Shown here: piece by piece, positions 1-64,000 of the stretch
Numbering within the stretch: the first letter of the stretch is position 1
How the letters are laid out: every line of letters starts with the position of its first letter
Source: Ceratodon purpureus
Lineage: Eukaryota; Streptophyta; Bryopsida; Pseudoditrichales; Ditrichaceae
DNA: 64,000 bases
Assembly: GCA_014871385.1 (NCBI GenBank)
Contig: CM026426.1
Coordinates: 51,177,238 to 51,241,237, forward strand
Reading direction: 5' to 3'
Notes under the pieces: model-generated
Database searches by the model: none
Seen by the model: the letters and a program-made list of their open reading frames with translations, nothing else
What the model was told of the DNA's origin: nothing
Made by a program: the position numbers and the translations under genes

Positions 1-2058
1 CTACATAAAAAACCAGCTTGTTTCCCAAAAGGTAATGGCGATATTTATTCAAAGCATATACCATTGCTAGGGCCTCCTATTCTGTTGTGGTATAATTCCT
101 TTCAGCTGAATTCAACAAACGAGAAGCATAAGAGATTGGCAGATCACACTTCCCATTCTGATTCTGAGCCAGCATGGCTCCAAATGCGATGTCGGATGCA
201 TTGGTGTGAACATGAAACTCTAGGTCCCACCTCGGGGCAACCAGAATAGGAGCGTTGGTATACCTGTCGTTATTATCCACCCACGCAGCTTCGCACTTCT
301 CCACCCACTTGAACTCCTCAGTCTTCCTCATCAACCTAGTGATGGACTCCATGATGTGAGCATAGAATTTGATGTAGATTCGGTTGAACTGCGCAAAACC
401 ATTAAAGATCTGGACGTCGGTTGCATGTTGGGGTCGAGGCATCTCCTGGATGACCTGAATCTTCTTAGGGTCTGGCATCTTCCCTGCCTTAGAAACTACA
501 TGCCCCAGAATGATGCCAGAAGCAACCGGAAAAGCACATTTTTCTAGGTTCAAGCTCATGCCATACTCCCGGCACCATTCAAAACACAGTCGGAATTTGA
601 GCACGTGGTTGGCTGTGTCACTGTAGACGGTAAAGTCGTCCAAGAACAGCTTCATGAAGTGCCCCAAGTACTCCTTGAACGCCTTGTTCACAGCCCTCTG
701 GTAAGTCGGCGGTGCATTCGTCAAGCCAAAAGGCATGACTACTCAAACGAAAGCACCCCATTCCGTGATGAAGGCTGTCTTGTGTCTGTCCTCTGGGGCA
801 ATGGAAATTTGGTAGTAGCCCGACCTACCATCAAGGAAGGTATACATTTCGTAACCTGCTACAGCATCTAGTACCTCTTTAGTAAACGGTAAGGGGTAAG
901 GGTCCTTCCTTGTAGCAGCATTTAATTTGCGATAATCAATGCAAATGCGTAATTGACCATTTTTTTTAGGAACAACAACAATGGGTGAGAGCCAAGTCGC
1001 CTCCTCGACTGGTACAATGAACCCTGCCGCCAAGAGCTTGTCAATGTCCTGTTTGACAATGCTGGCATAGTTGGGGTTCATCCTGTATTTAGCTTGATGA
1101 ATTGGAGGAACATCCTTCTCCGGTACAATTCGATGCTAGGCCACCGAGGGAGGAATTCCCTTCAGATCCTTGTATGTCCAGGCAAACATGTCTGTATACT
1201 CACGTAAGAGATCCTCCGCTGCCTTGGCTAAAGTCGGCTCCAGATGGCTACCAATCTTCAAAATTTTGGGATCCTCCTCAGTACCTACATTAATTTTTTG
1301 CACCTACTCTTCCTCAGTCAGGTTCCATGCTGCCACCTTCATCTCAGTTAGCTTCTCCCATACTGGGGTCTCATCCACATGTACTTCTCCTTCTGTAAAG
1401 GTATAGAAATTCTCAGGGTACGTCGCAGAATCAAGGGTAGGAGAAGATGCCTTCGCTGGGTCGGCAATGTCCAAGTATACTCGTAAGTCGGTTGCGTCAA
1501 AGTTAGCCTTCCGAAGGTCCGGTCGATACAGGTCGGCTTCGTCAAGTAGTGCAACACGCAGGGGCTCTGGCAAAGTAATGGTTCCTACTGCAATTATATC
1601 TTCTTCTGACTGTAAGAATCGATCTTCCTCTTCATCGGTCAACCCTTCAGCCAGGTTGTAACATACGAACACTTTTGGTAGCTTGGATAAGGGTCCCTGC
1701 CTCTGGTTGATGGATATGGTCTTAACTGTGCCATTCCCTCGAATCGTCACGACTTTGTTCCCCCAGTCATGTGTTGCTTTAGCATCTATAAGCCAAGGTC
1801 GGCCCTGTAGCATACTGTAAGCTTCGTTGACCTCTTACTGCGAATGGCTGTGAGGCTGATATCATACGAAATACCGTGAATGTGAATCCGGACATTCCGA
1901 ATTAGGCCAACTGGCTCCACCACTGCTTGGTCTGCCATGTGTAATCGATAGGGGGCAGGTGACGGCTCCTTCAGCCCCAGTCTGATTCGTTCTTCCTCCT
2001 TGTCTGATGTAAACTGGTCTCCCTGTAGCATTAGTCGGCTGCATAGCCAACACCTCAT
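1..2058 (-). pseudogene. pol: Element A pol: protease, RT, RNase H
   Basis: Pol region of element A. The protease part (2058-1786) retains the flap-region homology to copy B, but its catalytic Asp segment is not clean here. RT lies in 1081-about 450: the FLDD active-site box (LFLDDF) is intact, and motifs for template binding (CIDYRKLN, MPFGLTNAP) are readable. RNase H (from about 450 to the edge) begins with a DAS motif and TTE. Three in-frame stops are visible: TAG at 1304-1306 between protease and RT, TAG at 1136-1138, and TGA at 743-745 where copy B has Trp. The stop at 1304-1306 is shared with copy B; the other two look like decay. Product would act in cytoplasmic virus-like particles. 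Confidence 0.85.
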
Positions 2059-2074
2059 GAACGCCCACGGTCGG

Positions 2075-4319
2075 CTACCCTTCCAATTTCAAGAGTCTAT
2101 TGTTTGGATTGGCTGGGTTCACAAAGCAGTACGCGTCATCATGCTCGAATTTTTTACATACAGTACAGTATCTTCTGGGAATGGTGTCAACCCCTTCTGT
2201 CTGAGCAGTGGCAGTGTTAGTACGACTACAGGTCGGCTCTGTCTTCTCGGTCTTGAAGTACAGCTTCTTGCCAGACGCATCAGTGCAGTTGGTCTCACAG
2301 CGTCTTGCCAACTCCTTAAGCTCAGTCAGTGTAGTAGCTGTGGAGCCGCTGGTAGTTACCTTCAGGTAATCAAGCAATCCAGCTCTGAAGTATTTCAATT
2401 TAAATCCTTCTCCCTCATCAGTTTGCAGGCAATCTACTAGCTTCATGATGCGTTCATAGTAATCCTGAACCTTTTCTCCTTCTCTCTGTTTAAACGTCCG
2501 CAATGTCATATAGACCTGCTCATCTAAATCTTGCTTCCTATATCGCAGCTTGAATGCCTCCTTGGCCTCCTCCCAAGTGCAGTAAAGATGGTGGTCTAGC
2601 CAATCATTGAACCATCGTTGAGCTTTATCCACTAGTGTTGTACCAAACAAGGTAATGATGACCTTCTCATCTATTTCGCCATTAAACCAGACACACTTGT
2701 CAAAATACCTGAGGTGAGCATCAAGGTCACTACCCTCCTAGTAGGCCTTGTAGGGTAACTGCTTCCGCTGGGTACTAACAAGTGGCCGTGGCGGAGCTGA
2801 GTTGAGGTCTGTTGTCCATACTGCCGGTGCTACTGAAGGAAATATAGTCGTAACTCGATAAGGTGCCGAAACATGTGGAGCGGTTGGTGCGATGGACGGA
2901 CTTCTCGTAAATGCTGTCGTGCTGTAGCCAACTGCTGCGGGAACCAGTGGTAGGACTGGAGGAACCCCCTCTGGAATAGCGCCAGGGATTGCCCCCCCGA
3001 AGGTTTGTTCTACAGTTTTCCCGGAGTACAGTGCTGGCTGAGTCGGCTGTGTGGAATGATACACATCCCCAATGAGATGATCCACATATCCAGGCAGCTT
3101 ATGAACAGTCAAAGAATTTGCTGCAGGCAATAGACTAGGTGCCGTCCTTCCTACTATTACCTCGGGCACCACTGTATATATGTAAGGGGTGTTTGGAGTA
3201 CTCCCCTCACTGTGCCCTTGGTCAGGTTTCCTTCATTGTTCCTCCCACAAGTCCAACAATTGAGCCAACTCCTGTCTCTCTCGTTCGAGACGTTCTTGCT
3301 CTTTCTATTGGGCAGCCAACTACTCGGCTCCTAGCTGTTGGACCACCAACTGTTGGGCTGCCAGTCGTTGAACAGCTTCTTCCACACGGCGGTCCGAGTC
3401 ATCCCCTTGCGGTGTTGGGTTCTTCTCTGGCCACTGTGGTTCTGTGTGCTAGTGATGCAGTGAGGCCACTCCTGAGAGTGCACCTTGTTGCAGAGCCTCT
3501 AACTGCATGAGATATTTCCCTGGGTCTGGTCTATCTTGAGTTTGGTTGGCCTGGTGTTGCCTGACTCTCTCCCATTTTGCCATTAATTCCACTACGAAGG
3601 CCTCTATTGCCCTCCGGTCTTCTTCTTCCGGCTCCCATCTTGACCGTAGTAGAAATTCATCCAGGAAATGGACATTCCTATTATGAAGATTGTTTGGGGG
3701 GTGAACTGGCCCTTGCTCCTGAACGGATCAACTCCTAGTTTCCTCCAGCTTCTGCCGTAGGTTCTGGAATGGAGCGGGTAGCGTCTCGGGGGTCTTTGGC
3801 AAGTGCCCCGGTTATACAGGTCGGCTACGTAGCCGGGTCGGCTCCGTCTCTAAGTCGGCTCTGCTAGTGACTGTACTTGGCCACTGAGTCGGCTCCGCAA
3901 AGACCTCCTGCATTTGACGTCTTTCTTCCCGGAAGGTATTGTAGTCGTCTACTGCAGCATAAAAATCTCTCCTGAATGACGCCGTCCTCTTCATGTCTTT
4001 ATACTTCCAAGGAGTGTTGGTTGGATCAGGTTTGCGACTCAGCCTATCCCCTTTTTCAGGCTGCCTTTCCTCTCCAAATCTGCTCTCTCTTGTCCTCCCA
4101 TCCAATGATGAGAGGTAATTCTCCACCTCCATGTCAATAAGCTCACCGACTTGCTTGGCTGCACTGCCCTGCGAGCTAAGTCGGCTCTGCCCTTCTGCTT
4201 GCTTCTGCTCCATAGTTCGTTCCTCAAGTTGCATGTACCGTCGGTATTGCTCCATTACCTGTCTCTCAGCTTTGAAGTCGTTCATATCACCCTCCTCCAT
4301 GGGCTTTCACTGGCAGTAG
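2075..4319 (-). pseudogene. gag: Element A gag with CCHC zinc knuckle
   Basis: Structural gag gene of element A. The N-terminal part (4300-3812) is Glu/Arg/Gln-rich and probably helical. A Pro/Ala/Thr-rich middle follows (3172-2738). The retrotransposon-gag core (2650-2075) contains the typical helical segment with LDHH and YYERIMKL. It ends with a zinc knuckle of the CX2CX4HX4C type (CTVC...H...C), which in family members binds RNA. The reading frame is broken between the pieces (for example around 2738, 3172 and 3812). The normally conserved Gly before the zinc His is Glu here, whereas copies B and C keep Gly. Gag would form the particle and package element RNA. Confidence 0.8.
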
Positions 4320-5405
4320 TACCCGAGCGATTGTCTCTGTATCGGTCGCTCGTGCTTCCAGTCTTGTTTGGCAGTTACTGCCTGTCAGAGTCAATGCTCC
4401 TGGTCGGCTGTTCTCAATCAGTTTGCAATCACTCCTAGTCTGCCTCTTTGACAATCTGTATATCTGTCACCCAGCACTTACTGACCCAACACTTGGTATG
4501 TGGTCTAGTTAATACTAACAAGCAGTTGTACAGGGTTGAGGACCAGAATAAAATAATTCAGAACTGCTCTGTCTCCCTGTTCCTATCCCCTTTTTCGCAC
4601 TGCACTAATCTCTAGAATTTACAATCTAGTGGTTATGGTGCTTGGTTACCACTCTGATTGTTCCTGGGTCAAAAATCAACCTTCTGCCCAGGTGTTCACA
4701 TCGACCAATTTTCCCAAATTTCTTCAAACCCACCTCTCAAAAAGTGCCTAAACCGACCCACGTCCTCAACCCGAGGTCCGCAGCCGACCCAGGTCTCAAT
4801 TCCAGGTACCCAAATTCAAATTTCAACTTTGAACAATTTTTTAAAATCTTGAATTTTCGAATCCGGTGCTTTTGAATTTGAATACACAAATTTTTGTGGA
4901 TTACTTACCTTTCACCCCCTTTGTTCCAGTGGATGTTCGAATGTGACTTGAATCACCCTCTATCTCCTTTTTTGTTGCTAAGCAGCCCTCAGTTCATAGG
5001 ATTGGTGTCAGGCAATTCGTTTCTCCTCTAACTGCTCATAGTACCTGCGCCCAAACAGCCTGTAGCAAGGTTAATGAGCTATTACTGTCTTTCTGAACAC
5101 GTAGTGGACTCCAATTGTGTCTATACCATTGTTTTTAGCCTAGAAAACACTAGAACCTGAAACTGGCCTTGTCCCTCTCTACTATAGCAGTGTGGTGTAA
5201 TCAATTATCTGGAGCATGGCCTTGTGCTGGATAGCACTAAAGCCTTCCCTCAACAGTACTGCAATGGCTCTCAGCATCTGCCAAGGACTGCTTAGCACCT
5301 CGGACTCACAGGGCAGTGATTCAGCACTCCTACAAAACGTCTAGCAGTCACTACTGCCTCTCCGCAGGTCGGATGACTGACTATCAAACCTCATCTAAGG
5401 TGTGG
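4320..5405 (-). other. Element A untranslated leader
   Basis: Non-coding stretch upstream of gag. It matches the leader of element C (45690-46780) in style: a 'ggggataggaaca' block and an A/T-rich patch built of AAATTTGAA-like words (about 4800-4890 here, 46245-46320 in C). It holds no credible ORF. A LTR-start-like TGTTAACCG occurs at about 5418, just outside, next to the junction with copy B, but nothing LTR-like follows. Confidence 0.5.
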
Positions 5406-5465
5406 ACATCCTAACATTGTTAACCGACGAGTCCAGGAGACGGCTCAGAGGTTAGCCACCCAACA

Positions 5466-7081
5466 GTGAGTTGCACATCAAAGGGACAACAACGGCAGGA
5501 ACGTGAAAGGCAAGAGCTCGCACAACTGCACAATCTATGGGATGAAGAGAGAAGGGAGCGCAAACAAGAACAATGTGAGGAGATTCCACCTAGACCCCCC
5601 TACTTATTCGACCCAACTCCGGAGGTGCTGGGGGATAGAAGGGTACCAGGACCACTCGCAACTGTAACTCTCTCGATAGTCCATCGACCGCCAGCGTATG
5701 TGGATCACCTTACAGGTGATACATATCAGTCTGCACAGCGGACTCAGCCCACAAAATTTATAGTCAGAGTAGCAGAGCCCACCTTTGGGGAATCGGTCCC
5801 AAAAGTGATTCATGGAAGGCAGCTTACAGTTAACTCATCATTCTCCACCCCGGTTGGCTAGAGCCCAGCCGCTGTCCCTGGGGGTCCCCACATCGCTGCA
5901 TTCATTCCACACCCTTTGAGGCATCCCACAATGACATCGATAGTGCGACCTTATGGGGTACCTAAAGTCCGCACCACCGACTTCACCTGTGCCCCTCCCT
6001 GACCCCCTGTCAATACTGAACGAAAGCAGTTGCCGTACAGAGCCTACAAGGAAGGTAGTGATCCAGACGCCCATCTTTGATATTTTGATAAATGTGCCTG
6101 GTTTAATGGAGAAACTGATGACCAAGTGATTATCACACTCTTCGGTATGACCCTTGTGGACAAAGCCCAGAGATGGTTTGATGATTGGCTGGACCACCAT
6201 CTTTACTATACATGGGAAGACGCTAAGGAAGCTTTCAAACTGAGATATCGAGAGCACGATTCAGTTGAGCAGGTCTACATGACCCTCAAACTTTCAAGCA
6301 GGGAGAAGGAGAGAAGGTACAAGACTACTATGAACGTTTTATGAAGTTGATCAAGTGCCTGCAGACTGAAGTGGGACAAGGGTTCAAGCTTACATATTTC
6401 AGAGCTGGTCTGCTCGATTACTTGAAGGCGACTAATAGTGGGTCCTCAGCAAATACCCTTACCGAACTGAAGGAGTTGGCTAGGCGCTGTGAGACTAATT
6501 GTAGTGATGCTTTGGGGAAGAAGTTGTACTTCCAAGCCAAGAGGACAGAGTCGACCAATAGTCGAGCTACTACTGCAATCGCTACCCAGGCAGTCCAAGT
6601 GGAGACAGTCAATCGACGGTACTGCACGGTATGCAAGAAATTCGGACATGAAGACAAAGACTGCTTCGTGAACCCGGATAATCCAAACAACAGGCTACCC
6701 CGGACAGATGAGAAGCCCACTATAGGAGTTCATAAAGTGTTGGCTACACAGCCGCCTAGTGGCTCAGGAAGATAGTTCAGGAGCCGAACTGGAGGATATC
6801 AAAACAGCGGACCTGGCCGGATTGATGGTTGCTTCTAGTGTTTGGGAACCGACCATCTGATGCGTAATTGTAATTTACGTCTAAAGTTTCAACAGATGTT
6901 GGCTGCTGAAATGCAAGGAATTAATTCTATTGGTGTTAACAGTGTGGAGTTACAAGAATTGGATGATCCGAAGGTGGCCACTCCACTAACCCGGGCGGCT
7001 AGGGTGCGGGTTGGACTTCCACTGGAAGACAAAGATATAAAAGAACCAGAACCAAGGCAGCCTAAGACTCAGGCCGACTAG
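5466..7081 (+). pseudogene. gag: Element B gag
   Basis: Degraded gag. The Glu/Arg/Gln-rich segment (5466-5640) corresponds to about 47740-47860 of element C. The Pro-rich middle is at 5600-5860 and the gag core at 6126-6775. The core ends in a CX2CX4HX4C zinc knuckle (CTVCKKFGHEDKDC). A frameshift separates 6126-6344 from 6341-6775. The 6842-7081 piece encodes a second cluster starting GTDHLMRNC, probably the end of a second, partial knuckle, before the linker to protease. The N-terminal third found in A and C is absent. Confidence 0.8.
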
Positions 7082-7594
7082 GAGAAGGAAGAACGGCTCC
7101 AAAAAGGAATTCACTACCTTAACCGAGGAGATTAACCGGGAGAATGAAGTGGCACAGCAGAAAGAAGAGGAGCTCCAAAAAGCCAACGTAGCCGACTATA
7201 CACCTACGGTCGCAGAAGGACCTTTCCTGGATGGCGATTGGGCTGGGTTCCATGATATGGACTGCTTACACGAGACACCCAAGCTTGTTCTAGAGAGACT
7301 TTGGCAAAGCCAACCATCTCTCAGCCTTCAGCAGCGGTTAAGACTGTCAGTAGGCAAATCTATAGTCACCTATTATTGTGTCTTTAGAGGAATTGCTTGA
7401 AGTAGCCTCCAACCTTACTGAGTACGTCAGAGCGAAAGTATTTCCAAATACTCAACGTCAGCCAAGAGTGACATTTGAACCTGTTCAACATCAAAAGACT
7501 TCAACATAGCCACAGCCTACCACAACACCAGCACATACACTGAGCTCCAAGGAATCATCGGTACACCCTACCCTGGTTGTTGGTACGGTAGATA

Positions 7595-8386
7595 TTGATC
7601 GAGGCCTTCCGGGTTACTTCTGTGGAGGTGGGACAATCAAAAATAGATAACGTACTGCTGGATGGAGGATCTAGCATCAACTTAATCACAGAGGAGGAGG
7701 GATTTCGATTGGGTCTGAAGGAACCATCACCAACACCCTATCGACTGCGTATGGCAGACGAGGCCGTGGTGGAACCGGTTGGGTTGATACGGAATGTTCG
7801 GATTTATATCCATGGTATTCCGTACAATATCAGCCTAACTGTCATCAGGAATAAGGAGGTCAATGAAGCCTACAGCATGCTACTGGGCCGCCCTTGGCTC
7901 ATAGATGCAAAGGTAACTCATGACTAGGGGAACAAACTGGTTACTATCTAGGGTAACGGTACTGTCAAAACGATATCCATCAACCAACGAAAGGGACCTC
8001 TACCCAAACTGCTAGAAGTACTCGTATGTTACAACTTAGCTAAAGGGCTAACAGACGAAGAGGAGGATCGGTTCTTGAGAACAGAGGAGGATATATTCGT
8101 AGTGAGAACTATTACACTACCAAAGAATTTGAGTATCCCACTTGCAAACGAGGCCAATTGGTCTCCAGCCGACCTTTGCAAAACTGAATTTACCGCAGCC
8201 GACTTAAGAGCCGACTTGGGCAGCGCTGACTTAGCAAAGGTACCTACACCAGTTCCGGATTCTGCCACTTACCCAGAGCATTTTTATACCTTCACAGAGG
8301 GTGAAATGTTGGTTGATGAAACACCTGTACGAGACAAGCTAGGGGACATGCACGTAGCAGCGTGGAATTTGACTGAAGAGGAATAG
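7595..8386 (+). pseudogene. Element B protease and linker
   Basis: Aspartic-protease region of pol. Residues LLDGGSSINLIT carry the retropepsin catalytic Asp (D-G-G-S in place of the common D-T/S-G), followed by the flap-side segment GLKEPSPTPYRL. A TAG at 7925-7927 breaks the frame after THD, where copy A reads Trp. The linker continues to 8386, where a second TAG follows the residues LTEEE at exactly the codon where element A also has TAG. The protease would cleave the Gag-Pol polyprotein. Confidence 0.75.
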
Positions 8387-8428
8387 TTACGCAAGATCAA
8401 TGTCGGCACTGACGAGTCTCCCAAGATC

Positions 8429-10064
8429 GTGAAGATTGGTGCTCAATTGGAGCCGACCATAGCCAAGGCAGCTGAGGACCTATTGGAGGAGTATACAGAT
8501 GTGTTTGCATGGACATACAAGGATTTGAAGGGCATACCTCCATCGGTGGCTCAACACCGGATTGTGCTGGAGAAGGATGTTCCGCCCATTCATCAAGCCC
8601 GTTACAGGATGAATCCAAATTATGCCAGCATTGTCAAACAGGATATTGACAAACTGTTGGCAGCAAGGTTCATAATACCAGTCGAGGAAGCAACCCGGCT
8701 CTCACCCGTTGTTGTTGTTCCTAAAAAATGGTCAATTAAGGATTTGTATTGACTATAGAAAATGAAATGCTGCTAATAAAAAGGACGCTTACCCTCTACC
8801 ATTCACTGACGAGGTGTTAGATACTGCGGAAGGTTACGAGATGTACACCTTCCTAGATGGTTGGTCCGGTTACTACCAGATTTTGATTGCTCCTGGAGAT
8901 AGGCACAGGACTGCCTTCATCACTAATTGGGGCGCCTTTGTATGGGTAGTCATGCCTTTTGGTCTGACTAATGCACCGCCGACCTATCACAGGGCTGTGA
9001 ACAAAGCGTTTAAGGAATACCTGGAACGATTCATGAAATTGTTCCTGGACAACTTCACAGTATACAGTGACACAGCCGACCATCTACAGAAATTGCGCCT
9101 CTGCTTTGAGAAGTGCAGGGAATCTGGCATCAGTTTTATTCCAAAGAAGTGCGCACTTCTTGTAACCTTTGGTATCATACTTGGCCATGTAGTTTCCAAG
9201 GCTGGAAAGATGCCGGACCCTAAGAAGATTGAAGTTATCCAAGAGATGCCCTGACCACAGCGCGGAGCCGACGTACAAGTTTTCAATGGGTTCGCACAGT
9301 TCAACAAAATTTATGTTAAATTCTATGCTCACATTATGGAGCCCATAACTAAACGGATGTGGAAATCCGAAGGGTTTGAGTGGGTCCACAAGTGCAAAGC
9401 TACGTGGTTGGAGATGAAGGACAGATACACCAATGCACCAATCCTAGTTGCTCCCCGATGGGATTTGGAGTTTCATGTACACACCGATGCATCTGACATT
9501 GCCGTTGGGGCTTTGCTGGCTCATAACCAGACAGGGAAGTGTGACCAGCCAATCTCTTATGCTTCCCGGTTGCTTAATTCTGCTGAACAAAATTATACTA
9601 TCACAGAAAAAGTAGCCCTGGCTATGGTCCCTACTTTGACTAAATATCGCCATTATCTTTTGGGAAACAAGGTGGTTTTCTATGTCAATCATATGACCCT
9701 AGTTTATTTGGTCAACAAACCTCAAGTGTCTGGGTGGATTGCCCGTTGGCTTTTGCTGTTTCAAAAGTATGAATTCACAGTGGAGTACAAACCCAGCGGG
9801 ACGCATGGCGCAGCCAACTTACTCAGCCGACTGCCTAACGGAGAACCGCCTACAGGTGTACCCGACCAACTTCCTGACTCTGGCCTGTTCTATATCGCTC
9901 CTGAATGGTTACAAGACATCACCGACTACTTGCGCAGTGGTGAACCGCCTGTGACAATGCCCAAGGATGAAAAGCAAAAATTACTGCTAAGAGCCCTTCT
10001 TTATACACTGATGGCGGGGTGTTGCATAAGAAGCGGCACGACTTGGTGCTGTGACAAGTTTTAG
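8429..10064 (+). pseudogene. pol: Element B reverse transcriptase and RNase H
   Basis: RT starts at about 8429 and is broken by a one-base loss in the A-run at 8723-8728 (VVVPKK should continue NGQLR) and by a TGA at 8763-8765. The RT resumes at 8814-9254. The catalytic box reads FLDNF instead of FLDDF (AAC at 9051-9053), so the second metal-binding Asp is gone. RNase H follows (9336-10064) with DAS, TITEK and YLLG motifs, but the third acidic position reads YVNH instead of the usual YxDH. A stop at 9253 (TGA) separates the RT from its connection domain. Confidence 0.85.
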
Positions 10065-10079
10065 ACCCTGTCCAAGCCG

Positions 10080-10914
10080 ACACAGTCATACGGGAGATGC
10101 ATGACGGTGCGTACGTGGTCACTTCTCCGAGAATATCACCTACCGGAAGATTCTTGATGCCGGCTATTGGTGGCCAACTCTCCATAAGGATGTTCCAGAG
10201 TATTGCACGGCCTGCAACAAGTGCTAGCAAGTCCGGGGGTTGGCTAACATTGGATTAGCTCAGTTAGTCACCAGCCTACCTGCAAATCCGTTAATGAAGT
10301 GGGGCTTGGATTTTGGGAGGCCGATCAAGCCAGCAGCAGCTAGGACAGGTAACAGGTACATTTTAGTCGCAACCGACTATGCAACAAAGTGGGTGGAGGC
10401 TAAAGCTTTGCGTACAAATACGGGGGCTGTCATTGCCAAATTTTTGTATGAAAACATCCTGACCCGTTACGGTTCTCCTCTTACTCTAGTCAGTGACCAA
10501 GGAACTCACTTCATCAACAAAGCCATCGAGTACCTGGTGCAGCATTTTCTTCTACAACATCGGACATCCACGACTTACTATCCGCAGGGCAATGGACAAG
10601 CAGAATCAACAAACAAGGTTCTATGGCGTCTGCTCACAAAACTTGTCAATGACAACAGGATCGACTCGGAAGAGCATTAACCCACCGCCTTATTGTCATA
10701 CAGGACCGCCTTTAAGGTTACTACTGGATATACCCCGTTTCAGTTGGTCTACGGGCTACATCTGCTTATGCCTACCAAGTACACAGTCCTTACACGTAGG
10801 ACTGATGACGAAATCGATTTTACCTATACTTTAGTTTTGCAGGCCCGCACAGCCGACTTGGAGCAACTCGATGGTCACGGGTTGGCAGCGCAGGATCAGT
10901 CTGGTAGTCGGTAG
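10080..10914 (+). pseudogene. Element B integrase
   Basis: Integrase follows RNase H. The zinc-binding HHCC region is at 10090-10230 (YCTACNKC, followed by TAG at 10227-10229). The catalytic core has the expected D,D,E set: Asp in ATDYATKW (about 10370), Asp in VSDQGTHF (about 10495) and Glu in NGQAESTNK (about 10605). A TAA ends the ORF at 10680, after which the C-terminal part is still readable from 10693 to 10914. No chromodomain can be seen. The enzyme would insert the cDNA copy into nuclear DNA. Confidence 0.85.
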
Positions 10915-11179
10915 TCGAGTCGATCCTTGTGGAGCCAACAACACCATAGACAGAAGGATTTTCAAATAGGAGACCACGTTTTGTGGTACCTCAAGGATGA
11001 AAAGGAGCATACAAGGAAATTCAAAAGTTGATGGTTTGGTCCTTATTGTGTTTAATACAGATTGCCTAACAATACAGTCCTGTTAGTGACTGAAGAACAT
11101 TTCGAGCCCAATCCCATAATTGACAACATAAATAAGCTCAAGCCTTATCGAGAGTCTGATCACTATCGGTCCCAAACAA

Positions 11180-14061
11180 TTGCCACGTGGCTCATCCACA
11201 AACCCTAGGGGGCAGCTAGATATATCTCTGGGTTCAGTAGACCCGCATTCAAGTGATCAGCTAGTGGGCGCACAAGTTTCTTCACCTCCACCTCCGCCAC
11301 CCCCAACGATGGCCGACTTAGTGCTTCCAACCGACCCTCTTCCTGGTTTGACACAAGATCAGCCAACAGCTGCACCACGCATTGATGACCTCGCGCCTAC
11401 CCCAACATTCACTCCGATAGTGAGCTATTTTTCAGTACAGCCCGTATTCAACTACCCAAACATCCCTTCTTCCTCATTCGCCCCTCCTCGCATTTCTTCT
11501 CTCTCTCGTGACTTCCACCAAGGCAAATTTCGCCCTTCTATCTCTTCACACGCTGCTCCATCCCTACTTTCTCCTATACCACCATTATCCCTTCCCCCCT
11601 CCTCATCCACCCTCCCTTTATATCGGCAGTACACTGCTTCTCTTCCACCCCGCCCTTCTCCTCCTCTTCGGGTTTCCCCTGCCCATCTCCACTGCATTCT
11701 TCATTCTTTGTCTACCTCCTCCACTACTACTCTTAGGATTTCCAAACATCCTTCGGAGGGCGTTTGTGGGGATAGCGCACTTGCTTTGTGGCCCTCGCGT
11801 TCTGTCAACTTCTCCAGGCGGCCACTATAGACCCACCTCCACCTTCACACGGCGTCGCCCCCCCAATCGTGGCACCTACTTCTTTGACTGTCTTCCAATC
11901 CCCTTCAGTTCCCGGTAGTGGTCCTCACTGTCGGCTACCCTCAGGTTCTTCATCACCATCCAGTCTCAAGTGTCTTTTCCCTTCTTCGTCTGGTCAAATT
12001 GCTCCCTCGTCATCGTCCTATCAGTATCTTACGTCTAGGATTTCAGCTAGTAATCAAGGTACCTCAGGTCCGGTTATCTCCACAGTCAAATTAGAGTCCC
12101 TACCGAGTCTTCATTTTGGTCCATCTGATTTCCCATCTCCACCTCCTTGTCTTTTTGCTCACTCTGTGTCTGATCACCTTCCACCCAACTCTAATTTTTG
12201 GCCGCAGTCGGCACAATTAGCACAGTCTGCCTTTGTCACTTTTCCTCACGTTGTTGATTCCCTGCGTCTCTTGTGTGCGACCAATGGTTTTCCGCAAACT
12301 GACCCTTCTGACTATACATCTGAAGATAGCAATAGTTCAGATGCATTAAGTTTGCCATGCACTGCTCTCAGGGTCCTGCCCGCGCTGTAGGCAGACCTGA
12401 TTTTACATTCGCTCGAGCCGACTCTGCTCCACACCGACCACCACGCACCCGCACGCGCCGCCGCCGAGGGCATTTTGGCACATTGGAGTTACAACTTTGC
12501 ACAGGGTTACAACTTTGCACGCGGCATATCAGGTTTGGGTTCAAGCATTCGAGGACGTCATTGGTTTCAAGCAGCGCCACATTTTTGTCAGCAATGACAT
12601 GCTGGAGCACATGTTTGCGGCTGAGGTGGCTGCAGCTCATCACAAGCCGTTTGATTGGTCCCACTTCGTCCTGACCAATCTCCGTCGCCATCTCATCTAT
12701 ATTCATTCCCAGGCTTTAGGCACGAGACGCTTTAGAGGGGCACCAGTAATGGACGCCATCCTATTGACATGGTTCCCGGAGCAGGAAGACGTCACAGCTC
12801 CACTCCTCATTTGTTCGAGCTTTGATACTACCGACGGCAGTCATGAAGGCGCCTCAGTTAGTGACGCTCCGCCTCCACATCAAGTTGGCTCAGTCTTGCG
12901 CGACCAGACCATCGGAGCCGACTTACCATCGACAGTCATCGCTTCAGTGGATCCGGCATTGGCCACCACCCCAACCTCCAAGTCTATGGAGGGTTCATCC
13001 GACGTGGGCCGCTCTACTCAGCGCCTCACACGACAAGCTCTTTGACATCACCCCGACGACCTTCTCCCACCCCCGGACAACATGGCGCAGGACACACCGC
13101 CAACTGCCACAGGGTCCCCATCGTGTCGGTACCCCTTACGGTCCCGCACTCCCATGCCCGTCGCTGCTACGGTCTTGTTCGTTTTTGTGCCCCTCATCAT
13201 TGGTCGAACTACAACCCCTTTGCAAGTTTCCCTCGCGTGTGGAGGCAGTTCCTCTAGCAAGTCTCTTGCCGTGGACCCGCAGCCACCATCCTCTCCGAAT
13301 GACTCTACACTCACGGCATCGACTCTGACCACGCAGATGGCGACCTCAACTGTAGCCCCGCCAATCGCAGATATCCTAAGATTTGCTGGGCGATTGTTCC
13401 GTGGCGTCCGTTCCTCATCTTTGGTCGTCACCTCCAACACATCTCCCAATATGCAAAAGTCTCACAACCTGCACCTGGCTCGGCTTCACCCTCAGACCCA
13501 AGTCACTTTCCGACTCCTCCAACTGCCACTGCTGGCCGCGATACTGCGGGCCCCTTACAGCCAAACCTACCTATACACCAACAATCCGGTGGTTGTTCTG
13601 GCGGGCCCCTTGATGACTCTTTGGAGAGCCTCGGACCGGCCGGCGCCACTTCCATCAGAGGTTTTCAGCTCTTACTGAATGATTTGAACGCTATGGCAAC
13701 TGTCTCTGTAAGGACACGTGCAGTTGCTTGACAATTGGAGGGTACCCGCTTCTCTCGTGATAGTCGAGTCACTGAGCTCGAATCTAACCTCGGTAAGCTG
13801 ATAGCGCAGGTCGTAGATCTTACACATCAGCCTCAAGCCTCCGAGACTGCTCGGGAACACTTGCTCTTGGACAATACCAAGTAGCAAGCCTCCGTCACTA
13901 CCTTACACGACCAGTGAGCCGCTGATGCTGTTCCACACAGACAACCGAAGCCAATCTTCGTCGTCTTCAGCTCGAGCAGCAAGTCAATTGCCCCTTGCAA
14001 CAAGCTGATATTCTCGTGCTGGAGGATCAAAAGCTTATCTTACAGCTGGCCACTCTGACTC
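11180..14061 (+). pseudogene. Element B ORF3, 5' part (Pro/Ser-rich then helical)
   Basis: Region downstream of integrase that ordinary Ty3/gypsy elements lack. The first part (11180-12390) is Pro/Ser/Thr-rich and low in complexity. The second (about 12500-13045) has a compact motif AFEDVIGFKQRHIFV. Element C carries the same motif (ALQEAIGFKQRLLFV, about 49890), so this is a real shared coding segment. A coiled-coil-like stretch follows (13720-14060). Several frame breaks are present. D1 is inserted at 14062 and ORF3 resumes, in frame, at 17575. Function unknown; an envelope is not indicated, since no signal peptide or membrane helix is visible. Confidence 0.6.
14057..14061 (+). repeat. Target-site duplication of D1, left copy
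   Basis: GACTC immediately before the TG end of D1. The identical GACTC is at 17575-17579 after the CA end. Removing D1 with one copy restores the ORF3 reading frame exactly. Confidence 0.85.
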
Positions 14062-14440
14062 TGTGGAAAGTGATTTCCACGGTTGACATACCAGAATACT
14101 AATTCCGGTAGGAAAATGATAAACATTTAAAAATTTTATGTTAGAAATACGGGAGTACTAAGTCGATAAGTGAAACAACCGGTTAAGACGGTTGGCCGAA
14201 TAAATAAGAGAACCGGAAGGACAGCCGGGTGCGATCCGGTCGTCTGCGGGGGAGGAGTGGGAGCACCGTCCGTATGACAAAACCCTGACACTGCGGACTT
14301 AAGGATAACCACCAAAAGGTACAACGCACGAGGGGAGAATGGCTGCAACCATTAAAACGCCGCCGGTCGCGACCGTCCAATGATGAAAGGCTACGACCGT
14401 CCGTCATGATGAGCTACGAACGGGTGGGCGTGAGGGCAGG

Positions 14441-14448
14441 TATAAAAG
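14441..14448 (+). promoter_or_regulatory. TATA box of D1
   Basis: TATAAAAG, 202 bp before the ORF start at 14650, in a GC-rich surrounding. A TATATAAG stands at the equivalent place in D2 (21963-21970, minus strand), which supports a shared RNA polymerase II promoter. Confidence 0.55.
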
Positions 14449-14649
14449 GAGGAAGAACAGCCGTGCTCCTCCTTTCTTTTTGTCATTTTGTGGCACGCTG
14501 GGTCCTTGTGTTCCACGGCGAAGGGCGCAGTTAGGGTTGGACGGTAGGAGAGAGACGGTGAGACGGAAGTGTTTCCGTTAGGTGAGGGATTGTGGTGAGG
14601 ATCGTGCGTGCAGGTGTTACCGGAGTGACGGTGAGGAGGACTTAGCAGA

Positions 14650-16515
14650 ATGGGTAGAAAGGGGAAGGAACCGGCGGAGGAAGGACAGTTGGTTAGGGTA
14701 CAACGGGTCATGCCGTTGATGCCGGCAGACGAGGGGGAGCACGAGCTCCTCCGGACCCCCTTAGAAACCATGGGCTGTGAGGTCCTACTGGACAAGGCAT
14801 GGGGTTGGAAACATGCCCTTCCGGCCCAGGAGATCCTCGTCAAGAATCCCGAGAATCGAGGAACCATCCGGGGAGAGCCGGATAAGTGGACGGCACAACT
14901 CTGGAGGGAGACGTATGGTTTCAAGAACTCTGGAGAGATCTCGACACCGGAGACCCGGGACATTGTATGGGGGTATATCAAGGGGTCCGGAGACCCGAGA
15001 GAAGGATGGGAGCTGGAGGACATCACGAATCCGGAGGCCCGGAGAGTCGTAGGGTTTATGAACCCTATTTTCCATCCGGAAAAGCCCAAACGGATAACCA
15101 TCAAGTGGGCGTCCGTTTTCATTGGGGCCATGATTGGTGAATTCATGGTAGACAGGGGCGTCATGATGAAGACGATAGTCGACCGGCAGGTAGCCAATCT
15201 CCGGGAGACCAAGAAGCAGGCCACCTGCCTTCCGTCTTTCCTCATTCACCTCTACCGCCACAAGGGGCTGTTGAGTCCTAAGGAGATCCGGGAGTACGAT
15301 GAAATCAAAAGCATACAGCAGTACGCCGAACCGGAAGAGGTGTCCGATCAGGACGATGATGATGATGTTATCGAGGTCTCCCCCACGCCGGCTAAGAGAC
15401 CCCGTCCCAGCCCGGAGAAGGGACAGCCATCCGGATCACCTCGGACTCCCACCCCGGCCAAGCGAACCTTGAACACGGAAGTCCAACAGCCCACCGGACC
15501 ACCGGAGCACACCGGGGACCCGTGCCAGGACTTAGTTAACCTTTTGGAGCAGATGACGACGTATGTTCGGTTCCTACAGTCGACTAGGCAGACGGAGGGC
15601 CGGTTGGCTACGGAGGTAATTGCCCTTACGGGTTCGGACCGGTTGGAGGAATGCCTGAATATTCTTCGCAAGAACCGGGACTTGGCCGGTCTCCAGAACA
15701 AGCACATGGACCGGCTACAGAAGTACCGGGAGAGGATTCTGAAGCTTGAGGAGGAAGTGCGTGATGCCCAGAAGGATTACAGTGACGCCCGTGACCGGGC
15801 AGCCGAGGCCATCCGGTCGGTCGTCGAGATCAAGGCCACTTTAGCCCTTCCGGTGGATGTGGCCAATCAGTGCGCCGTTTACCAAGCCTTCTTGACCCGT
15901 CAGCCGGATCCGACTGTCAAAAAGATTATAAAGTTCATGCACGACCGGACGAAGGTGATGAGGGACATTTGGGTGCAGATGAAGAACATGGTGGAGATCA
16001 TCAGTTCCGCAAAGGCCGGTCCGTCATCAGAGCCACCGGCAGATCGGGAGGGGCCGAGACCACCGTCCCCACCCAGGGAACCGGCGCCGGTGCCACCTCC
16101 AGCCTCTCCGATACGGTCGACCATCCGGTCAGCCCAACAGGAGGTAGGACATCCGCTGGAGGAGCCTATCCCGGATACCTTGAGCAGTCTGCACACTCAG
16201 CCCAATTTGGCTGGAATCGAGACTGTTAACCCCGGAAACATCCCTTTGGAACCGGACCAAGGACCACCACCGGAAGGCTTTATGCCGGTACAGGGATCTC
16301 CGGAAAAGCTCTAGGTGGATCTCAGCGCGGTTCCGGTGGCGGCACGATCTCCATCCCCCGCGGTTCAAGCAGAACGATCCCGGAAGTCCAGCGAACCGTC
16401 GGCCTCTGATGCTCCGGAAGAAGGCCCCTCGTTGAAGAAGCTGAAGAGGGTACAGAAGAAGGAACGGATGGATGGAACCCGGCACAGTCCCCGGTTCGAT
16501 AAGCACAAGGAGTAG
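14650..16515 (+). CDS. D1 ORF: gag-like plant-transposon protein with coiled coil
   Basis: 554 codons to TAG (16312-16314), followed in the same frame by 66 open codons to 16515. Residues 80-220 match the D2 protein: TIRG-P--W--Q-W-ETY-F, then a hydrophobic block, then PSFLIHLYRHKGLL. This block resembles the 'putative plant transposon protein' domain of Athila-type ORFs; that link is from memory of the family pattern. An acidic patch (DDDDD, about residues 236-240) and a Pro-rich segment follow, then a coiled coil (about residues 345-400) and a Pro-rich tail. The post-stop part is basic (KKLKRVQKKER), like a nuclear-localisation or nucleic-acid-binding tail. The start is the first ATG after the TATA box. 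Probably a structural, gag-like protein. Confidence 0.7.
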
Positions 16516-17574
16516 AAGTTAGGATAAGAACCCGATAAAACGGCAGCGACTAACGATGGGGCTCCAGTGCACCCGGCTACCGATCCGGATAGATAGCGGC
16601 AGTAACTAGGAATAGAAGGCGGCCACCGGTCCGGGATTCCCGGATCCAAGATCCGGAATTTCTGGATCTCGATGGGCCACTTGGTCGCTTTAGGAATCGA
16701 TAGGTTTAGTATTTAAGCTGGACGTTTTTCCAAGGCCGGGGCCTTGTTTTTGTACGCCGTTTTGTTGATTGCAGTTGAGAATATACTTTTGGATTTGTTG
16801 TGTCAACCGGCTGCTGACGGGTCCGTTGCCGTATGGTTTGCTGGTATTATTGTCTTTTGTAGTGTTCCGGAGGAGTGTTGAACAGTGGAATAATCTGGAG
16901 AGCGCCCGGAGAGACTGGGGAGGTGTCGAGCGTCGAGTGTTGACGGTTTCCAGTCCCGGAAGGAGTCCGTAGGGAAGGGGAGACGTACTGCAGCAGGGCT
17001 GGTAGTCTCAAGGACACGGCGAACCGTGTGTACACCGGGATCCGGAAACGGACCGGTCGCTTCCTGTAGATGGGATAAAAGCCGAATGTCCAACTGCGAA
17101 CCAATCCGGAAGGGAGATAGTATAGTCGAATACTGTGCAGCCGTAAGGTGATGTCATTGTAGTATGATTTCCGTATTCATAACCGGCACTGAGTAGCTAT
17201 CCGGACCGGTACCTAGCCGTACGGAAGAATTATTACACCACTTTCTGAGTGGTAAATAGGAACAGTGGGGAGTCCAGCCACTTTAAGTCACGGGACGGTG
17301 GAAAATCCAGCCACTTGAAAGGATAGACGGATCAGTGGGAACCGGCCACTAGTCTAAAAAGCCGGAAAATAGGAACGAGGCAAAAACTACCGGGGTTCGG
17401 CCAACCGGTTGTAAGACGGAATACGGTCGGACACTGGTGGTGATTTCCGTTAGGATCTAAAAGGAAGAAAACTATAGGTCTTCGTGGGAACGAACACGGA
17501 GTGGTTCACTTTGGAGGGTATTTAGTGTGAATTAAGTGCCTTCCGGAGGAATACGGATACCACGTCGTGCTACA
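16516..17574 (+). other. D1 3' non-coding region
   Basis: About 1 kb without a credible gene. It carries short repeats such as 'tccagccactt' (about 17270 and 17310) and many CCGG words. The D1 3' end lies at 17574. I see no LTR copy of the 5' end here. Confidence 0.5.
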
Positions 17575-18025
17575 GACTCTCCCTGCACGCGAAATAAACC
17601 GAGCAGTACGTGACTACGTCGCCTCCAAACACCAAGACCTGGAGACTGCCCTCACAGCCCACCGCGAGGACTTTGCACGCCATCAGCGATGGCTCCGACG
17701 GTTTGAAGAGCGCGACCCCACGTTCAAGCCATGGCTGGAGGACGGGGACACTTCAAGCGCAGAGCCGACTTTGACATACCCGACTACTTGGGGACAGTCC
17801 GACCTTCGATACTCTAGGCACATTCGGCGCGGCTTTGTGGTTGTTAGGATAGAGTCTCTTTTTAGTGTTTTCTTTTTCACTTTTCATTTTTTTCCTAGGC
17901 CATGTTTCCCATTCATCTTTTCTCCACGCCCTCCCGTTCTGAGGACAAAACTATTGGAAAAAGGAGATAATGTTAACCGGAAGTTCTCCATCTCCCCTTA
18001 CCCAGTTTCCAGTAGCAATATTTAG
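17575..18025 (+). pseudogene. Element B ORF3, 3' part
   Basis: Continuation of ORF3 after D1. Joining 14061 to 17580 reads without a break (LATLTLPAREINRAV). It encodes a charged helical segment rich in Arg, Glu and Asp (HREDFARHQRWLRRFEERD) with coiled-coil character. The ORF then runs into the untranslated end before the polypurine tract; the final residues after about 17850 are probably not real coding sequence. Confidence 0.55.
17958..17970 (+). promoter_or_regulatory. Polypurine tract of element B
   Basis: Purine-rich AAAAAGGAGATAA directly before the LTR start. The same arrangement (GGAAAAGGGGATAA) is found in element C at 50427-50440. It primes plus-strand cDNA synthesis. Confidence 0.75.
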
Positions 18026-18393
18026 TTTTGCATCCCTGCCTACGACAGTCATCCAGTCGGCTGGATGAACTCTGTCACAACCGACTTGGATGAACTCTGT
18101 CGTAGCCGACAAGATGAATTCTGCTAGACTCTTAAGGCTGGTTTTAGGATTTTTGAAGTCATTTCTCACTAGTGCATTCAGAGTGAAAGGAGACTGAGGA
18201 GACACTATGAGCTACTGTACCATGATTTTGGAGCAGATTTGACCCTCTTTATACAGTTTTGACTCACTTTTACATCTCCATCGAGTGTTTCCACAATTGT
18301 ATGAATGTTTCAGCACCTAAGTTAGTTGGGGTTTTGTAGAGTTTTTGATGGGTTGTAAAGGCTAGGGTTTTGTAGGCAAATCCTCCCTTCACA
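17971..18393 (+). repeat. 3' LTR of element B
   Basis: About 423 bp from TGTTAACCGG to CACA. It matches the LTR of element C (32113-32231 joined to 45363-45677, and 50441-50625). Near the start are two to three tandem units of about 24 bp around GGATGAACTCTGTCG plus CCGAC. The end has the shared 'aggctagggttt' and 'aaatcctccctt' words. Confidence 0.8.
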
Positions 18394-19603
18394 AGATGTT
18401 TGATAATCTGCTACTACGTTTATGTTTCCTGTTGTGCCCAAGGAAGGGTTAGGATGATGCACCACACTTTGCAATGTACATGCATTCCTAGGTCTTTGGA
18501 AAACAACGACTAATTTGTTTGTTCGGAATTGCTTAGCTGCTACGTTGAGCAGTTCAACCAAGAATCTTCCTGTGGAGGTCTTAGACATGTACTAGCTGTT
18601 GAATGTGCCTTAGATCCAAGTGGCTTTCCGGATGTCACTCTTTCCTGCCGCTGTGAAGGCCTTCCTTAAGTCGTTCTTTCTTGTCGGAACACGGAAACGT
18701 AACTAACATCTGGATAGCACTTCAACTGAGCGTAAACCTCCGTATTGTCACTAGGTATCGATTATCGTCCAGGGACTCAATACTGTTTCACCTAGTAGTT
18801 CCGAGCCTTGCCACTGCTCGGATAATATCTCTGAAACGTAACTCCTCAATTACCTCTCTCTCTCTTTCTCTTTCTTGTCAGGTGTTTCGTCCACAAACCC
18901 TAACGTCTCAGAAACAGCTACCGTCCCACAACTGTCCTAGAGAATTCTGGCCAGCAGGTCACGCAGACGGCTACTTCCGATCCATGAGACTACAACGACA
19001 AACCAATCCGGATCTGGGAGAACCAGGATCCGATTATCCCTAGGCGACCCGTACCACGTTCCGAATCCCCCTCTCATAGTGTACGGAACCTCTTCAGAAG
19101 TTCAGGGAGCCCGATCAAGTACCCCTCAATCCGCTTCGACCCTAGCGACGGCTATTCCGCGTGAGGTTGGGTTGGGGACAAAACAGTGAGGCTTCACTCC
19201 TACGACAATCCACTAAATCTTTCTGCTCAATCCCATTACCTTTCCGGTTCGGGTCTCGTCACAACTCCCATCACCTTCCTATCCGAGCTACAGCGGAACT
19301 CTCATATCCTTCCTGGATCATTCACACTTAGCTGGAAACCACGCACAGTACTTGCAAAACACGAATACTTTACTGATAAGGAATATAGGGAGAAAACATG
19401 CAAAACGAAGACCCGGACTGCATCGCCTTCCCCGTTTAAGTAAGCAAGGGCTTTCACAAAAGCGGCGGCGTCGGCAGTTCAATCAAAAACCCTAATCCCT
19501 TATTATCTACCTAGAATCCTACTTTACAAATAATCCGGATCTCCCGATCCGGAACCTACTCCTATAAATCCGGAAAGTGACGGCCAGTTGCAGCGAGAGG
19601 AAT

Positions 19604-21812
19604 CTACCCCATCTTTGTCTTCTTGTGGCTCTCCTGCCCGCGGTCCTTCTCCTTCGACCTGGTCATTCGTAACTCGGATCCTTCTGTCCTCGCTGCCCGT
19701 TCCGCCTGACGCCTAGCACTCCGTTCCGCCTTTGACTCCTTCGTCTTGGTCTCCAAGGAAAGCCGGGTAACGACTCGGTTCTTTGGAGATTTGGGAGACT
19801 TTGGCAACATATGCGAGGGAGGGGTTCCGGACGTAGGGGTCCGAGTCCCAGTTCCGGCTGTCCCAATCGGGGAGCTGGCATAAGTTTCCAAGTCGGACCC
19901 GGAAATCGTAATGGGTCCCTTCTCTGCCGGATCCTTCCTCTTCCTCAAAACCCTCCGAGCACCGGAACTGTCAGCAGGGGAGTCCACCACTGGCGTTCCG
20001 GTGGGTGTAGGAGTCACCGTTCCGGTCTCGGCTGTGGGTGAAGGGGTAAGTGCCCTCTCCTGAGTCACTCGGGTCCGTCCGGTTGGTGAAATGGACCTTC
20101 CCCATTCCGCTCCTGCTACCTCCCCTTGGTAGGCCGGAATGATTACCGACGATCCGAGTGTTGGGAGAACAACCGGCTGCACGGGCCGGGTTACCTCTTC
20201 CGTAACCGTCCGCTCCTCGGATCGCCTAACGGTGACTGTAGTCCCTGTCACCTCCTGCCGACCGGTGGGGATCGCGCAGCCTTGCTGAGCCGTGCTGGCT
20301 CCGGATGACGCCACCTGTCCTTGGTGTTCCCGGATCATATCCGCGATCGTCCAAGCCGGTTTGAAGATATCCGAGTCGAACCGCCATTTGCTCTTCAAGC
20401 TGGAGGTTGCGCTCCAATGGGGTCCTGAATGCTACACCGCGGGATTCCCCTACAATGGTCCAAGAGGGAGATCTAGGAAACCTGGTTCCGACACTGGGAC
20501 TTTCGACTCCCGGATTGAGCAGCTGCCAAATCTTCTTCAGAATGTGGTTCATCGAGTGCTCGCATTTGGAGAGGATCGTGATGATCTTCTGCTTGTTCTC
20601 CAAATCTGCAGGCTGCAACACATTCTCGTCGAACAACCAGGCCTTGTTGACTATAGCATCCGGATTCCCTACCAACTTCCGAAGCTCACCCAAGGTTTCC
20701 TCTTGCTCGGAATGAAACTTCCGGATCTCCTCGCTCTTCGTCGCCAGTTCCCTCGTAAGCTCCTGCAACTGAAGCTCCAACTGCTTCTTCTCACTCCGAA
20801 GCTTAGGGGCGTCCTTCAAAAGCTCCACCTCTCGGATCACCTCCTCCGGTGAACAGCCCCCCAGCAACGTGCAGACTCTCCGGAACAGCGTCTCGATCCG
20901 ATCGTAAGAGGCCTGCGCCCAATGAGTTTCCTCCCGAATTCCCCGGAACGGTTCAACCGAAAATCCCCGCTCGGAACTGACCTCCTTCCGTTTTGCATCT
21001 CCCCGGGCTATGGAGGGCTTTGCGTGCTGCGACGTAGCGCGTTCCGATCGTGACTTGGAGTGGGCCTTCGTAGCGCCGGGATTCGGAATGATCGCCGTAT
21101 CATCATCCCCTTCCGTGGACGTTGTATCCGAGGTTTCGCCGTGCGGTACGACATCCATCCCTGGCGGAATCTCCTGAAAATTGAGGAAGTTCTTCGCCGT
21201 CGTACAAGTCTCCTCCTCCTTATCCATCAGCAAGCTATATGCGTGATAGAGGTGGTAGAGAAAGGGGGTGATTGGCGTCGGCTTCTTTCCGATGGAAGGC
21301 ACCAACTTCTGCACGGTTTCTGCCATGAGCACAGCCCAATTCACTGGACCCTCCCCTGTGTACGCTCCGAGTATGGTGATTCCAAACGTGATGGTGACAT
21401 GTTCCGGTTTCAACGGATACAGGATCCGAACGAGGAAGGCTAGGACCTGTCTCTGTCTCCTATCCTTACAGGCGTCTATCGGGTACCCGTTGTTCTTATG
21501 GATCTTCCCGTGGAACCTATACTGTACGTACTTATCTGTCCAGGTTGCCCAAAGGAGTCCGTTCTGCTCAAAATTGTAAGTTTCCGCCCATTGTTCCGCG
21601 CACCACAGCGTGGGCTTGCCCCGGATCGTGTTGTCCCACCTATTGTCCGGCCCGTCCAAGATCTCCGCCACCATCGCCTCATCCTTCAACAACCATGGCC
21701 GTGACAACAAACCCTCGCATCTCATCCGGGTGAGGTCGTCAATCAACTCGTTCATCGCTGACTCTCTCTCCGGAGTGGCGGGGCTAAGAACCCTACACTG
21801 AACGTGCGCCAT
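19604..21812 (-). CDS. D2 ORFs: gag-like protein in two overlapping frames
   Basis: ORF a runs 21812-20226 (528 codons) and ORF b 20398-19604 (264 codons). They overlap by 173 nt, with ORF b in the +1 frame. ORF a carries the domain shared with D1 (NTIRGKP--W---QWAETYNF and PFLYHLYHAYSLL) and a long coiled coil of Glu/Leu/Lys-rich heptads (about residues 335-400). ORF b is Thr/Pro-rich and ends in a strongly basic tail (RSKEKDRGQESHKKTK), which parallels the basic part behind the stop in D1. Either a frameshift joins the two during translation or an indel broke one ORF. Probably a particle or RNA-binding protein of a non-autonomous retroelement. Confidence 0.65.
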
Positions 21813-21962
21813 TTCTACGCCTCACTTCTCTCCCTTTACGATCCGACAACAAGAAACCCGGCAATCCAACTGCCAGTGAATCGGAAAAGACAAGACACAT
21901 GACCGCTCTTTCACTCTCTACGCCCAGTCCGCAAAAAGGAACTCCAAACCCTAACACTCCCG

Positions 21963-21970
21963 CTTATATA
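21963..21970 (-). promoter_or_regulatory. TATA box of D2
   Basis: TATATAAG on the minus strand, 151 bp upstream of the ATG at 21812. It is in the same place relative to the ORF as the TATA box of D1. Confidence 0.5.
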
Positions 21971-22350
21971 CCCAGGGCATCATAAATGCTGCGGCGGCCC
22001 GTAATTGCAGCCGCCACCGTACCGAGCTCGGCACCTATCCAAGTCATGATGACTTCCGCGTCGTTTCGGATCCTAGACGCGGTTACAGTAACGGTCAGTT
22101 CTCGGATCTTTGACCCGTTCCGAGTTTTCTCTTCCGAGATCCGGGATCAAGGTTTCGAGAATACTTCCTGCGTTAACTGTTTTAAGGTTCCTGGGGTATC
22201 CGGTTGGTGCTAACTCTTAATGCGGCTAGTGTCTAGCTACTTTTTACCTAATTAACCAAAAAAATTGAAAATTTAAATGAAATTCTAACACCGGATGGGG
22301 CTCTTCCGGTTTATTCTGAGTTTCTCGGATCCCACATTTCTCCCCACTCG

Positions 22351-23152
22351 GTTTATTGCTCACTCCACGTAATCTAAGTTGTTCTTTACATGTGGCACAA
22401 GTTTTTCCATAATATCCAAACGAATCAAATCCAGACACATATACACAATAAAATGAGATATGACACAAAATGTTCAATTAGAAGCCAATCATATAGAATT
22501 TTCTCATATGTAGAGTTTTTTACGTACTGTATTCCAGACATGACAAAAAGGGAGAGTGTTTACAAGTTAATTAAATCAAAATTCAGAAGACAACGTTTGG
22601 CCTTACCACGAGTTGATTGTTTGTGTTGACGACTTCCCGATTCTTCCTCTTCCTCTTCAACTCTTGCAGTATTCTCTTGCTCTCTTCCCCCCTCCCCCCT
22701 CCCCGGTCTTTATCCGCTGATCTACGTTGCGTCAGGTGCTTTGCTGGATTGTTAGGGGTCTCCAAAACTTCACTTACGCTTGGAAGTGGGTTTGGTAGAT
22801 CTGATATTTTGAGTGCATCGAGGTGGCTTTAATCTTGGTGCAAGATCTGAAGGTTGGACATCCAGAAGACAAGGTGTCACTGTGACCCAACCCATTGCAT
22901 TCCCAACTACACGATGGCTTCTACCATCACTTTGTTTCTTCAGTTGTGGCTCTCGGATCATTGCTGCAAGCGAAGACATGAACAACTGCTGCCTTGTTGT
23001 TTGTCTTGTTGTTTGCCTCTAGTTGAAGCCAGAGGACTCAATACAATTGATGTGTTCCCCGTTCAATTCAGTGGATCCTTCCTTTGAAAAAATTGTTCAT
23101 TTCCGCGTTCTGATGAACCAGGGCGTCCCCTTTCTTGTACATACCACCAATA
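22351..23152. other. Unassigned stretch
   Basis: A/T-rich DNA followed by a C/T-rich patch (22640-22710). Only short ORFs with no recognisable features occur. I see no supported gene here. Confidence 0.5.
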
Positions 23153-23160
23153 CCTAGAGG

Positions 23161-23898
23161 GGGAGAGCACAATAAAGTGGACCACAAAGTGCAAAATGTG
23201 TTCACTAAGAAGTGAATATGAAGTGTGCTGTTTTTAAAGGCTCAAAGCTGATTTTCAGCATTTTGGTCTAGTTTTTGAGCATTTTAGTCACTTTCTAGGG
23301 TGTCATGAGGTATCTTTCACGAATTTTCACAAAAAGAACATCCTCAATTGAAACTAAATTTGACCACTAGTTCTAAATCATGAAAGTGAACCTTTCCAAA
23401 GTCTTAATTTCTTCGTTTGGTGCCTACTACTGTCTTTAGAGGATTTTATTTTTTTCAATTTAATAAACAATGTTCGTTTAAAAAAATGCACAAAAAGAAC
23501 CCTGGAAGTGACCCTCTTTAAAAACATCCTTGCGGGACTTTAGGAACGCTTCATAAATTAATGAGTATATGAATTGACTATTTTAGAATACCTCTTAAAC
23601 ATATAGAGGGCCCCACTTCATCAAAAGTGATTTTTAGATAGTTTTTGATTCTTTTATAGTCACTTTTTCAAATGACTGCATTCACTTTGCTTGGATTTAA
23701 AGCCTTCATACAATAACTTTAAAGTGTCTACTTTGCTCAAAACTTTTCCAAGTTGCAGAAAAACTAGTTGAGAATCTACATTAGCAAAAACAATTGACTT
23801 CAATTACATCTTTCCATCACTTTTGTGCAATTTTTGCAAAAGGGCTCAAACTTGCAAATAGCTAAGCACTTTTTTGGTCCACTTTATTAAGCTTCCCC
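23161..23898. mobile_element. MITE family 1, copy 1
   Basis: A 738-bp non-coding repeat with inverted ends: GGGAGAGCACAATAAAGTGG at the left, and GCTTAATAAAGTGGACC in the reverse complement of the right. A related copy lies at 51902-52640. Flanks CCTAGAGG (23153-23160) and CCTAGGGG (23899-23906) form an 8-bp target duplication with one mismatch, as expected of hAT-type insertion. It has no ORF of its own. Confidence 0.8.
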
Positions 23899-24755
23899 CC
23901 TAGGGGTTTCGTCATTAGATAGATATTGAATAGAACCATTTGCAATGTAAATGATTTTTTTTTTGACCTTTTGACTCAATCAAATAATGTTATAGGTTTA
24001 GAAAATTCAAAAGTTCATAGCAGAGTAAACACTCTTATGAATAGACATGGAGCTTCCATATTGCAACAAAGCCATTACATTATATGTGTCACATAGTTGA
24101 AGCTAAAAGAAATTAATATAATATTAACAACGGCAAAGTATGATGGAAAACAGTCAAACCTTAATGGGCAGTAGTAGCCCCTATGGGGGGGATGCAGAAT
24201 AGGGCAGCAATTTTACAGAACTATGTTATATGGAACATTGTCAAAATGAGCAAAATAAAAAGGGTGAAAGTAACATACCTTGTGGATAATTAATTTTGCA
24301 TGTAATGCTCCAACCGTACGCACATGAGCAGCTTCGTTGACCAACATATCCTTTTCCCGGAGAACGAGATGCATGTCAGGTAAAATATCATCACCACCAC
24401 TATTGACTTGACAATGGCAGCCTAAATCCAAAGAAGGTGGATAGATAGTCTCTACAATGTCTCAACAAAAAACTCTGTTGTTCTATTCTACAGAGGGCTG
24501 CTACTTAAGTAGTGGATACTACAACAAAAATAGCTTCAAAATTAGATTGAGGTTTTGATGGTTATAAAAGTAACATACCTTTGAGCAATTATAATATTTA
24601 GATTCTAGTGTTGTACTCTTGTCGTCTGCCTCCCATGTTTCTTCGTATGAGGTTGTCGTCAACTCCTTCTCTTTTTTCACAGAGTCTATAGAACAATCAA
24701 AGTCTTCTACGTCGTTGTTGTTGGTGTTATTCGAGAAGTAGTATCTGATCACTCC

Positions 24756-27700
24756 GCTTGGGGGGGTCACTCCTCATAAAAAGTAGAAATATAGGTGAGA
24801 ACAAATACAGGGTACCATAAATACATTCAAGATAAAAATTACAATTTTATTATTCATAACATAGAGGTCATAGAATGTCTAGTGGAAGGTTATAAGTAAC
24901 ATAGGATCCTATTTAAAAGAGCATATGAGGAGTTATTGAACTTAGGATACCCCCCTTTTTATTAAAAATTTGGGACTGACAATGGATTTAGGCCACATGG
25001 GCTGTAGTGTGCGTGAATTAATTTCATGGACTTTGAAGCCCTTACCGTGGTTTCTTGTGGGCCGCACAATCAATGGGGCAACATGGCCGATCCACGGCTG
25101 TTGGCAGCTCATTAAGGTTTTGCCAACAACTCTCTCCTTGTCCACCTTGGCCTTGCTTTGTTGGGATTAAGGAGGGGAACCACGGAATACGGGGAGAAAT
25201 GGTATAGGGTGAATGTCCTCTTGGATGATCCCAAACCGGCTGCACTTTGGGCTGCAGAGCCAACAACCTCTGCCACATTCTCTTGTGCTGACGAGGAAGT
25301 TGTTGTCGCTGGTTGCTTCTGCCATTCTGCTTGTAAATGGGTGTCAGGGTGTGGAGAGCGTTTTGCAAATTTTACGAGTGCTGCTTGTTCAAAAATTGTG
25401 CAAGAAATTGATTTTAAGTTGCGAAAGAAGGGAGGGCACTAGTTAAAAGAGGGTCGCGGGATATAGGCTCGGGCAGACGAATTTATTACTTGTCTATCCT
25501 TGAACTAGCAGGTAATTCCAGGAGGTTGGCTACCAAGTATCGTGAGGAGAGGGCTTTGCATTGGCAGATGAAGTCGAAGGTTGCACAACTAAAAATGACG
25601 CAACCAGGGTTGAAACTAAGCATTGTTGAAAACTATAATAGGAAAGATGTGCTATCCTTTTGTAACAATATTTTGGCTGCTCACAGAACCAATGCCTTTG
25701 GGAAAAAACCAGCTTTGTGAGACTTTCTTAGGCATGTTGTCGCGAACTTGAATTGAGTCAGGCAGGGTCACAGATTTTCAAAAAATACAAAGTTTTATAC
25801 GGAAGCCATGAAGATCTATGGAGGCAGACGAATGTGCAATCTTTTTGCTTTGAATTATGCTGGTCCCTCTTACTCAAGTATTAAACGTGAGAATAAGAAG
25901 GGGGTAAAATTTATTGCTGGGGAACATGAGGCTCTATCTGCTCAAATTTTTAAAATCTATGTTGAGACAAAGAAAGTACATGGTGTGCTCGGACCTGTTC
26001 CCATTATTCTTGCGGAGGACAAGACAAAGGTCAAGAGCCGGATTGTTTAGGAAGCATCATCTGACACTTTGGTTGGATTCTGTGGCTCGAAGGATAGTCA
26101 TTGTTGTGTGTCAAACTTTAAGCTAGTTGTAGGCTGTGGTAATTCAGGTTATGAGGCTATACTTGATGCATTCCGTCTAAACAAAAAGGGCAACTTTGCA
26201 AGAGTGATTAAAGGTCAACCTATTGCATGCACTCCTGCCGAGGTTATTTCAAGTTGTCTCATGCACATGCAATTGCTTTTACTCTAATTGGGTTAGAAGG
26301 CACTGGAGTGATATAGACCGTTTGTGGGAAAAATGTTGTGCTGCTATAGTTGGATTAATTATTGGTCATGCATCAGATGGAGACTCAAGGAGGAGGCAGA
26401 TCATGCTGCAAGACTATTCAAGTAAGGTAGGTTCGAGGTATGCAATTCCTTGGCAAAGGTGGTTGCTTAGTTGTGAGAAGTTCTAGATATGTGAGCATGG
26501 CTTGAGACGGGAGGACGTGCACCGCACTGATCGTCAAAATTGGGCAAGTGCATAGAGAATTTGTGCGTCCAAAGCCAGAACTTGCTTATAGATGCTAAGG
26601 ACAATGAGAGATGCTCATCAGGAAAGAACTTTGGGGACGGAAATGTATTTGCAGATTTGTGCTGAATATTGATATTTTTCTTTCAGTAACTTTGACTCTT
26701 AGAGAGCGGGTTGGCTTGCAAGCAAAGTCTCTATCTTCTTCCGTTTGTGGAAATTGTGGTTCAAGTTTGGGGACCACTTAGTTGGTGGGAATACAAATAC
26801 ATTAACGGTTTAAGAATGCTTTCTGTCAAACCAATGTTATCTTGATGTCTAGTTGTCCTGCCAATTTGTTGTACTTTTGATTAAGTGTTTCAAAGAATTT
26901 TGTCCACACTTACCCGTTCCATTGCATCTGACTGGATCTGACTTTTGCGAAACCTTCTTCAGCAAAGTGGGTGGAATGCAGGGTATGGAAAGAGCCTATG
27001 ACTTCCATGAACTTGTAGATTGTGCAAGTACTGTGAATAAATTGGCGGCAATAGAGTACAGTGAGAATGGACTAAAACTTGACAGAGCACATAACAAGCA
27101 ACGTAGCATTTGGGCTGAATTACATTCGTTGGAACCAGGGCAAGAACCAATCAATCTTACTGACTATAGTGACTTGGCATCAAATGCCGACTTTGTATCG
27201 GCGTTGAAGGAGGGCTTGAAGGCGGCTCAATCAATGTTGAATAACCTGAACATGGCTCCTTCCATGCATGCCAAGTCAAAAACATGGTTTCAACAGCCAT
27301 GGCTACCAGAGGGCGCCGATTCAAAGCACTGGTCTTATATCCCTCCCACAAAGCCGGTTTCCAAAGACGATGGAGATGCTGAAGTGTGGAAGGATTCTTT
27401 AGTGGAAGCTGCGGAGGAGGATGACTCCAGCGATGGTTCCTATAACGGTGGCCTGAACCTCGAAGTCAAATTGGTCGATGATGGCTTGGATCTTGTTGCA
27501 ATCGCTGAGGACAAATGTCGGGTAGTAATATCCAAAACGTTGGACTCAATTGAAGAACGATCACCCAACTGCATACTTGGAATACCGAATACCATCCCAG
27601 CTGTTCCCGTGGTAGAATACATGGGAAAGGTGATATACAAGTCAATCTTGGTGTCGGAGTTAAATGGCAACCCTTTTCTTTCAAAAGATTGACTAACGAA

Positions 27701-29204
27701 GATCAAGAACTCGGTATTCTTCGACAATGCAGAGGCATACTTATCTGCAGCAAATTCTAGCACGACGTGTCTCTTTGGTTTGGGTAGTGATTGTGGGGTC
27801 TTATTCATGCAATCTTCAAATTTGAATAATTCTTCCACAGTCAGAGCTGCTCAAAAACGAAAGAGAGGAGGTTGTGAATGTTAAGGCAGATCGACAGTCC
27901 TTTCAGGTGGTGTGTATATAGGATCTTGGTGGCTTGGTCAAGTCCAGAAGATCAGTAGGAAAGTGGGCCAGAAGTGGGGCGTCTGTAGGTACCGACTTGA
28001 CTTGTTAAACCGAAGTACATCACGTAAGAAGGTAAGTTCTGGCCCTACTTTTGAGATTCTTTTGAATTGGTTCAAACGGGCTCCCGGGAGAAACAAGTTC
28101 AAATATGATGTTACTGACACACAATGGATTGATCTAGATAGCATGATTTCAACAGTTGCTCTTTCTTATAATGGCATGACTAATGTCTACACTCTGGAAG
28201 AAAATGACAGGGTTGTACTTGACGAGTTTGTTTCACAGAACTCCTAAATTTGATTCCTTTGCTCACCCTCCCTCTGTCTTTGTGTTATGTATTTTTTAGT
28301 GGAGGTCGCCCGTGCTGGACCGCAAGGAGTACCACGCAATGCTCCGATGCTGGGCCGCCAGGAGTACACATCAATGCTCCCCTATTTTTTGGACTTACAT
28401 TTGGGCCTGAACTTCTTGAAGTGCGCAGTTTGTAAATGTGTTTGTGAATACAAATTTTTTTCGCTGGTCCTTGTTGAATTTGATATTGAAGTTCGACTCT
28501 AAATCTTGCATGTAGAGGAGCTGAAGGCACTTGCGTGTTGTTGCGTTGCAAGTTATGCTAAAGTTTGCAATGTATATTATATCACTGTATTTGTTAATTT
28601 GAGACTTTCTCTTGTCTCAAATTCATATATGGAGAACAACAACATGGTCTAATGTTTGGGTTGTCCTACCTAAACCATCTTGATAGGAGTTCTTAATTGA
28701 GTTTTTGATAAGAACACCCACTTCAAAGTATTTGCATCTTACAACATTCTCCAATATCTATGTGATTTTATCCATGTTCTTATATTTGTAACTGTCTCAA
28801 AATGCCCAAAAAGTCCAAATTAATGAATATAGTGATTTATGGTGTATGTTTTACTATCACCTGGCATATATTATCAGCTGTCGTATGTTTTTTATGGTGT
28901 ATATTTTAGCATGAGCTAGCGTGTATTAGTATGAGCTGGCGTATTTTTTCATCATTGCATAAACCCTTGCAGAACCTTAAAACCATGCAAAATCCTATTT
29001 TTAAAATTAGCATAGCATATCAAAATTTAAACCCGTCAATGAATTACAATTACAAGTACAGTACGCCATAATTGCCCACGTTAGAGAATTAAGTAACAAT
29101 AGGGTACAAAAAAAACATTAGACAAAAACCAATACCCCCTCGTTAAATACCCTTTGGTCTTACGTATCACCTTATTTTTTATGAGGAGTGACCCCCCCGA
29201 GTGC
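24756..29204 (+). mobile_element. T1: 4.45-kb TIR DNA transposon
   Basis: Both ends carry the same inverted sequence: seven G, then TCACTCCTCATAAAAA, reading inward (24760-24782 and reverse complement of 29176-29198). The flanks CTCC (24752-24755 and 29205-29208) form a 4-bp target duplication, and removing the element restores a reading frame in the split minus-strand gene. One transposase-like gene (25158-28247) fills the centre on the plus strand. The superfamily is not clear; a 4-bp duplication is known for Sola and some other groups. Confidence 0.8.
25158..28247 (+). pseudogene. T1 transposase-like gene, decayed
   Basis: A chain of plus-strand segments reads as one protein broken by stops and frameshifts: 25158-25442 (Cys-rich), 25490-25720, 25808-26050, 26069-26287, 26223-26486, 26853-27692 and 27912-28247. 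Two motifs look like DDE-type catalytic blocks: ILAEDKTKVKSR at about 26010, followed by GFCGSK, and GHASDGDSRRRQ at about 26370. LTGSDFCETFFSKVGGM at about 26930 resembles the C-terminal helix and Glu of transposases. CTCNCF suggests a zinc site between them. Stops are also seen at 26485 and throughout 26500-26850. I cannot name the superfamily with confidence. Confidence 0.6.
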
Positions 29205-29380
29205 CTCCAGAACTGCATAATTTGAACTCCTCCCTGCTACTTGCTTCAATACTACTACGACAAGTGAAGTTCCTGCTCACTGGGTCCTTCTCACTGAGTC
29301 CGTTTTCTGTGGTCCACTTGGAACCGTGAGGAGGCATTTTAATGTTTCCAATAACTAGCGCAGTTTGAGCCTTTGACAAC

Positions 29381-30757
29381 GCTTTCTTGTTCTAGACGGC
29401 GTATCCGCAGACATATCCTAGACATTATCGTGAGGTTTTCAATAGATTAAATATTTGCGCATATAATGTAAGCTATCTAATCCAAGCTCCCAAACTAGTA
29501 CCATGCCCTGTCTACGTTCAAGAGTAAACACAGCAAGAAGATGACGAGGACGAGACCATCACTCGTGAGTTGAGAGCCGCACCACCGACTAGAAATTGAC
29601 AAAGAGCATGCAAAATCCAAAATGACAAGAAACTGGGGCAAGCGGCTACATGCGTGGAAGTTAGTGCGTCCACGTTGCATGAGATTTTTTTATCCAATAA
29701 AATCCTAATAGATGAAGGACAAACGTTGGTCCTACGAAGTTGTTAGAACAATGTAGATTTCAAATATACCAAAACCACTATATGTCATTCTAATCTGTAT
29801 ACATTGAAATGCAGATTTTTACTCACAGAACACACTTGCAATTACGTCAGCAGAAGTAGGCTGTGGCGATTGCATCGCATAACTACTAACAACTGAAGTT
29901 TTTTTTTTTTTTTTTTAAATGACATGGACTCCTACGCTTTTTACTGCGCTAACCTCACCTTGTAGGCAATATGGCGATTTACATCAAGTACATGACAACA
30001 ACTGAGAGGGATTTTAGCGTAGAGGTAAGACACTCACAACTAGTTCTCTAGGCCCGTTCTCCCACAAAGCAATTTATTGATCTGTACTATTGTAGCGTAA
30101 TGCTTGAGCTTATACTCAAGTACCTCAGGCTCCCCTTCTTCTCATAAATTACATAACATTGAAGCTTAATTTCTTAGCCATGACCTCTGAACTGCAACGT
30201 GTCCAGAGGGACTTCCTACCTCTTGCGGCTTGCCCCTCCGAGGCCAATATCTTGCATATGGAGCGATAGTTCTCAAAATACTGCACATCAATTAGGGTAC
30301 AATACTCTTAACTTTGTCTCTCATGTCTCAAACAATGTAATTTGAATTTTTGGAGAGACTATAGTCGCGTACTCTTGAATACGGTCTCAAATGTTATGCA
30401 CCATAATTTGCATCGTAATTGCTAAACAAAGCTTGTCACTTCCATGACTTCTCAATATTGTAAGAATTCATTTGTTGACACTCATTATCCAGATGTATGA
30501 GAGCTAGGTTATTTCATTACAAAATTGTTGTTCAGTGTCAAAAGCAAAGTGTATGGTCACAATGCAGTAGGGGACTACTGTCAATTATTAATTTTACGAA
30601 AGATTGAAAATTGTTAATTTTGCTAATCATTGGTATAAGGCCACATCATCTTATAAATTGTATATGACTGTAGGGCTTATTTTCTTAATTACATTGTTAG
30701 CACAACTGAGGATAGCGAGAACTTATTACAGTAATATGTGGAATCCTGAATAGTAGT
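29381..30757. other. A/T-rich stretch without gene
   Basis: Only short ORFs. A T-run is at about 29900. No coding or RNA signal can be supported. Confidence 0.5.
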
Positions 30758-31817
30758 GTGCTTTGTACTGAAACCAATGCAGAGTGGAGTATAATGAGGC
30801 AAGATTGCCTTGTAGAGGCATACCACATCAAGAGAGCTTCGGCGGCTAGGCAAGACATACTGCAGTATCTATGTAGATGCAAGAAATGTCATGGATTTAA
30901 GACACAAATAGTCAGTGAGTCGAACTTCACCATCACAAATACGAGCGCGACATCAGACTAAAAGAACCCCTAAAAGAACCCCTACTTGTGAGATCTCTCT
31001 TCCCATACAGAACTATTAGATACAGCTCAATCCAAGATAGTTTGTAGTTTGTAAATGACAATATCTTTTATTCATGAAGAATTGGGAATGTGTATATTAT
31101 ACACTCAATTTATCCTCATTGCTTTGCAAAATGTAGTGAAGAAGATTGAACAAAATTATTTTATTAAAAAGTGACTAAAAAGGTTTTGATTAATAAGACC
31201 ACACATTAAATTGCATAGACTGAAGTCTGGGAGATATACCTATTCCGTTTACAATAAATGTACAGTCGTTGATGCCAATTCAATGTTATTGAAATTTAAG
31301 CACTAACCTCTGCCCTTTGTGTTTTGCATTTAAATTCAGAGAAATCCAAACGAACGTCCCAATTGTAAGAAGGAGCTATTTGCAACGTGCTATTGAACTG
31401 ATGGAGGAGGAAGAAGACGTAGACGAAGAAGAGGAGTTTCTGGATGCAAAGGATTACGAAGCTTTTGAACTAGTTCATCCGAACAGAGACATAAACTTTG
31501 AGGAAATGGCGGGGAATTACTTTGCAAGAGTTGACAAAATACACATGGAATTTGTTGAAGAGGACGAGTTTCTGGATTTTGAAGACTTGTCTTCTGAAGA
31601 AGACAAGCCTGATGAGACGCTGATACTAGAGTCTCTACTTTGGCGGTCTGTTGAACCATTGTTCCCTGGATTGCAAATCAACACGTTACAATTTAGCATC
31701 ATTCTTATATCCTTGTGCACGTTGTTCTCAATCGGCCATTATTGCTTGGACAAGATTTCGACATTTTTTGAAATTGGATGTGTTACGTGTGGACAACAAT
31801 TGCTCTTAATCTTCTAA
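30758..31817 (+). pseudogene. Transposon gene exons (CxxC and acidic N-terminal region)
   Basis: Two plus-strand open pieces. 30758-30960 contains LCRCKKCHGFKT, a Cys cluster of the kind found at the N-terminus of plant tnp2/CACTA-like proteins. 31317-31817 has a run of acidic residues (EEEEDVDEEEEF) and then LFPGLQINTLQFSIILISLC, resembling the conserved 'LYPGAKLS' helix block after the acidic stretch in those proteins. The order fits a single N-terminal part of a transposon-encoded gene with an intron between. The rest of the gene is absent, so it is a fragment. Confidence 0.4.
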
Positions 31818-32112
31818 TGAAATGAAAACTTTGCTAAATTAGGTAGGTTTGTCCCATAAAACAATACATTGCTGTGAGTGTAGGAAGACATTGCACTGGA
31901 AAGTAAAATTGCATTTATAGGAATGTCCTCACTATAAGAAATCTAGGTACATAACACGGTCCAATACAGTCCCTCTTAGAGTGCTATGTTTTTTCTCAAT
32001 CATTAGACAATTGCAGAGAATGTACCGTTGTCCATAAATTGCAAAGCATATGCATTGATATAGCAAAAATCACTCTCCAAATAACAAGATGAGGTCAGTG
32101 GTAGATAGTGAA

Positions 32113-32231
32113 AGTTAACCAGAGACCCAACCGGTCTCTCCCTTTAACCCCATACAGTCCCCTCTTAGTTTCATCCAAGAAGCTTCCCAACAATCATCCA
32201 GTTCCTGCGGATGAACTCTGTCGGAGCCGAC
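32113..32231 (+). repeat. 5' LTR of C, first part
   Basis: Starts AGTTAACCAGAG, equivalent to TGTTAACCGG of other LTRs with a T-to-A change. It matches 50441-50580 ('accggtctctccctttaacc', 'gatgaactctgtcgg'). It ends at GAGCCGAC, where X begins. Confidence 0.85.
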
Positions 32232-32271
32232 CATTAGGAGAAATTTGGGGTCATGAAAAGGCCGTGTAAGC

Positions 32272-33116
32272 CTGCCCTTTCTAGGTGAACTCCCTGCCCA
32301 AATGCGGCACTGTCGCTGGCAGCGGGTGCCAGGATCGCTGCCCGCAGAGTTAATAGGGCAACTTAATGGTCTCGGTAAGGAGTTGCGGGGCGGGGTCGGT
32401 GTCCCTAGTGGCGCCGAGGTGGCTGCCTTGTTTGGTGAACCACGCCTTCTCGCATTTATTGAAGTTAAAGCCCGATTCGAAGGAGAGATGGCGGGAGATT
32501 GGTGTCAACCGTTTCAAGATTTGAAGTTTGCTGCCACAACGGGAAGAAGCCATGGAGCTCGGTCGACAGTAGGTTGGTCTCCCCACCTGGGAATGGGGTG
32601 AATCGAAGTTGGGTGCGTACAATTTTGGTTTTGCAGGACCAACGACCCAATTCGCAGGTGAAATTCGAGAGAGTCAAGGGAAATTGTGAGAACTAAACCA
32701 GTGAGCATGATTGTGCAGATACGCGTTGGCAGCAGTTACAAATTCGAGCAACAAGCATTCGAAGGGTGTTCTTGCAACACCTCCTGCCGTGGACTGAAGA
32801 GGTTGTGTAAGTGTCAATTTCTCTATGACAAGTTTGGATCGTGCATTTGTACATTGCATGCTATTCATTTGATCCTGCAATTTCCTTGAGTGGCTATGGT
32901 ATAGGGTTTGGTTGTTGTAAACTCTGCGGTTTTGGGTATATAGCAATGTTACAAACGATTCTCTGCATACTTCTAGGTCGATGGAGGGGCCATGAGAGCT
33001 TGAATCACTACTTCGGAATTCTGGACTCACGATGGCAGCAGGAGTGGCAGAGTCTTCAAGGTACCGTCCCGCAGTTTCGCTTGATGGACGCTACGCACCA
33101 CTTGTTAGGAGAGGTT
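32272..33116. other. X left subterminal region
   Basis: GC-rich near the end, with an early copy of the X word (CGCTGGCAGCG at about 32308). Short ORFs only (for example 32302-32601 and 32686-32889, the latter Cys-rich with CNTSCRGLKRLCKC). These could be exons of an X gene cut by MITE 2, but no motif settles it. Confidence 0.35.
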
Positions 33117-33124
33117 CAATGAGA

Positions 33125-33892
33125 GTAAGCACACTACGCCTATGTAGAAAGTATGTCAGAAAAGTACTTTTCTGGAAGTGACCGGTAGAAAGTACTTTGT
33201 TTCTCCAAGAAAAAACTGTGCGAATGCATTTTCCATTACAAAGTCTAATTGGAACATTGCCTAGCATTGTTATCGAAATTCCAAGATCACAAAAAAAGTT
33301 GTATGGAGTAACAAAAGTAGTACTTTTCCCAAATTTCAAAGTATGTCAGATTGTCCAAAATTCTACAAAGTACATATTTTCTACTATGTAGATGTTCTAT
33401 TTTGCTGTGATATTGTAATAGGGTATGGGACTCATAAAAGGCTACAGACCTCAGTTGAAAAATCTAGGAGAAGCTGAAGATCCGTGGAAATTTTTGATGC
33501 CTTTTGCCTTTCTTTTTTGCAGCCTAGAATTCCTAAAATGAAAGATTTTTTTGTGATTTTCCTACGTAGAAGGCTTTCTAGACGTATGCCCCATGTTGGT
33601 TAAGAGCCGGATCATTCTTATAGGCTGTTTTATTAGACTTTCAAAATTTATGTGGCCGCCACTAAGAGTACTTCGCGCATGTACTTCCAAAAACAAAAGT
33701 ACTTTGGGTACTTTCTAGCAAAATCTTCACCGTCCAAATATTTTTCGTTACATCCTAGCCGTACACGTGGCTGATAAGGTCCGAGAACAGTGGATCTCAA
33801 AAAAGTACTATACATACGTATAGACAAAAATGTACATCAAAAGTACTTCCAAAATCTGCCCAAAGTGTACCTAGCGTAGTGTGCTTTCACCC
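33125..33892. mobile_element. MITE family 2, inside X
   Basis: A 768-bp non-coding element. The left end reads GTAAGCACACTACGC; the reverse complement of the right end reads GGTGAAAGCACACTACGC. It is flanked by a perfect 8-bp duplication CAATGAGA (33117-33124 and 33893-33900), typical of hAT-type transposition. The interior holds many copies of AAAGTACTTT-like palindromes, which could be transposase-binding subterminal repeats. Confidence 0.88.
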
Positions 33893-34035
33893 CAATGAGA
33901 TCTGAGCAAACCTGCCCATCAACATTTCCAAGACGGAGGGCAGCCGGGGCTACAAACATTGATTTGTGGATCGATGGCAGCATTTACCTGGTTGATCTAG
34001 GAACACGGAGGCCACCTCCATTCAGAACTCTTTGA

Positions 34036-36995
34036 GATTGCCTGGAATTCATATGTCATGGAGAGCAAGGTCTGTATGGATATGCACGCAGATTGGGTCT
34101 CGTTGATGGAGGAGGACCTACACGGCGTGAGATGGAAATGCAGTGCCGACATTTAGAAGAAGAACTCGGCAAGGTGAGAGACAACCTTGCTGGCAGCAGA
34201 GAGAGGCTCGACCATAACAGGGACATTGAGGATACATGCATGCAATTGCGGGTTGAATTGGAGACTATTCGAACCGAGATGAGCAGCATGGAGAGAAATC
34301 ATAGGGTGACGGTGCAGGGCTTGGAGACCGAGGTGCATCGCTGGCAGCAAGCAAGTGAGCGCCTACCGGAGGGGCTTAGCCCTTTGAAGGACAAGCCTAT
34401 GGGGATGCGACGTAGGGCTCGACCGCTCAGGGGGATTCATGAATTGAATCATGGTTCAGGGTGGGCAAAACGCAGAGTGAAGCTCGTTAGGACGCATTTG
34501 CAACCTCATCTCGTGGATGCTGTCAACGACAACAACCGGGTCAACCATGAGAAGCAACGACTTCATGGGGATAAAGCCTCCCAAACAGTAATTGCTGTAG
34601 CGTTAGCAAAGATACTGTCTAGGCATGAAGGTCTCACCCTCGCAACTCAGCCATCTATAGAGCATGTTAAGAGAAAGATTGCTAGTAACGTCCTCAAGGC
34701 AATTGGAATAAGGGTAGGGCCGAGTAATATTCTTGCTGCCTGCGACCAAGCAGGGGTGTCCTTGAAAGGTTATGGTGCAATTTACCAAGCCGTGAAGGCT
34801 CCAGTTTGGGATTTGAGCAAGGATGCCAAATCCAACATACTACCTAGTCCCTACCACGTCAAAAGGCTTCGGCAGGAGCTAAATGCGAACTTGCCATAAT
34901 TCATTGGCCAGTACTACCACGCTGAGGGAAGGATGGAGCTGCCAGCAGTGATAAAGAAAACCAAGAAATCCGAGGAGCAGCGAAAGGAGGTGGTCTTAGA
35001 TGAAAAAAACTCTCTATTCACGGACCTTGAGGTGGTCCAGCAGAGCATGGTGATCTTTTATGGCATCACGGAGTCAGGTATGCATCCTCTTCTTCTCTTG
35101 TTGACAGCAATGGTGAATGTCCGTTTGGTGCCAGCAACTGCATTGTATGTCTTTAACAAAGGAAGCTAATTCGATTGCATTACAGAAACATTCTCACGTG
35201 AGGATACTCTTGCAGAGTTGGAAGGGGCTCCGTTGATATTTGTCCTCAAGTTGGATGAGGCAGAGATTATTAACGGGAAGAAATTTGAACGTGTTAGCAT
35301 CACGTTGATGAATCGGGCTCTGGACACTAACATTCAGGTGGACCACGAGAGGTACTTCTCGATACAATCAGAGCAGGAGATTTGGCGAGTTGCCACGTTT
35401 CAGGTCGAGAAGGAGTCCTACGATGTTCTCTCGTGGATATTTGGAAAGTCGAACATCCCGGCTATGATTGCAGCACAGTCAAGTGGCGAGAAACTCACGG
35501 TCCCTGAAGTTGGAGAATTCCAGGTGGAGTGGCATCTTGCTGCGGACATGAAGACGATCAAGTGTATGTACGGGCTCGAGTCAGGGCCGTCGTGTGCAAT
35601 GAACTGCATATATTGCGACCAGAAGAGGATAAAGCCCACTGTGGGGACAGGAAGCCAGGCAAACGCTGCCATCAAGAGCCGTGGTAAAGCAAACTGGGTG
35701 GAAGGGGCTGTTTTCCAGCAGCGTACCTAAGGAACCTTGTGACATGACAACATCTACTAGGTGGAGGCCTATCCTGCCGATTCCTTTGTCCAGAGTACAC
35801 ATTTGTACATTGCATGCCTTGGTTCGATTGACGCAGAAGATAGTGCACATGCATATCATGTATGTTTGGAACATACAGAATCAAAGACTGAGGGCTACTG
35901 CAATTGAACAGATGGAGAAGTCGTTGTCCGCGATTGGGGCTCATGGTGGAAACGTGGAGATTAAGAGGGACCCCAAGCTCAGTGGCAACACCGGAAACGT
36001 GCCGCAAAAACCCTCTTTGAGTGGTACCGTTGCTAGCAGGCTTTTTAGGCTAAGCGTTTGGTCTGGCAATGATAAGGCCTGGAAGGATATATGTCAAGCT
36101 GAGAATAATAATGCCGGAAATGGGGCTGACCGCATTGCAAAGTACCAGATGTGGCAAGCCTTTGAAGATGTCGTACCATATTTGACAGGACTGGTGTTGA
36201 CAGCAGAGCAACGGATGCAATTCAAGCAGAAGATACACAAGTGGGGAAAGGCATACTTAAAGGCCTTCGGAGAGGAGCATGTTACCCATTATATGGTATG
36301 CTCACGGCTTTGTCTGTTGTCCACTTTTGGTGTTTCTTCAGTGACTTAAGTATCCGGCTTTTAACCATACTGTTGTCTACTTGACCTAAGTATCCGGCTT
36401 TTAACTTCCTTCTTCTTGTTGACAGCACGTAATTGTACGGCACTCCACTTGGTTTGTGGAACACTATGGGAGCCTTGGAGTCTGGAGCTGCCAAGGCATG
36501 GAGAAATCACACCACCAAGCGAAGGCAGCACATCAAGCACATACAGCCCATGGTGGTGGGAAAGCCCGTACTAGTGCGATTCTCCAGCAGATCCAGCATT
36601 GCTACCGAAACATACAACATCGATATAGGAAAAAAATGGAAATCTAGGGAGCTGTACCTGACCCGGATGACGGAGCACGGGCCTTTGAGGGGTCCAGGAG
36701 ACGCGAGCGGTGGCAACAATCAAACGCTGCCATCGCCTACGAGGAGTGGAGGTCAAGGAGGAGGCGTATTGGACGAGCATATGTTCCTGAAGAAGTCGTG
36801 GAGGACGAAGGAGATTGGATGATGGAAGAAGAGCAGGAATGGAATGCCAACGGGGACATGGTTGGTAGTGGGGGCGAGGAAGATGAACAAAGGGACGCTG
36901 CTAACAACGATGAGGACATCGCGGATGCTGGCAACAAGGGTGCTGGGGAGGATATTGCCCCCGATGTCGACATTGCACATGCCGACAGCGACTAG
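34036..36995 (+). pseudogene. X transposase-like gene
   Basis: Coding is continuous from about 34036 to 36995 apart from one TAA (35167-35169), one frameshift at about 35700 and one TAG (36645-36647). An N-terminal coiled coil (RREMEMQCRHLEEELGKV) and a basic region come first. The core follows: FVLKLDEAEI, then EWHLAADMKTIKCMYGL, then a C-X4-C-X2-C cluster (CAMNCIYCD), then SRVHICTLHALVRLTQKIV. Asp in a strand twice followed by a Cys cluster fits a DDE nuclease with a zinc insertion, as in RAG1/Transib-like enzymes; this is inference. A 130-bp GT-AG intron (36296-36425) keeps the frame (HYM to HVIVRHSTWFVEHYG). The tail is highly acidic. A short GT...AG segment at 35079-35108 may be another intron. 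Confidence 0.6.
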
Positions 36996-39455
36996 GGGGC
37001 TCAGAGTCATGGAGTTTTTTTTGATATACAATGTTTTGTAGAAGGGTAATGTTATAGAGAAGTAATGCCTTTCAAAGATACTGTATTCTATAGATAGGAT
37101 AGTGAAGCGAGTAGTTACATGAACGCTTAAATTGTCTTCAAATGTACTCTTTCATTAAAACAAATATTAAAAAATTAAAAAATTCAGGCAATTCACTTTC
37201 AAAATTTTGTAGATGTGCGAATACATAGTCAAGTAAACATCGCCCATACTCAGACAAATTAGACTCGAATTTTTTAAACTACACGATCTCACATTCGCGA
37301 TATCATATTTAAATTTTAGAAAATATGGATGTTGTGAGTAGAAATAAATATTACAAAAAGCTAAATTTTTCCCCTTTGAATCATGTTCTCATGTAAAGTA
37401 ATCTTGCTTTCAAATTTAGTTCTCTTAATTTTTTATCATATATCTTAGTTAATAAGTTTTTACATTTAATATTTCTTAGAGATTTTTACGAGACCCTGGG
37501 TGCCATTAAGTTGCACACTTCTTAATTGAATTTTCTTATTTTTAATTTTTAATTCTATGTTTATCTCCTATTCTAAATATAAAAAATTGAAGATCACTTA
37601 TTTTTATTTCAAAGACACACGAAAAATGAAAGAGAAAGTCAATTATTTTCTGGACTCTTCTCAGTTTTCTAGATTTTTTTTTTTGTTTTTCATATTTCTA
37701 AATTTACCCAAATTATAAAATATTAGTAAAAATGTTTAAAAATAGAATAAATTACTTACTAGGAAAAGTATGAAATATCCAAAATAAATTTAAAAACAAA
37801 ATAGTAGAATCAAATACACTTTCTGGGGGAGTTACAGTAGAATAGATTATAAGAATTTCATAAACTTATACAAGTCATATTCTTCAATTTATCGAATATG
37901 AATAATAATTTATACACGTTCTTATTTTTCAATTTTCATTTTTTTCTCATTTGATGTTATCGAGAGTCCCCTTCTGAACTACTAATTAATAGTTTTTGTT
38001 CTGTTTCCTAACCATAGTTATTTTTGGGTTTCCTTTCTTATGGTCCTAATCAATATCTTTCCTTTTTTTGTCCCTTTTCTTTAAGTAATTTTTTCCTAGA
38101 TACAGAAACTGTACAATGAACTGTACCTGTACATTAGATAAGACATGATTAATAGTTAATGGTTTTTTTAATCAAAAGTTAATATTTGTTAAGATTATAT
38201 TATTTCCTTTCTCCCAATTTTATTTAATTTTCCCACCAATCATTGTTTTAGACCTTTTTTTCTTTTGGTTCCTTATTTGGTTTTTTATATACATTTTTTT
38301 CCCTTTTCTTTTTTTAAATTTAATTAGTTTCCCAACTTCTCTTCTTTTTTGGAGATAGTCAAGTGTTTTGAAAATATACGCCAAGTAAGGTTTAAATTTT
38401 CATTTGGTTTTCCTTCCAACTGCAGATAATTCTCTTATGTCTCATCATTTGGTTTTTGGGTTTTTATCTCTTTTTATTTTTTCTTTATTTCGGATTTTTC
38501 CTCGTTTTTTTTATTTTTTTTTCTCTACCCATTTTTTGGAGATACATGTTTTCTTCTTTCTTTTTTCTCCCTTTCCATTTTTTTCTCCCTTTTCATTTTT
38601 TTCCACAATTACTTTTATCTTCATTTAATTCTTTTTCCATATAGATTTTGGACATCTTCTGAATCCTTCATTATTTAAGGTTATCTTCTGTTTAGATTTT
38701 TTTCCCACATATTATTATTTTAAACCTTTTCTTTTTTTGGTTACTAACTTACTAATTTACGTTTTTATGTTTGTTTATTTTCCTTTTCATTTTTAGATTT
38801 AGTTAGTTTCTCGACTTCTCTTATTTTTTTCCAATAGTCAAGTATTTTTAAAATTGCCGAGTAAGGTTTTTTTTTATTTCCTCGACGACTTTTAATGTGA
38901 TGGGATGCTGTAGAGGGAAAGCCCTATGGTGGTGGGAAAGCCCGTATTTTTTTTATTTATTTTTTTAATTAATTAATTTCAAAGCAGAATTAATTTTTTA
39001 TTTTCATTTGGTTTTTATTTTCTCTTTATGTGTTTTTTTTCCATCCAATTTCAGATAATTCTCTTCCCGTTCATTATTTTTATTCTATTTTTCCCATATT
39101 TCTTCCCCTAATTTATTTATTTTTTTCCAATTCTATTTTCTATAATTATTTTTTTCCACAATTTTTAGACCTAATTTTTTAATTATTTCAGACCTTTTTT
39201 TGTTTTGGTTCCTAATTCGTTTTTTTATGTTTATTTATTTCCCTTTTCATTTTTAGATCTAGTTAGTTTCCCGACTCCTCTTATTTTTTTTTAATAGTCA
39301 ATTATTTTTAAAATCGCCAAGTAAGGTTTCATTTTGATTTTTATTTTTATTTTCATTTGGTGTTTATTTTCATTTGGTTTTTATTTTGATATTGTTTTCC
39401 TTCCAACTTAAGAGAATTCTCTTATCTCTCATCATTTGTTTTTTGGGTTTTTGTC

Positions 39456-39500
<45 letters not shown>

Positions 39501-39560
39501 CCCATCTTGTTTTTTTTTTTTTGATTTATTTATTATTTTATTTTTTTTTCCGAAGATTTT
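36996..39560. repeat. A/T-rich region with degenerate tandem repeat of about 470 bp
   Basis: No gene. From about 38290 three diverged units recur near 38310, 38785 and 39245, each with 'tagttagtttcccgacttctctt', 'aatagtcaagtattttta' and 'gccaagtaagg' blocks. Further shared words are 'aattctcttatctctcatcattt' (38430, 39415) and 'tttttaatgtgatgggat' (38890, 39555). A 40-base poly-T lies at 39461-39500. A 21-bp piece (from 'atggtggtgggaaag') at 38925-38945 equals part of the X transposase gene at 36550-36570. Confidence 0.6.
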
Positions 39561-39901
39561 TAATGTGATGGGATTCTGTAGAGGGACTGCATTATAATGG
39601 GCGCCGTTCTTCCCCCTATGACCGTGGCGCCCATTCCCGCGCGGGGTAGAGAGAGGGAGGAGCGGCCTTTCTTCCCCCCTCTTGCCCTCGTTGCTGCCAG
39701 CAACGTCTCCGCGACGCCGCTGCTTGAGGCGAGCTTGGGTGCAAGCTGCGGCACAAGGCTGCTACAGGCAAGTGCGTGCGGAGGAGCTGAAAGGGGTGTT
39801 GCGGAGCGGGAAAGAGAGGCGCACAGGAGGGCTGATTGAGCAGGGTGAAGGTTTGGCGCAGGACAAGGAGGCGCAGAAGGAGGGCTGATTGAGGAGGAGG
39901 G

Positions 39902-40055
39902 AGCTGTCCAAGGGAGGAAGAAGGATGGAGTTGAAGGAGGAAGGAGGGAGTTGAAGGAGGAAGGGGGGAGCAGAAGGAGGAAGGTAGAGCTGAAGGAGGA
40001 AGGAGGGAGCTGAGGGAGGAAGGCTGGAGCCGAAGGAGGAAGGAGGGCGCTCAAA
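39902..40055 (+). repeat. Minisatellite, about 20-bp units
   Basis: About seven imperfect tandem units of the form 'gagctgaaggaggaaggag'. Purine-rich on the plus strand. It produces long spurious ORFs on both strands (for example minus 40054-39560) that I do not consider genes. Confidence 0.85.
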
Positions 40056-40624
40056 TGACTGCTGCTGATTTCAGGTAAGCTGGCACGGTCCTTCTTCAGT
40101 GGGATTCATTGTTGCTGGTTATTTCAAGGCAGCTGGGGATTTTGTAGTTGTAGAGGATTTCATGGGTACTGGGATTTTATAGTTGCTGCGGATTTCAGAG
40201 CTAATGGGGATTTCGTACTTGCTTGTCGGTAGAGAGGCGTGGCTGAGCAAGGGAGGGCAGGAGGGACAACAGCGGAGGCCGAAGGGGCGCTTAGGGGGCC
40301 GCGGACAGTATTCAGGTATTTCTCCTAACTGCTTGTATGTTTCGGTTTTGTGCGCAGCAGCTGCTGAAGAAGCCATGAGCCTAGGAGTCTGAAGCGCTAA
40401 GCATAGTGTAGCACGTGCGAGTCCAAATGTGTAGGTGTCTCTATTCAAAAATTTCCATGTAGTGTATGCAAGAAGCCAAGGTTAAGGAGGGAGCTACGGT
40501 TCTTGCTGTTAGCAAAGAGCCTAAGCATATTCCTCATCTATTTTCTACTTCATTTACTTAAGAGCTAGAGAGCTTTGAGTGTGGATACAATGTGTCACTA
40601 ACAACTGTATGTTGTGTTGCAGCC

Positions 40625-42526
40625 ATGGTTGCTGGCAGCAAGGACGACGGTGTTCTCACGCAGTGGGACCTCCCTTTCGACCTGAAGGCTCTACCGCAGG
40701 ATGTGGTGGACAAGGCCGTGGTGATTGCGCCCTTTCTTCTTGGTAGGAAGAGCGCAAACTACGACGTCGATTTCTTCCACCGTTCACTTGGGCTCTGCAA
40801 GAAAGGGATATCCTTCACCGAGCTCAGCAGTGACAAGGTATGCAAGAAATCCTTGTTCATTAAGAGTTGGCCTGAACGACATGGAGGGCGGCACCACATT
40901 GCTGACTGCACTGACAAGCAGGCTATCGAGGCTTACACACTCCAACATGCGAAGGTGTATGGAGGTGAAGGCCCTGACAACGGGACATTTGGTACCTCCT
41001 TCCTTCGAGGCTGTCATCTGACCTTCGAGCTGGGCGAAGACGTCAACTGGGCAGAGAAAGCCGCAACCTTGCAGAAGGCACGTGATAAGAAAGATGCCCG
41101 CAACCCTCTCAAGCTCACACCCCCAGCCTTCAGAGAGCAGATCGAGGCCCTCATCGACGTGCTCGCTGGCCACATCGACGACAGACCCTCTGCTGGCAAC
41201 GCATCCTTGGCCATTGAGGGAGTCGGCATTGAACCTAGCCACGGGGTCCTTGTTACGAGGAGCAGCAGCAAGGGAGCGCCTGCAGCAAAAGGAGCTCGGG
41301 ATCGCACTCGAAGCCAGCTCAGGTCGAAGGTGCCCTTGATCACTGAGGAGGAGAGCCTGCCCAAGTCTTCACTTGCTGGCAGCAAGGATGAAGACCGACC
41401 CAGCACGGATCCGAAGGCGAAGCTGGACCAGGCCAGGGCCAACAAGGCGAGAGCTCAAGCCCACCTCACGAAGAAGGAGGCTCAGAGGGAGTCATTTCTT
41501 GGAGATATCAAGAACCAGAAGACCATTTTGAAGGAGAAGGAAGATGAGGAGGGCCGGTTCTATGAGGAGATTGCTGCCCACCGTGCTACCAGCAAGCTAG
41601 CCGGGGCCGCTGGCAACACGGCAGAGAAGAAGCGATTGGATGCTCTGGCCCGTCTAGGTGGTGATCAGATGGCCAATGCGAGCAAGGGTGCCAAAGAAGC
41701 CCAGCTTCGCATTGACAACAAGGAGAAGCAGATGGACGCATTGATGGGGGACATAGAGAGGTGCAAGGCCGAGATTGGTGCTCTTAGCGTGGAGATCATG
41801 ATCCTGGAGCTGGCAGCGGCATTCATTCGCCCGAAGAGTGTGCTCCCACACCTGCCATCCGAGTTTCGAGCCCTCCCCATTCAGGTTTCCGACCCTTGCC
41901 CCTTATGTGCACGGTACTTTGTTGACGCCGCTTGTGTACCCTTGAACTGCGGCTGCTTGGCACACCCACATTGCATGTTTGAGGTTGTCTTCTCCCTTGA
42001 TGCCAAGTGTAGCCGTTGTTGCTGCTCCTTGAGTGGGTGGTGGCTTGGGCAATGAGGATTTCCATTGCATGAGTCGGCTCAAGTGGAGCTCCAGCACCTC
42101 CAAGAGGTTCTCATGTCCGAGGTGGGAGCACCACACCTCCAGAGCCCCGTTGCAGGCAACAAGAGGGCCACTGAGCGCTCTTCTCCTCCTTTAGGGGAGG
42201 AAAACCAAGTCAAGAAGAAGACTCGCTTTCAAGAGGAGTCGGAGGCTTCGGGTCCGCTTGTCATCGCCAAGATCTCTGCTCAGCCCCTGGTATCCGCGGC
42301 ATTGCTGCCTGCAGATGGAGGGGATGGTGATGGTGTTGCCAGCACCCTGAAGTCAGATGACCCCAGCTTCCAGCGGGGGACACAAGCCCCTCCACGCCAG
42401 GATCCGAGGACACAGCCACTCATGGTGGTGGACTCAGCTCCAGTACCACCGAGTCCGCGGGGACATCTCAAGACCTGGCTAGAGTTGCCCTGGAGAAGCT
42501 GGTTGATGCCATCGCGACCTCAGTAG
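40625..42526 (+). pseudogene. X coiled-coil protein with RING-like zinc cluster
   Basis: Start chosen at ATG 40625: it sits in CCATGG directly after a TTGTGTTGCAG acceptor-like sequence, so an ATG-free upstream exon or 5' UTR intron is likely; an ORF from 40592 would cross this acceptor. The first about 180 residues are globular and unrecognised. A Lys/Glu/Ala-rich coiled coil follows (about residues 270-400). Next is a Cys/His cluster, CPLC---NCGCLAHPHC---CSRC, laid out like a RING/PHD-type E3 or protein-binding zinc domain. TGA at 42053-42055 ends it, but the frame stays open for another 157 codons to 42526 with Pro/Ser-rich sequence. Either the stop is a mutation or the tail is only remnant. 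Function in X unknown. Confidence 0.6.
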
Positions 42527-43098
42527 AGGCTTAGAGTCTGTGGTTTTTTTTTGGTTGATAGTGCCATAGCGGATTAGTATTAGTGGCATTTACTTTGTGC
42601 CACGTTGCATTTGCATTTGCTGCCCTGATTTTCGACTCTATTTTCACAGCTGCGGTGCCAGCAAGTAGTTGCTGGCAGCAGTGTGTAATTAGTTCCAATT
42701 GGGAGGGGGGGGGGGGGGTTGGGGTCAGACTTTAAAAAAACCGAACCTCATTTTTTTTCGATACTTATGATGAATGTTATCCTTTTTTATTTCTATCTTT
42801 CACATGTGGCTGCCACATTGGTCGTGGTGGTATGGAAGTCGCCTTGGTCGTGAACCCTAATGTGTGCTGACAGCAACATGTTCTAGAAGAAGACTTTCAT
42901 TCATCAAGGGGGAAGGTTACATGATTGACCATATATGTACCATACATGATGTGTCAAGCACAATGCATAGTCCCTTACAAGTGTAAATAATCATTCAGGC
43001 ATTGGTCTAGTGAAACATGGAGCCATCTGAAATACTGTAGGCAGACTTGTGAAGACATTAATAGATCACCTTAATGCCGTGGTGAAAACGTTGTTGTC
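42527..43098. other. Intergenic part of X
   Basis: Non-coding, with an X palindrome (TTGCTGGCAGCAG, 42669-42681) and a run of 14 G at about 42705-42718. It lies between two converging genes. Confidence 0.5.
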
Positions 43099-44063
43099 CT
43101 ACACCTCCACTATCTTGATGGTTTTGGGAACCGCCACCTCACCAAGAAGTACACGCCTCTCATTACGTATGTTGATCTACATCAATGCCTCCAACAAAAT
43201 GCGTTAGTACAATTATGCTGATACCAAGCAGCAGCACATTCCATATCTAAAACCAATGGGGTGATGCTGCTTACATGTACCTTTTTTTCACGTGAACCGT
43301 CTGCTTCCACCAGAACCATGTTGTACTCTTTGGGATCATCGTCTCCGAGCGTCATTGCAATTTCATGGCGCAAGTGGGATACAGGCCAGTCCTTGCCCAC
43401 TTCAAATGCTGGCATTGGTCTCCCTCTAAATGTACAGCAGACTTCTACCATCTCCACCTCTGGTAGATGGTCAATCGCATCCCATCTGTTGTTGGCAGCA
43501 CCCCGAAACCTTGTATACTGGAACCTAGTGTATAGTGTTTGCCTGCCCACATGGTACCTGAAGACAACGCTGGACCTATTTACAACGCACTTGATAACAT
43601 CCTGGCCAATGTGAAACTTCTCAGCCCATCCTGGATTCATCAGACTACTTAGGAGTGCCTCCGACGGAGAGTGTAGAACGAAGAGTGTAGGAGTCCGCCG
43701 AATGCTGTCACATGCGATCGCAAACAAGTCCACCATAACGTGGACATGCATAAACCATTGCTCATGGGCGAAACTACTGCCACTGGACGCTTTCATCGCA
43801 TTCGAAAAATCTGCTGTCAGCTTCGTCCTGAAGGCTTCGGAGGTGTGCATGTCTGGCAAAGGCCACTCCACGTCGTTGAAACCAGGGAGCGGGATTGGTT
43901 CTATCCTCCCGTACAACGTAGGCTCTACCGGGGGAAAATATACGCCACCAAGGAAGAATGTACCCGTGTCCAACAAGTCTGTATGGCTTCGACCATTCCG
44001 CGTCGCCTCCCCAATCTCTGCATGGAGCACAAGAATGGGACTAATGATAGACGTGGGGTGCAT
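43099..44063 (-). CDS. X minus-strand gene, possible ubiquitin-like C-terminus
   Basis: Two exons give one clean frame: 44063-43275 (263 codons) and 43158-43099 (19 codons plus TAG). The intron of 116 bp has donor GTAAGC and an AG acceptor and preserves phase 0. The C-terminal about 75 residues (from VEMVEVCCTFRGRPMP through LRHEIAMTLGDD to IKIVEV) alternate strands and a helix as in ubiquitin-like folds; this is a weak, shape-based guess. The N-terminal about 180 residues are unrecognised. Met at 44063 may not be the true start, since acceptor-like AG sites lie just inside the ORF and upstream exons may exist. This is the least damaged gene of X. Confidence 0.5.
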
Positions 44064-44815
44064 CCAATCATTAAAGTGTTAGGAGTATAGGTAGTTTGTC
44101 GTGCATTGCCTACTTGCTGCCACAGCGGGATCCAAGCTTAATTGGCGAGGCTGATACGCATGCCGCACAAGCACCTTATCCAGGTTGCTTGCTCCACGCA
44201 CACCAGGTGTCTATGAGAAATCCACGATTTGAGCCTTGAAGGCCCCTCGAAAATTATCTCCACCATGCCGCCTTGCCTCTCTACCCCAAGGCCCTTCCGA
44301 CTTTGGTTGCAGCAGAACCCACGAATCCCGGTTTAGCCTCATTGGGATCCAATTGCCGTGGACATCTTGATTGTTGTGCAAAATTAGGCTCTGGACTATC
44401 GATTTTGGCCGTCTGGCCATGCTTCCTTAAACCCCAAGGTATTGGGAGACACAGAAATGAACTATAACACCTCCCTTTCGTACCAACCAAGGCGAGGGAA
44501 CATGCTGCCAGCACAGAGAAAATCAAATTTGCATAGTTTAAGCACTTGAGGAGAGCAAAATCCTGAGTTCGTAATCAGAGATGAAGTTTGAGGAATTCAT
44601 GCCTAGTCACAACGTTGCCCCCATGAGGTAGAAAAGCTTGGATCATGTCAAGACAGGGAATTGATCATATTGAAAAAAAAATTACCTAGTTTTGTAGTTC
44701 GCTGGCAGCAAATGGCACATTGAGTTGACAGCGAAGAAAGCCGCACTTCCACCTTGATTCAGCAAGTAACTACTCAAGCACAATTCGCTACATGAACAAC
44801 ACCCACAACCCCAAA

Positions 44816-45277
44816 TCACCTGGTCAACTCCCAGCAAGTGCTAACTCTTGCTGCCGGCACCGGTTTTCCACAATCACGTGTCTCTCCCTTCGCACTAACC
44901 CACACCCACTCTCCCAAATCAGCTGGAATCCTCTCAGCCCCAACTCCCGCTGGCTGCAACCAATTTCCCAAGTGCGTCGCTTCTCCTGTAGCGCCAAACA
45001 CCTGCTGGCTGCACTCACTCTCCCTACGAAGTTCAAAAACTTTGACACTTACTCGTCGTCGGTGGAGGAGGTAGGTGGGCGGACTCATAATTTCCTCGTT
45101 CAAAGTGCTGGCAGAAAGTTTGTTGACAAGAGCAGTCCGCTCGAGATCCGGTCCTTGCTCCGCCAGTCCGATGTCAATTCGACACTGTAGATGTGCCCTC
45201 CACACGCCTCGAGGGGAGGTCATTGGTCCGAGCCCCCGTGGCGGTTGCTGGCACCACGGTGGCATGTGCTGTGCCAC
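44816..45277 (-). other. Open frame near the right end of X, uncertain
   Basis: A 153-codon minus-strand frame (also open on plus at 44792-45190). Composition is mixed, no motif is recognised, and the X word occurs several times. I list it as the content of this stretch, not as a supported gene. Confidence 0.2.
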
Positions 45278-45362
45278 GTCAAAAAGTACGCAGGCAGCGC
45301 CTGTTTTTTTCTCTCACGTGCCGCTTACACGGCCTTTTTGTGACCCGATTTTTCTCCTAATG

Positions 45363-45677
45363 TCGATGAACCTTGTCGAAGTCGACTGGATGATTCTATC
45401 CGTTTTCAAGGGGTTTAAGAGGCAGGTTTAGGGTTTTGAGAGATCATTCTACACTAGAGCAGGCAGATTCAGAGAGGTTTGAGTGCTATTAGGATTTGCT
45501 GTATCATGTTTTGGGGCTGTTTTGATCCATTTTATGCAGTTTTGACCTCTTTTGGCACTTGTATTGTACATTTCCTGCAACCTATGAGTGTTTGGAGCAC
45601 TTAGTTTAGTTGGGTTTTGTTGGGTTTTGATGGGGTTGTGAAGGCTAGGGTTTAGTGGTTAAATCCTCCCTTTACCA
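45363..45677 (+). repeat. 5' LTR of C, second part
   Basis: Continues the LTR after X: 'gtcgactggatgatt', then 'aggctagggttt' and 'aaatcctccctt' as in the LTR of B (18350-18390), ending in CA at 45676-45677. A primer-binding-site candidate TGGCGACCATGC follows at 45679-45690 after a one-base gap. Confidence 0.8.
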
Positions 45678-45678
45678 T

Positions 45679-46782
45679 TGGCGACCATGCTTTAGTTCGT
45701 ACCATGTGATTTCCTGCTTGTTGTAGGCTGTTCCACACACTAGAGAGGTCTTGAAGTACACAAATCAGGACTGCAGAGGTGCAGCAGTGACTGTCAAGAG
45801 TCTTTAAAGGTGGTGAGCTGCTGTAAGCGTAATTCCGAGGTGCTCAACAGATGCCGGCAGAGTGTGGGAGTCACTGCAGTGTTAGAATCGGCCAGCTGAG
45901 TGCTGTCCAGCCACTGGCAGGATCCCAAGACTTCTGAAGTGAGGAAAAAATGTTGCAGTAGAAAGGGCAATGGCGGCAAAGAGTTTTGAGGTGTTTTCAA
46001 AGGTGGAAACATTAATGCTGCAACGGTTGCACTCCAGTACGTGTCCAGGGAGCAGTAGTAGCAGAGGCGGCTCTCTTGCAGGCTGGTGGACGCAGGTGCT
46101 GTGAGGAGGTGGAGGGCCAGATTTGCCTTGGCATCAATCCTTGTGAACTGAATGCAGTTCAAGAGCGAAAGAGGGGATAGGGCTGCTACAGGTCAGATTT
46201 GTATTCCCACAGTAAAAAAGGACAAAAGGTAAGTAACCCGAAATTTTAAGAATTCAAATTTCAAATCTCAGATCCAAAAATTTAGGATCTTAAAAATTTG
46301 AATTTTGAATTTTGAATTTTGAGGTTGGCACAGGTCAGAACAGACTGGTAATTTGGGTTATTGATTGCATTTGGGCAAGTTTTGGGTGATGTTTGTTTCA
46401 AATATTGTCAAAACTGTAATCAACACTTCAACCATGGGACATGATTTTCTAAAGGTCACTATAGTGTGTAAAAGGGTATAGGAACAAGTTAGGGGCGATT
46501 TTGCAGCACTGCCTTGGTTTGTTCCTATTTGCTAAAAAAAAAAAAAAAAAAAAAGTGTCTGTAAACACTAATTAGGCCACACAGCCGATTGTAGGGTCGA
46601 TGAGTGCTATAGTGGCAGGGACTATAAAAATGTAAGGGAAGGAGGCAAGTATTGGTAGTTGAATGATTGGAGGAGGCCAAGCAGAGCCGACCGCAGCAGA
46701 CATGAAGTAGCAGATGCCAAGACTAGGAAGAATACACAGTCGACTGAACGCAGCCAATTGACAGTATCAGCCGTTCACACCC
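45679..46782 (+). other. Element C leader with primer-binding-site candidate
   Basis: Starts with TGGCGACCATGC, which has the TGG expected opposite a tRNA CCA end; the tRNA is not identified. The stretch holds the AAATTTGAA-like words shared with the leader of A, and a 21-base poly-A at 46534-46554. No gene. Confidence 0.5.
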
Positions 46783-48997
46783 ATGGAGGAAGGTGACTCG
46801 AATGATCTGCAAGCTGAGAGACAAGCCATGGAGAGGTACAAACTATGGCTGCAACATGATGAGAAGACAATAGAGCCGACGTCACTTGAGGTACGCAGCC
46901 GACTTAGCTCGTAGGGCAGTGCAGCTATGTAGGAGGGTGAACTCGTTGACATGGAGGTTGAAGATGACATTTCACCATCAATTGGGAGGACACAGGAGAG
47001 CCGATTTGAAGAGGGAAGGCAATTCAAAAAAGGAAATAGAGTAATAGTCATTCTGATCAAGCCAACATTCCCTGGAGATATCAGGACAGGAGAAGGACTA
47101 CGTCATTCAAGGGGGACTTCTCCCCTGCAGTGGACAACTACAATACATTATGCAAGGAGAGACATCAGATACAAGAGGTTTTTGCGGAGCCGACATAAAA
47201 GCGGAACCGACCTGGCTACGCAGCCATCTGCCAAAAACTATTGAGACTGTGCCAGCCGTATTTCAGAACTTTAGGCAGAAGTTGGAAGAAACCAAGAGTC
47301 GATCAGCTCAAGAGCATGGGCAAGTGAACCACCAAGATACTAAACCTGGCAAGAATGTTCACTTCTTAGATGAATTTCGACTGCAGTCGGGATGGGAGCA
47401 AGAAGAAGAGGACCAATGGGCACTAGAGGCCTTTGCGGCGAACTTACTGGCCAAGAAGGAAAGGGCCAGGCAACACCAAGTAAGTCAAAACCAAGGCACG
47501 CCGGACCCAGGAAAGTACCTCATGCAGCTAGAGGCTTTGCAACAAGGTGCACCATCGGGAGTGGCATCACTGCACCACTGGCATACAGAGCCAGAGTGGC
47601 CAGCGAAGAATCCAATACCACAGGTGGCCGACTTTGACCGCCGTGTTGAAGAAGCAATGTAGAGATTGGCAGCACAGGAGTTGGCAGCACAGCAGTCGGC
47701 AGCGCAGCACTTTGCAGCACAGCAGTTGGCTACCTTGCAGAGAGAACAAGAACGGCTCAAACGGGAGTAGCATGAGCATACACGAATCGAGGATTTGCGG
47801 AAGGAGCAACAAAGGAGGCAGGAGTCTGAGCGTCTTGGAGAGATACCAACAAGGCCCCCTAATTTATCTACTTTTCATTTAGAATCAACTGTGGGCAGGA
47901 GCGTTTCAAGTCCATTGCTTGCAAAGCCGACCTTGACACCACATAAGTTTTCTGGATATTTGGGCAGCCCAACAGGTAATGTGCACGACGCGCGACAGCC
48001 GACTCAGTCAGTATGGTATCCTGGGCAATCAGCACAGCCAGCTGTTGGAGACTCAATACCTGGTCCAATTGATGTAGCCCGGTCATTGGATGCTTGGCCT
48101 ACTCCAGCACCTCCGGGCTATAGTTTTGGTGATTTCGCGCAAGCCGACCAGACAGTGTCGACTGCCACTAAGATACAGACGACTTATCCGGCCACTTCGG
48201 CAAGATATCCCCTTGAAGTACCCGTAGTGCCCACAGCCAACAATAAGTTTTGTCCTCCACTACCACCAGTCAGTGCAGAGCGGAAGCAATTACCGTACCG
48301 GGCATATAAGGAGGAAACTGACCCTGATGCTCACCTGAGGCATTTTGACAAGTGTGTTTGGTACAATGGAGAGACAGATGAGATTGTGATCATCCTCGTG
48401 TTTGGAACAACCCTTGTTGATAAGGCCCAGAGCTGATTTGATAATTGGCTGGATCATCACCCCAATTGTACGTGGGAGGAGGCAAAGGAGGCATTTAAGA
48501 TGTGATTCAGAGAGCAAGATTCTGATGAACAAGTGTACATGACTCTAAGGACCTTCAAACAAGGTGAGGGGGAGAAGGTTCAAGACTATTATGAGAGGTT
48601 TACAAAACCGATCAAGTGTTTGCAAACAGATGTTGGAGAAGGCTTCAAGCTGACCTACTTCAGGGCAGGCCTGCTGGACTACCTGAAGGTCACCACAAGC
48701 GCCCATACAGCCAACACTCTGACTGATTTGCAGGAGGTAGTTCGGCATTGTGAAACCAACTGCATCAATGCCTTAGGGGAGGAATTGTACTTTCAAGCCC
48801 GGTATACAGAGCCGACTACTGGACAGCCGACTACCTTACCAGCTCGGGCGGAGGGAGCAGACTCACATAGTGGGAGGTATTGCACAGTGTGCAAGAAATA
48901 CGGCCATGACGATGCTTACTGTTTTTTCAACCCAGCCAACCCGAAGAATAGACTTCCACGACCTGAAGGTCCACCGATTGTGGGGTCGACGAAGTAA
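46783..48997 (+). pseudogene. gag: Element C gag
   Basis: Begins ATGGAGGAAGGTGAC, equal to the gag start of A (MEEGD-ND--AERQ-ME). Order: charged N-terminus (46783-47240), Gln/Ala/Glu-rich helical part (47150-47790), Pro/Ala/Thr-rich middle (47795-48260) and gag core (48290-48997), ending in the zinc knuckle CTVCKKYGHDDAYC. In-frame stops are at about 46914, 46931, 47660, 47768, 48434 and 48503, so no functional protein is made. Gag-like packaging signals for help by a complete relative could still have mobilised it. Confidence 0.8.
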
Positions 48998-49116
48998 CTG
49001 CTCAGCAACACGGCAGCAACTCTAGCCGACCTGTTAACAGCTGACCTCGAGGATACCAGCATGATGGCTATGGCCATATCGATACTTGCTTTATTTGCAA
49101 CGAGACCGACCATCAA

Positions 49117-50163
49117 ATGCCCAACTGTCCTTACAAGTTGAGGTTTGAGCAGTTTGTGGTATCTAGAAAACTTGGTAGTAATACTGTGGGTGTCAATAAT
49201 GTGGAACTGCAGGAGCTGGAAGTGGAGGAGCTGGAACTACAAGAGCCATCTGAGGTGGCAGTTTCTCTAACCAGAGCAGCAAGACTGGAGGTTGGCCTTC
49301 TGTTGGAAAACAAAGAGGCACATGAAGAGCTTGAAGGGGCCACAACAGCCAACTTGGATGCCAACGCACCTACGGCACCAACTTTGGATGGTGACTGGAT
49401 TGGATTTATTAACCCTGATTGTCTATAGGATATCCCAAAGAAGGCGCCTCATACAAATATGGAGAGTCTTCTCGGAACCCAGCTAGAAGCTTTGGTGCAG
49501 GAGATTAGCCGCCAAATCCTAGAGACCCCCATTACAGTATCGTTAGGACAACTGTTGGCAGTGGCCCCTACTCTCACAGAGTACTTGAAGAGTCAAGTGT
49601 TCCGAGCACGTGCGTGCGAGCCGACTACGTCTGTAGACTCGATTGAGCCGCCTGTACGAGCCGACCATACCAAGCCGACCGTGAAACAGGGTTCACTTGA
49701 GTTGATTCCAAGGGTCTCCAATGATCCAAGGATACAATCTATGGTAATTGTTGGAGCAATGAATATTGATCTTGGTCTCCCTGTGATTTCTGTACAGGTA
49801 GAGGATTCGACCTTTAAGAACGTACTTCAGGAAGAGGGCTCTACAGTCAGCTTGATTACAAAAGAGGAGAAGGTGACGGTACCAGCGTTACAGGAGGCCA
49901 TTGGATTCAAGCAGCGGCTGCTATTTGTCAACACTGCATTGAAGGAGACAATCTTGGCAGCAGAGCAGAGAGCAGTACGGCAGGAGGATTTTCAATGCCC
50001 AACTGTTTTAGACAGTGAGGTCTCATTTGGAGGAGGAAGCTCCCTAGGTGGCTTCTTCGAGCCAACTCCTTTACAGAGCCAACCGCCACAGCCTTCTTTA
50101 GAGGGCTCTCAGGATGATTATCAGGGCGCCACTCCAGCTTTTAAGAAGCTGACTTTTACATAG
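49117..50163 (+). pseudogene. Element C protease remnant fused to ORF3 remnant
   Basis: After gag comes the linker (49117-49428) and a frame from 49459 to 50163. Its first part aligns with the protease of B, but the catalytic D-G-G-S reads E-E-G-S. Immediately afterwards the frame continues as VPALQEAIGFKQRLLFV, the ORF3 motif of B at about 12550. Everything between (RT, RNase H, integrase and the first part of ORF3) is deleted, while the frame stays open across the junction at about 49875. The end is Pro/Gln/Ser-rich. Confidence 0.75.
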
Positions 50164-50440
50164 CCGACTTCTATCGAGCCGACTGTTTCAAACTTAAGCT
50201 CCACCAATGGGCCCAAGGAAGAGCGACACCACCAACGAACGACTTCACGGAAGCAATTAGCATCACTGCTAGTTAGGCAGGGGTTCCATGTGTTTGATAC
50301 CAAGGATTAGTTTTCTTCTCCACCATTTACTAGTGTAGTCAGTTTTTTTTACTCCGAGCGGCTTAGCCTTCTTTCCATCTACCACCCTCTCTTTTGATCT
50401 CCATGCGTTCTGAGGGCAGAACTACCGGAAAAGGGGATAA

Positions 50441-50625
50441 TGTTAACCGGAGATCCAACCGGTCTCTCCCTTTAACCGCATCCAGTCCCCTCTTAGTTTC
50501 ATCCAGGAAGTTTCCCAACATTCATCTAGTTCCTGCGAATGAACTCTGTCACTCGGCTAGATGAACTTTGTCGGAGTCGACTGGATGAACTCTGTCGAAG
50601 CCGACTGGATGATTTTGTCTATCCA
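50441..50625 (+). repeat. 3' LTR of C, truncated
   Basis: Starts TGTTAACCGGAGATCC after the polypurine tract (50427-50440). It contains three tandem units of about 24 bp around GATGAACTCTGTCG with GCCGAC or GTCGAC. Similarity to the 5' LTR stops near 50625, so the last about 250 bp are lost. It is the best available empty-site reference for the X insertion. Confidence 0.8.
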
Positions 50626-51403
50626 TAAGCCTCCAGTATATAAGACATTCTGTTTGGCATGTGATGATAGTATTGTATAACTTTCCTGCCTATCTACTGA
50701 CGACGAGGTTTTTTATTAGTTTGAGTATGATAATCCTAGAGCCTACATCTCCTAATAAAGAAATCATTGACATATACTTGCAGCCTCTTGTGCACAAGTT
50801 GAAAAAGCTATGGGTGGAAGTAAGGAGAAAGTTCGTATGCGAGCCGAGAGCAGAGAATGGAGAGCACAGAATTGACAATTAGCAAAATTTTCAAAAGTAA
50901 AGTAGACCCTACAATCGTGGAAAAATACTAAAAAAAGGCATGATTTTGTTACTTTTTTTAGGGTTTAGAGTATAATACCAAGGAACTCATGGTTATCTCT
51001 GGTAAGAATTTCTTTAGTTTGTTTTCTGAGGTACAAATTAGGGTTGATGTCATGATGACGTCATGCATACAATCCTTTAGTTTTGGTCCCTTATCGGATC
51101 TAGATACGAGTATTCCAGCATCATGTTCTTAGATCACAGCAATAAATTTTGAATAGATAATATAGATAATTCTAAGAAGAAAAAAAATGCGGAAGAAGCA
51201 AAAATAAATGGTCTTAAAACTTCGTGGAATAATTCAGAGTTCGTGTACAATATTGGAGCTGCTGAAACCAAGATGTATACCAAGTCAGAGTGCTTGTCTT
51301 GGTCAAATAATTCTCTGTCTTTAGAGAAGACTAGCGCTACCTTAAGTGTCAAGCAACGATCTATACTAACCTTAGCAGACATCTTTGACGTTGTATTAGC
51401 TCA
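50626..51403. other. A/T-rich stretch without supported gene
   Basis: Sequence right of the broken LTR. Short ORFs on both strands without motifs. No RNA gene seen. Confidence 0.4.
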
Positions 51404-52790
51404 ATGATTTTTGTAGAACTTAACCTTGTACTTGCTAGGGAGTTGTTTGAAGGTATGGGCGATTTATTTGAGGTCGTTGCCTGTGAAACGATTTTACGGG
51501 ATTTGCTTAAGCGGATGGCGGATGGGCCTAACCCCTGGAATAATATAGGTAGTAGTGCAACGCAGGGTTGGACTCCTCCGACGGTAATCACGTTTGAAGA
51601 CGGCGTGAACGCTCGTGCTGTGTCGAAGAGGTGGAAGCGTGAGATTGACAGCAGTCTTGAATACGCATGCCTTCGGGTAGCGAGGTGTGATTACTTTTTG
51701 TACGAGGGTCGCCATTGGAGTCCGAAGGACGATTAAGAAGTTAATCGGTTCAACATCAACTGGAGTGTTTTTAGGAGTTCTTGAAAACTTGCAAATCCAG
51801 TTTACAACGAGAGGTTAGAGACAACGTCCCTTGGAGAACTTAGTTGCATTGAGGTAGATCAGTTGAGGGCATTGCTATGGGCCAATGGGAATCAGGTCTG
51901 GGGGAGAGCACAATAAAGTGGACCACAAAGTGCAAAATGTGACCACTAACAAGTGAATATGAAGTGTGCTGTTTTTTAAGGCTCAAAGCTGATTTTGAGG
52001 ATTTTGGTGTAGTTTTTGAGCATTTTAGTCACTTTTTTAAGGTGTCATGAGGTATCCTACACACACCTTCATAAAAAGAACATCTTGAATTGAAACTAAA
52101 TTTGACCACTACTTCTAAATCATGAAAATGAACTTTTCCAAAGTCTTGATTTCTTCATTTGGGGCCCTCTATTGTCTTTAGATGATGTTTTTTTCAATTT
52201 AAAAAACAATGTTTAGTGAAAAAAAAGTGACAAAAAGTATCGCAGAAAATACCCTCTTAAAAAGCATCCTTGCGATACTTTTGGAACCCTAAATCAATCA
52301 ATGAGTATATGAATTGACTATTTTAGAATACCTCTTAAACATACGGAGGGCCCCGCAAAATTAAAAGTGATTTCGGACAAAACCCTAAACCGTTTTGTTC
52401 ACTTTTCCAAATGAGGCCATTCACTTTGCCCGAGTTCGACGTCTCCGTTTTCCATTGTAAACTCAATGTCTTCTCCCGCAACTTTGAGAAGTTGAAGAAG
52501 ATCAAGTCTACTTTCTGTATCCCAAACTTAATCTTGCATCGACATAACATAGATCCCACTTTCTCTAGTGTTATCGGAAGGGGCTGAAATTGGAGAAAAG
52601 ATAAGCACATTTTTTGGTTCACTTTATTATGCTTCGCCCCATCTTGGATGTGCCGGAAGGAGAGAAAATTTCTCCGAGTGATGGTATCTGGATTTCTCCC
52701 AAGAATAGGTATTATGGCTATGGAAGTGTGAGATGTTCAATGACAGAGAAAGTAATTACCGCATTATATATATTTTGAGCATAACAGTTG
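51404..52790 (+). pseudogene. Unidentified gene remnant interrupted by MITE 1 copy 2
   Basis: 51404-51736 encodes 110 residues (LARELFEGMGDLFEVVACE and RAVSKRWKREIDSSL). Further coding-like sequence follows at 51835-51899 (LRALLWANGNQV) and, beyond the MITE, at 52641-52780 (LDVPEGEKISPSDGIWISP). The last two join smoothly if the MITE is removed, suggesting it landed in an exon. The family is not recognised and the gene is broken by stops between the pieces. Confidence 0.35.
51902..52640. mobile_element. MITE family 1, copy 2
   Basis: Aligns along its length with 23161-23898: same start GGGAGAGCACAATAAAGTGG, shared internal words (GAATATGAAGTGTGCTG), and an end with 'ttcactttattatgcttcg'. The target duplication is degraded; flanks 'ggtctgg' and 'atcttgg' could be diverged copies of one 8-bp site. 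Confidence 0.8.
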
Positions 52791-53367
52791 TAACATTTCA
52801 TTGTTCATGTTACATTTTGAGCATTACAATTGTGACATTTCATCCTTTACATACACGAATACGAACTGGAAATGAGAATCATAACTACTTTAGGGTGTTT
52901 GCAATAGAGTAGACGAAGGATTATGCAATCAACTCCAATTAAATCAAATCAAATCAGATGAAAACAATGATAGAATGAAGCCTCCTTCAAACTCACAACA
53001 TGCTACAATCGCTACTTCCACTCTCAGAACCAGATGACTCTGAAACTCCTTCTACACCCTCTGCATGGACGAATACTAGGACCCTGGGATCAAAAGTAGT
53101 TGGCCGACTAGGAACATATGTAAGGGCTCCGGATTGAAACGCTTGTGCTAAGCCCTGTGCATAGTCCGGAAGTATATAAGGCTGAATCGGACTGGAATGA
53201 AGACGCCACGATGGAATGGACACGAGTATTGGCCTTTGCGGCGGTGTTACCGCAACTACTCTGCAAGAGATTAATCAATAGTGGTAAGAATAAGTGGGTG
53301 AAGATGGAATCAATAAAGAAGCAAAGAGAACTAGCCCTGAAGTTAGAGAATGTAAAGTTGAACTTAC

Positions 53368-54350
53368 AATACTTATCTTGTCTTGCTCTCTTTGGAGGTG
53401 CTTCTTGAACTGCTGCCGGTCTATGATGTTTAGGAGGGCCCATGGCGGTTGACGTAGCCATATACGGTTTGAGAAGGGCGTTGAATATGGCTTCGTCCTC
53501 CTCACAAGCTATAATATGACGACCAATACTCTGGCAAGCTGTGATGGAGGCACCTGAAACACGTAGCACAAGAAAGAAGTGAGTCCCTGTGGAGAAAATC
53601 AGAAACGAATGGAAATGCAAAAACTGTTAATGAAGGATGTCATGTTCCTGCCTTCCACTCAAAGACTATGTCACCGGGCTTGGACATCTCCTCAATTATG
53701 CCCTGCATCATCTTAGGGGCTTTCTCCCTTGGCCCTATCCACGGCACCTCCCCATTCATATCCTGCGATTCTACATCGGTGAAGTTGAGAATGGCATCAC
53801 TCTCGGTAATGTGGAGGTCGTTGTATACGACATAAGATTTCTTCGTTTGAAAAGAGAACTTGGATGGGCGATGGCCACCACGAATGAAGACGCGCACACA
53901 GAACTGAAGAGACTGCGAGACACCAAAATATGTGAGTATAATTAATAAGAAAGTTTAGTAGAATGCAAAGACAAGGAATGATTATGATGTACATACCAAG
54001 GAGCTGGGAATCGTAGGGTGAGCCAAGCCTAGTGCATTGAAGCCCCACCAGTCTCGGTGCTGAACAAAGTCATTAATCTTAGCCTTTTCAGAAATATTCG
54101 CAGCAAGGTCTTGGTCGTTGTTGTGGATTATGCAAAGAGCACCATCATACTGCAAGTAATGTCTTGCAAATTCGAAGAGGTCCTCCAAGTACTCCTTATC
54201 ACGTTTGTTCCAAGGTGGAGTGACGTAGGGGGGATTGGATATTGTAGGGACCGGAAGATTCTCAAGAATGTCAGCAATGATCAAGTCAAATCCCAAGTGA
54301 TTCTGCTCTTTGCATCTTGGCGGAACTTGGTTCTCGCGGCATGCTCCAAA
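53368..54350 (-). other. Exons with N4/N6 methyltransferase-like domain
   Basis: 54350-53997 encodes FDLIIADIL, then NPPYVTPPW (catalytic DPPY-type motif, about 54224-54235), then LFEFARHYLQYDGALCIIH. 53912-53648 encodes WIGPREKAPKM and PGDIVFEWKAG. 53563-53368 continues GASITACQSIGRHIIACEED. The order, catalytic motif first and SAM-binding G-loop plus acidic strand end last, is that of beta-class DNA methyltransferases (N6_N4_Mtase family). The G-loop is atypical: FEWKAGAS in place of D-x-F-x-G-x-G, so activity is uncertain even in an intact relative. Confidence 0.6.
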
Positions 54351-56386
54351 CTTGAGTAAACAAGAAAACAGAGTTAGACATTATAAGATTTACAGTAATG
54401 TACGTATCAAAGGGAAAGCACTAAACAACGGATCATACCTTTCGAGTGATGTCTAGAGCCTTGTTCCATCCGTGATCGCCACCCACGTCAGAGAGCTCCT
54501 TGTGCCGAAGCAGAACTAAATCCATAGAGGAGTTGATGACATTAACTTGTGTGGAATGCAGAGTTTCAGCGGACGAGGTAGTCTGCGGAAATTGCTTGGC
54601 CTTCCTCTGCTCAAGGAGACTTCTGGTGATCTCGGAAGCACTGATCGAGGAAGGAGCCGGCGAAGAAGTTGAAGAAGGCTTTGTAACGACAATACCTGGA
54701 GAAGTCTGTGGTGCCTTTTGCCCGGGCGCGGAAGACTCCGCACCGGTTTGCTGTGATGCCTCTGATTAAGAACGTAGTGATTTAAGTCGCCGCCCTCTCC
54801 TTTTCTTCAGTGGAGGAGCAGATGATTGATCCTGCTGTCCTTCGTGATCGTCTGCACCATCCACCGAGTCTTCCACCACCACCTCACCCCCATCGTGTAG
54901 TATCTTGACGTCCACCTCCGAGTCAATAGTGAAACCACTTGAACAATCAAGATACCAGCATCCAGCATCCAGGTGAGTAGCTTTGTACCTTATCATCTGC
55001 TGGGGAGAATAGATACAGTGGTCCGAGCTTCTCTGCGTCCAAGCACTGAAGTACTTGGGGAGCTGCTGGACCGTGATGGCCCCCTTCAATAGAAGCTCTC
55101 GTTTGAAGTACCTAAGGGAAGACATTTAGAAGGTTAGTATCAGTAATAAATGGAGGCAAAATTATAAAATGCAAATGCGATTAAGTTAGGTAACGTACCG
55201 GTAAGTAACACGCTTGACAACCTGAGCGGTTCCAGGGAATTTAGCAAAGTTGGCCTTCTTGTCGGAGGGCTTCTCAGCCTTCTTTCCAATGAACGTAGGG
55301 AAGGCCTTGTCCCACAACAGAATACGTGAACTTTTGACAAAATCGCCCGGCTGTTGGACATCAGGAAATGCCCTCCAATTGATATCGAGGTTTTCCGCCT
55401 TGAATATGTCCTCGACTTTGTTGATGACGGCTTCCTCCAACTGTAACACAGAATTCATATCAGTAGCGACGAGAAAGAAATCGGTGAGATAATATAGGAA
55501 CAAGGAATTGGAAAGGTTTCTTATGAAACTATACCCCAGCCCAAAATGAAGCCCTGTTCAACCAGGGGTCAAATTCGGTATCCTTGAATTCAGGTGGTAG
55601 AAATCTGTAAGACATTTGGGAACTCAGAGATGAGTTCCACCACCTCAACCAACGAGCCTTGTATTTGGCCTCAACGGCCGCTGGAACAATCTTCTAAAGT
55701 TTATCCAGTGACATCTCAGGTTTAGAGTTGTCATTGAAATGGCGATTGATCTGCAAGAAATACCGAAGTTTTAAAAAGTATTAATATAGAAATTGTTGTA
55801 GTGATACAAAATAAAGAACTAAACAATAGTGAGGGAGTCACCTCATTGAGCAAGTCGTCACCATTCCTCGGATTTGCAATGGCCAAGTACTTGATAAAGT
55901 CCTTCTTCTTGATGGTTTCGACCATTCTATCTGATGCCTCATTCATGACATCCCAAACCGCAGTCGCAGACTGCTCATTTTTAGGTGTCTTGTTGAGGTA
56001 GGCCCTAGCTGCTTCATCCAAGGCCACTGCGATTTCCCGCTGTAGAAAGATAATTAAACCTTAGAAAATTCCAAAAATATCAAAGAATAATGAGCAAAGA
56101 GAGAGAGGAGTTAAAACTTACTCGGTACAGAAATGCGATGAAAACTTTAGTTGTCAAGGGAAACCACGAGGGATTAGGTGGCTTGTTCTTCAAACATGCA
56201 TAGAATTCTTCAAATTCCTCCAGCTTCATCATTCCGAATTAGCGGATTCGAAACAATTTTGCAAGGAGATTACTCTTCACGTGGTCATTTTCAATCGACC
56301 TGAATAATAAAAAATACGTAAGATGAATAATACAGATTAGATAGGCTTACAAATGAAAAAAATGGAAACAAAACACAAATACATAC

Positions 56387-56970
56387 CAGTTGATGTCATG
56401 CATTGCGTGAAGAAGATTGCCAATATGGCCGCGGGGGTCTAGTACAATGCAGTGCACAGATATGTGCCATGATGGGTTGTCTGCATGGTGCTTGTTTATA
56501 TGACGAAGCCATGCTGAGAGGCGATGGTTACCTTCCCAGACAAAAAACATCTTGCCCAAGAATTGCGTCCACTCCTTGTCTCCTTGAATCTCATATTCAA
56601 AAGCATCATTCGCGTCCCTCCCTAATGGACTCCAATCGGCCATGACCTCATCCGTAACATCTCTTGTCTGCTCTTCGTTGTTGTATATAGAGATGTACAT
56701 GACGCGGTCTCCATCTCTATATCCCTTTACGAAGTCCCGCTCCAAATGATGTACCCCCATTTCACCCACTGGTCTAACCTTGGCCATTGAGATCATCCTG
56801 CACAGTGGCACCAACAATATCGACTTCTGCGATGGTTTGATCCTGAGGCTGTTGATGACGGCTATAAAGTCCACCTTGTATTGTTTTTGATGCTGCAATT
56901 CCCCTTCTATAGCACTCTTCAAGTCTTTCGGACAAGATAGTTTTGCCAACACCTCTTGTGTTTGCGTAAC
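56387..56970 (-). other. Exon with ParB/sulfiredoxin-like domain
   Basis: Acceptor TTGGCAG, donor GTATGT. The segment VRPVGEMGVHHLERDFVKGY resembles the first box of ParB-type domains. FVWEGNHRLSAW carries the G-x-H-R box at about 56522-56533 that binds nucleotide phosphates in ParB and sulfiredoxin families. The segment after it (HISVHCIVLD, then HAMHDIN) completes a strand-helix pattern. Assignment rests on motif and spacing only. Confidence 0.5.
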
Positions 56971-57307
56971 CTGCCAAAAGATGTGCAAATTAACAGAAGA
57001 ATCACTTTCAACGAAAGTCATACAAAGAAGACAAGTATATAAAAGAGAATAACAACATAATTTTATACTGTTAACTCTTTTGTAACAACTCAATTATCAT
57101 CTGAGTTTGCAGGAACTATCTACGTGATTGACGGCTATAGTACTCCTTAGACTGTCTACAGTTCCAGTGACGGCGCCTCCTCCAAAATCGCCTAGTTTGT
57201 TGGACAGGGCACGGCAAAATTGCCGGAAGGGCGAAGACCACATGGGCCGGCCTCCTCACTGTAATAGGCAAGGAAGGAAAGGGTGGAGACATAGGCAGTG
57301 AGCCCTG

Positions 57308-57391
57308 TGGAGGACAAGTGGGCATGTAGTCCGAGGAGGTAGGCTCATACACTGGGGATGTAGGCATGTACACTGGAGAGGTAGGCATGTA
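57308..57391 (-). other. Four RNA polymerase II CTD-like heptads
   Basis: 84 nt encode four consecutive heptads: YMPTSPV twice, then two degenerate ones starting YEP and YMP. The pattern Y-x-P-T-S-P-x follows the YSPTSPS repeat of the largest Pol II subunit, with Ser2 replaced. It lies in the third exon of the methyltransferase-like gene, before the ParB-like domain. Confidence 0.75.
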
Positions 57392-57839
57392 CTGTGGAGA
57401 GTGGACCTCGAAAGGACCACTTTCCACACCCACAGGGTTTGCTACATCACAGGTACAATAGTGCTAATCAAATGAATCCGAAAGATCGAAAACATTGATC
57501 ACAGAAATGGGGGAAGTGGCGGACATCTCAGGAGCATTGGATGACACTTAGAGTAGAAGAAATGAAGTGAGAATTAAATTCTACTTTCATAAGAGTAGTA
57601 AACAATGAATAATATAGGCCGCACCCAACTTCATAAATCTGTGAAATTCATGGTCATTGTCAAACTAATGAAATACCTTGGTCTCTGCTAGCGTCGGGTC
57701 TTGAGGTTCGCTCTTCAAATTATCTTCATCGGATTCCTAATTCATAAAAAAAGTAATGACTATTAGAAAAAACAGCAACCATCAAGACTTAAGTTTCACT
57801 TATTCCAATTTTATATATAGCAAATAGAACCATCACAAG

Positions 57840-58600
57840 GCTCATGGAGGGGTGAGCCTTTGCCACTGCAAACAACACACCGCTCCCCGCAAGTATGTGG
57901 CAGCTCCCCGCCTATTGTCGTCGACCACAGTAGGCTTGGGGCACCTTGCATTTAAAAAAAAAATGCCGCATGAAGAGCATCTTCGGCTCAGCCCTGGAGG
58001 GGTGAGCCTCCGCCCTGAATGCACAATCAATCACAAGAACCCAACAGCCAACACCCAACACGCATACAACCAGCAATCCACAAACAGGTCGCAACCCAAA
58101 AACGATTCACAACCCACAAAGAATCGGCAACGTCAACAATCACTCAAGTTGAATCTCCCCAACCCCGCATATCACAAAACCCGCTATGCCACCATTGTGG
58201 AGTACCTCCCTGTCTTCGTCCTCGACGTCCTTGTTCTGAACCCTTCGAATACGCTCCTCATCCGAATCCTTCCCACTTCCGAATCCAACATTGTCTGCTC
58301 CTACAGATTTGTCTCGGTCAGTGCTTCCTTGCGCCCCATTCAATTCCACCTCCCTTTCGACTTCTTCAACATCCTGCAGACGCCGATTCTCTAGCGCGTT
58401 GCGTTGCCGCGCATCACCACTAGATTCACCTCCGGCCTCCATGATCGCAGCCCTCACTCTCCGTGCACACCCTCGCAACTCCTCCCCCTCCTCTCCTTCA
58501 ATTCGAAATCTCTGTGTGCGAAGAAGCGTCAAGTCGAACGCACCCACCAATGTCAAGTGAGGTCTTAAAATCTTATCAAACCAGTCCAACTTGCAGTGTG
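57840..58600. other. Content of the large second intron region
   Basis: Sequence between exons 1 and 2 of the methyltransferase-like gene. 'ggaggggtgagcct' occurs twice (57846 and 58002). An acidic minus-strand frame is at 58589-58140 (149 codons, with EEGEELRGCARRVRAAIMEAGG). It could be an additional exon of the host gene or part of a later insertion; I cannot decide. Confidence 0.3.
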
Positions 58601-58993
58601 AACTATGGCTCGGGCCAAGGTCAATGTAAGATGCTCATTTGACTTTTACTATCCCAAGCTGGTAATTCAATAATGCATCATCATTTTCTCATCCAATTAG
58701 CCACCATACGGCCTATTAGAACGTACGGGACCTACTAAAATAACCATTGCCTCATTATTTTGATTAGTTCTCGCCCACAGAGAACGATTACATTAAAAGA
58801 AGGTTTTTAGCCCCATTAATTACATGTACAAGGGAACGTGGTACTGACATTTACAAGCATTCTATTATAATCTGTCGAAGACTCAGCATAAAACTCTTAT
58901 TTTGACAACTACATTCTCTATTACCTAACGACGTACACCACCAAGTTCTAATGTTAAGCTTATTTCAATAAAATATTTTCGACAAACACATGC

Positions 58994-59211
58994 TAAGCCT
59001 AATCAAATTCCATTGACCCACAAACAATGATTATACAGTGCGAGATACTTACTAGTTCTGAGTCATAATAAACTATTTAACTTTATTCAATGAATATATA
59101 ACTTTAACATTTTCTAAAAAACGTGCTTACAATAACCTAATTCTATTGACGCACACACAAACGGCATTTGCTAAGACAGTATAGTACACTTACCAGTTCA
59201 GAGAGACAATC
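58994..59211 (-). repeat. Imperfect duplication of a splice-donor region
   Basis: Two blocks of about 75-80 bp (58994-59068 and 59130-59211) share 'cctaat-c-attgac-cacaaaca' and a donor context reading, on the minus strand, 'gaactrgtaagt'. The outer block holds the end of exon 1; the inner copy offers a second, possibly unused, donor. Confidence 0.4.
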
Positions 59212-59703
59212 GTTGTCGGATTGTGAATGCATCTCCCTTGAGTGAGAATCCTTCTTCCCAAACGAAGGCTGCGGGGACTCTACTCTTTGACTACAATTAA
59301 TTTCTAAATCTTCCATTTGTTCTTCACGTAGTACCTCACTACAAGGTATTCAGTGCTCCTGATTCGCAACTCCACTGTCTTCCAAGATCTCTTCCTTTAC
59401 CTCAACTAAACTGTCTAGTATGAGTTTACGAATGCTACAAAACTTCAAGGCTACAGGCAGAGCCGCTCCTCTCCTCTTCAGGGGTGCACTCCAGTGATCA
59501 CCTTTCAAATCTACCTTCTTACGTGATGCTCTCCTCTTTCTCGCTCTCCTATTCGTAAAATCTGCCTTACATAGTTTTCTTCTCGGTTTAGGAGTGACAT
59601 AAGTGGAGGGAGTAGACCCTCCACTATCCTTCATGTGTCTAACTAGTGAGAGAACTCTCCTCACAATATAGCTCTCCTTCTAACTTCCCTTCATCTTATA
59701 CAT

Positions 59704-60140
59704 CCCAAACCTTCAACCCCTCTAACTCAGCCCTACATATTTACCTTCTGCTTAACCTACTTAAATTAATCAAAACTATTAATAAATGCAATTTGAATTA
59801 AAGCTGATGAGATCAATCTATATTGGAATAAGAAAAAAACAAGCCCACAAAATAATAAAAGATTTGAATTAAGCACTTGGATACTTGTTTTAAATATGGA
59901 AGCAACTGACGGCTCCCTGTAATCTTACCAAACTTGACATCAAATTGAATTGGTTCCACAATTCAAATATTAAATGCGTAGTTCTAAAAACTCCCACCTA
60001 GTATACTTGGTCCTGCAAAAAGCTGCATTCTAATTAGTTAGCGCCGTCTCTCTTTAATCATACATTCGTTACCTAACAAGATGAATTATTATCTAGTCGT
60101 CCACATGGACATTCCAACTGGAATAAAATGATCAACAACG
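59704..60140. promoter_or_regulatory. Shared upstream region of two divergent genes
   Basis: 437 bp of A/T-rich DNA between the starts of the methyltransferase-like gene and the MULE transposase. By position it is a bidirectional promoter. I see no single convincing TATA box. Confidence 0.35.
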
Positions 60141-63100
60141 ATGCATCATACCTCTCACTTTGCCCTGGCAATACCGCTTCGCCAGTACACTGACTCTTCT
60201 CCTCTTTCCGCTAGTACGATTGAGTTTCCTGAAAACATCGGTATGATCTGTCTCTATGCCCAAGGCATTGGAATCCCTCTTAGGTTTCACGTAGATGACG
60301 ATGGTCTAGCTACAGTCTCCTCTCTTCGCCTGAGTCTTAGATTCCATTTCCGTGAGGATACCATCAGTATAGAGGAGGAGATGTTTGATGACGTTACTGC
60401 CGAGGTTACCCACACCCTCGGGCAACCTTCAGTGAGAGATGAAAACATTATGTTGCACTGGAGACTCCTCCCTGGATCCTATAGAGTCTATGGTCTTACT
60501 GATTCTCTGATGGCTGCATCCACTGAGATCCTCACCCCCCGTCGCTCTTCTACTTACACAATTCAGACTCCCTTACCTCGTGATGTCAAGGTCAAGGTCG
60601 AGCCTGGTACTGAAACTTCAGACGTAGAGAAACCTCCCCCTCCGACAGTCATTACTCTCTCCTCTGATGACGAAGTCAGTCCCGTCAAGTTCGTGCCTAA
60701 GGTCCACGCTGATGCTCCTCCTTCCAATGTCTCTCCTCCATTGTCCCAGGTCACAGTTAGCATTGTTCCGCTCCTTCAACAGCTTGCAAAGGCGCGTGGG
60801 TCAAAAAACATTTTGAAGAAGATAGACTATTCCACTATTAGACACGAGAGAGTTGAGTACTTGCCTGCGAAGTTTGATGGTCCCATTCTTTTTGAGTTGC
60901 CCCCAGCTGCTGCAAGATCCTCTAAGCTCTTCGCCAAGTCAATGCAGGGAATGGACAAACAATACGACGGACACTTGTGGACCAAGACCATAAAATCAAA
61001 AACGACTTCGGACTCTCTTTTCGAAGTTCCACCTGCGTCCGATGGCTGCGCTGCAGCAACAAGGAGTGTGACTTCCTGAAGCGTGTTCCCAAGATCTTTG
61101 AGGTAAACGAGACTGAGTTCGAAGGCTGTACCCTGCAAGCTTTTCTCATGGATCAGCCTCCTCCACCTGACTCCACGCTAGTGTGCAAGGTATGTAAAGA
61201 ACCTCCGTCATGTGTAGCTACATGCGAGGCTAAGATTTATTACGTTGTGGGCAAACCGAATCAGACTAGAGCTTGTATTCACATAGGAATAGATGATCAT
61301 CCAGTGAAAGTTGGAGACTACAGAGACTCTAAAGCAGAGATTAGTAGCTTAATAGAAGAGCAGGTAGAGATGAACAACAAAGCAACAAAGAGCGCCGTTG
61401 TCCTCGAGGCGAGCAAACTCCTCATCGGGAGCTACCTTCTACAGCCCGAGGATGCACCACCGAGGAAGCTGACCATGGAGGAGCTGGTTCCTGTTTTGGA
61501 TCGTTGCAAAGACATGGCGTCACCAAACATCCGCAACAAAGTCGCCACCTTCAAAAAATTCAAAAGGTACGGAATCATGGACGGTATTACCAAGCTCTGT
61601 GGAAACAGTCTCTGGGCGTACATCCAGGAGAATAGGTTTCCTGGTCAGGGATCTATGCGTGACAAAGTCTTCGTCTTCAAGATGTCGGAGGTCGGGCCGG
61701 GAAGTGGTGTCGACTTGGTCAGGCGTATGCAAGCTGGTGGCGACTTGGAGAACGCATGGATCATGTTCGACCATGTAAAACGCGTCAAAGGCTGGTCGAC
61801 GATGGCGTGCCATGTGTACGACACCACCTACTGCCGCGTGATGACAATTGCCACTTGCGACATGCAGTCCGAGGACACGGACGCCCAGCTTGTCTTCTGG
61901 AAAAACCTGAACCTGGTCATGGAGAACAATGGCGTTGCAGCGCCGAACTTCAAGGGGTTCATGGCGGATAACGCACAGGCGAATTGGAATGCAGTGCGAA
62001 TCCTTTACGGCAATGGCAACAAAGAGGACCCAATGGAGGACCGGGAGAGGTCGTGCTTGTTCCACTGGACTCAGAACATGGTGGCGTATACGCAGAAGCA
62101 CTTCCCCGAAGAACTCTGGGAACAGCACAAGAAGATGTGCACTCAGTACAAGAATGCGACCAGCAAGGCAAAGGCGGAAACTTTGTACCACGCGTTGCGA
62201 GCATGGTGGGCATCGACCGAGGTCGTTGGCGAGAGCGGGCTCATCAAACTCGATCAGTGGCTGTCATTCTGGCACCACCGCTTCCGCCAGTGGGGGGATT
62301 CATGACCGAGGTATTATCTCTGCACTCTCTTTTCATGTTTTTGATACTGGTTTCCTAGCCCTAACCTACAAAACTCTAATCCGTGAATCTAACGTCACCT
62401 ACTGTCAAATCTGCAGAAATTCACGAAAGAAGAACTCACAGAGATGCCCACCTGTAACCTCGCCGAAACAGTTCACAACAAGTGGCTCCAAGCTTCTGGA
62501 AACAACGGGAACGACCTCTACGTTGCTACCGTGGACGATTTCGTTCGGGCTTTTCTTCAGGTTGTTAACTACTACCAGTTCTTCAAAGGTGACGTCGGCG
62601 GAACAGGACCGTCAAAGAAGGAACTCAGGCTCCGGATGGCTGAACACAACGCAAAGAGATGGGGAAATCCTACACTGCGCGATAAGCCCATGCTCAATAT
62701 GCCAGGCGCGGATGAGTTCTGCACCCGTCAGCCTATCATGCCTGGAGCAGAAGTCTTCGGTTCACAGAAGCGAAAAGCCGACGTCCCCATCGGAGCTGAC
62801 AAGGAGTCTCATTGCCCGGTCAAGACAAACTTCTCACGCCCAAGAGGCCCAAGACGTGCCGTCAGGGCTCGCCCTATGCAGATGCCTGTCATTGTGGAAG
62901 ACGACTCCGAACACGACCCCGAGGTAGAAGGTACCCAATCTCCTGCCCCGGAAGTTGATTCCCCTTTACCTTCACCAGTGAACAAGGGCGGCATTTGCCA
63001 TGTCAACGCGGTTGAAGAAACTAAGGTGGACGTGAAGGAGTGGCACATTTCGAGACTTCACAAACTTTCTGCGAAGTGCTGCTGGGCCCAAAGAGCTGAA

Positions 63101-63910
63101 ACGAAGAAGAAGTGCACTGAGAGAATTGTCAGGGGGCCCCATTGCACAGCTGCCCCGACCTACACAGGGCTTTGGACTAACTACCGCAGGAACACAATCG
63201 AGAAGACATAGTTCTTCTTCTGCTCTGATGATATTGAGCGCCGCGTGAAAGGCTCTAAGCGCAAGTGGGTAGCACACTACTCAAAGGACCAGGAATTCCC
63301 CTCCATTCCAGAGGTGTGGCCAGTGAAACTTGGTACTAACCTAAAACTGACTGAGATTCTTGCCCTCGAAGCAGCGGGCTTTCAACTTCCGCCGAAGAAA
63401 CCGGTCTCCCCAAGACGCCTGTTCTCTTCCGCCCCGCCCCCTGCAAATCTCAGCTCAGTGCTAGTCCCTGCAGACGCTGACCGCTACCCAGGCAAGAGAG
63501 ACAGCAAGATGGTGAAGCGCACTGCCACTCATCCCAATCAAGCGCAGCGACTCTCCATGGGCTCCTCCGAGTCTCTTAAAGCGCGCCTCCGTTCCGTCAC
63601 CATGATACCTGAGCCGGGCCACGGTTGCATCATTGGGCTGGATTCGGGCGTCGCTCCACACATCACACGGTACCAGATTACCATCAGTTCTTACCCTAGT
63701 TGCACTTGCCCAGCATTCAAGAAGACAATGACTACGTTCCGTGGCAAGACTCAGTTCACGTATTGTAAGCACCTATACTACATACTCTTGAAGGTCTGCA
63801 ACCGTGATCCCAAAGCCGAGCTTTTCATCCATGCGCCTACCTTCAGCTTCAACGAGGTCAAGCTACTCTTAGAGAGTAGAATCTTGCGTCACCCCTTGGC
63901 GAAGAAGTAG
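60141..63910 (+). pseudogene. MULE transposase with SWIM zinc finger
   Basis: Exons 60141-about 62312 and 62415-63910; the intron has GTATTATC and CTGCAG borders. N-terminus: globular part, then VITLSSDDEV, which fits a SUMO-interacting motif (about 60650). A zinc region follows (LRCSNKECDF and TRACIHIGIDDHPV), as in WRKY/GCM1- or FLYWCH-like fingers of MULEs. The DDE core has IMFDHVKRV, then GFMADNAQANW, then CLFHWTQNM. A basic Pro-rich linker leads to a SWIM finger CTCPAF---YCKH (about 63700-63770). Defects: a frameshift near 60970, a one-base loss near 62290, and TAG at 63209-63211 with the frame open on both sides. The enzyme would cut and join DNA at MULE ends; the copy is dead. Confidence 0.8.
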
Positions 63911-64000
63911 GTAGCCCTCCTACTTTAGAACTGCCATTTCCACAATGGCCATTTGTCACGTAGTGAATGATTTTAGTAATATCCCATGTACTAAGTCCGC
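63911..64000. other. 3' flank of the MULE transposase
   Basis: Ninety bases without gene or recognisable terminal inverted repeat. The right end of the element must lie outside the window. Confidence 0.4.

Follow-up and report, generated by a model that had tools for sequence, protein, structure and literature searches.

Does a Mutator-like DNA transposon carry its own DNA methyltransferase, and does this enzyme mark the DNA of the element? This question is raised by the window analyzed here, a stretch of 64,000 nucleotides from Ceratodon purpureus, in which two divergent genes lie head-to-head on opposite strands, 449 bases apart. We consider it moderately probable that the locus represents a no longer functional Mutator-like DNA transposon of a eukaryote, in which a large DNA amino-methyltransferase was encoded by a multi-exon accessory gene divergent from the transposase gene, with marking of the element's own DNA as the presumed mechanism.

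Structure and decay of the minus-strand gene

The 13-exon gene of the original prediction was recovered on the minus strand. In the final splice model, 13 exons and 12 introns extend from 59682 to 52993 in a single series of agreeing phases, and 11 of the 12 introns are GT-AG (the intron after exon 11 is GA-AG). The GC content ranged from 0.40 to 0.52 in the exons and from 0.24 to 0.43 in the introns. Over the 13 exons, six stops occurred in the coding frame (four internal, one before the first ATG and one terminal), compared with 139 in the other two frames summed. The GNHR box and the NPPY motif were likewise found as predicted, with 2.3 kb between them. The SAM-loop segment starts at 53660 and, beyond an intervening intron, continues from 53553. 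The features of this gene, taken from the splice model, are as follows.

52993–59682, minus strand: 13-exon gene encoding about 1,290 residues; first in-frame ATG at 59634, stop at 52993–52995 (also supported by splice sites, GC and stops by frame)
59194–59682, minus strand: exon 1, N-terminus rich in lysine/arginine, in-frame TGA at 59350–59352
57677–57736, minus strand: exon 2
57260–57463, minus strand: exon 3, four tandem heptads resembling the Pol II CTD at 57391–57308
56387–56970, minus strand: exon 4, GNHR box at 56532–56521, putative ParB-like domain (structure model, pLDDT 49.5)
56122–56299, minus strand: exon 5, in-frame TAA at 56239–56241
55842–56039, minus strand: exon 6
55535–55750, minus strand: exon 7, TAG at 55694–55696, a stop or an alternative acceptor
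55199–55440, minus strand: exon 8
54439–55111, minus strand: exon 9, in-frame TAA at 54766–54768
53997–54350, minus strand: exon 10, catalytic motif NPPY at 54236–54225
53642–53912, minus strand: exon 11, carrying motif X (GPREK from 53735) and the first part of motif I (EWKAGT from 53660); its donor is GA instead of GT (also from splice sites)
53373–53553, minus strand: exon 12, remainder of motif I (ASITACQSIGRHIIACEEDE)
52993–53260, minus strand: exon 13, C-terminal tail

Both genes are broken. The minus-strand gene contains internal stops at 59350, 56239, 55694 (alternatively a splice acceptor) and 54766 and a damaged donor (GA) after exon 11, and the transposase contains frameshifts between 60992 and 60998 and after 62296, together with a TAG at 63209. 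The copy of the element in the window is therefore dead, a point that the original prediction did not make.

The methyltransferase domain and the GNHR region

In beta-class DNA amino-methyltransferases, the motifs are permuted such that the catalytic (N/D/S)PP(Y/F/W), here NPPY, precedes motifs X and I. The same order was observed in the spliced frame, with NPPY at residue 987, GPREK at 1126 and motif I at 1151. The C-terminal part of the protein also matched DNA methyltransferases in PHROGs (E = 5.4e-8 and 2.7e-7), whereas PF01555 matched the segment with E = 0.0015 and 19.0 bits, under the curated cut-off of 26.7. The HMM evidence for the predicted methyltransferase is thus positive for the PHROGs profile and sub-threshold for PF01555. 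A database relative, P0001 (E = 4.8e-39), also scored below the PF01555 cut-off (23.0 bits), and by the rule of Pfam neither protein is accordingly a member of that family. Exons 11–12 are conserved in P0001, which argues that the minus-strand gene is not a product of chance; two intron positions are common to both genes (judged by eye), and the SAM-binding glycine loop reads AGTC followed by the damaged donor in the window copy, compared with AGTG at the intron boundary in P0001. These results support the prediction that the C-terminal part is a DNA amino-methyltransferase domain of the N6-adenine/N4-cytosine kind.

Further searches yielded little. A homology search with the spliced protein (first model, residues 290–1230) returned none of 5,775 candidates at E ≤ 0.001, and viral contigs scanned with the NPPY exon and with the methyltransferase alignment contained no relatives. 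In a tblastn search of phages, the methyltransferase query matched 83 records at E ≤ 1, none of which covered 80% of the query; the 20 matches listed of these 83 all fell at the motif X–I end.

The ParB-like label of the original prediction, which rests on one GNHR box, was not borne out by the searches. The GNHR region had no match in Pfam, NCBIfam or PHROGs and none at E ≤ 10 among PDB sequences, the viral contigs scanned with the GNHR exon contained no relatives, and the phage tblastn gave a single chance-level match (E 0.9). The single-sequence structure model of this exon (pLDDT 49.5) was too poor to judge, and its fold matches were uninformative. The ParB-like identity of the central GNHR region is thus putative.

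The transposase and the extent of the element

The plus-strand gene showed the following features.

60132–63910, plus strand: pseudogene of a Mutator-like DDE transposase, coding in two blocks, with a gap of intron size in its relative L001 (comparison with relatives)
61763–61783, plus strand: first catalytic Asp (MFDHVKR; family alignment)
61958–61987, plus strand: second catalytic Asp (FMADNAQANW; family alignment)
62054–62074, plus strand: CxxH motif (CLFHWTQ; family alignment)
62456–62485, plus strand: presumed catalytic Glu (NLAETVHNKW; seen in the window and L001 only)
63209–63211, plus strand: in-frame TAG, Glu at the same place in L001 (comparison with L001)
63701–63784, plus strand: SWIM-like zinc finger CxC...CxH, kept in L001 (PF04434 E = 0.063, below cut-off)

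This transposase belongs to a large family of 246 proteins and is 95% identical to the database protein P0002 over the part compared. Mutator-like transposases share the residues D, D, CxxH and E, and many of them also have a SWIM zinc finger. The residues D514, D580, C609 and H612 were invariant in 19 sequences and conserved in at least 90% of 83. The best match of the structure model was ISCth4, of the IS256/Mutator type, which supports the MULE label that the gene had been given. Profile searches contributed less: at E ≤ 1, PF10551 matched 0 of the 19 family members and PF00872 matched one (at 0.18), and the transposase profile found no PDB sequence at E ≤ 10. On the basis of the conserved motifs and the model, we regard the gene as a supported Mutator-type DDE transposase with a predicted RNase H fold. 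Scanning with the transposase alignment revealed no relatives in viral contigs and one locus, L001, in prokaryotic genome contigs; since L001 begins inside the transposase, it is silent on any neighbor gene, and the methyltransferase protein was unmatched there.

Mutator-like elements end in inverted repeats flanked by 8–11-bp target duplications. The shared MULE inverted repeats expected around both genes were not found in the window. A comparison of the last 90 bases with positions 45,000–52,993 returned no inverted matches of 12/14, compared with 0–2 in five shuffles; these 90 bases are all that lies to the right of the transposase, and the right end of the element may fall beyond the window. 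Because no inverted repeats were found and the right end is possibly outside, we infer, rather than observe, that the methyltransferase gene and the transposase were once in one mobile unit. Of the two transposase loci compared, the window and L001, the pair is visible in the window alone. Further repeats are present in the window.

Possible roles and alternative explanations

Green and red algal transposons reportedly encode proteins of the ParB-methyltransferase class, which Iyer 2011 and Petroll 2025 are said to have described. The class as such is already known: according to PMC12477816, the eukaryotic DNA transposon Sola1-1_Ec32 of Ectocarpus carries a ParB and N4/N6-methyltransferase gene opposite its transposase; green and red algal transposon cases are cited there, and Pack-MULEs are named. 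The gene in the window resembles that of Sola1-1_Ec32, by description, in its position on the strand opposite the transposase, its N4/N6-methyltransferase domain, its length (about 1,100–1,300 residues) and the proposed binding and marking of the element, but the transposase here is Mutator-like instead of Sola-1 and the ParB domain is only putative (PMC12477816). VANDAL MULEs with VANC are likewise Mutator-like elements whose additional gene reportedly affects their silencing, although VANC causes loss of marks and is not described there as a methyltransferase (PMC10398659). Bce_0392 of B. cereus, a bacterial ParB-methylase, has an adenine methylase fused to ParB, whereas the gene here is eukaryotic and intron-rich, with long N-terminal and middle regions and a putative ParB part (PMC5512222). 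Bdelloid N4CMT is a bacterial-type N6_N4 methyltransferase in a eukaryote that acts on transposon DNA, but it is host-encoded, with a chromodomain and SPPY instead of NPPY (PMC8885841). DIRS retrotransposons with Dam-like methylases are mobile elements encoding an adenine methyltransferase, as predicted here, but belong to another element class (PMC5890265). A word search of the main text of a MULE diversity survey returned no word starting with 'methyl' (PMC6446971). The pair in the window thus looks like a MULE-associated variant of the algal ParB-methyltransferase accessory class, the two being likened by description.

The element probably carried the methyltransferase gene, of a bacterial type, to mark its own DNA. 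The protein would be tethered to the DNA of the element itself by its basic N-terminus and by the central GNHR region, which is probably ParB-like. There its C-terminal domain would methylate an exocyclic amino group, N6 of adenine being likelier than N4 of cytosine. Such a mark might maintain a permissive chromatin state on copies of the element or shield them from host 5mC-based silencing, a route that consists of writing a mark, compared with the loss of one caused by VANC in VANDAL elements. Several observations weigh against the favored reading: the sub-threshold PF01555 score, the negative profile searches for ParB, the single locus with the pair, the missing inverted repeats, and the broken state of the copy with its AGTC loop.

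It is rather unlikely that the methyltransferase gene belongs to the host or to another transposon and that the Mutator-like element became adjacent by chance or nested insertion. Shared inverted repeats, and with them the ends that a target duplication would flank, were not found, the window holds other repeats, and the comparable gene in a Sola-1 element indicates that such a gene is not bound to one transposase type; however, the two genes are divergent, closely spaced and both decayed, and their antisense layout matches the Ectocarpus case. Pack-MULEs capture host genes, and the 12 introns are like those of a long-resident nuclear gene, but a captured methyltransferase without a role in the element's life seems improbable, as the 13 exons form one open phase series and no fragment, and other transposons are reported to encode a protein of this type.

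We give similarly little credence to an enzyme that represses, with a mark that limits the element's own activity or aids silencing, as N4CMT does on bdelloid rotifer transposons: N4CMT belongs to the host and has a chromodomain, whereas the parts scanned here had no chromodomain match and the gene adjoins a transposase. NPPY is also a motif of PrmC/HemK enzymes, and PF05175 'MTS' matched the methyltransferase segment at 0.0022, yet methylation of protein or RNA is highly improbable given that motif I follows NPPY in the permuted beta-class order and that the best families are DNA methyltransferases.

An unexpected finding was the four tandem Y-x-P-T-S-P-x-like heptads of exon 3. A speculative and quite improbable reading is that the accessory protein was a transcription-coupled self-marking enzyme, in which the heptads, as look-alikes of the RNA polymerase II tail, would recruit tail-binding factors or allow the protein to travel with the polymerase, while the DNA-binding and methyltransferase parts would write 6mA or 4mC on transcribed element copies. 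If true, this would be a transposon-borne anti-silencing system that combines a bacterial mark with mimicry of the tail of the host polymerase.

Returning to the favored reading of a Mutator-like element with its own methyltransferase gene, confirmation of the pair in intact copies would add Mutator-like elements to the Sola-1 and other algal transposons that have the ParB-type methyltransferase accessory module, and would show that DNA-marking genes of one kind are repeatedly acquired by unrelated DNA transposons. With long reads, it would then also become possible to test the old question of whether transposons themselves deposit 6mA or 4mC to escape host silencing.

Gene models and decay of the pair

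Both genes of the original prediction, a Mutator-like (MULE) transposase placed head-to-head with a ParB-like/methyltransferase-like gene, were recovered from plain ORF lists and splicing by hand, and a 449-base gap separates the two divergent genes. The transposase on the plus strand was split into four pieces, and the minus strand carried a series of exon-sized ORFs, which we joined by hand into a final spliced model of 13 exons and 3,918 nt (59682-52993). Its intron phases are consistent throughout; 11 of the 12 introns are GT-AG, and the remaining one, after exon 11, is GA-AG, with a non-canonical donor. GC content was 0.40-0.52 in the exons versus 0.24-0.43 in the introns, and the exons contained 6 stops in the coding frame (one terminal, one 5' of the first ATG) versus 139 in the other two frames combined. 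The spacing from the GNHR box to the NPPY motif agreed with the prediction, at 2.3 kb. This copy is dead, in both genes.

Transposase pieces and lesions of both genes
60132-61079, plus strand, transposase ORF piece
60926-62305, plus strand, transposase ORF piece
62393-63211, plus strand, transposase ORF piece
63212-63910, plus strand, transposase ORF piece
between 60992 and 60998, plus strand, frameshift in the transposase
after 62296, plus strand, frameshift in the transposase
63209-63211, plus strand, TAG stop in the transposase (Glu at the same place in L001, another locus with a related transposase)
59350-59352, minus strand, internal stop TGA in the spliced model
56239-56241, minus strand, internal stop TAA in the spliced model
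55694-55696, minus strand, internal stop TAG in the spliced model
54766-54768, minus strand, internal stop TAA in the spliced model

The TAG at 55694 could be an alternative splice acceptor with correct phase, so that the internal stops of the minus-strand gene number three or four. Its first intron (57737-59193, minus strand) is 1,457 nt long, much exceeding the others; a stretch within it at about 57830-58640, which includes a 164-codon minus-strand open frame and a 20-mer present more than once, may be a nested insertion.

Domains of the minus-strand gene

The spliced C-terminal part matched PF01555 (N6_N4_Mtase; E = 0.0015) and PF05175 (E = 0.0022), both under the cut-off, as well as PHROGs DNA methyltransferases (phrog_3008, 5.4e-8; phrog_6952, 2.7e-7; three weaker) and, weakly, CcrM (0.0047), PRK13699 (0.0097) and PRK11524 (0.063) of NCBIfam. 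The profile matches are concentrated in the motif X-I end, and that to phrog_498 (0.0013) covers a longer stretch; among PDB sequences, only DpnA gave a sensible alignment, along motif X-I (E = 0.41). NPPY is followed by motif X and then the SAM loop, as in beta-class amino-methyltransferases. Judged from sequence, N6-adenine is the likelier product, because the catalytic motif is NPPY and some of the matches bear adenine-type names.

A database search with the methyltransferase core returned one relative, P0001, among 196 candidates at E ≤ 1 (194 aa on a 1,137-base contig; E = 4.8e-39; 55% identity across 44% of the query). P0001 looks like a genomic read-through: both motifs, X and I, are retained, and its additional residues coincide, by eye, with the window introns after exons 11 and 12; motif I reads WNAGTG, extra residues and ASIKAAQAVGRH in P0001 versus WKAGTC ASITACQSIGRH in the window.

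The GNHR box is a feature of ParB/sulfiredoxin proteins. Of the predicted ParB-like domain, the box itself is present, encoded by exon 4, but the GNHR region gave zero matches in Pfam, NCBIfam, PHROGs and PDB sequences. A single-sequence model of the exon 4 region (pLDDT 49.5) placed strand-helix-strand-helix-strand around the box, and its structural matches were uninformative. The ParB label is putative, based on the box and the Ectocarpus precedent.

Exon 3 encodes, in tandem, four heptads similar to the tail of RNA polymerase II (57391-57308, minus strand; YMPTSPV YMPTSPV YEPTSSD YMPTCPP), speculatively a polymerase-tail mimic. In the PDB, the stretch matched RPB1 at E = 2.4e-27, a figure that its repeats inflate, and a CTD peptide of six repeats at 1.9e-6. 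The heptads are 21-base DNA repeats, and therefore the units are not independent. With the composition of one unit, Y-x-P-T-S-P-x is satisfied by 2 of 360 cyclic orders. Apart from these heptads, the six-frame translation of the window contains Y-x-P-T-S/C once, as an isolated YRPTS.

Probable carriage, precedent and proposed role

We infer that both genes were carried in one element, because of their adjacency, shared decay and precedent. No inverted repeats around the pair were seen in the window, where only 90 bases lie right of the transposase, so that the right end of the element may fall beyond it. At L001 (4.1 kb), the sequence starts within the transposase, so the neighbouring region lies outside it; the relative (14-3521) is open in two blocks, separated by a gap the size of an intron. 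The contig is assigned to an uncultured Synechococcales genome (AVDCRST_MAG81), a cyanobacterial bin, of which it is probably a eukaryotic contaminant, because of the intron-like gap.

A segment of about 530 bases to the left of the minus-strand gene (51900-52429) recurs in the same orientation at 23159-23690, with 84% identity, and may border the element. Elsewhere, 3-2815 and 5973-9685 carry an apparent Ty3/gypsy-like retroelement in two copies of opposite orientation, which match each other in two pieces (76% and 73%); RT RNase H (PF17917) was matched in 9255-10064.

In the favoured reading, the central part would bind DNA and direct the methyltransferase to the element itself, where it would place an amino-group mark that opposes silencing by the host. 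The VANC proteins that VANDAL MULEs encode are described as binding their own element and causing silent marks to be lost (PMC10398659), and 6mA as accompanying permissive chromatin in many eukaryotes (PMC12695648). A repressive role of the enzyme is possible by analogy with N4CMT in rotifers, for which repression has been proposed (PMC8885841). The putative ParB-like part may also have a nuclease role, because in one of the bacterial ParB-methylases the ParB part nicks (PMC5512222).

The class of transposon-borne ParB and N4/N6-methyltransferase proteins is not new. The Ectocarpus element Sola1-1_Ec32 (21.5 kb) encodes a 1,104-aa protein with both domains, on the opposite strand from the transposase, for which self-marking was suggested, and similar proteins are noted in green and red algal transposons, citing Iyer 2011 and Petroll 2025 (PMC12477816). 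The pair described here may be an ordinary further member of this class; since no MULE with such a gene was among the matches listed from openly licensed PubMed Central papers, we regard it as a MULE-associated variant of the known class.
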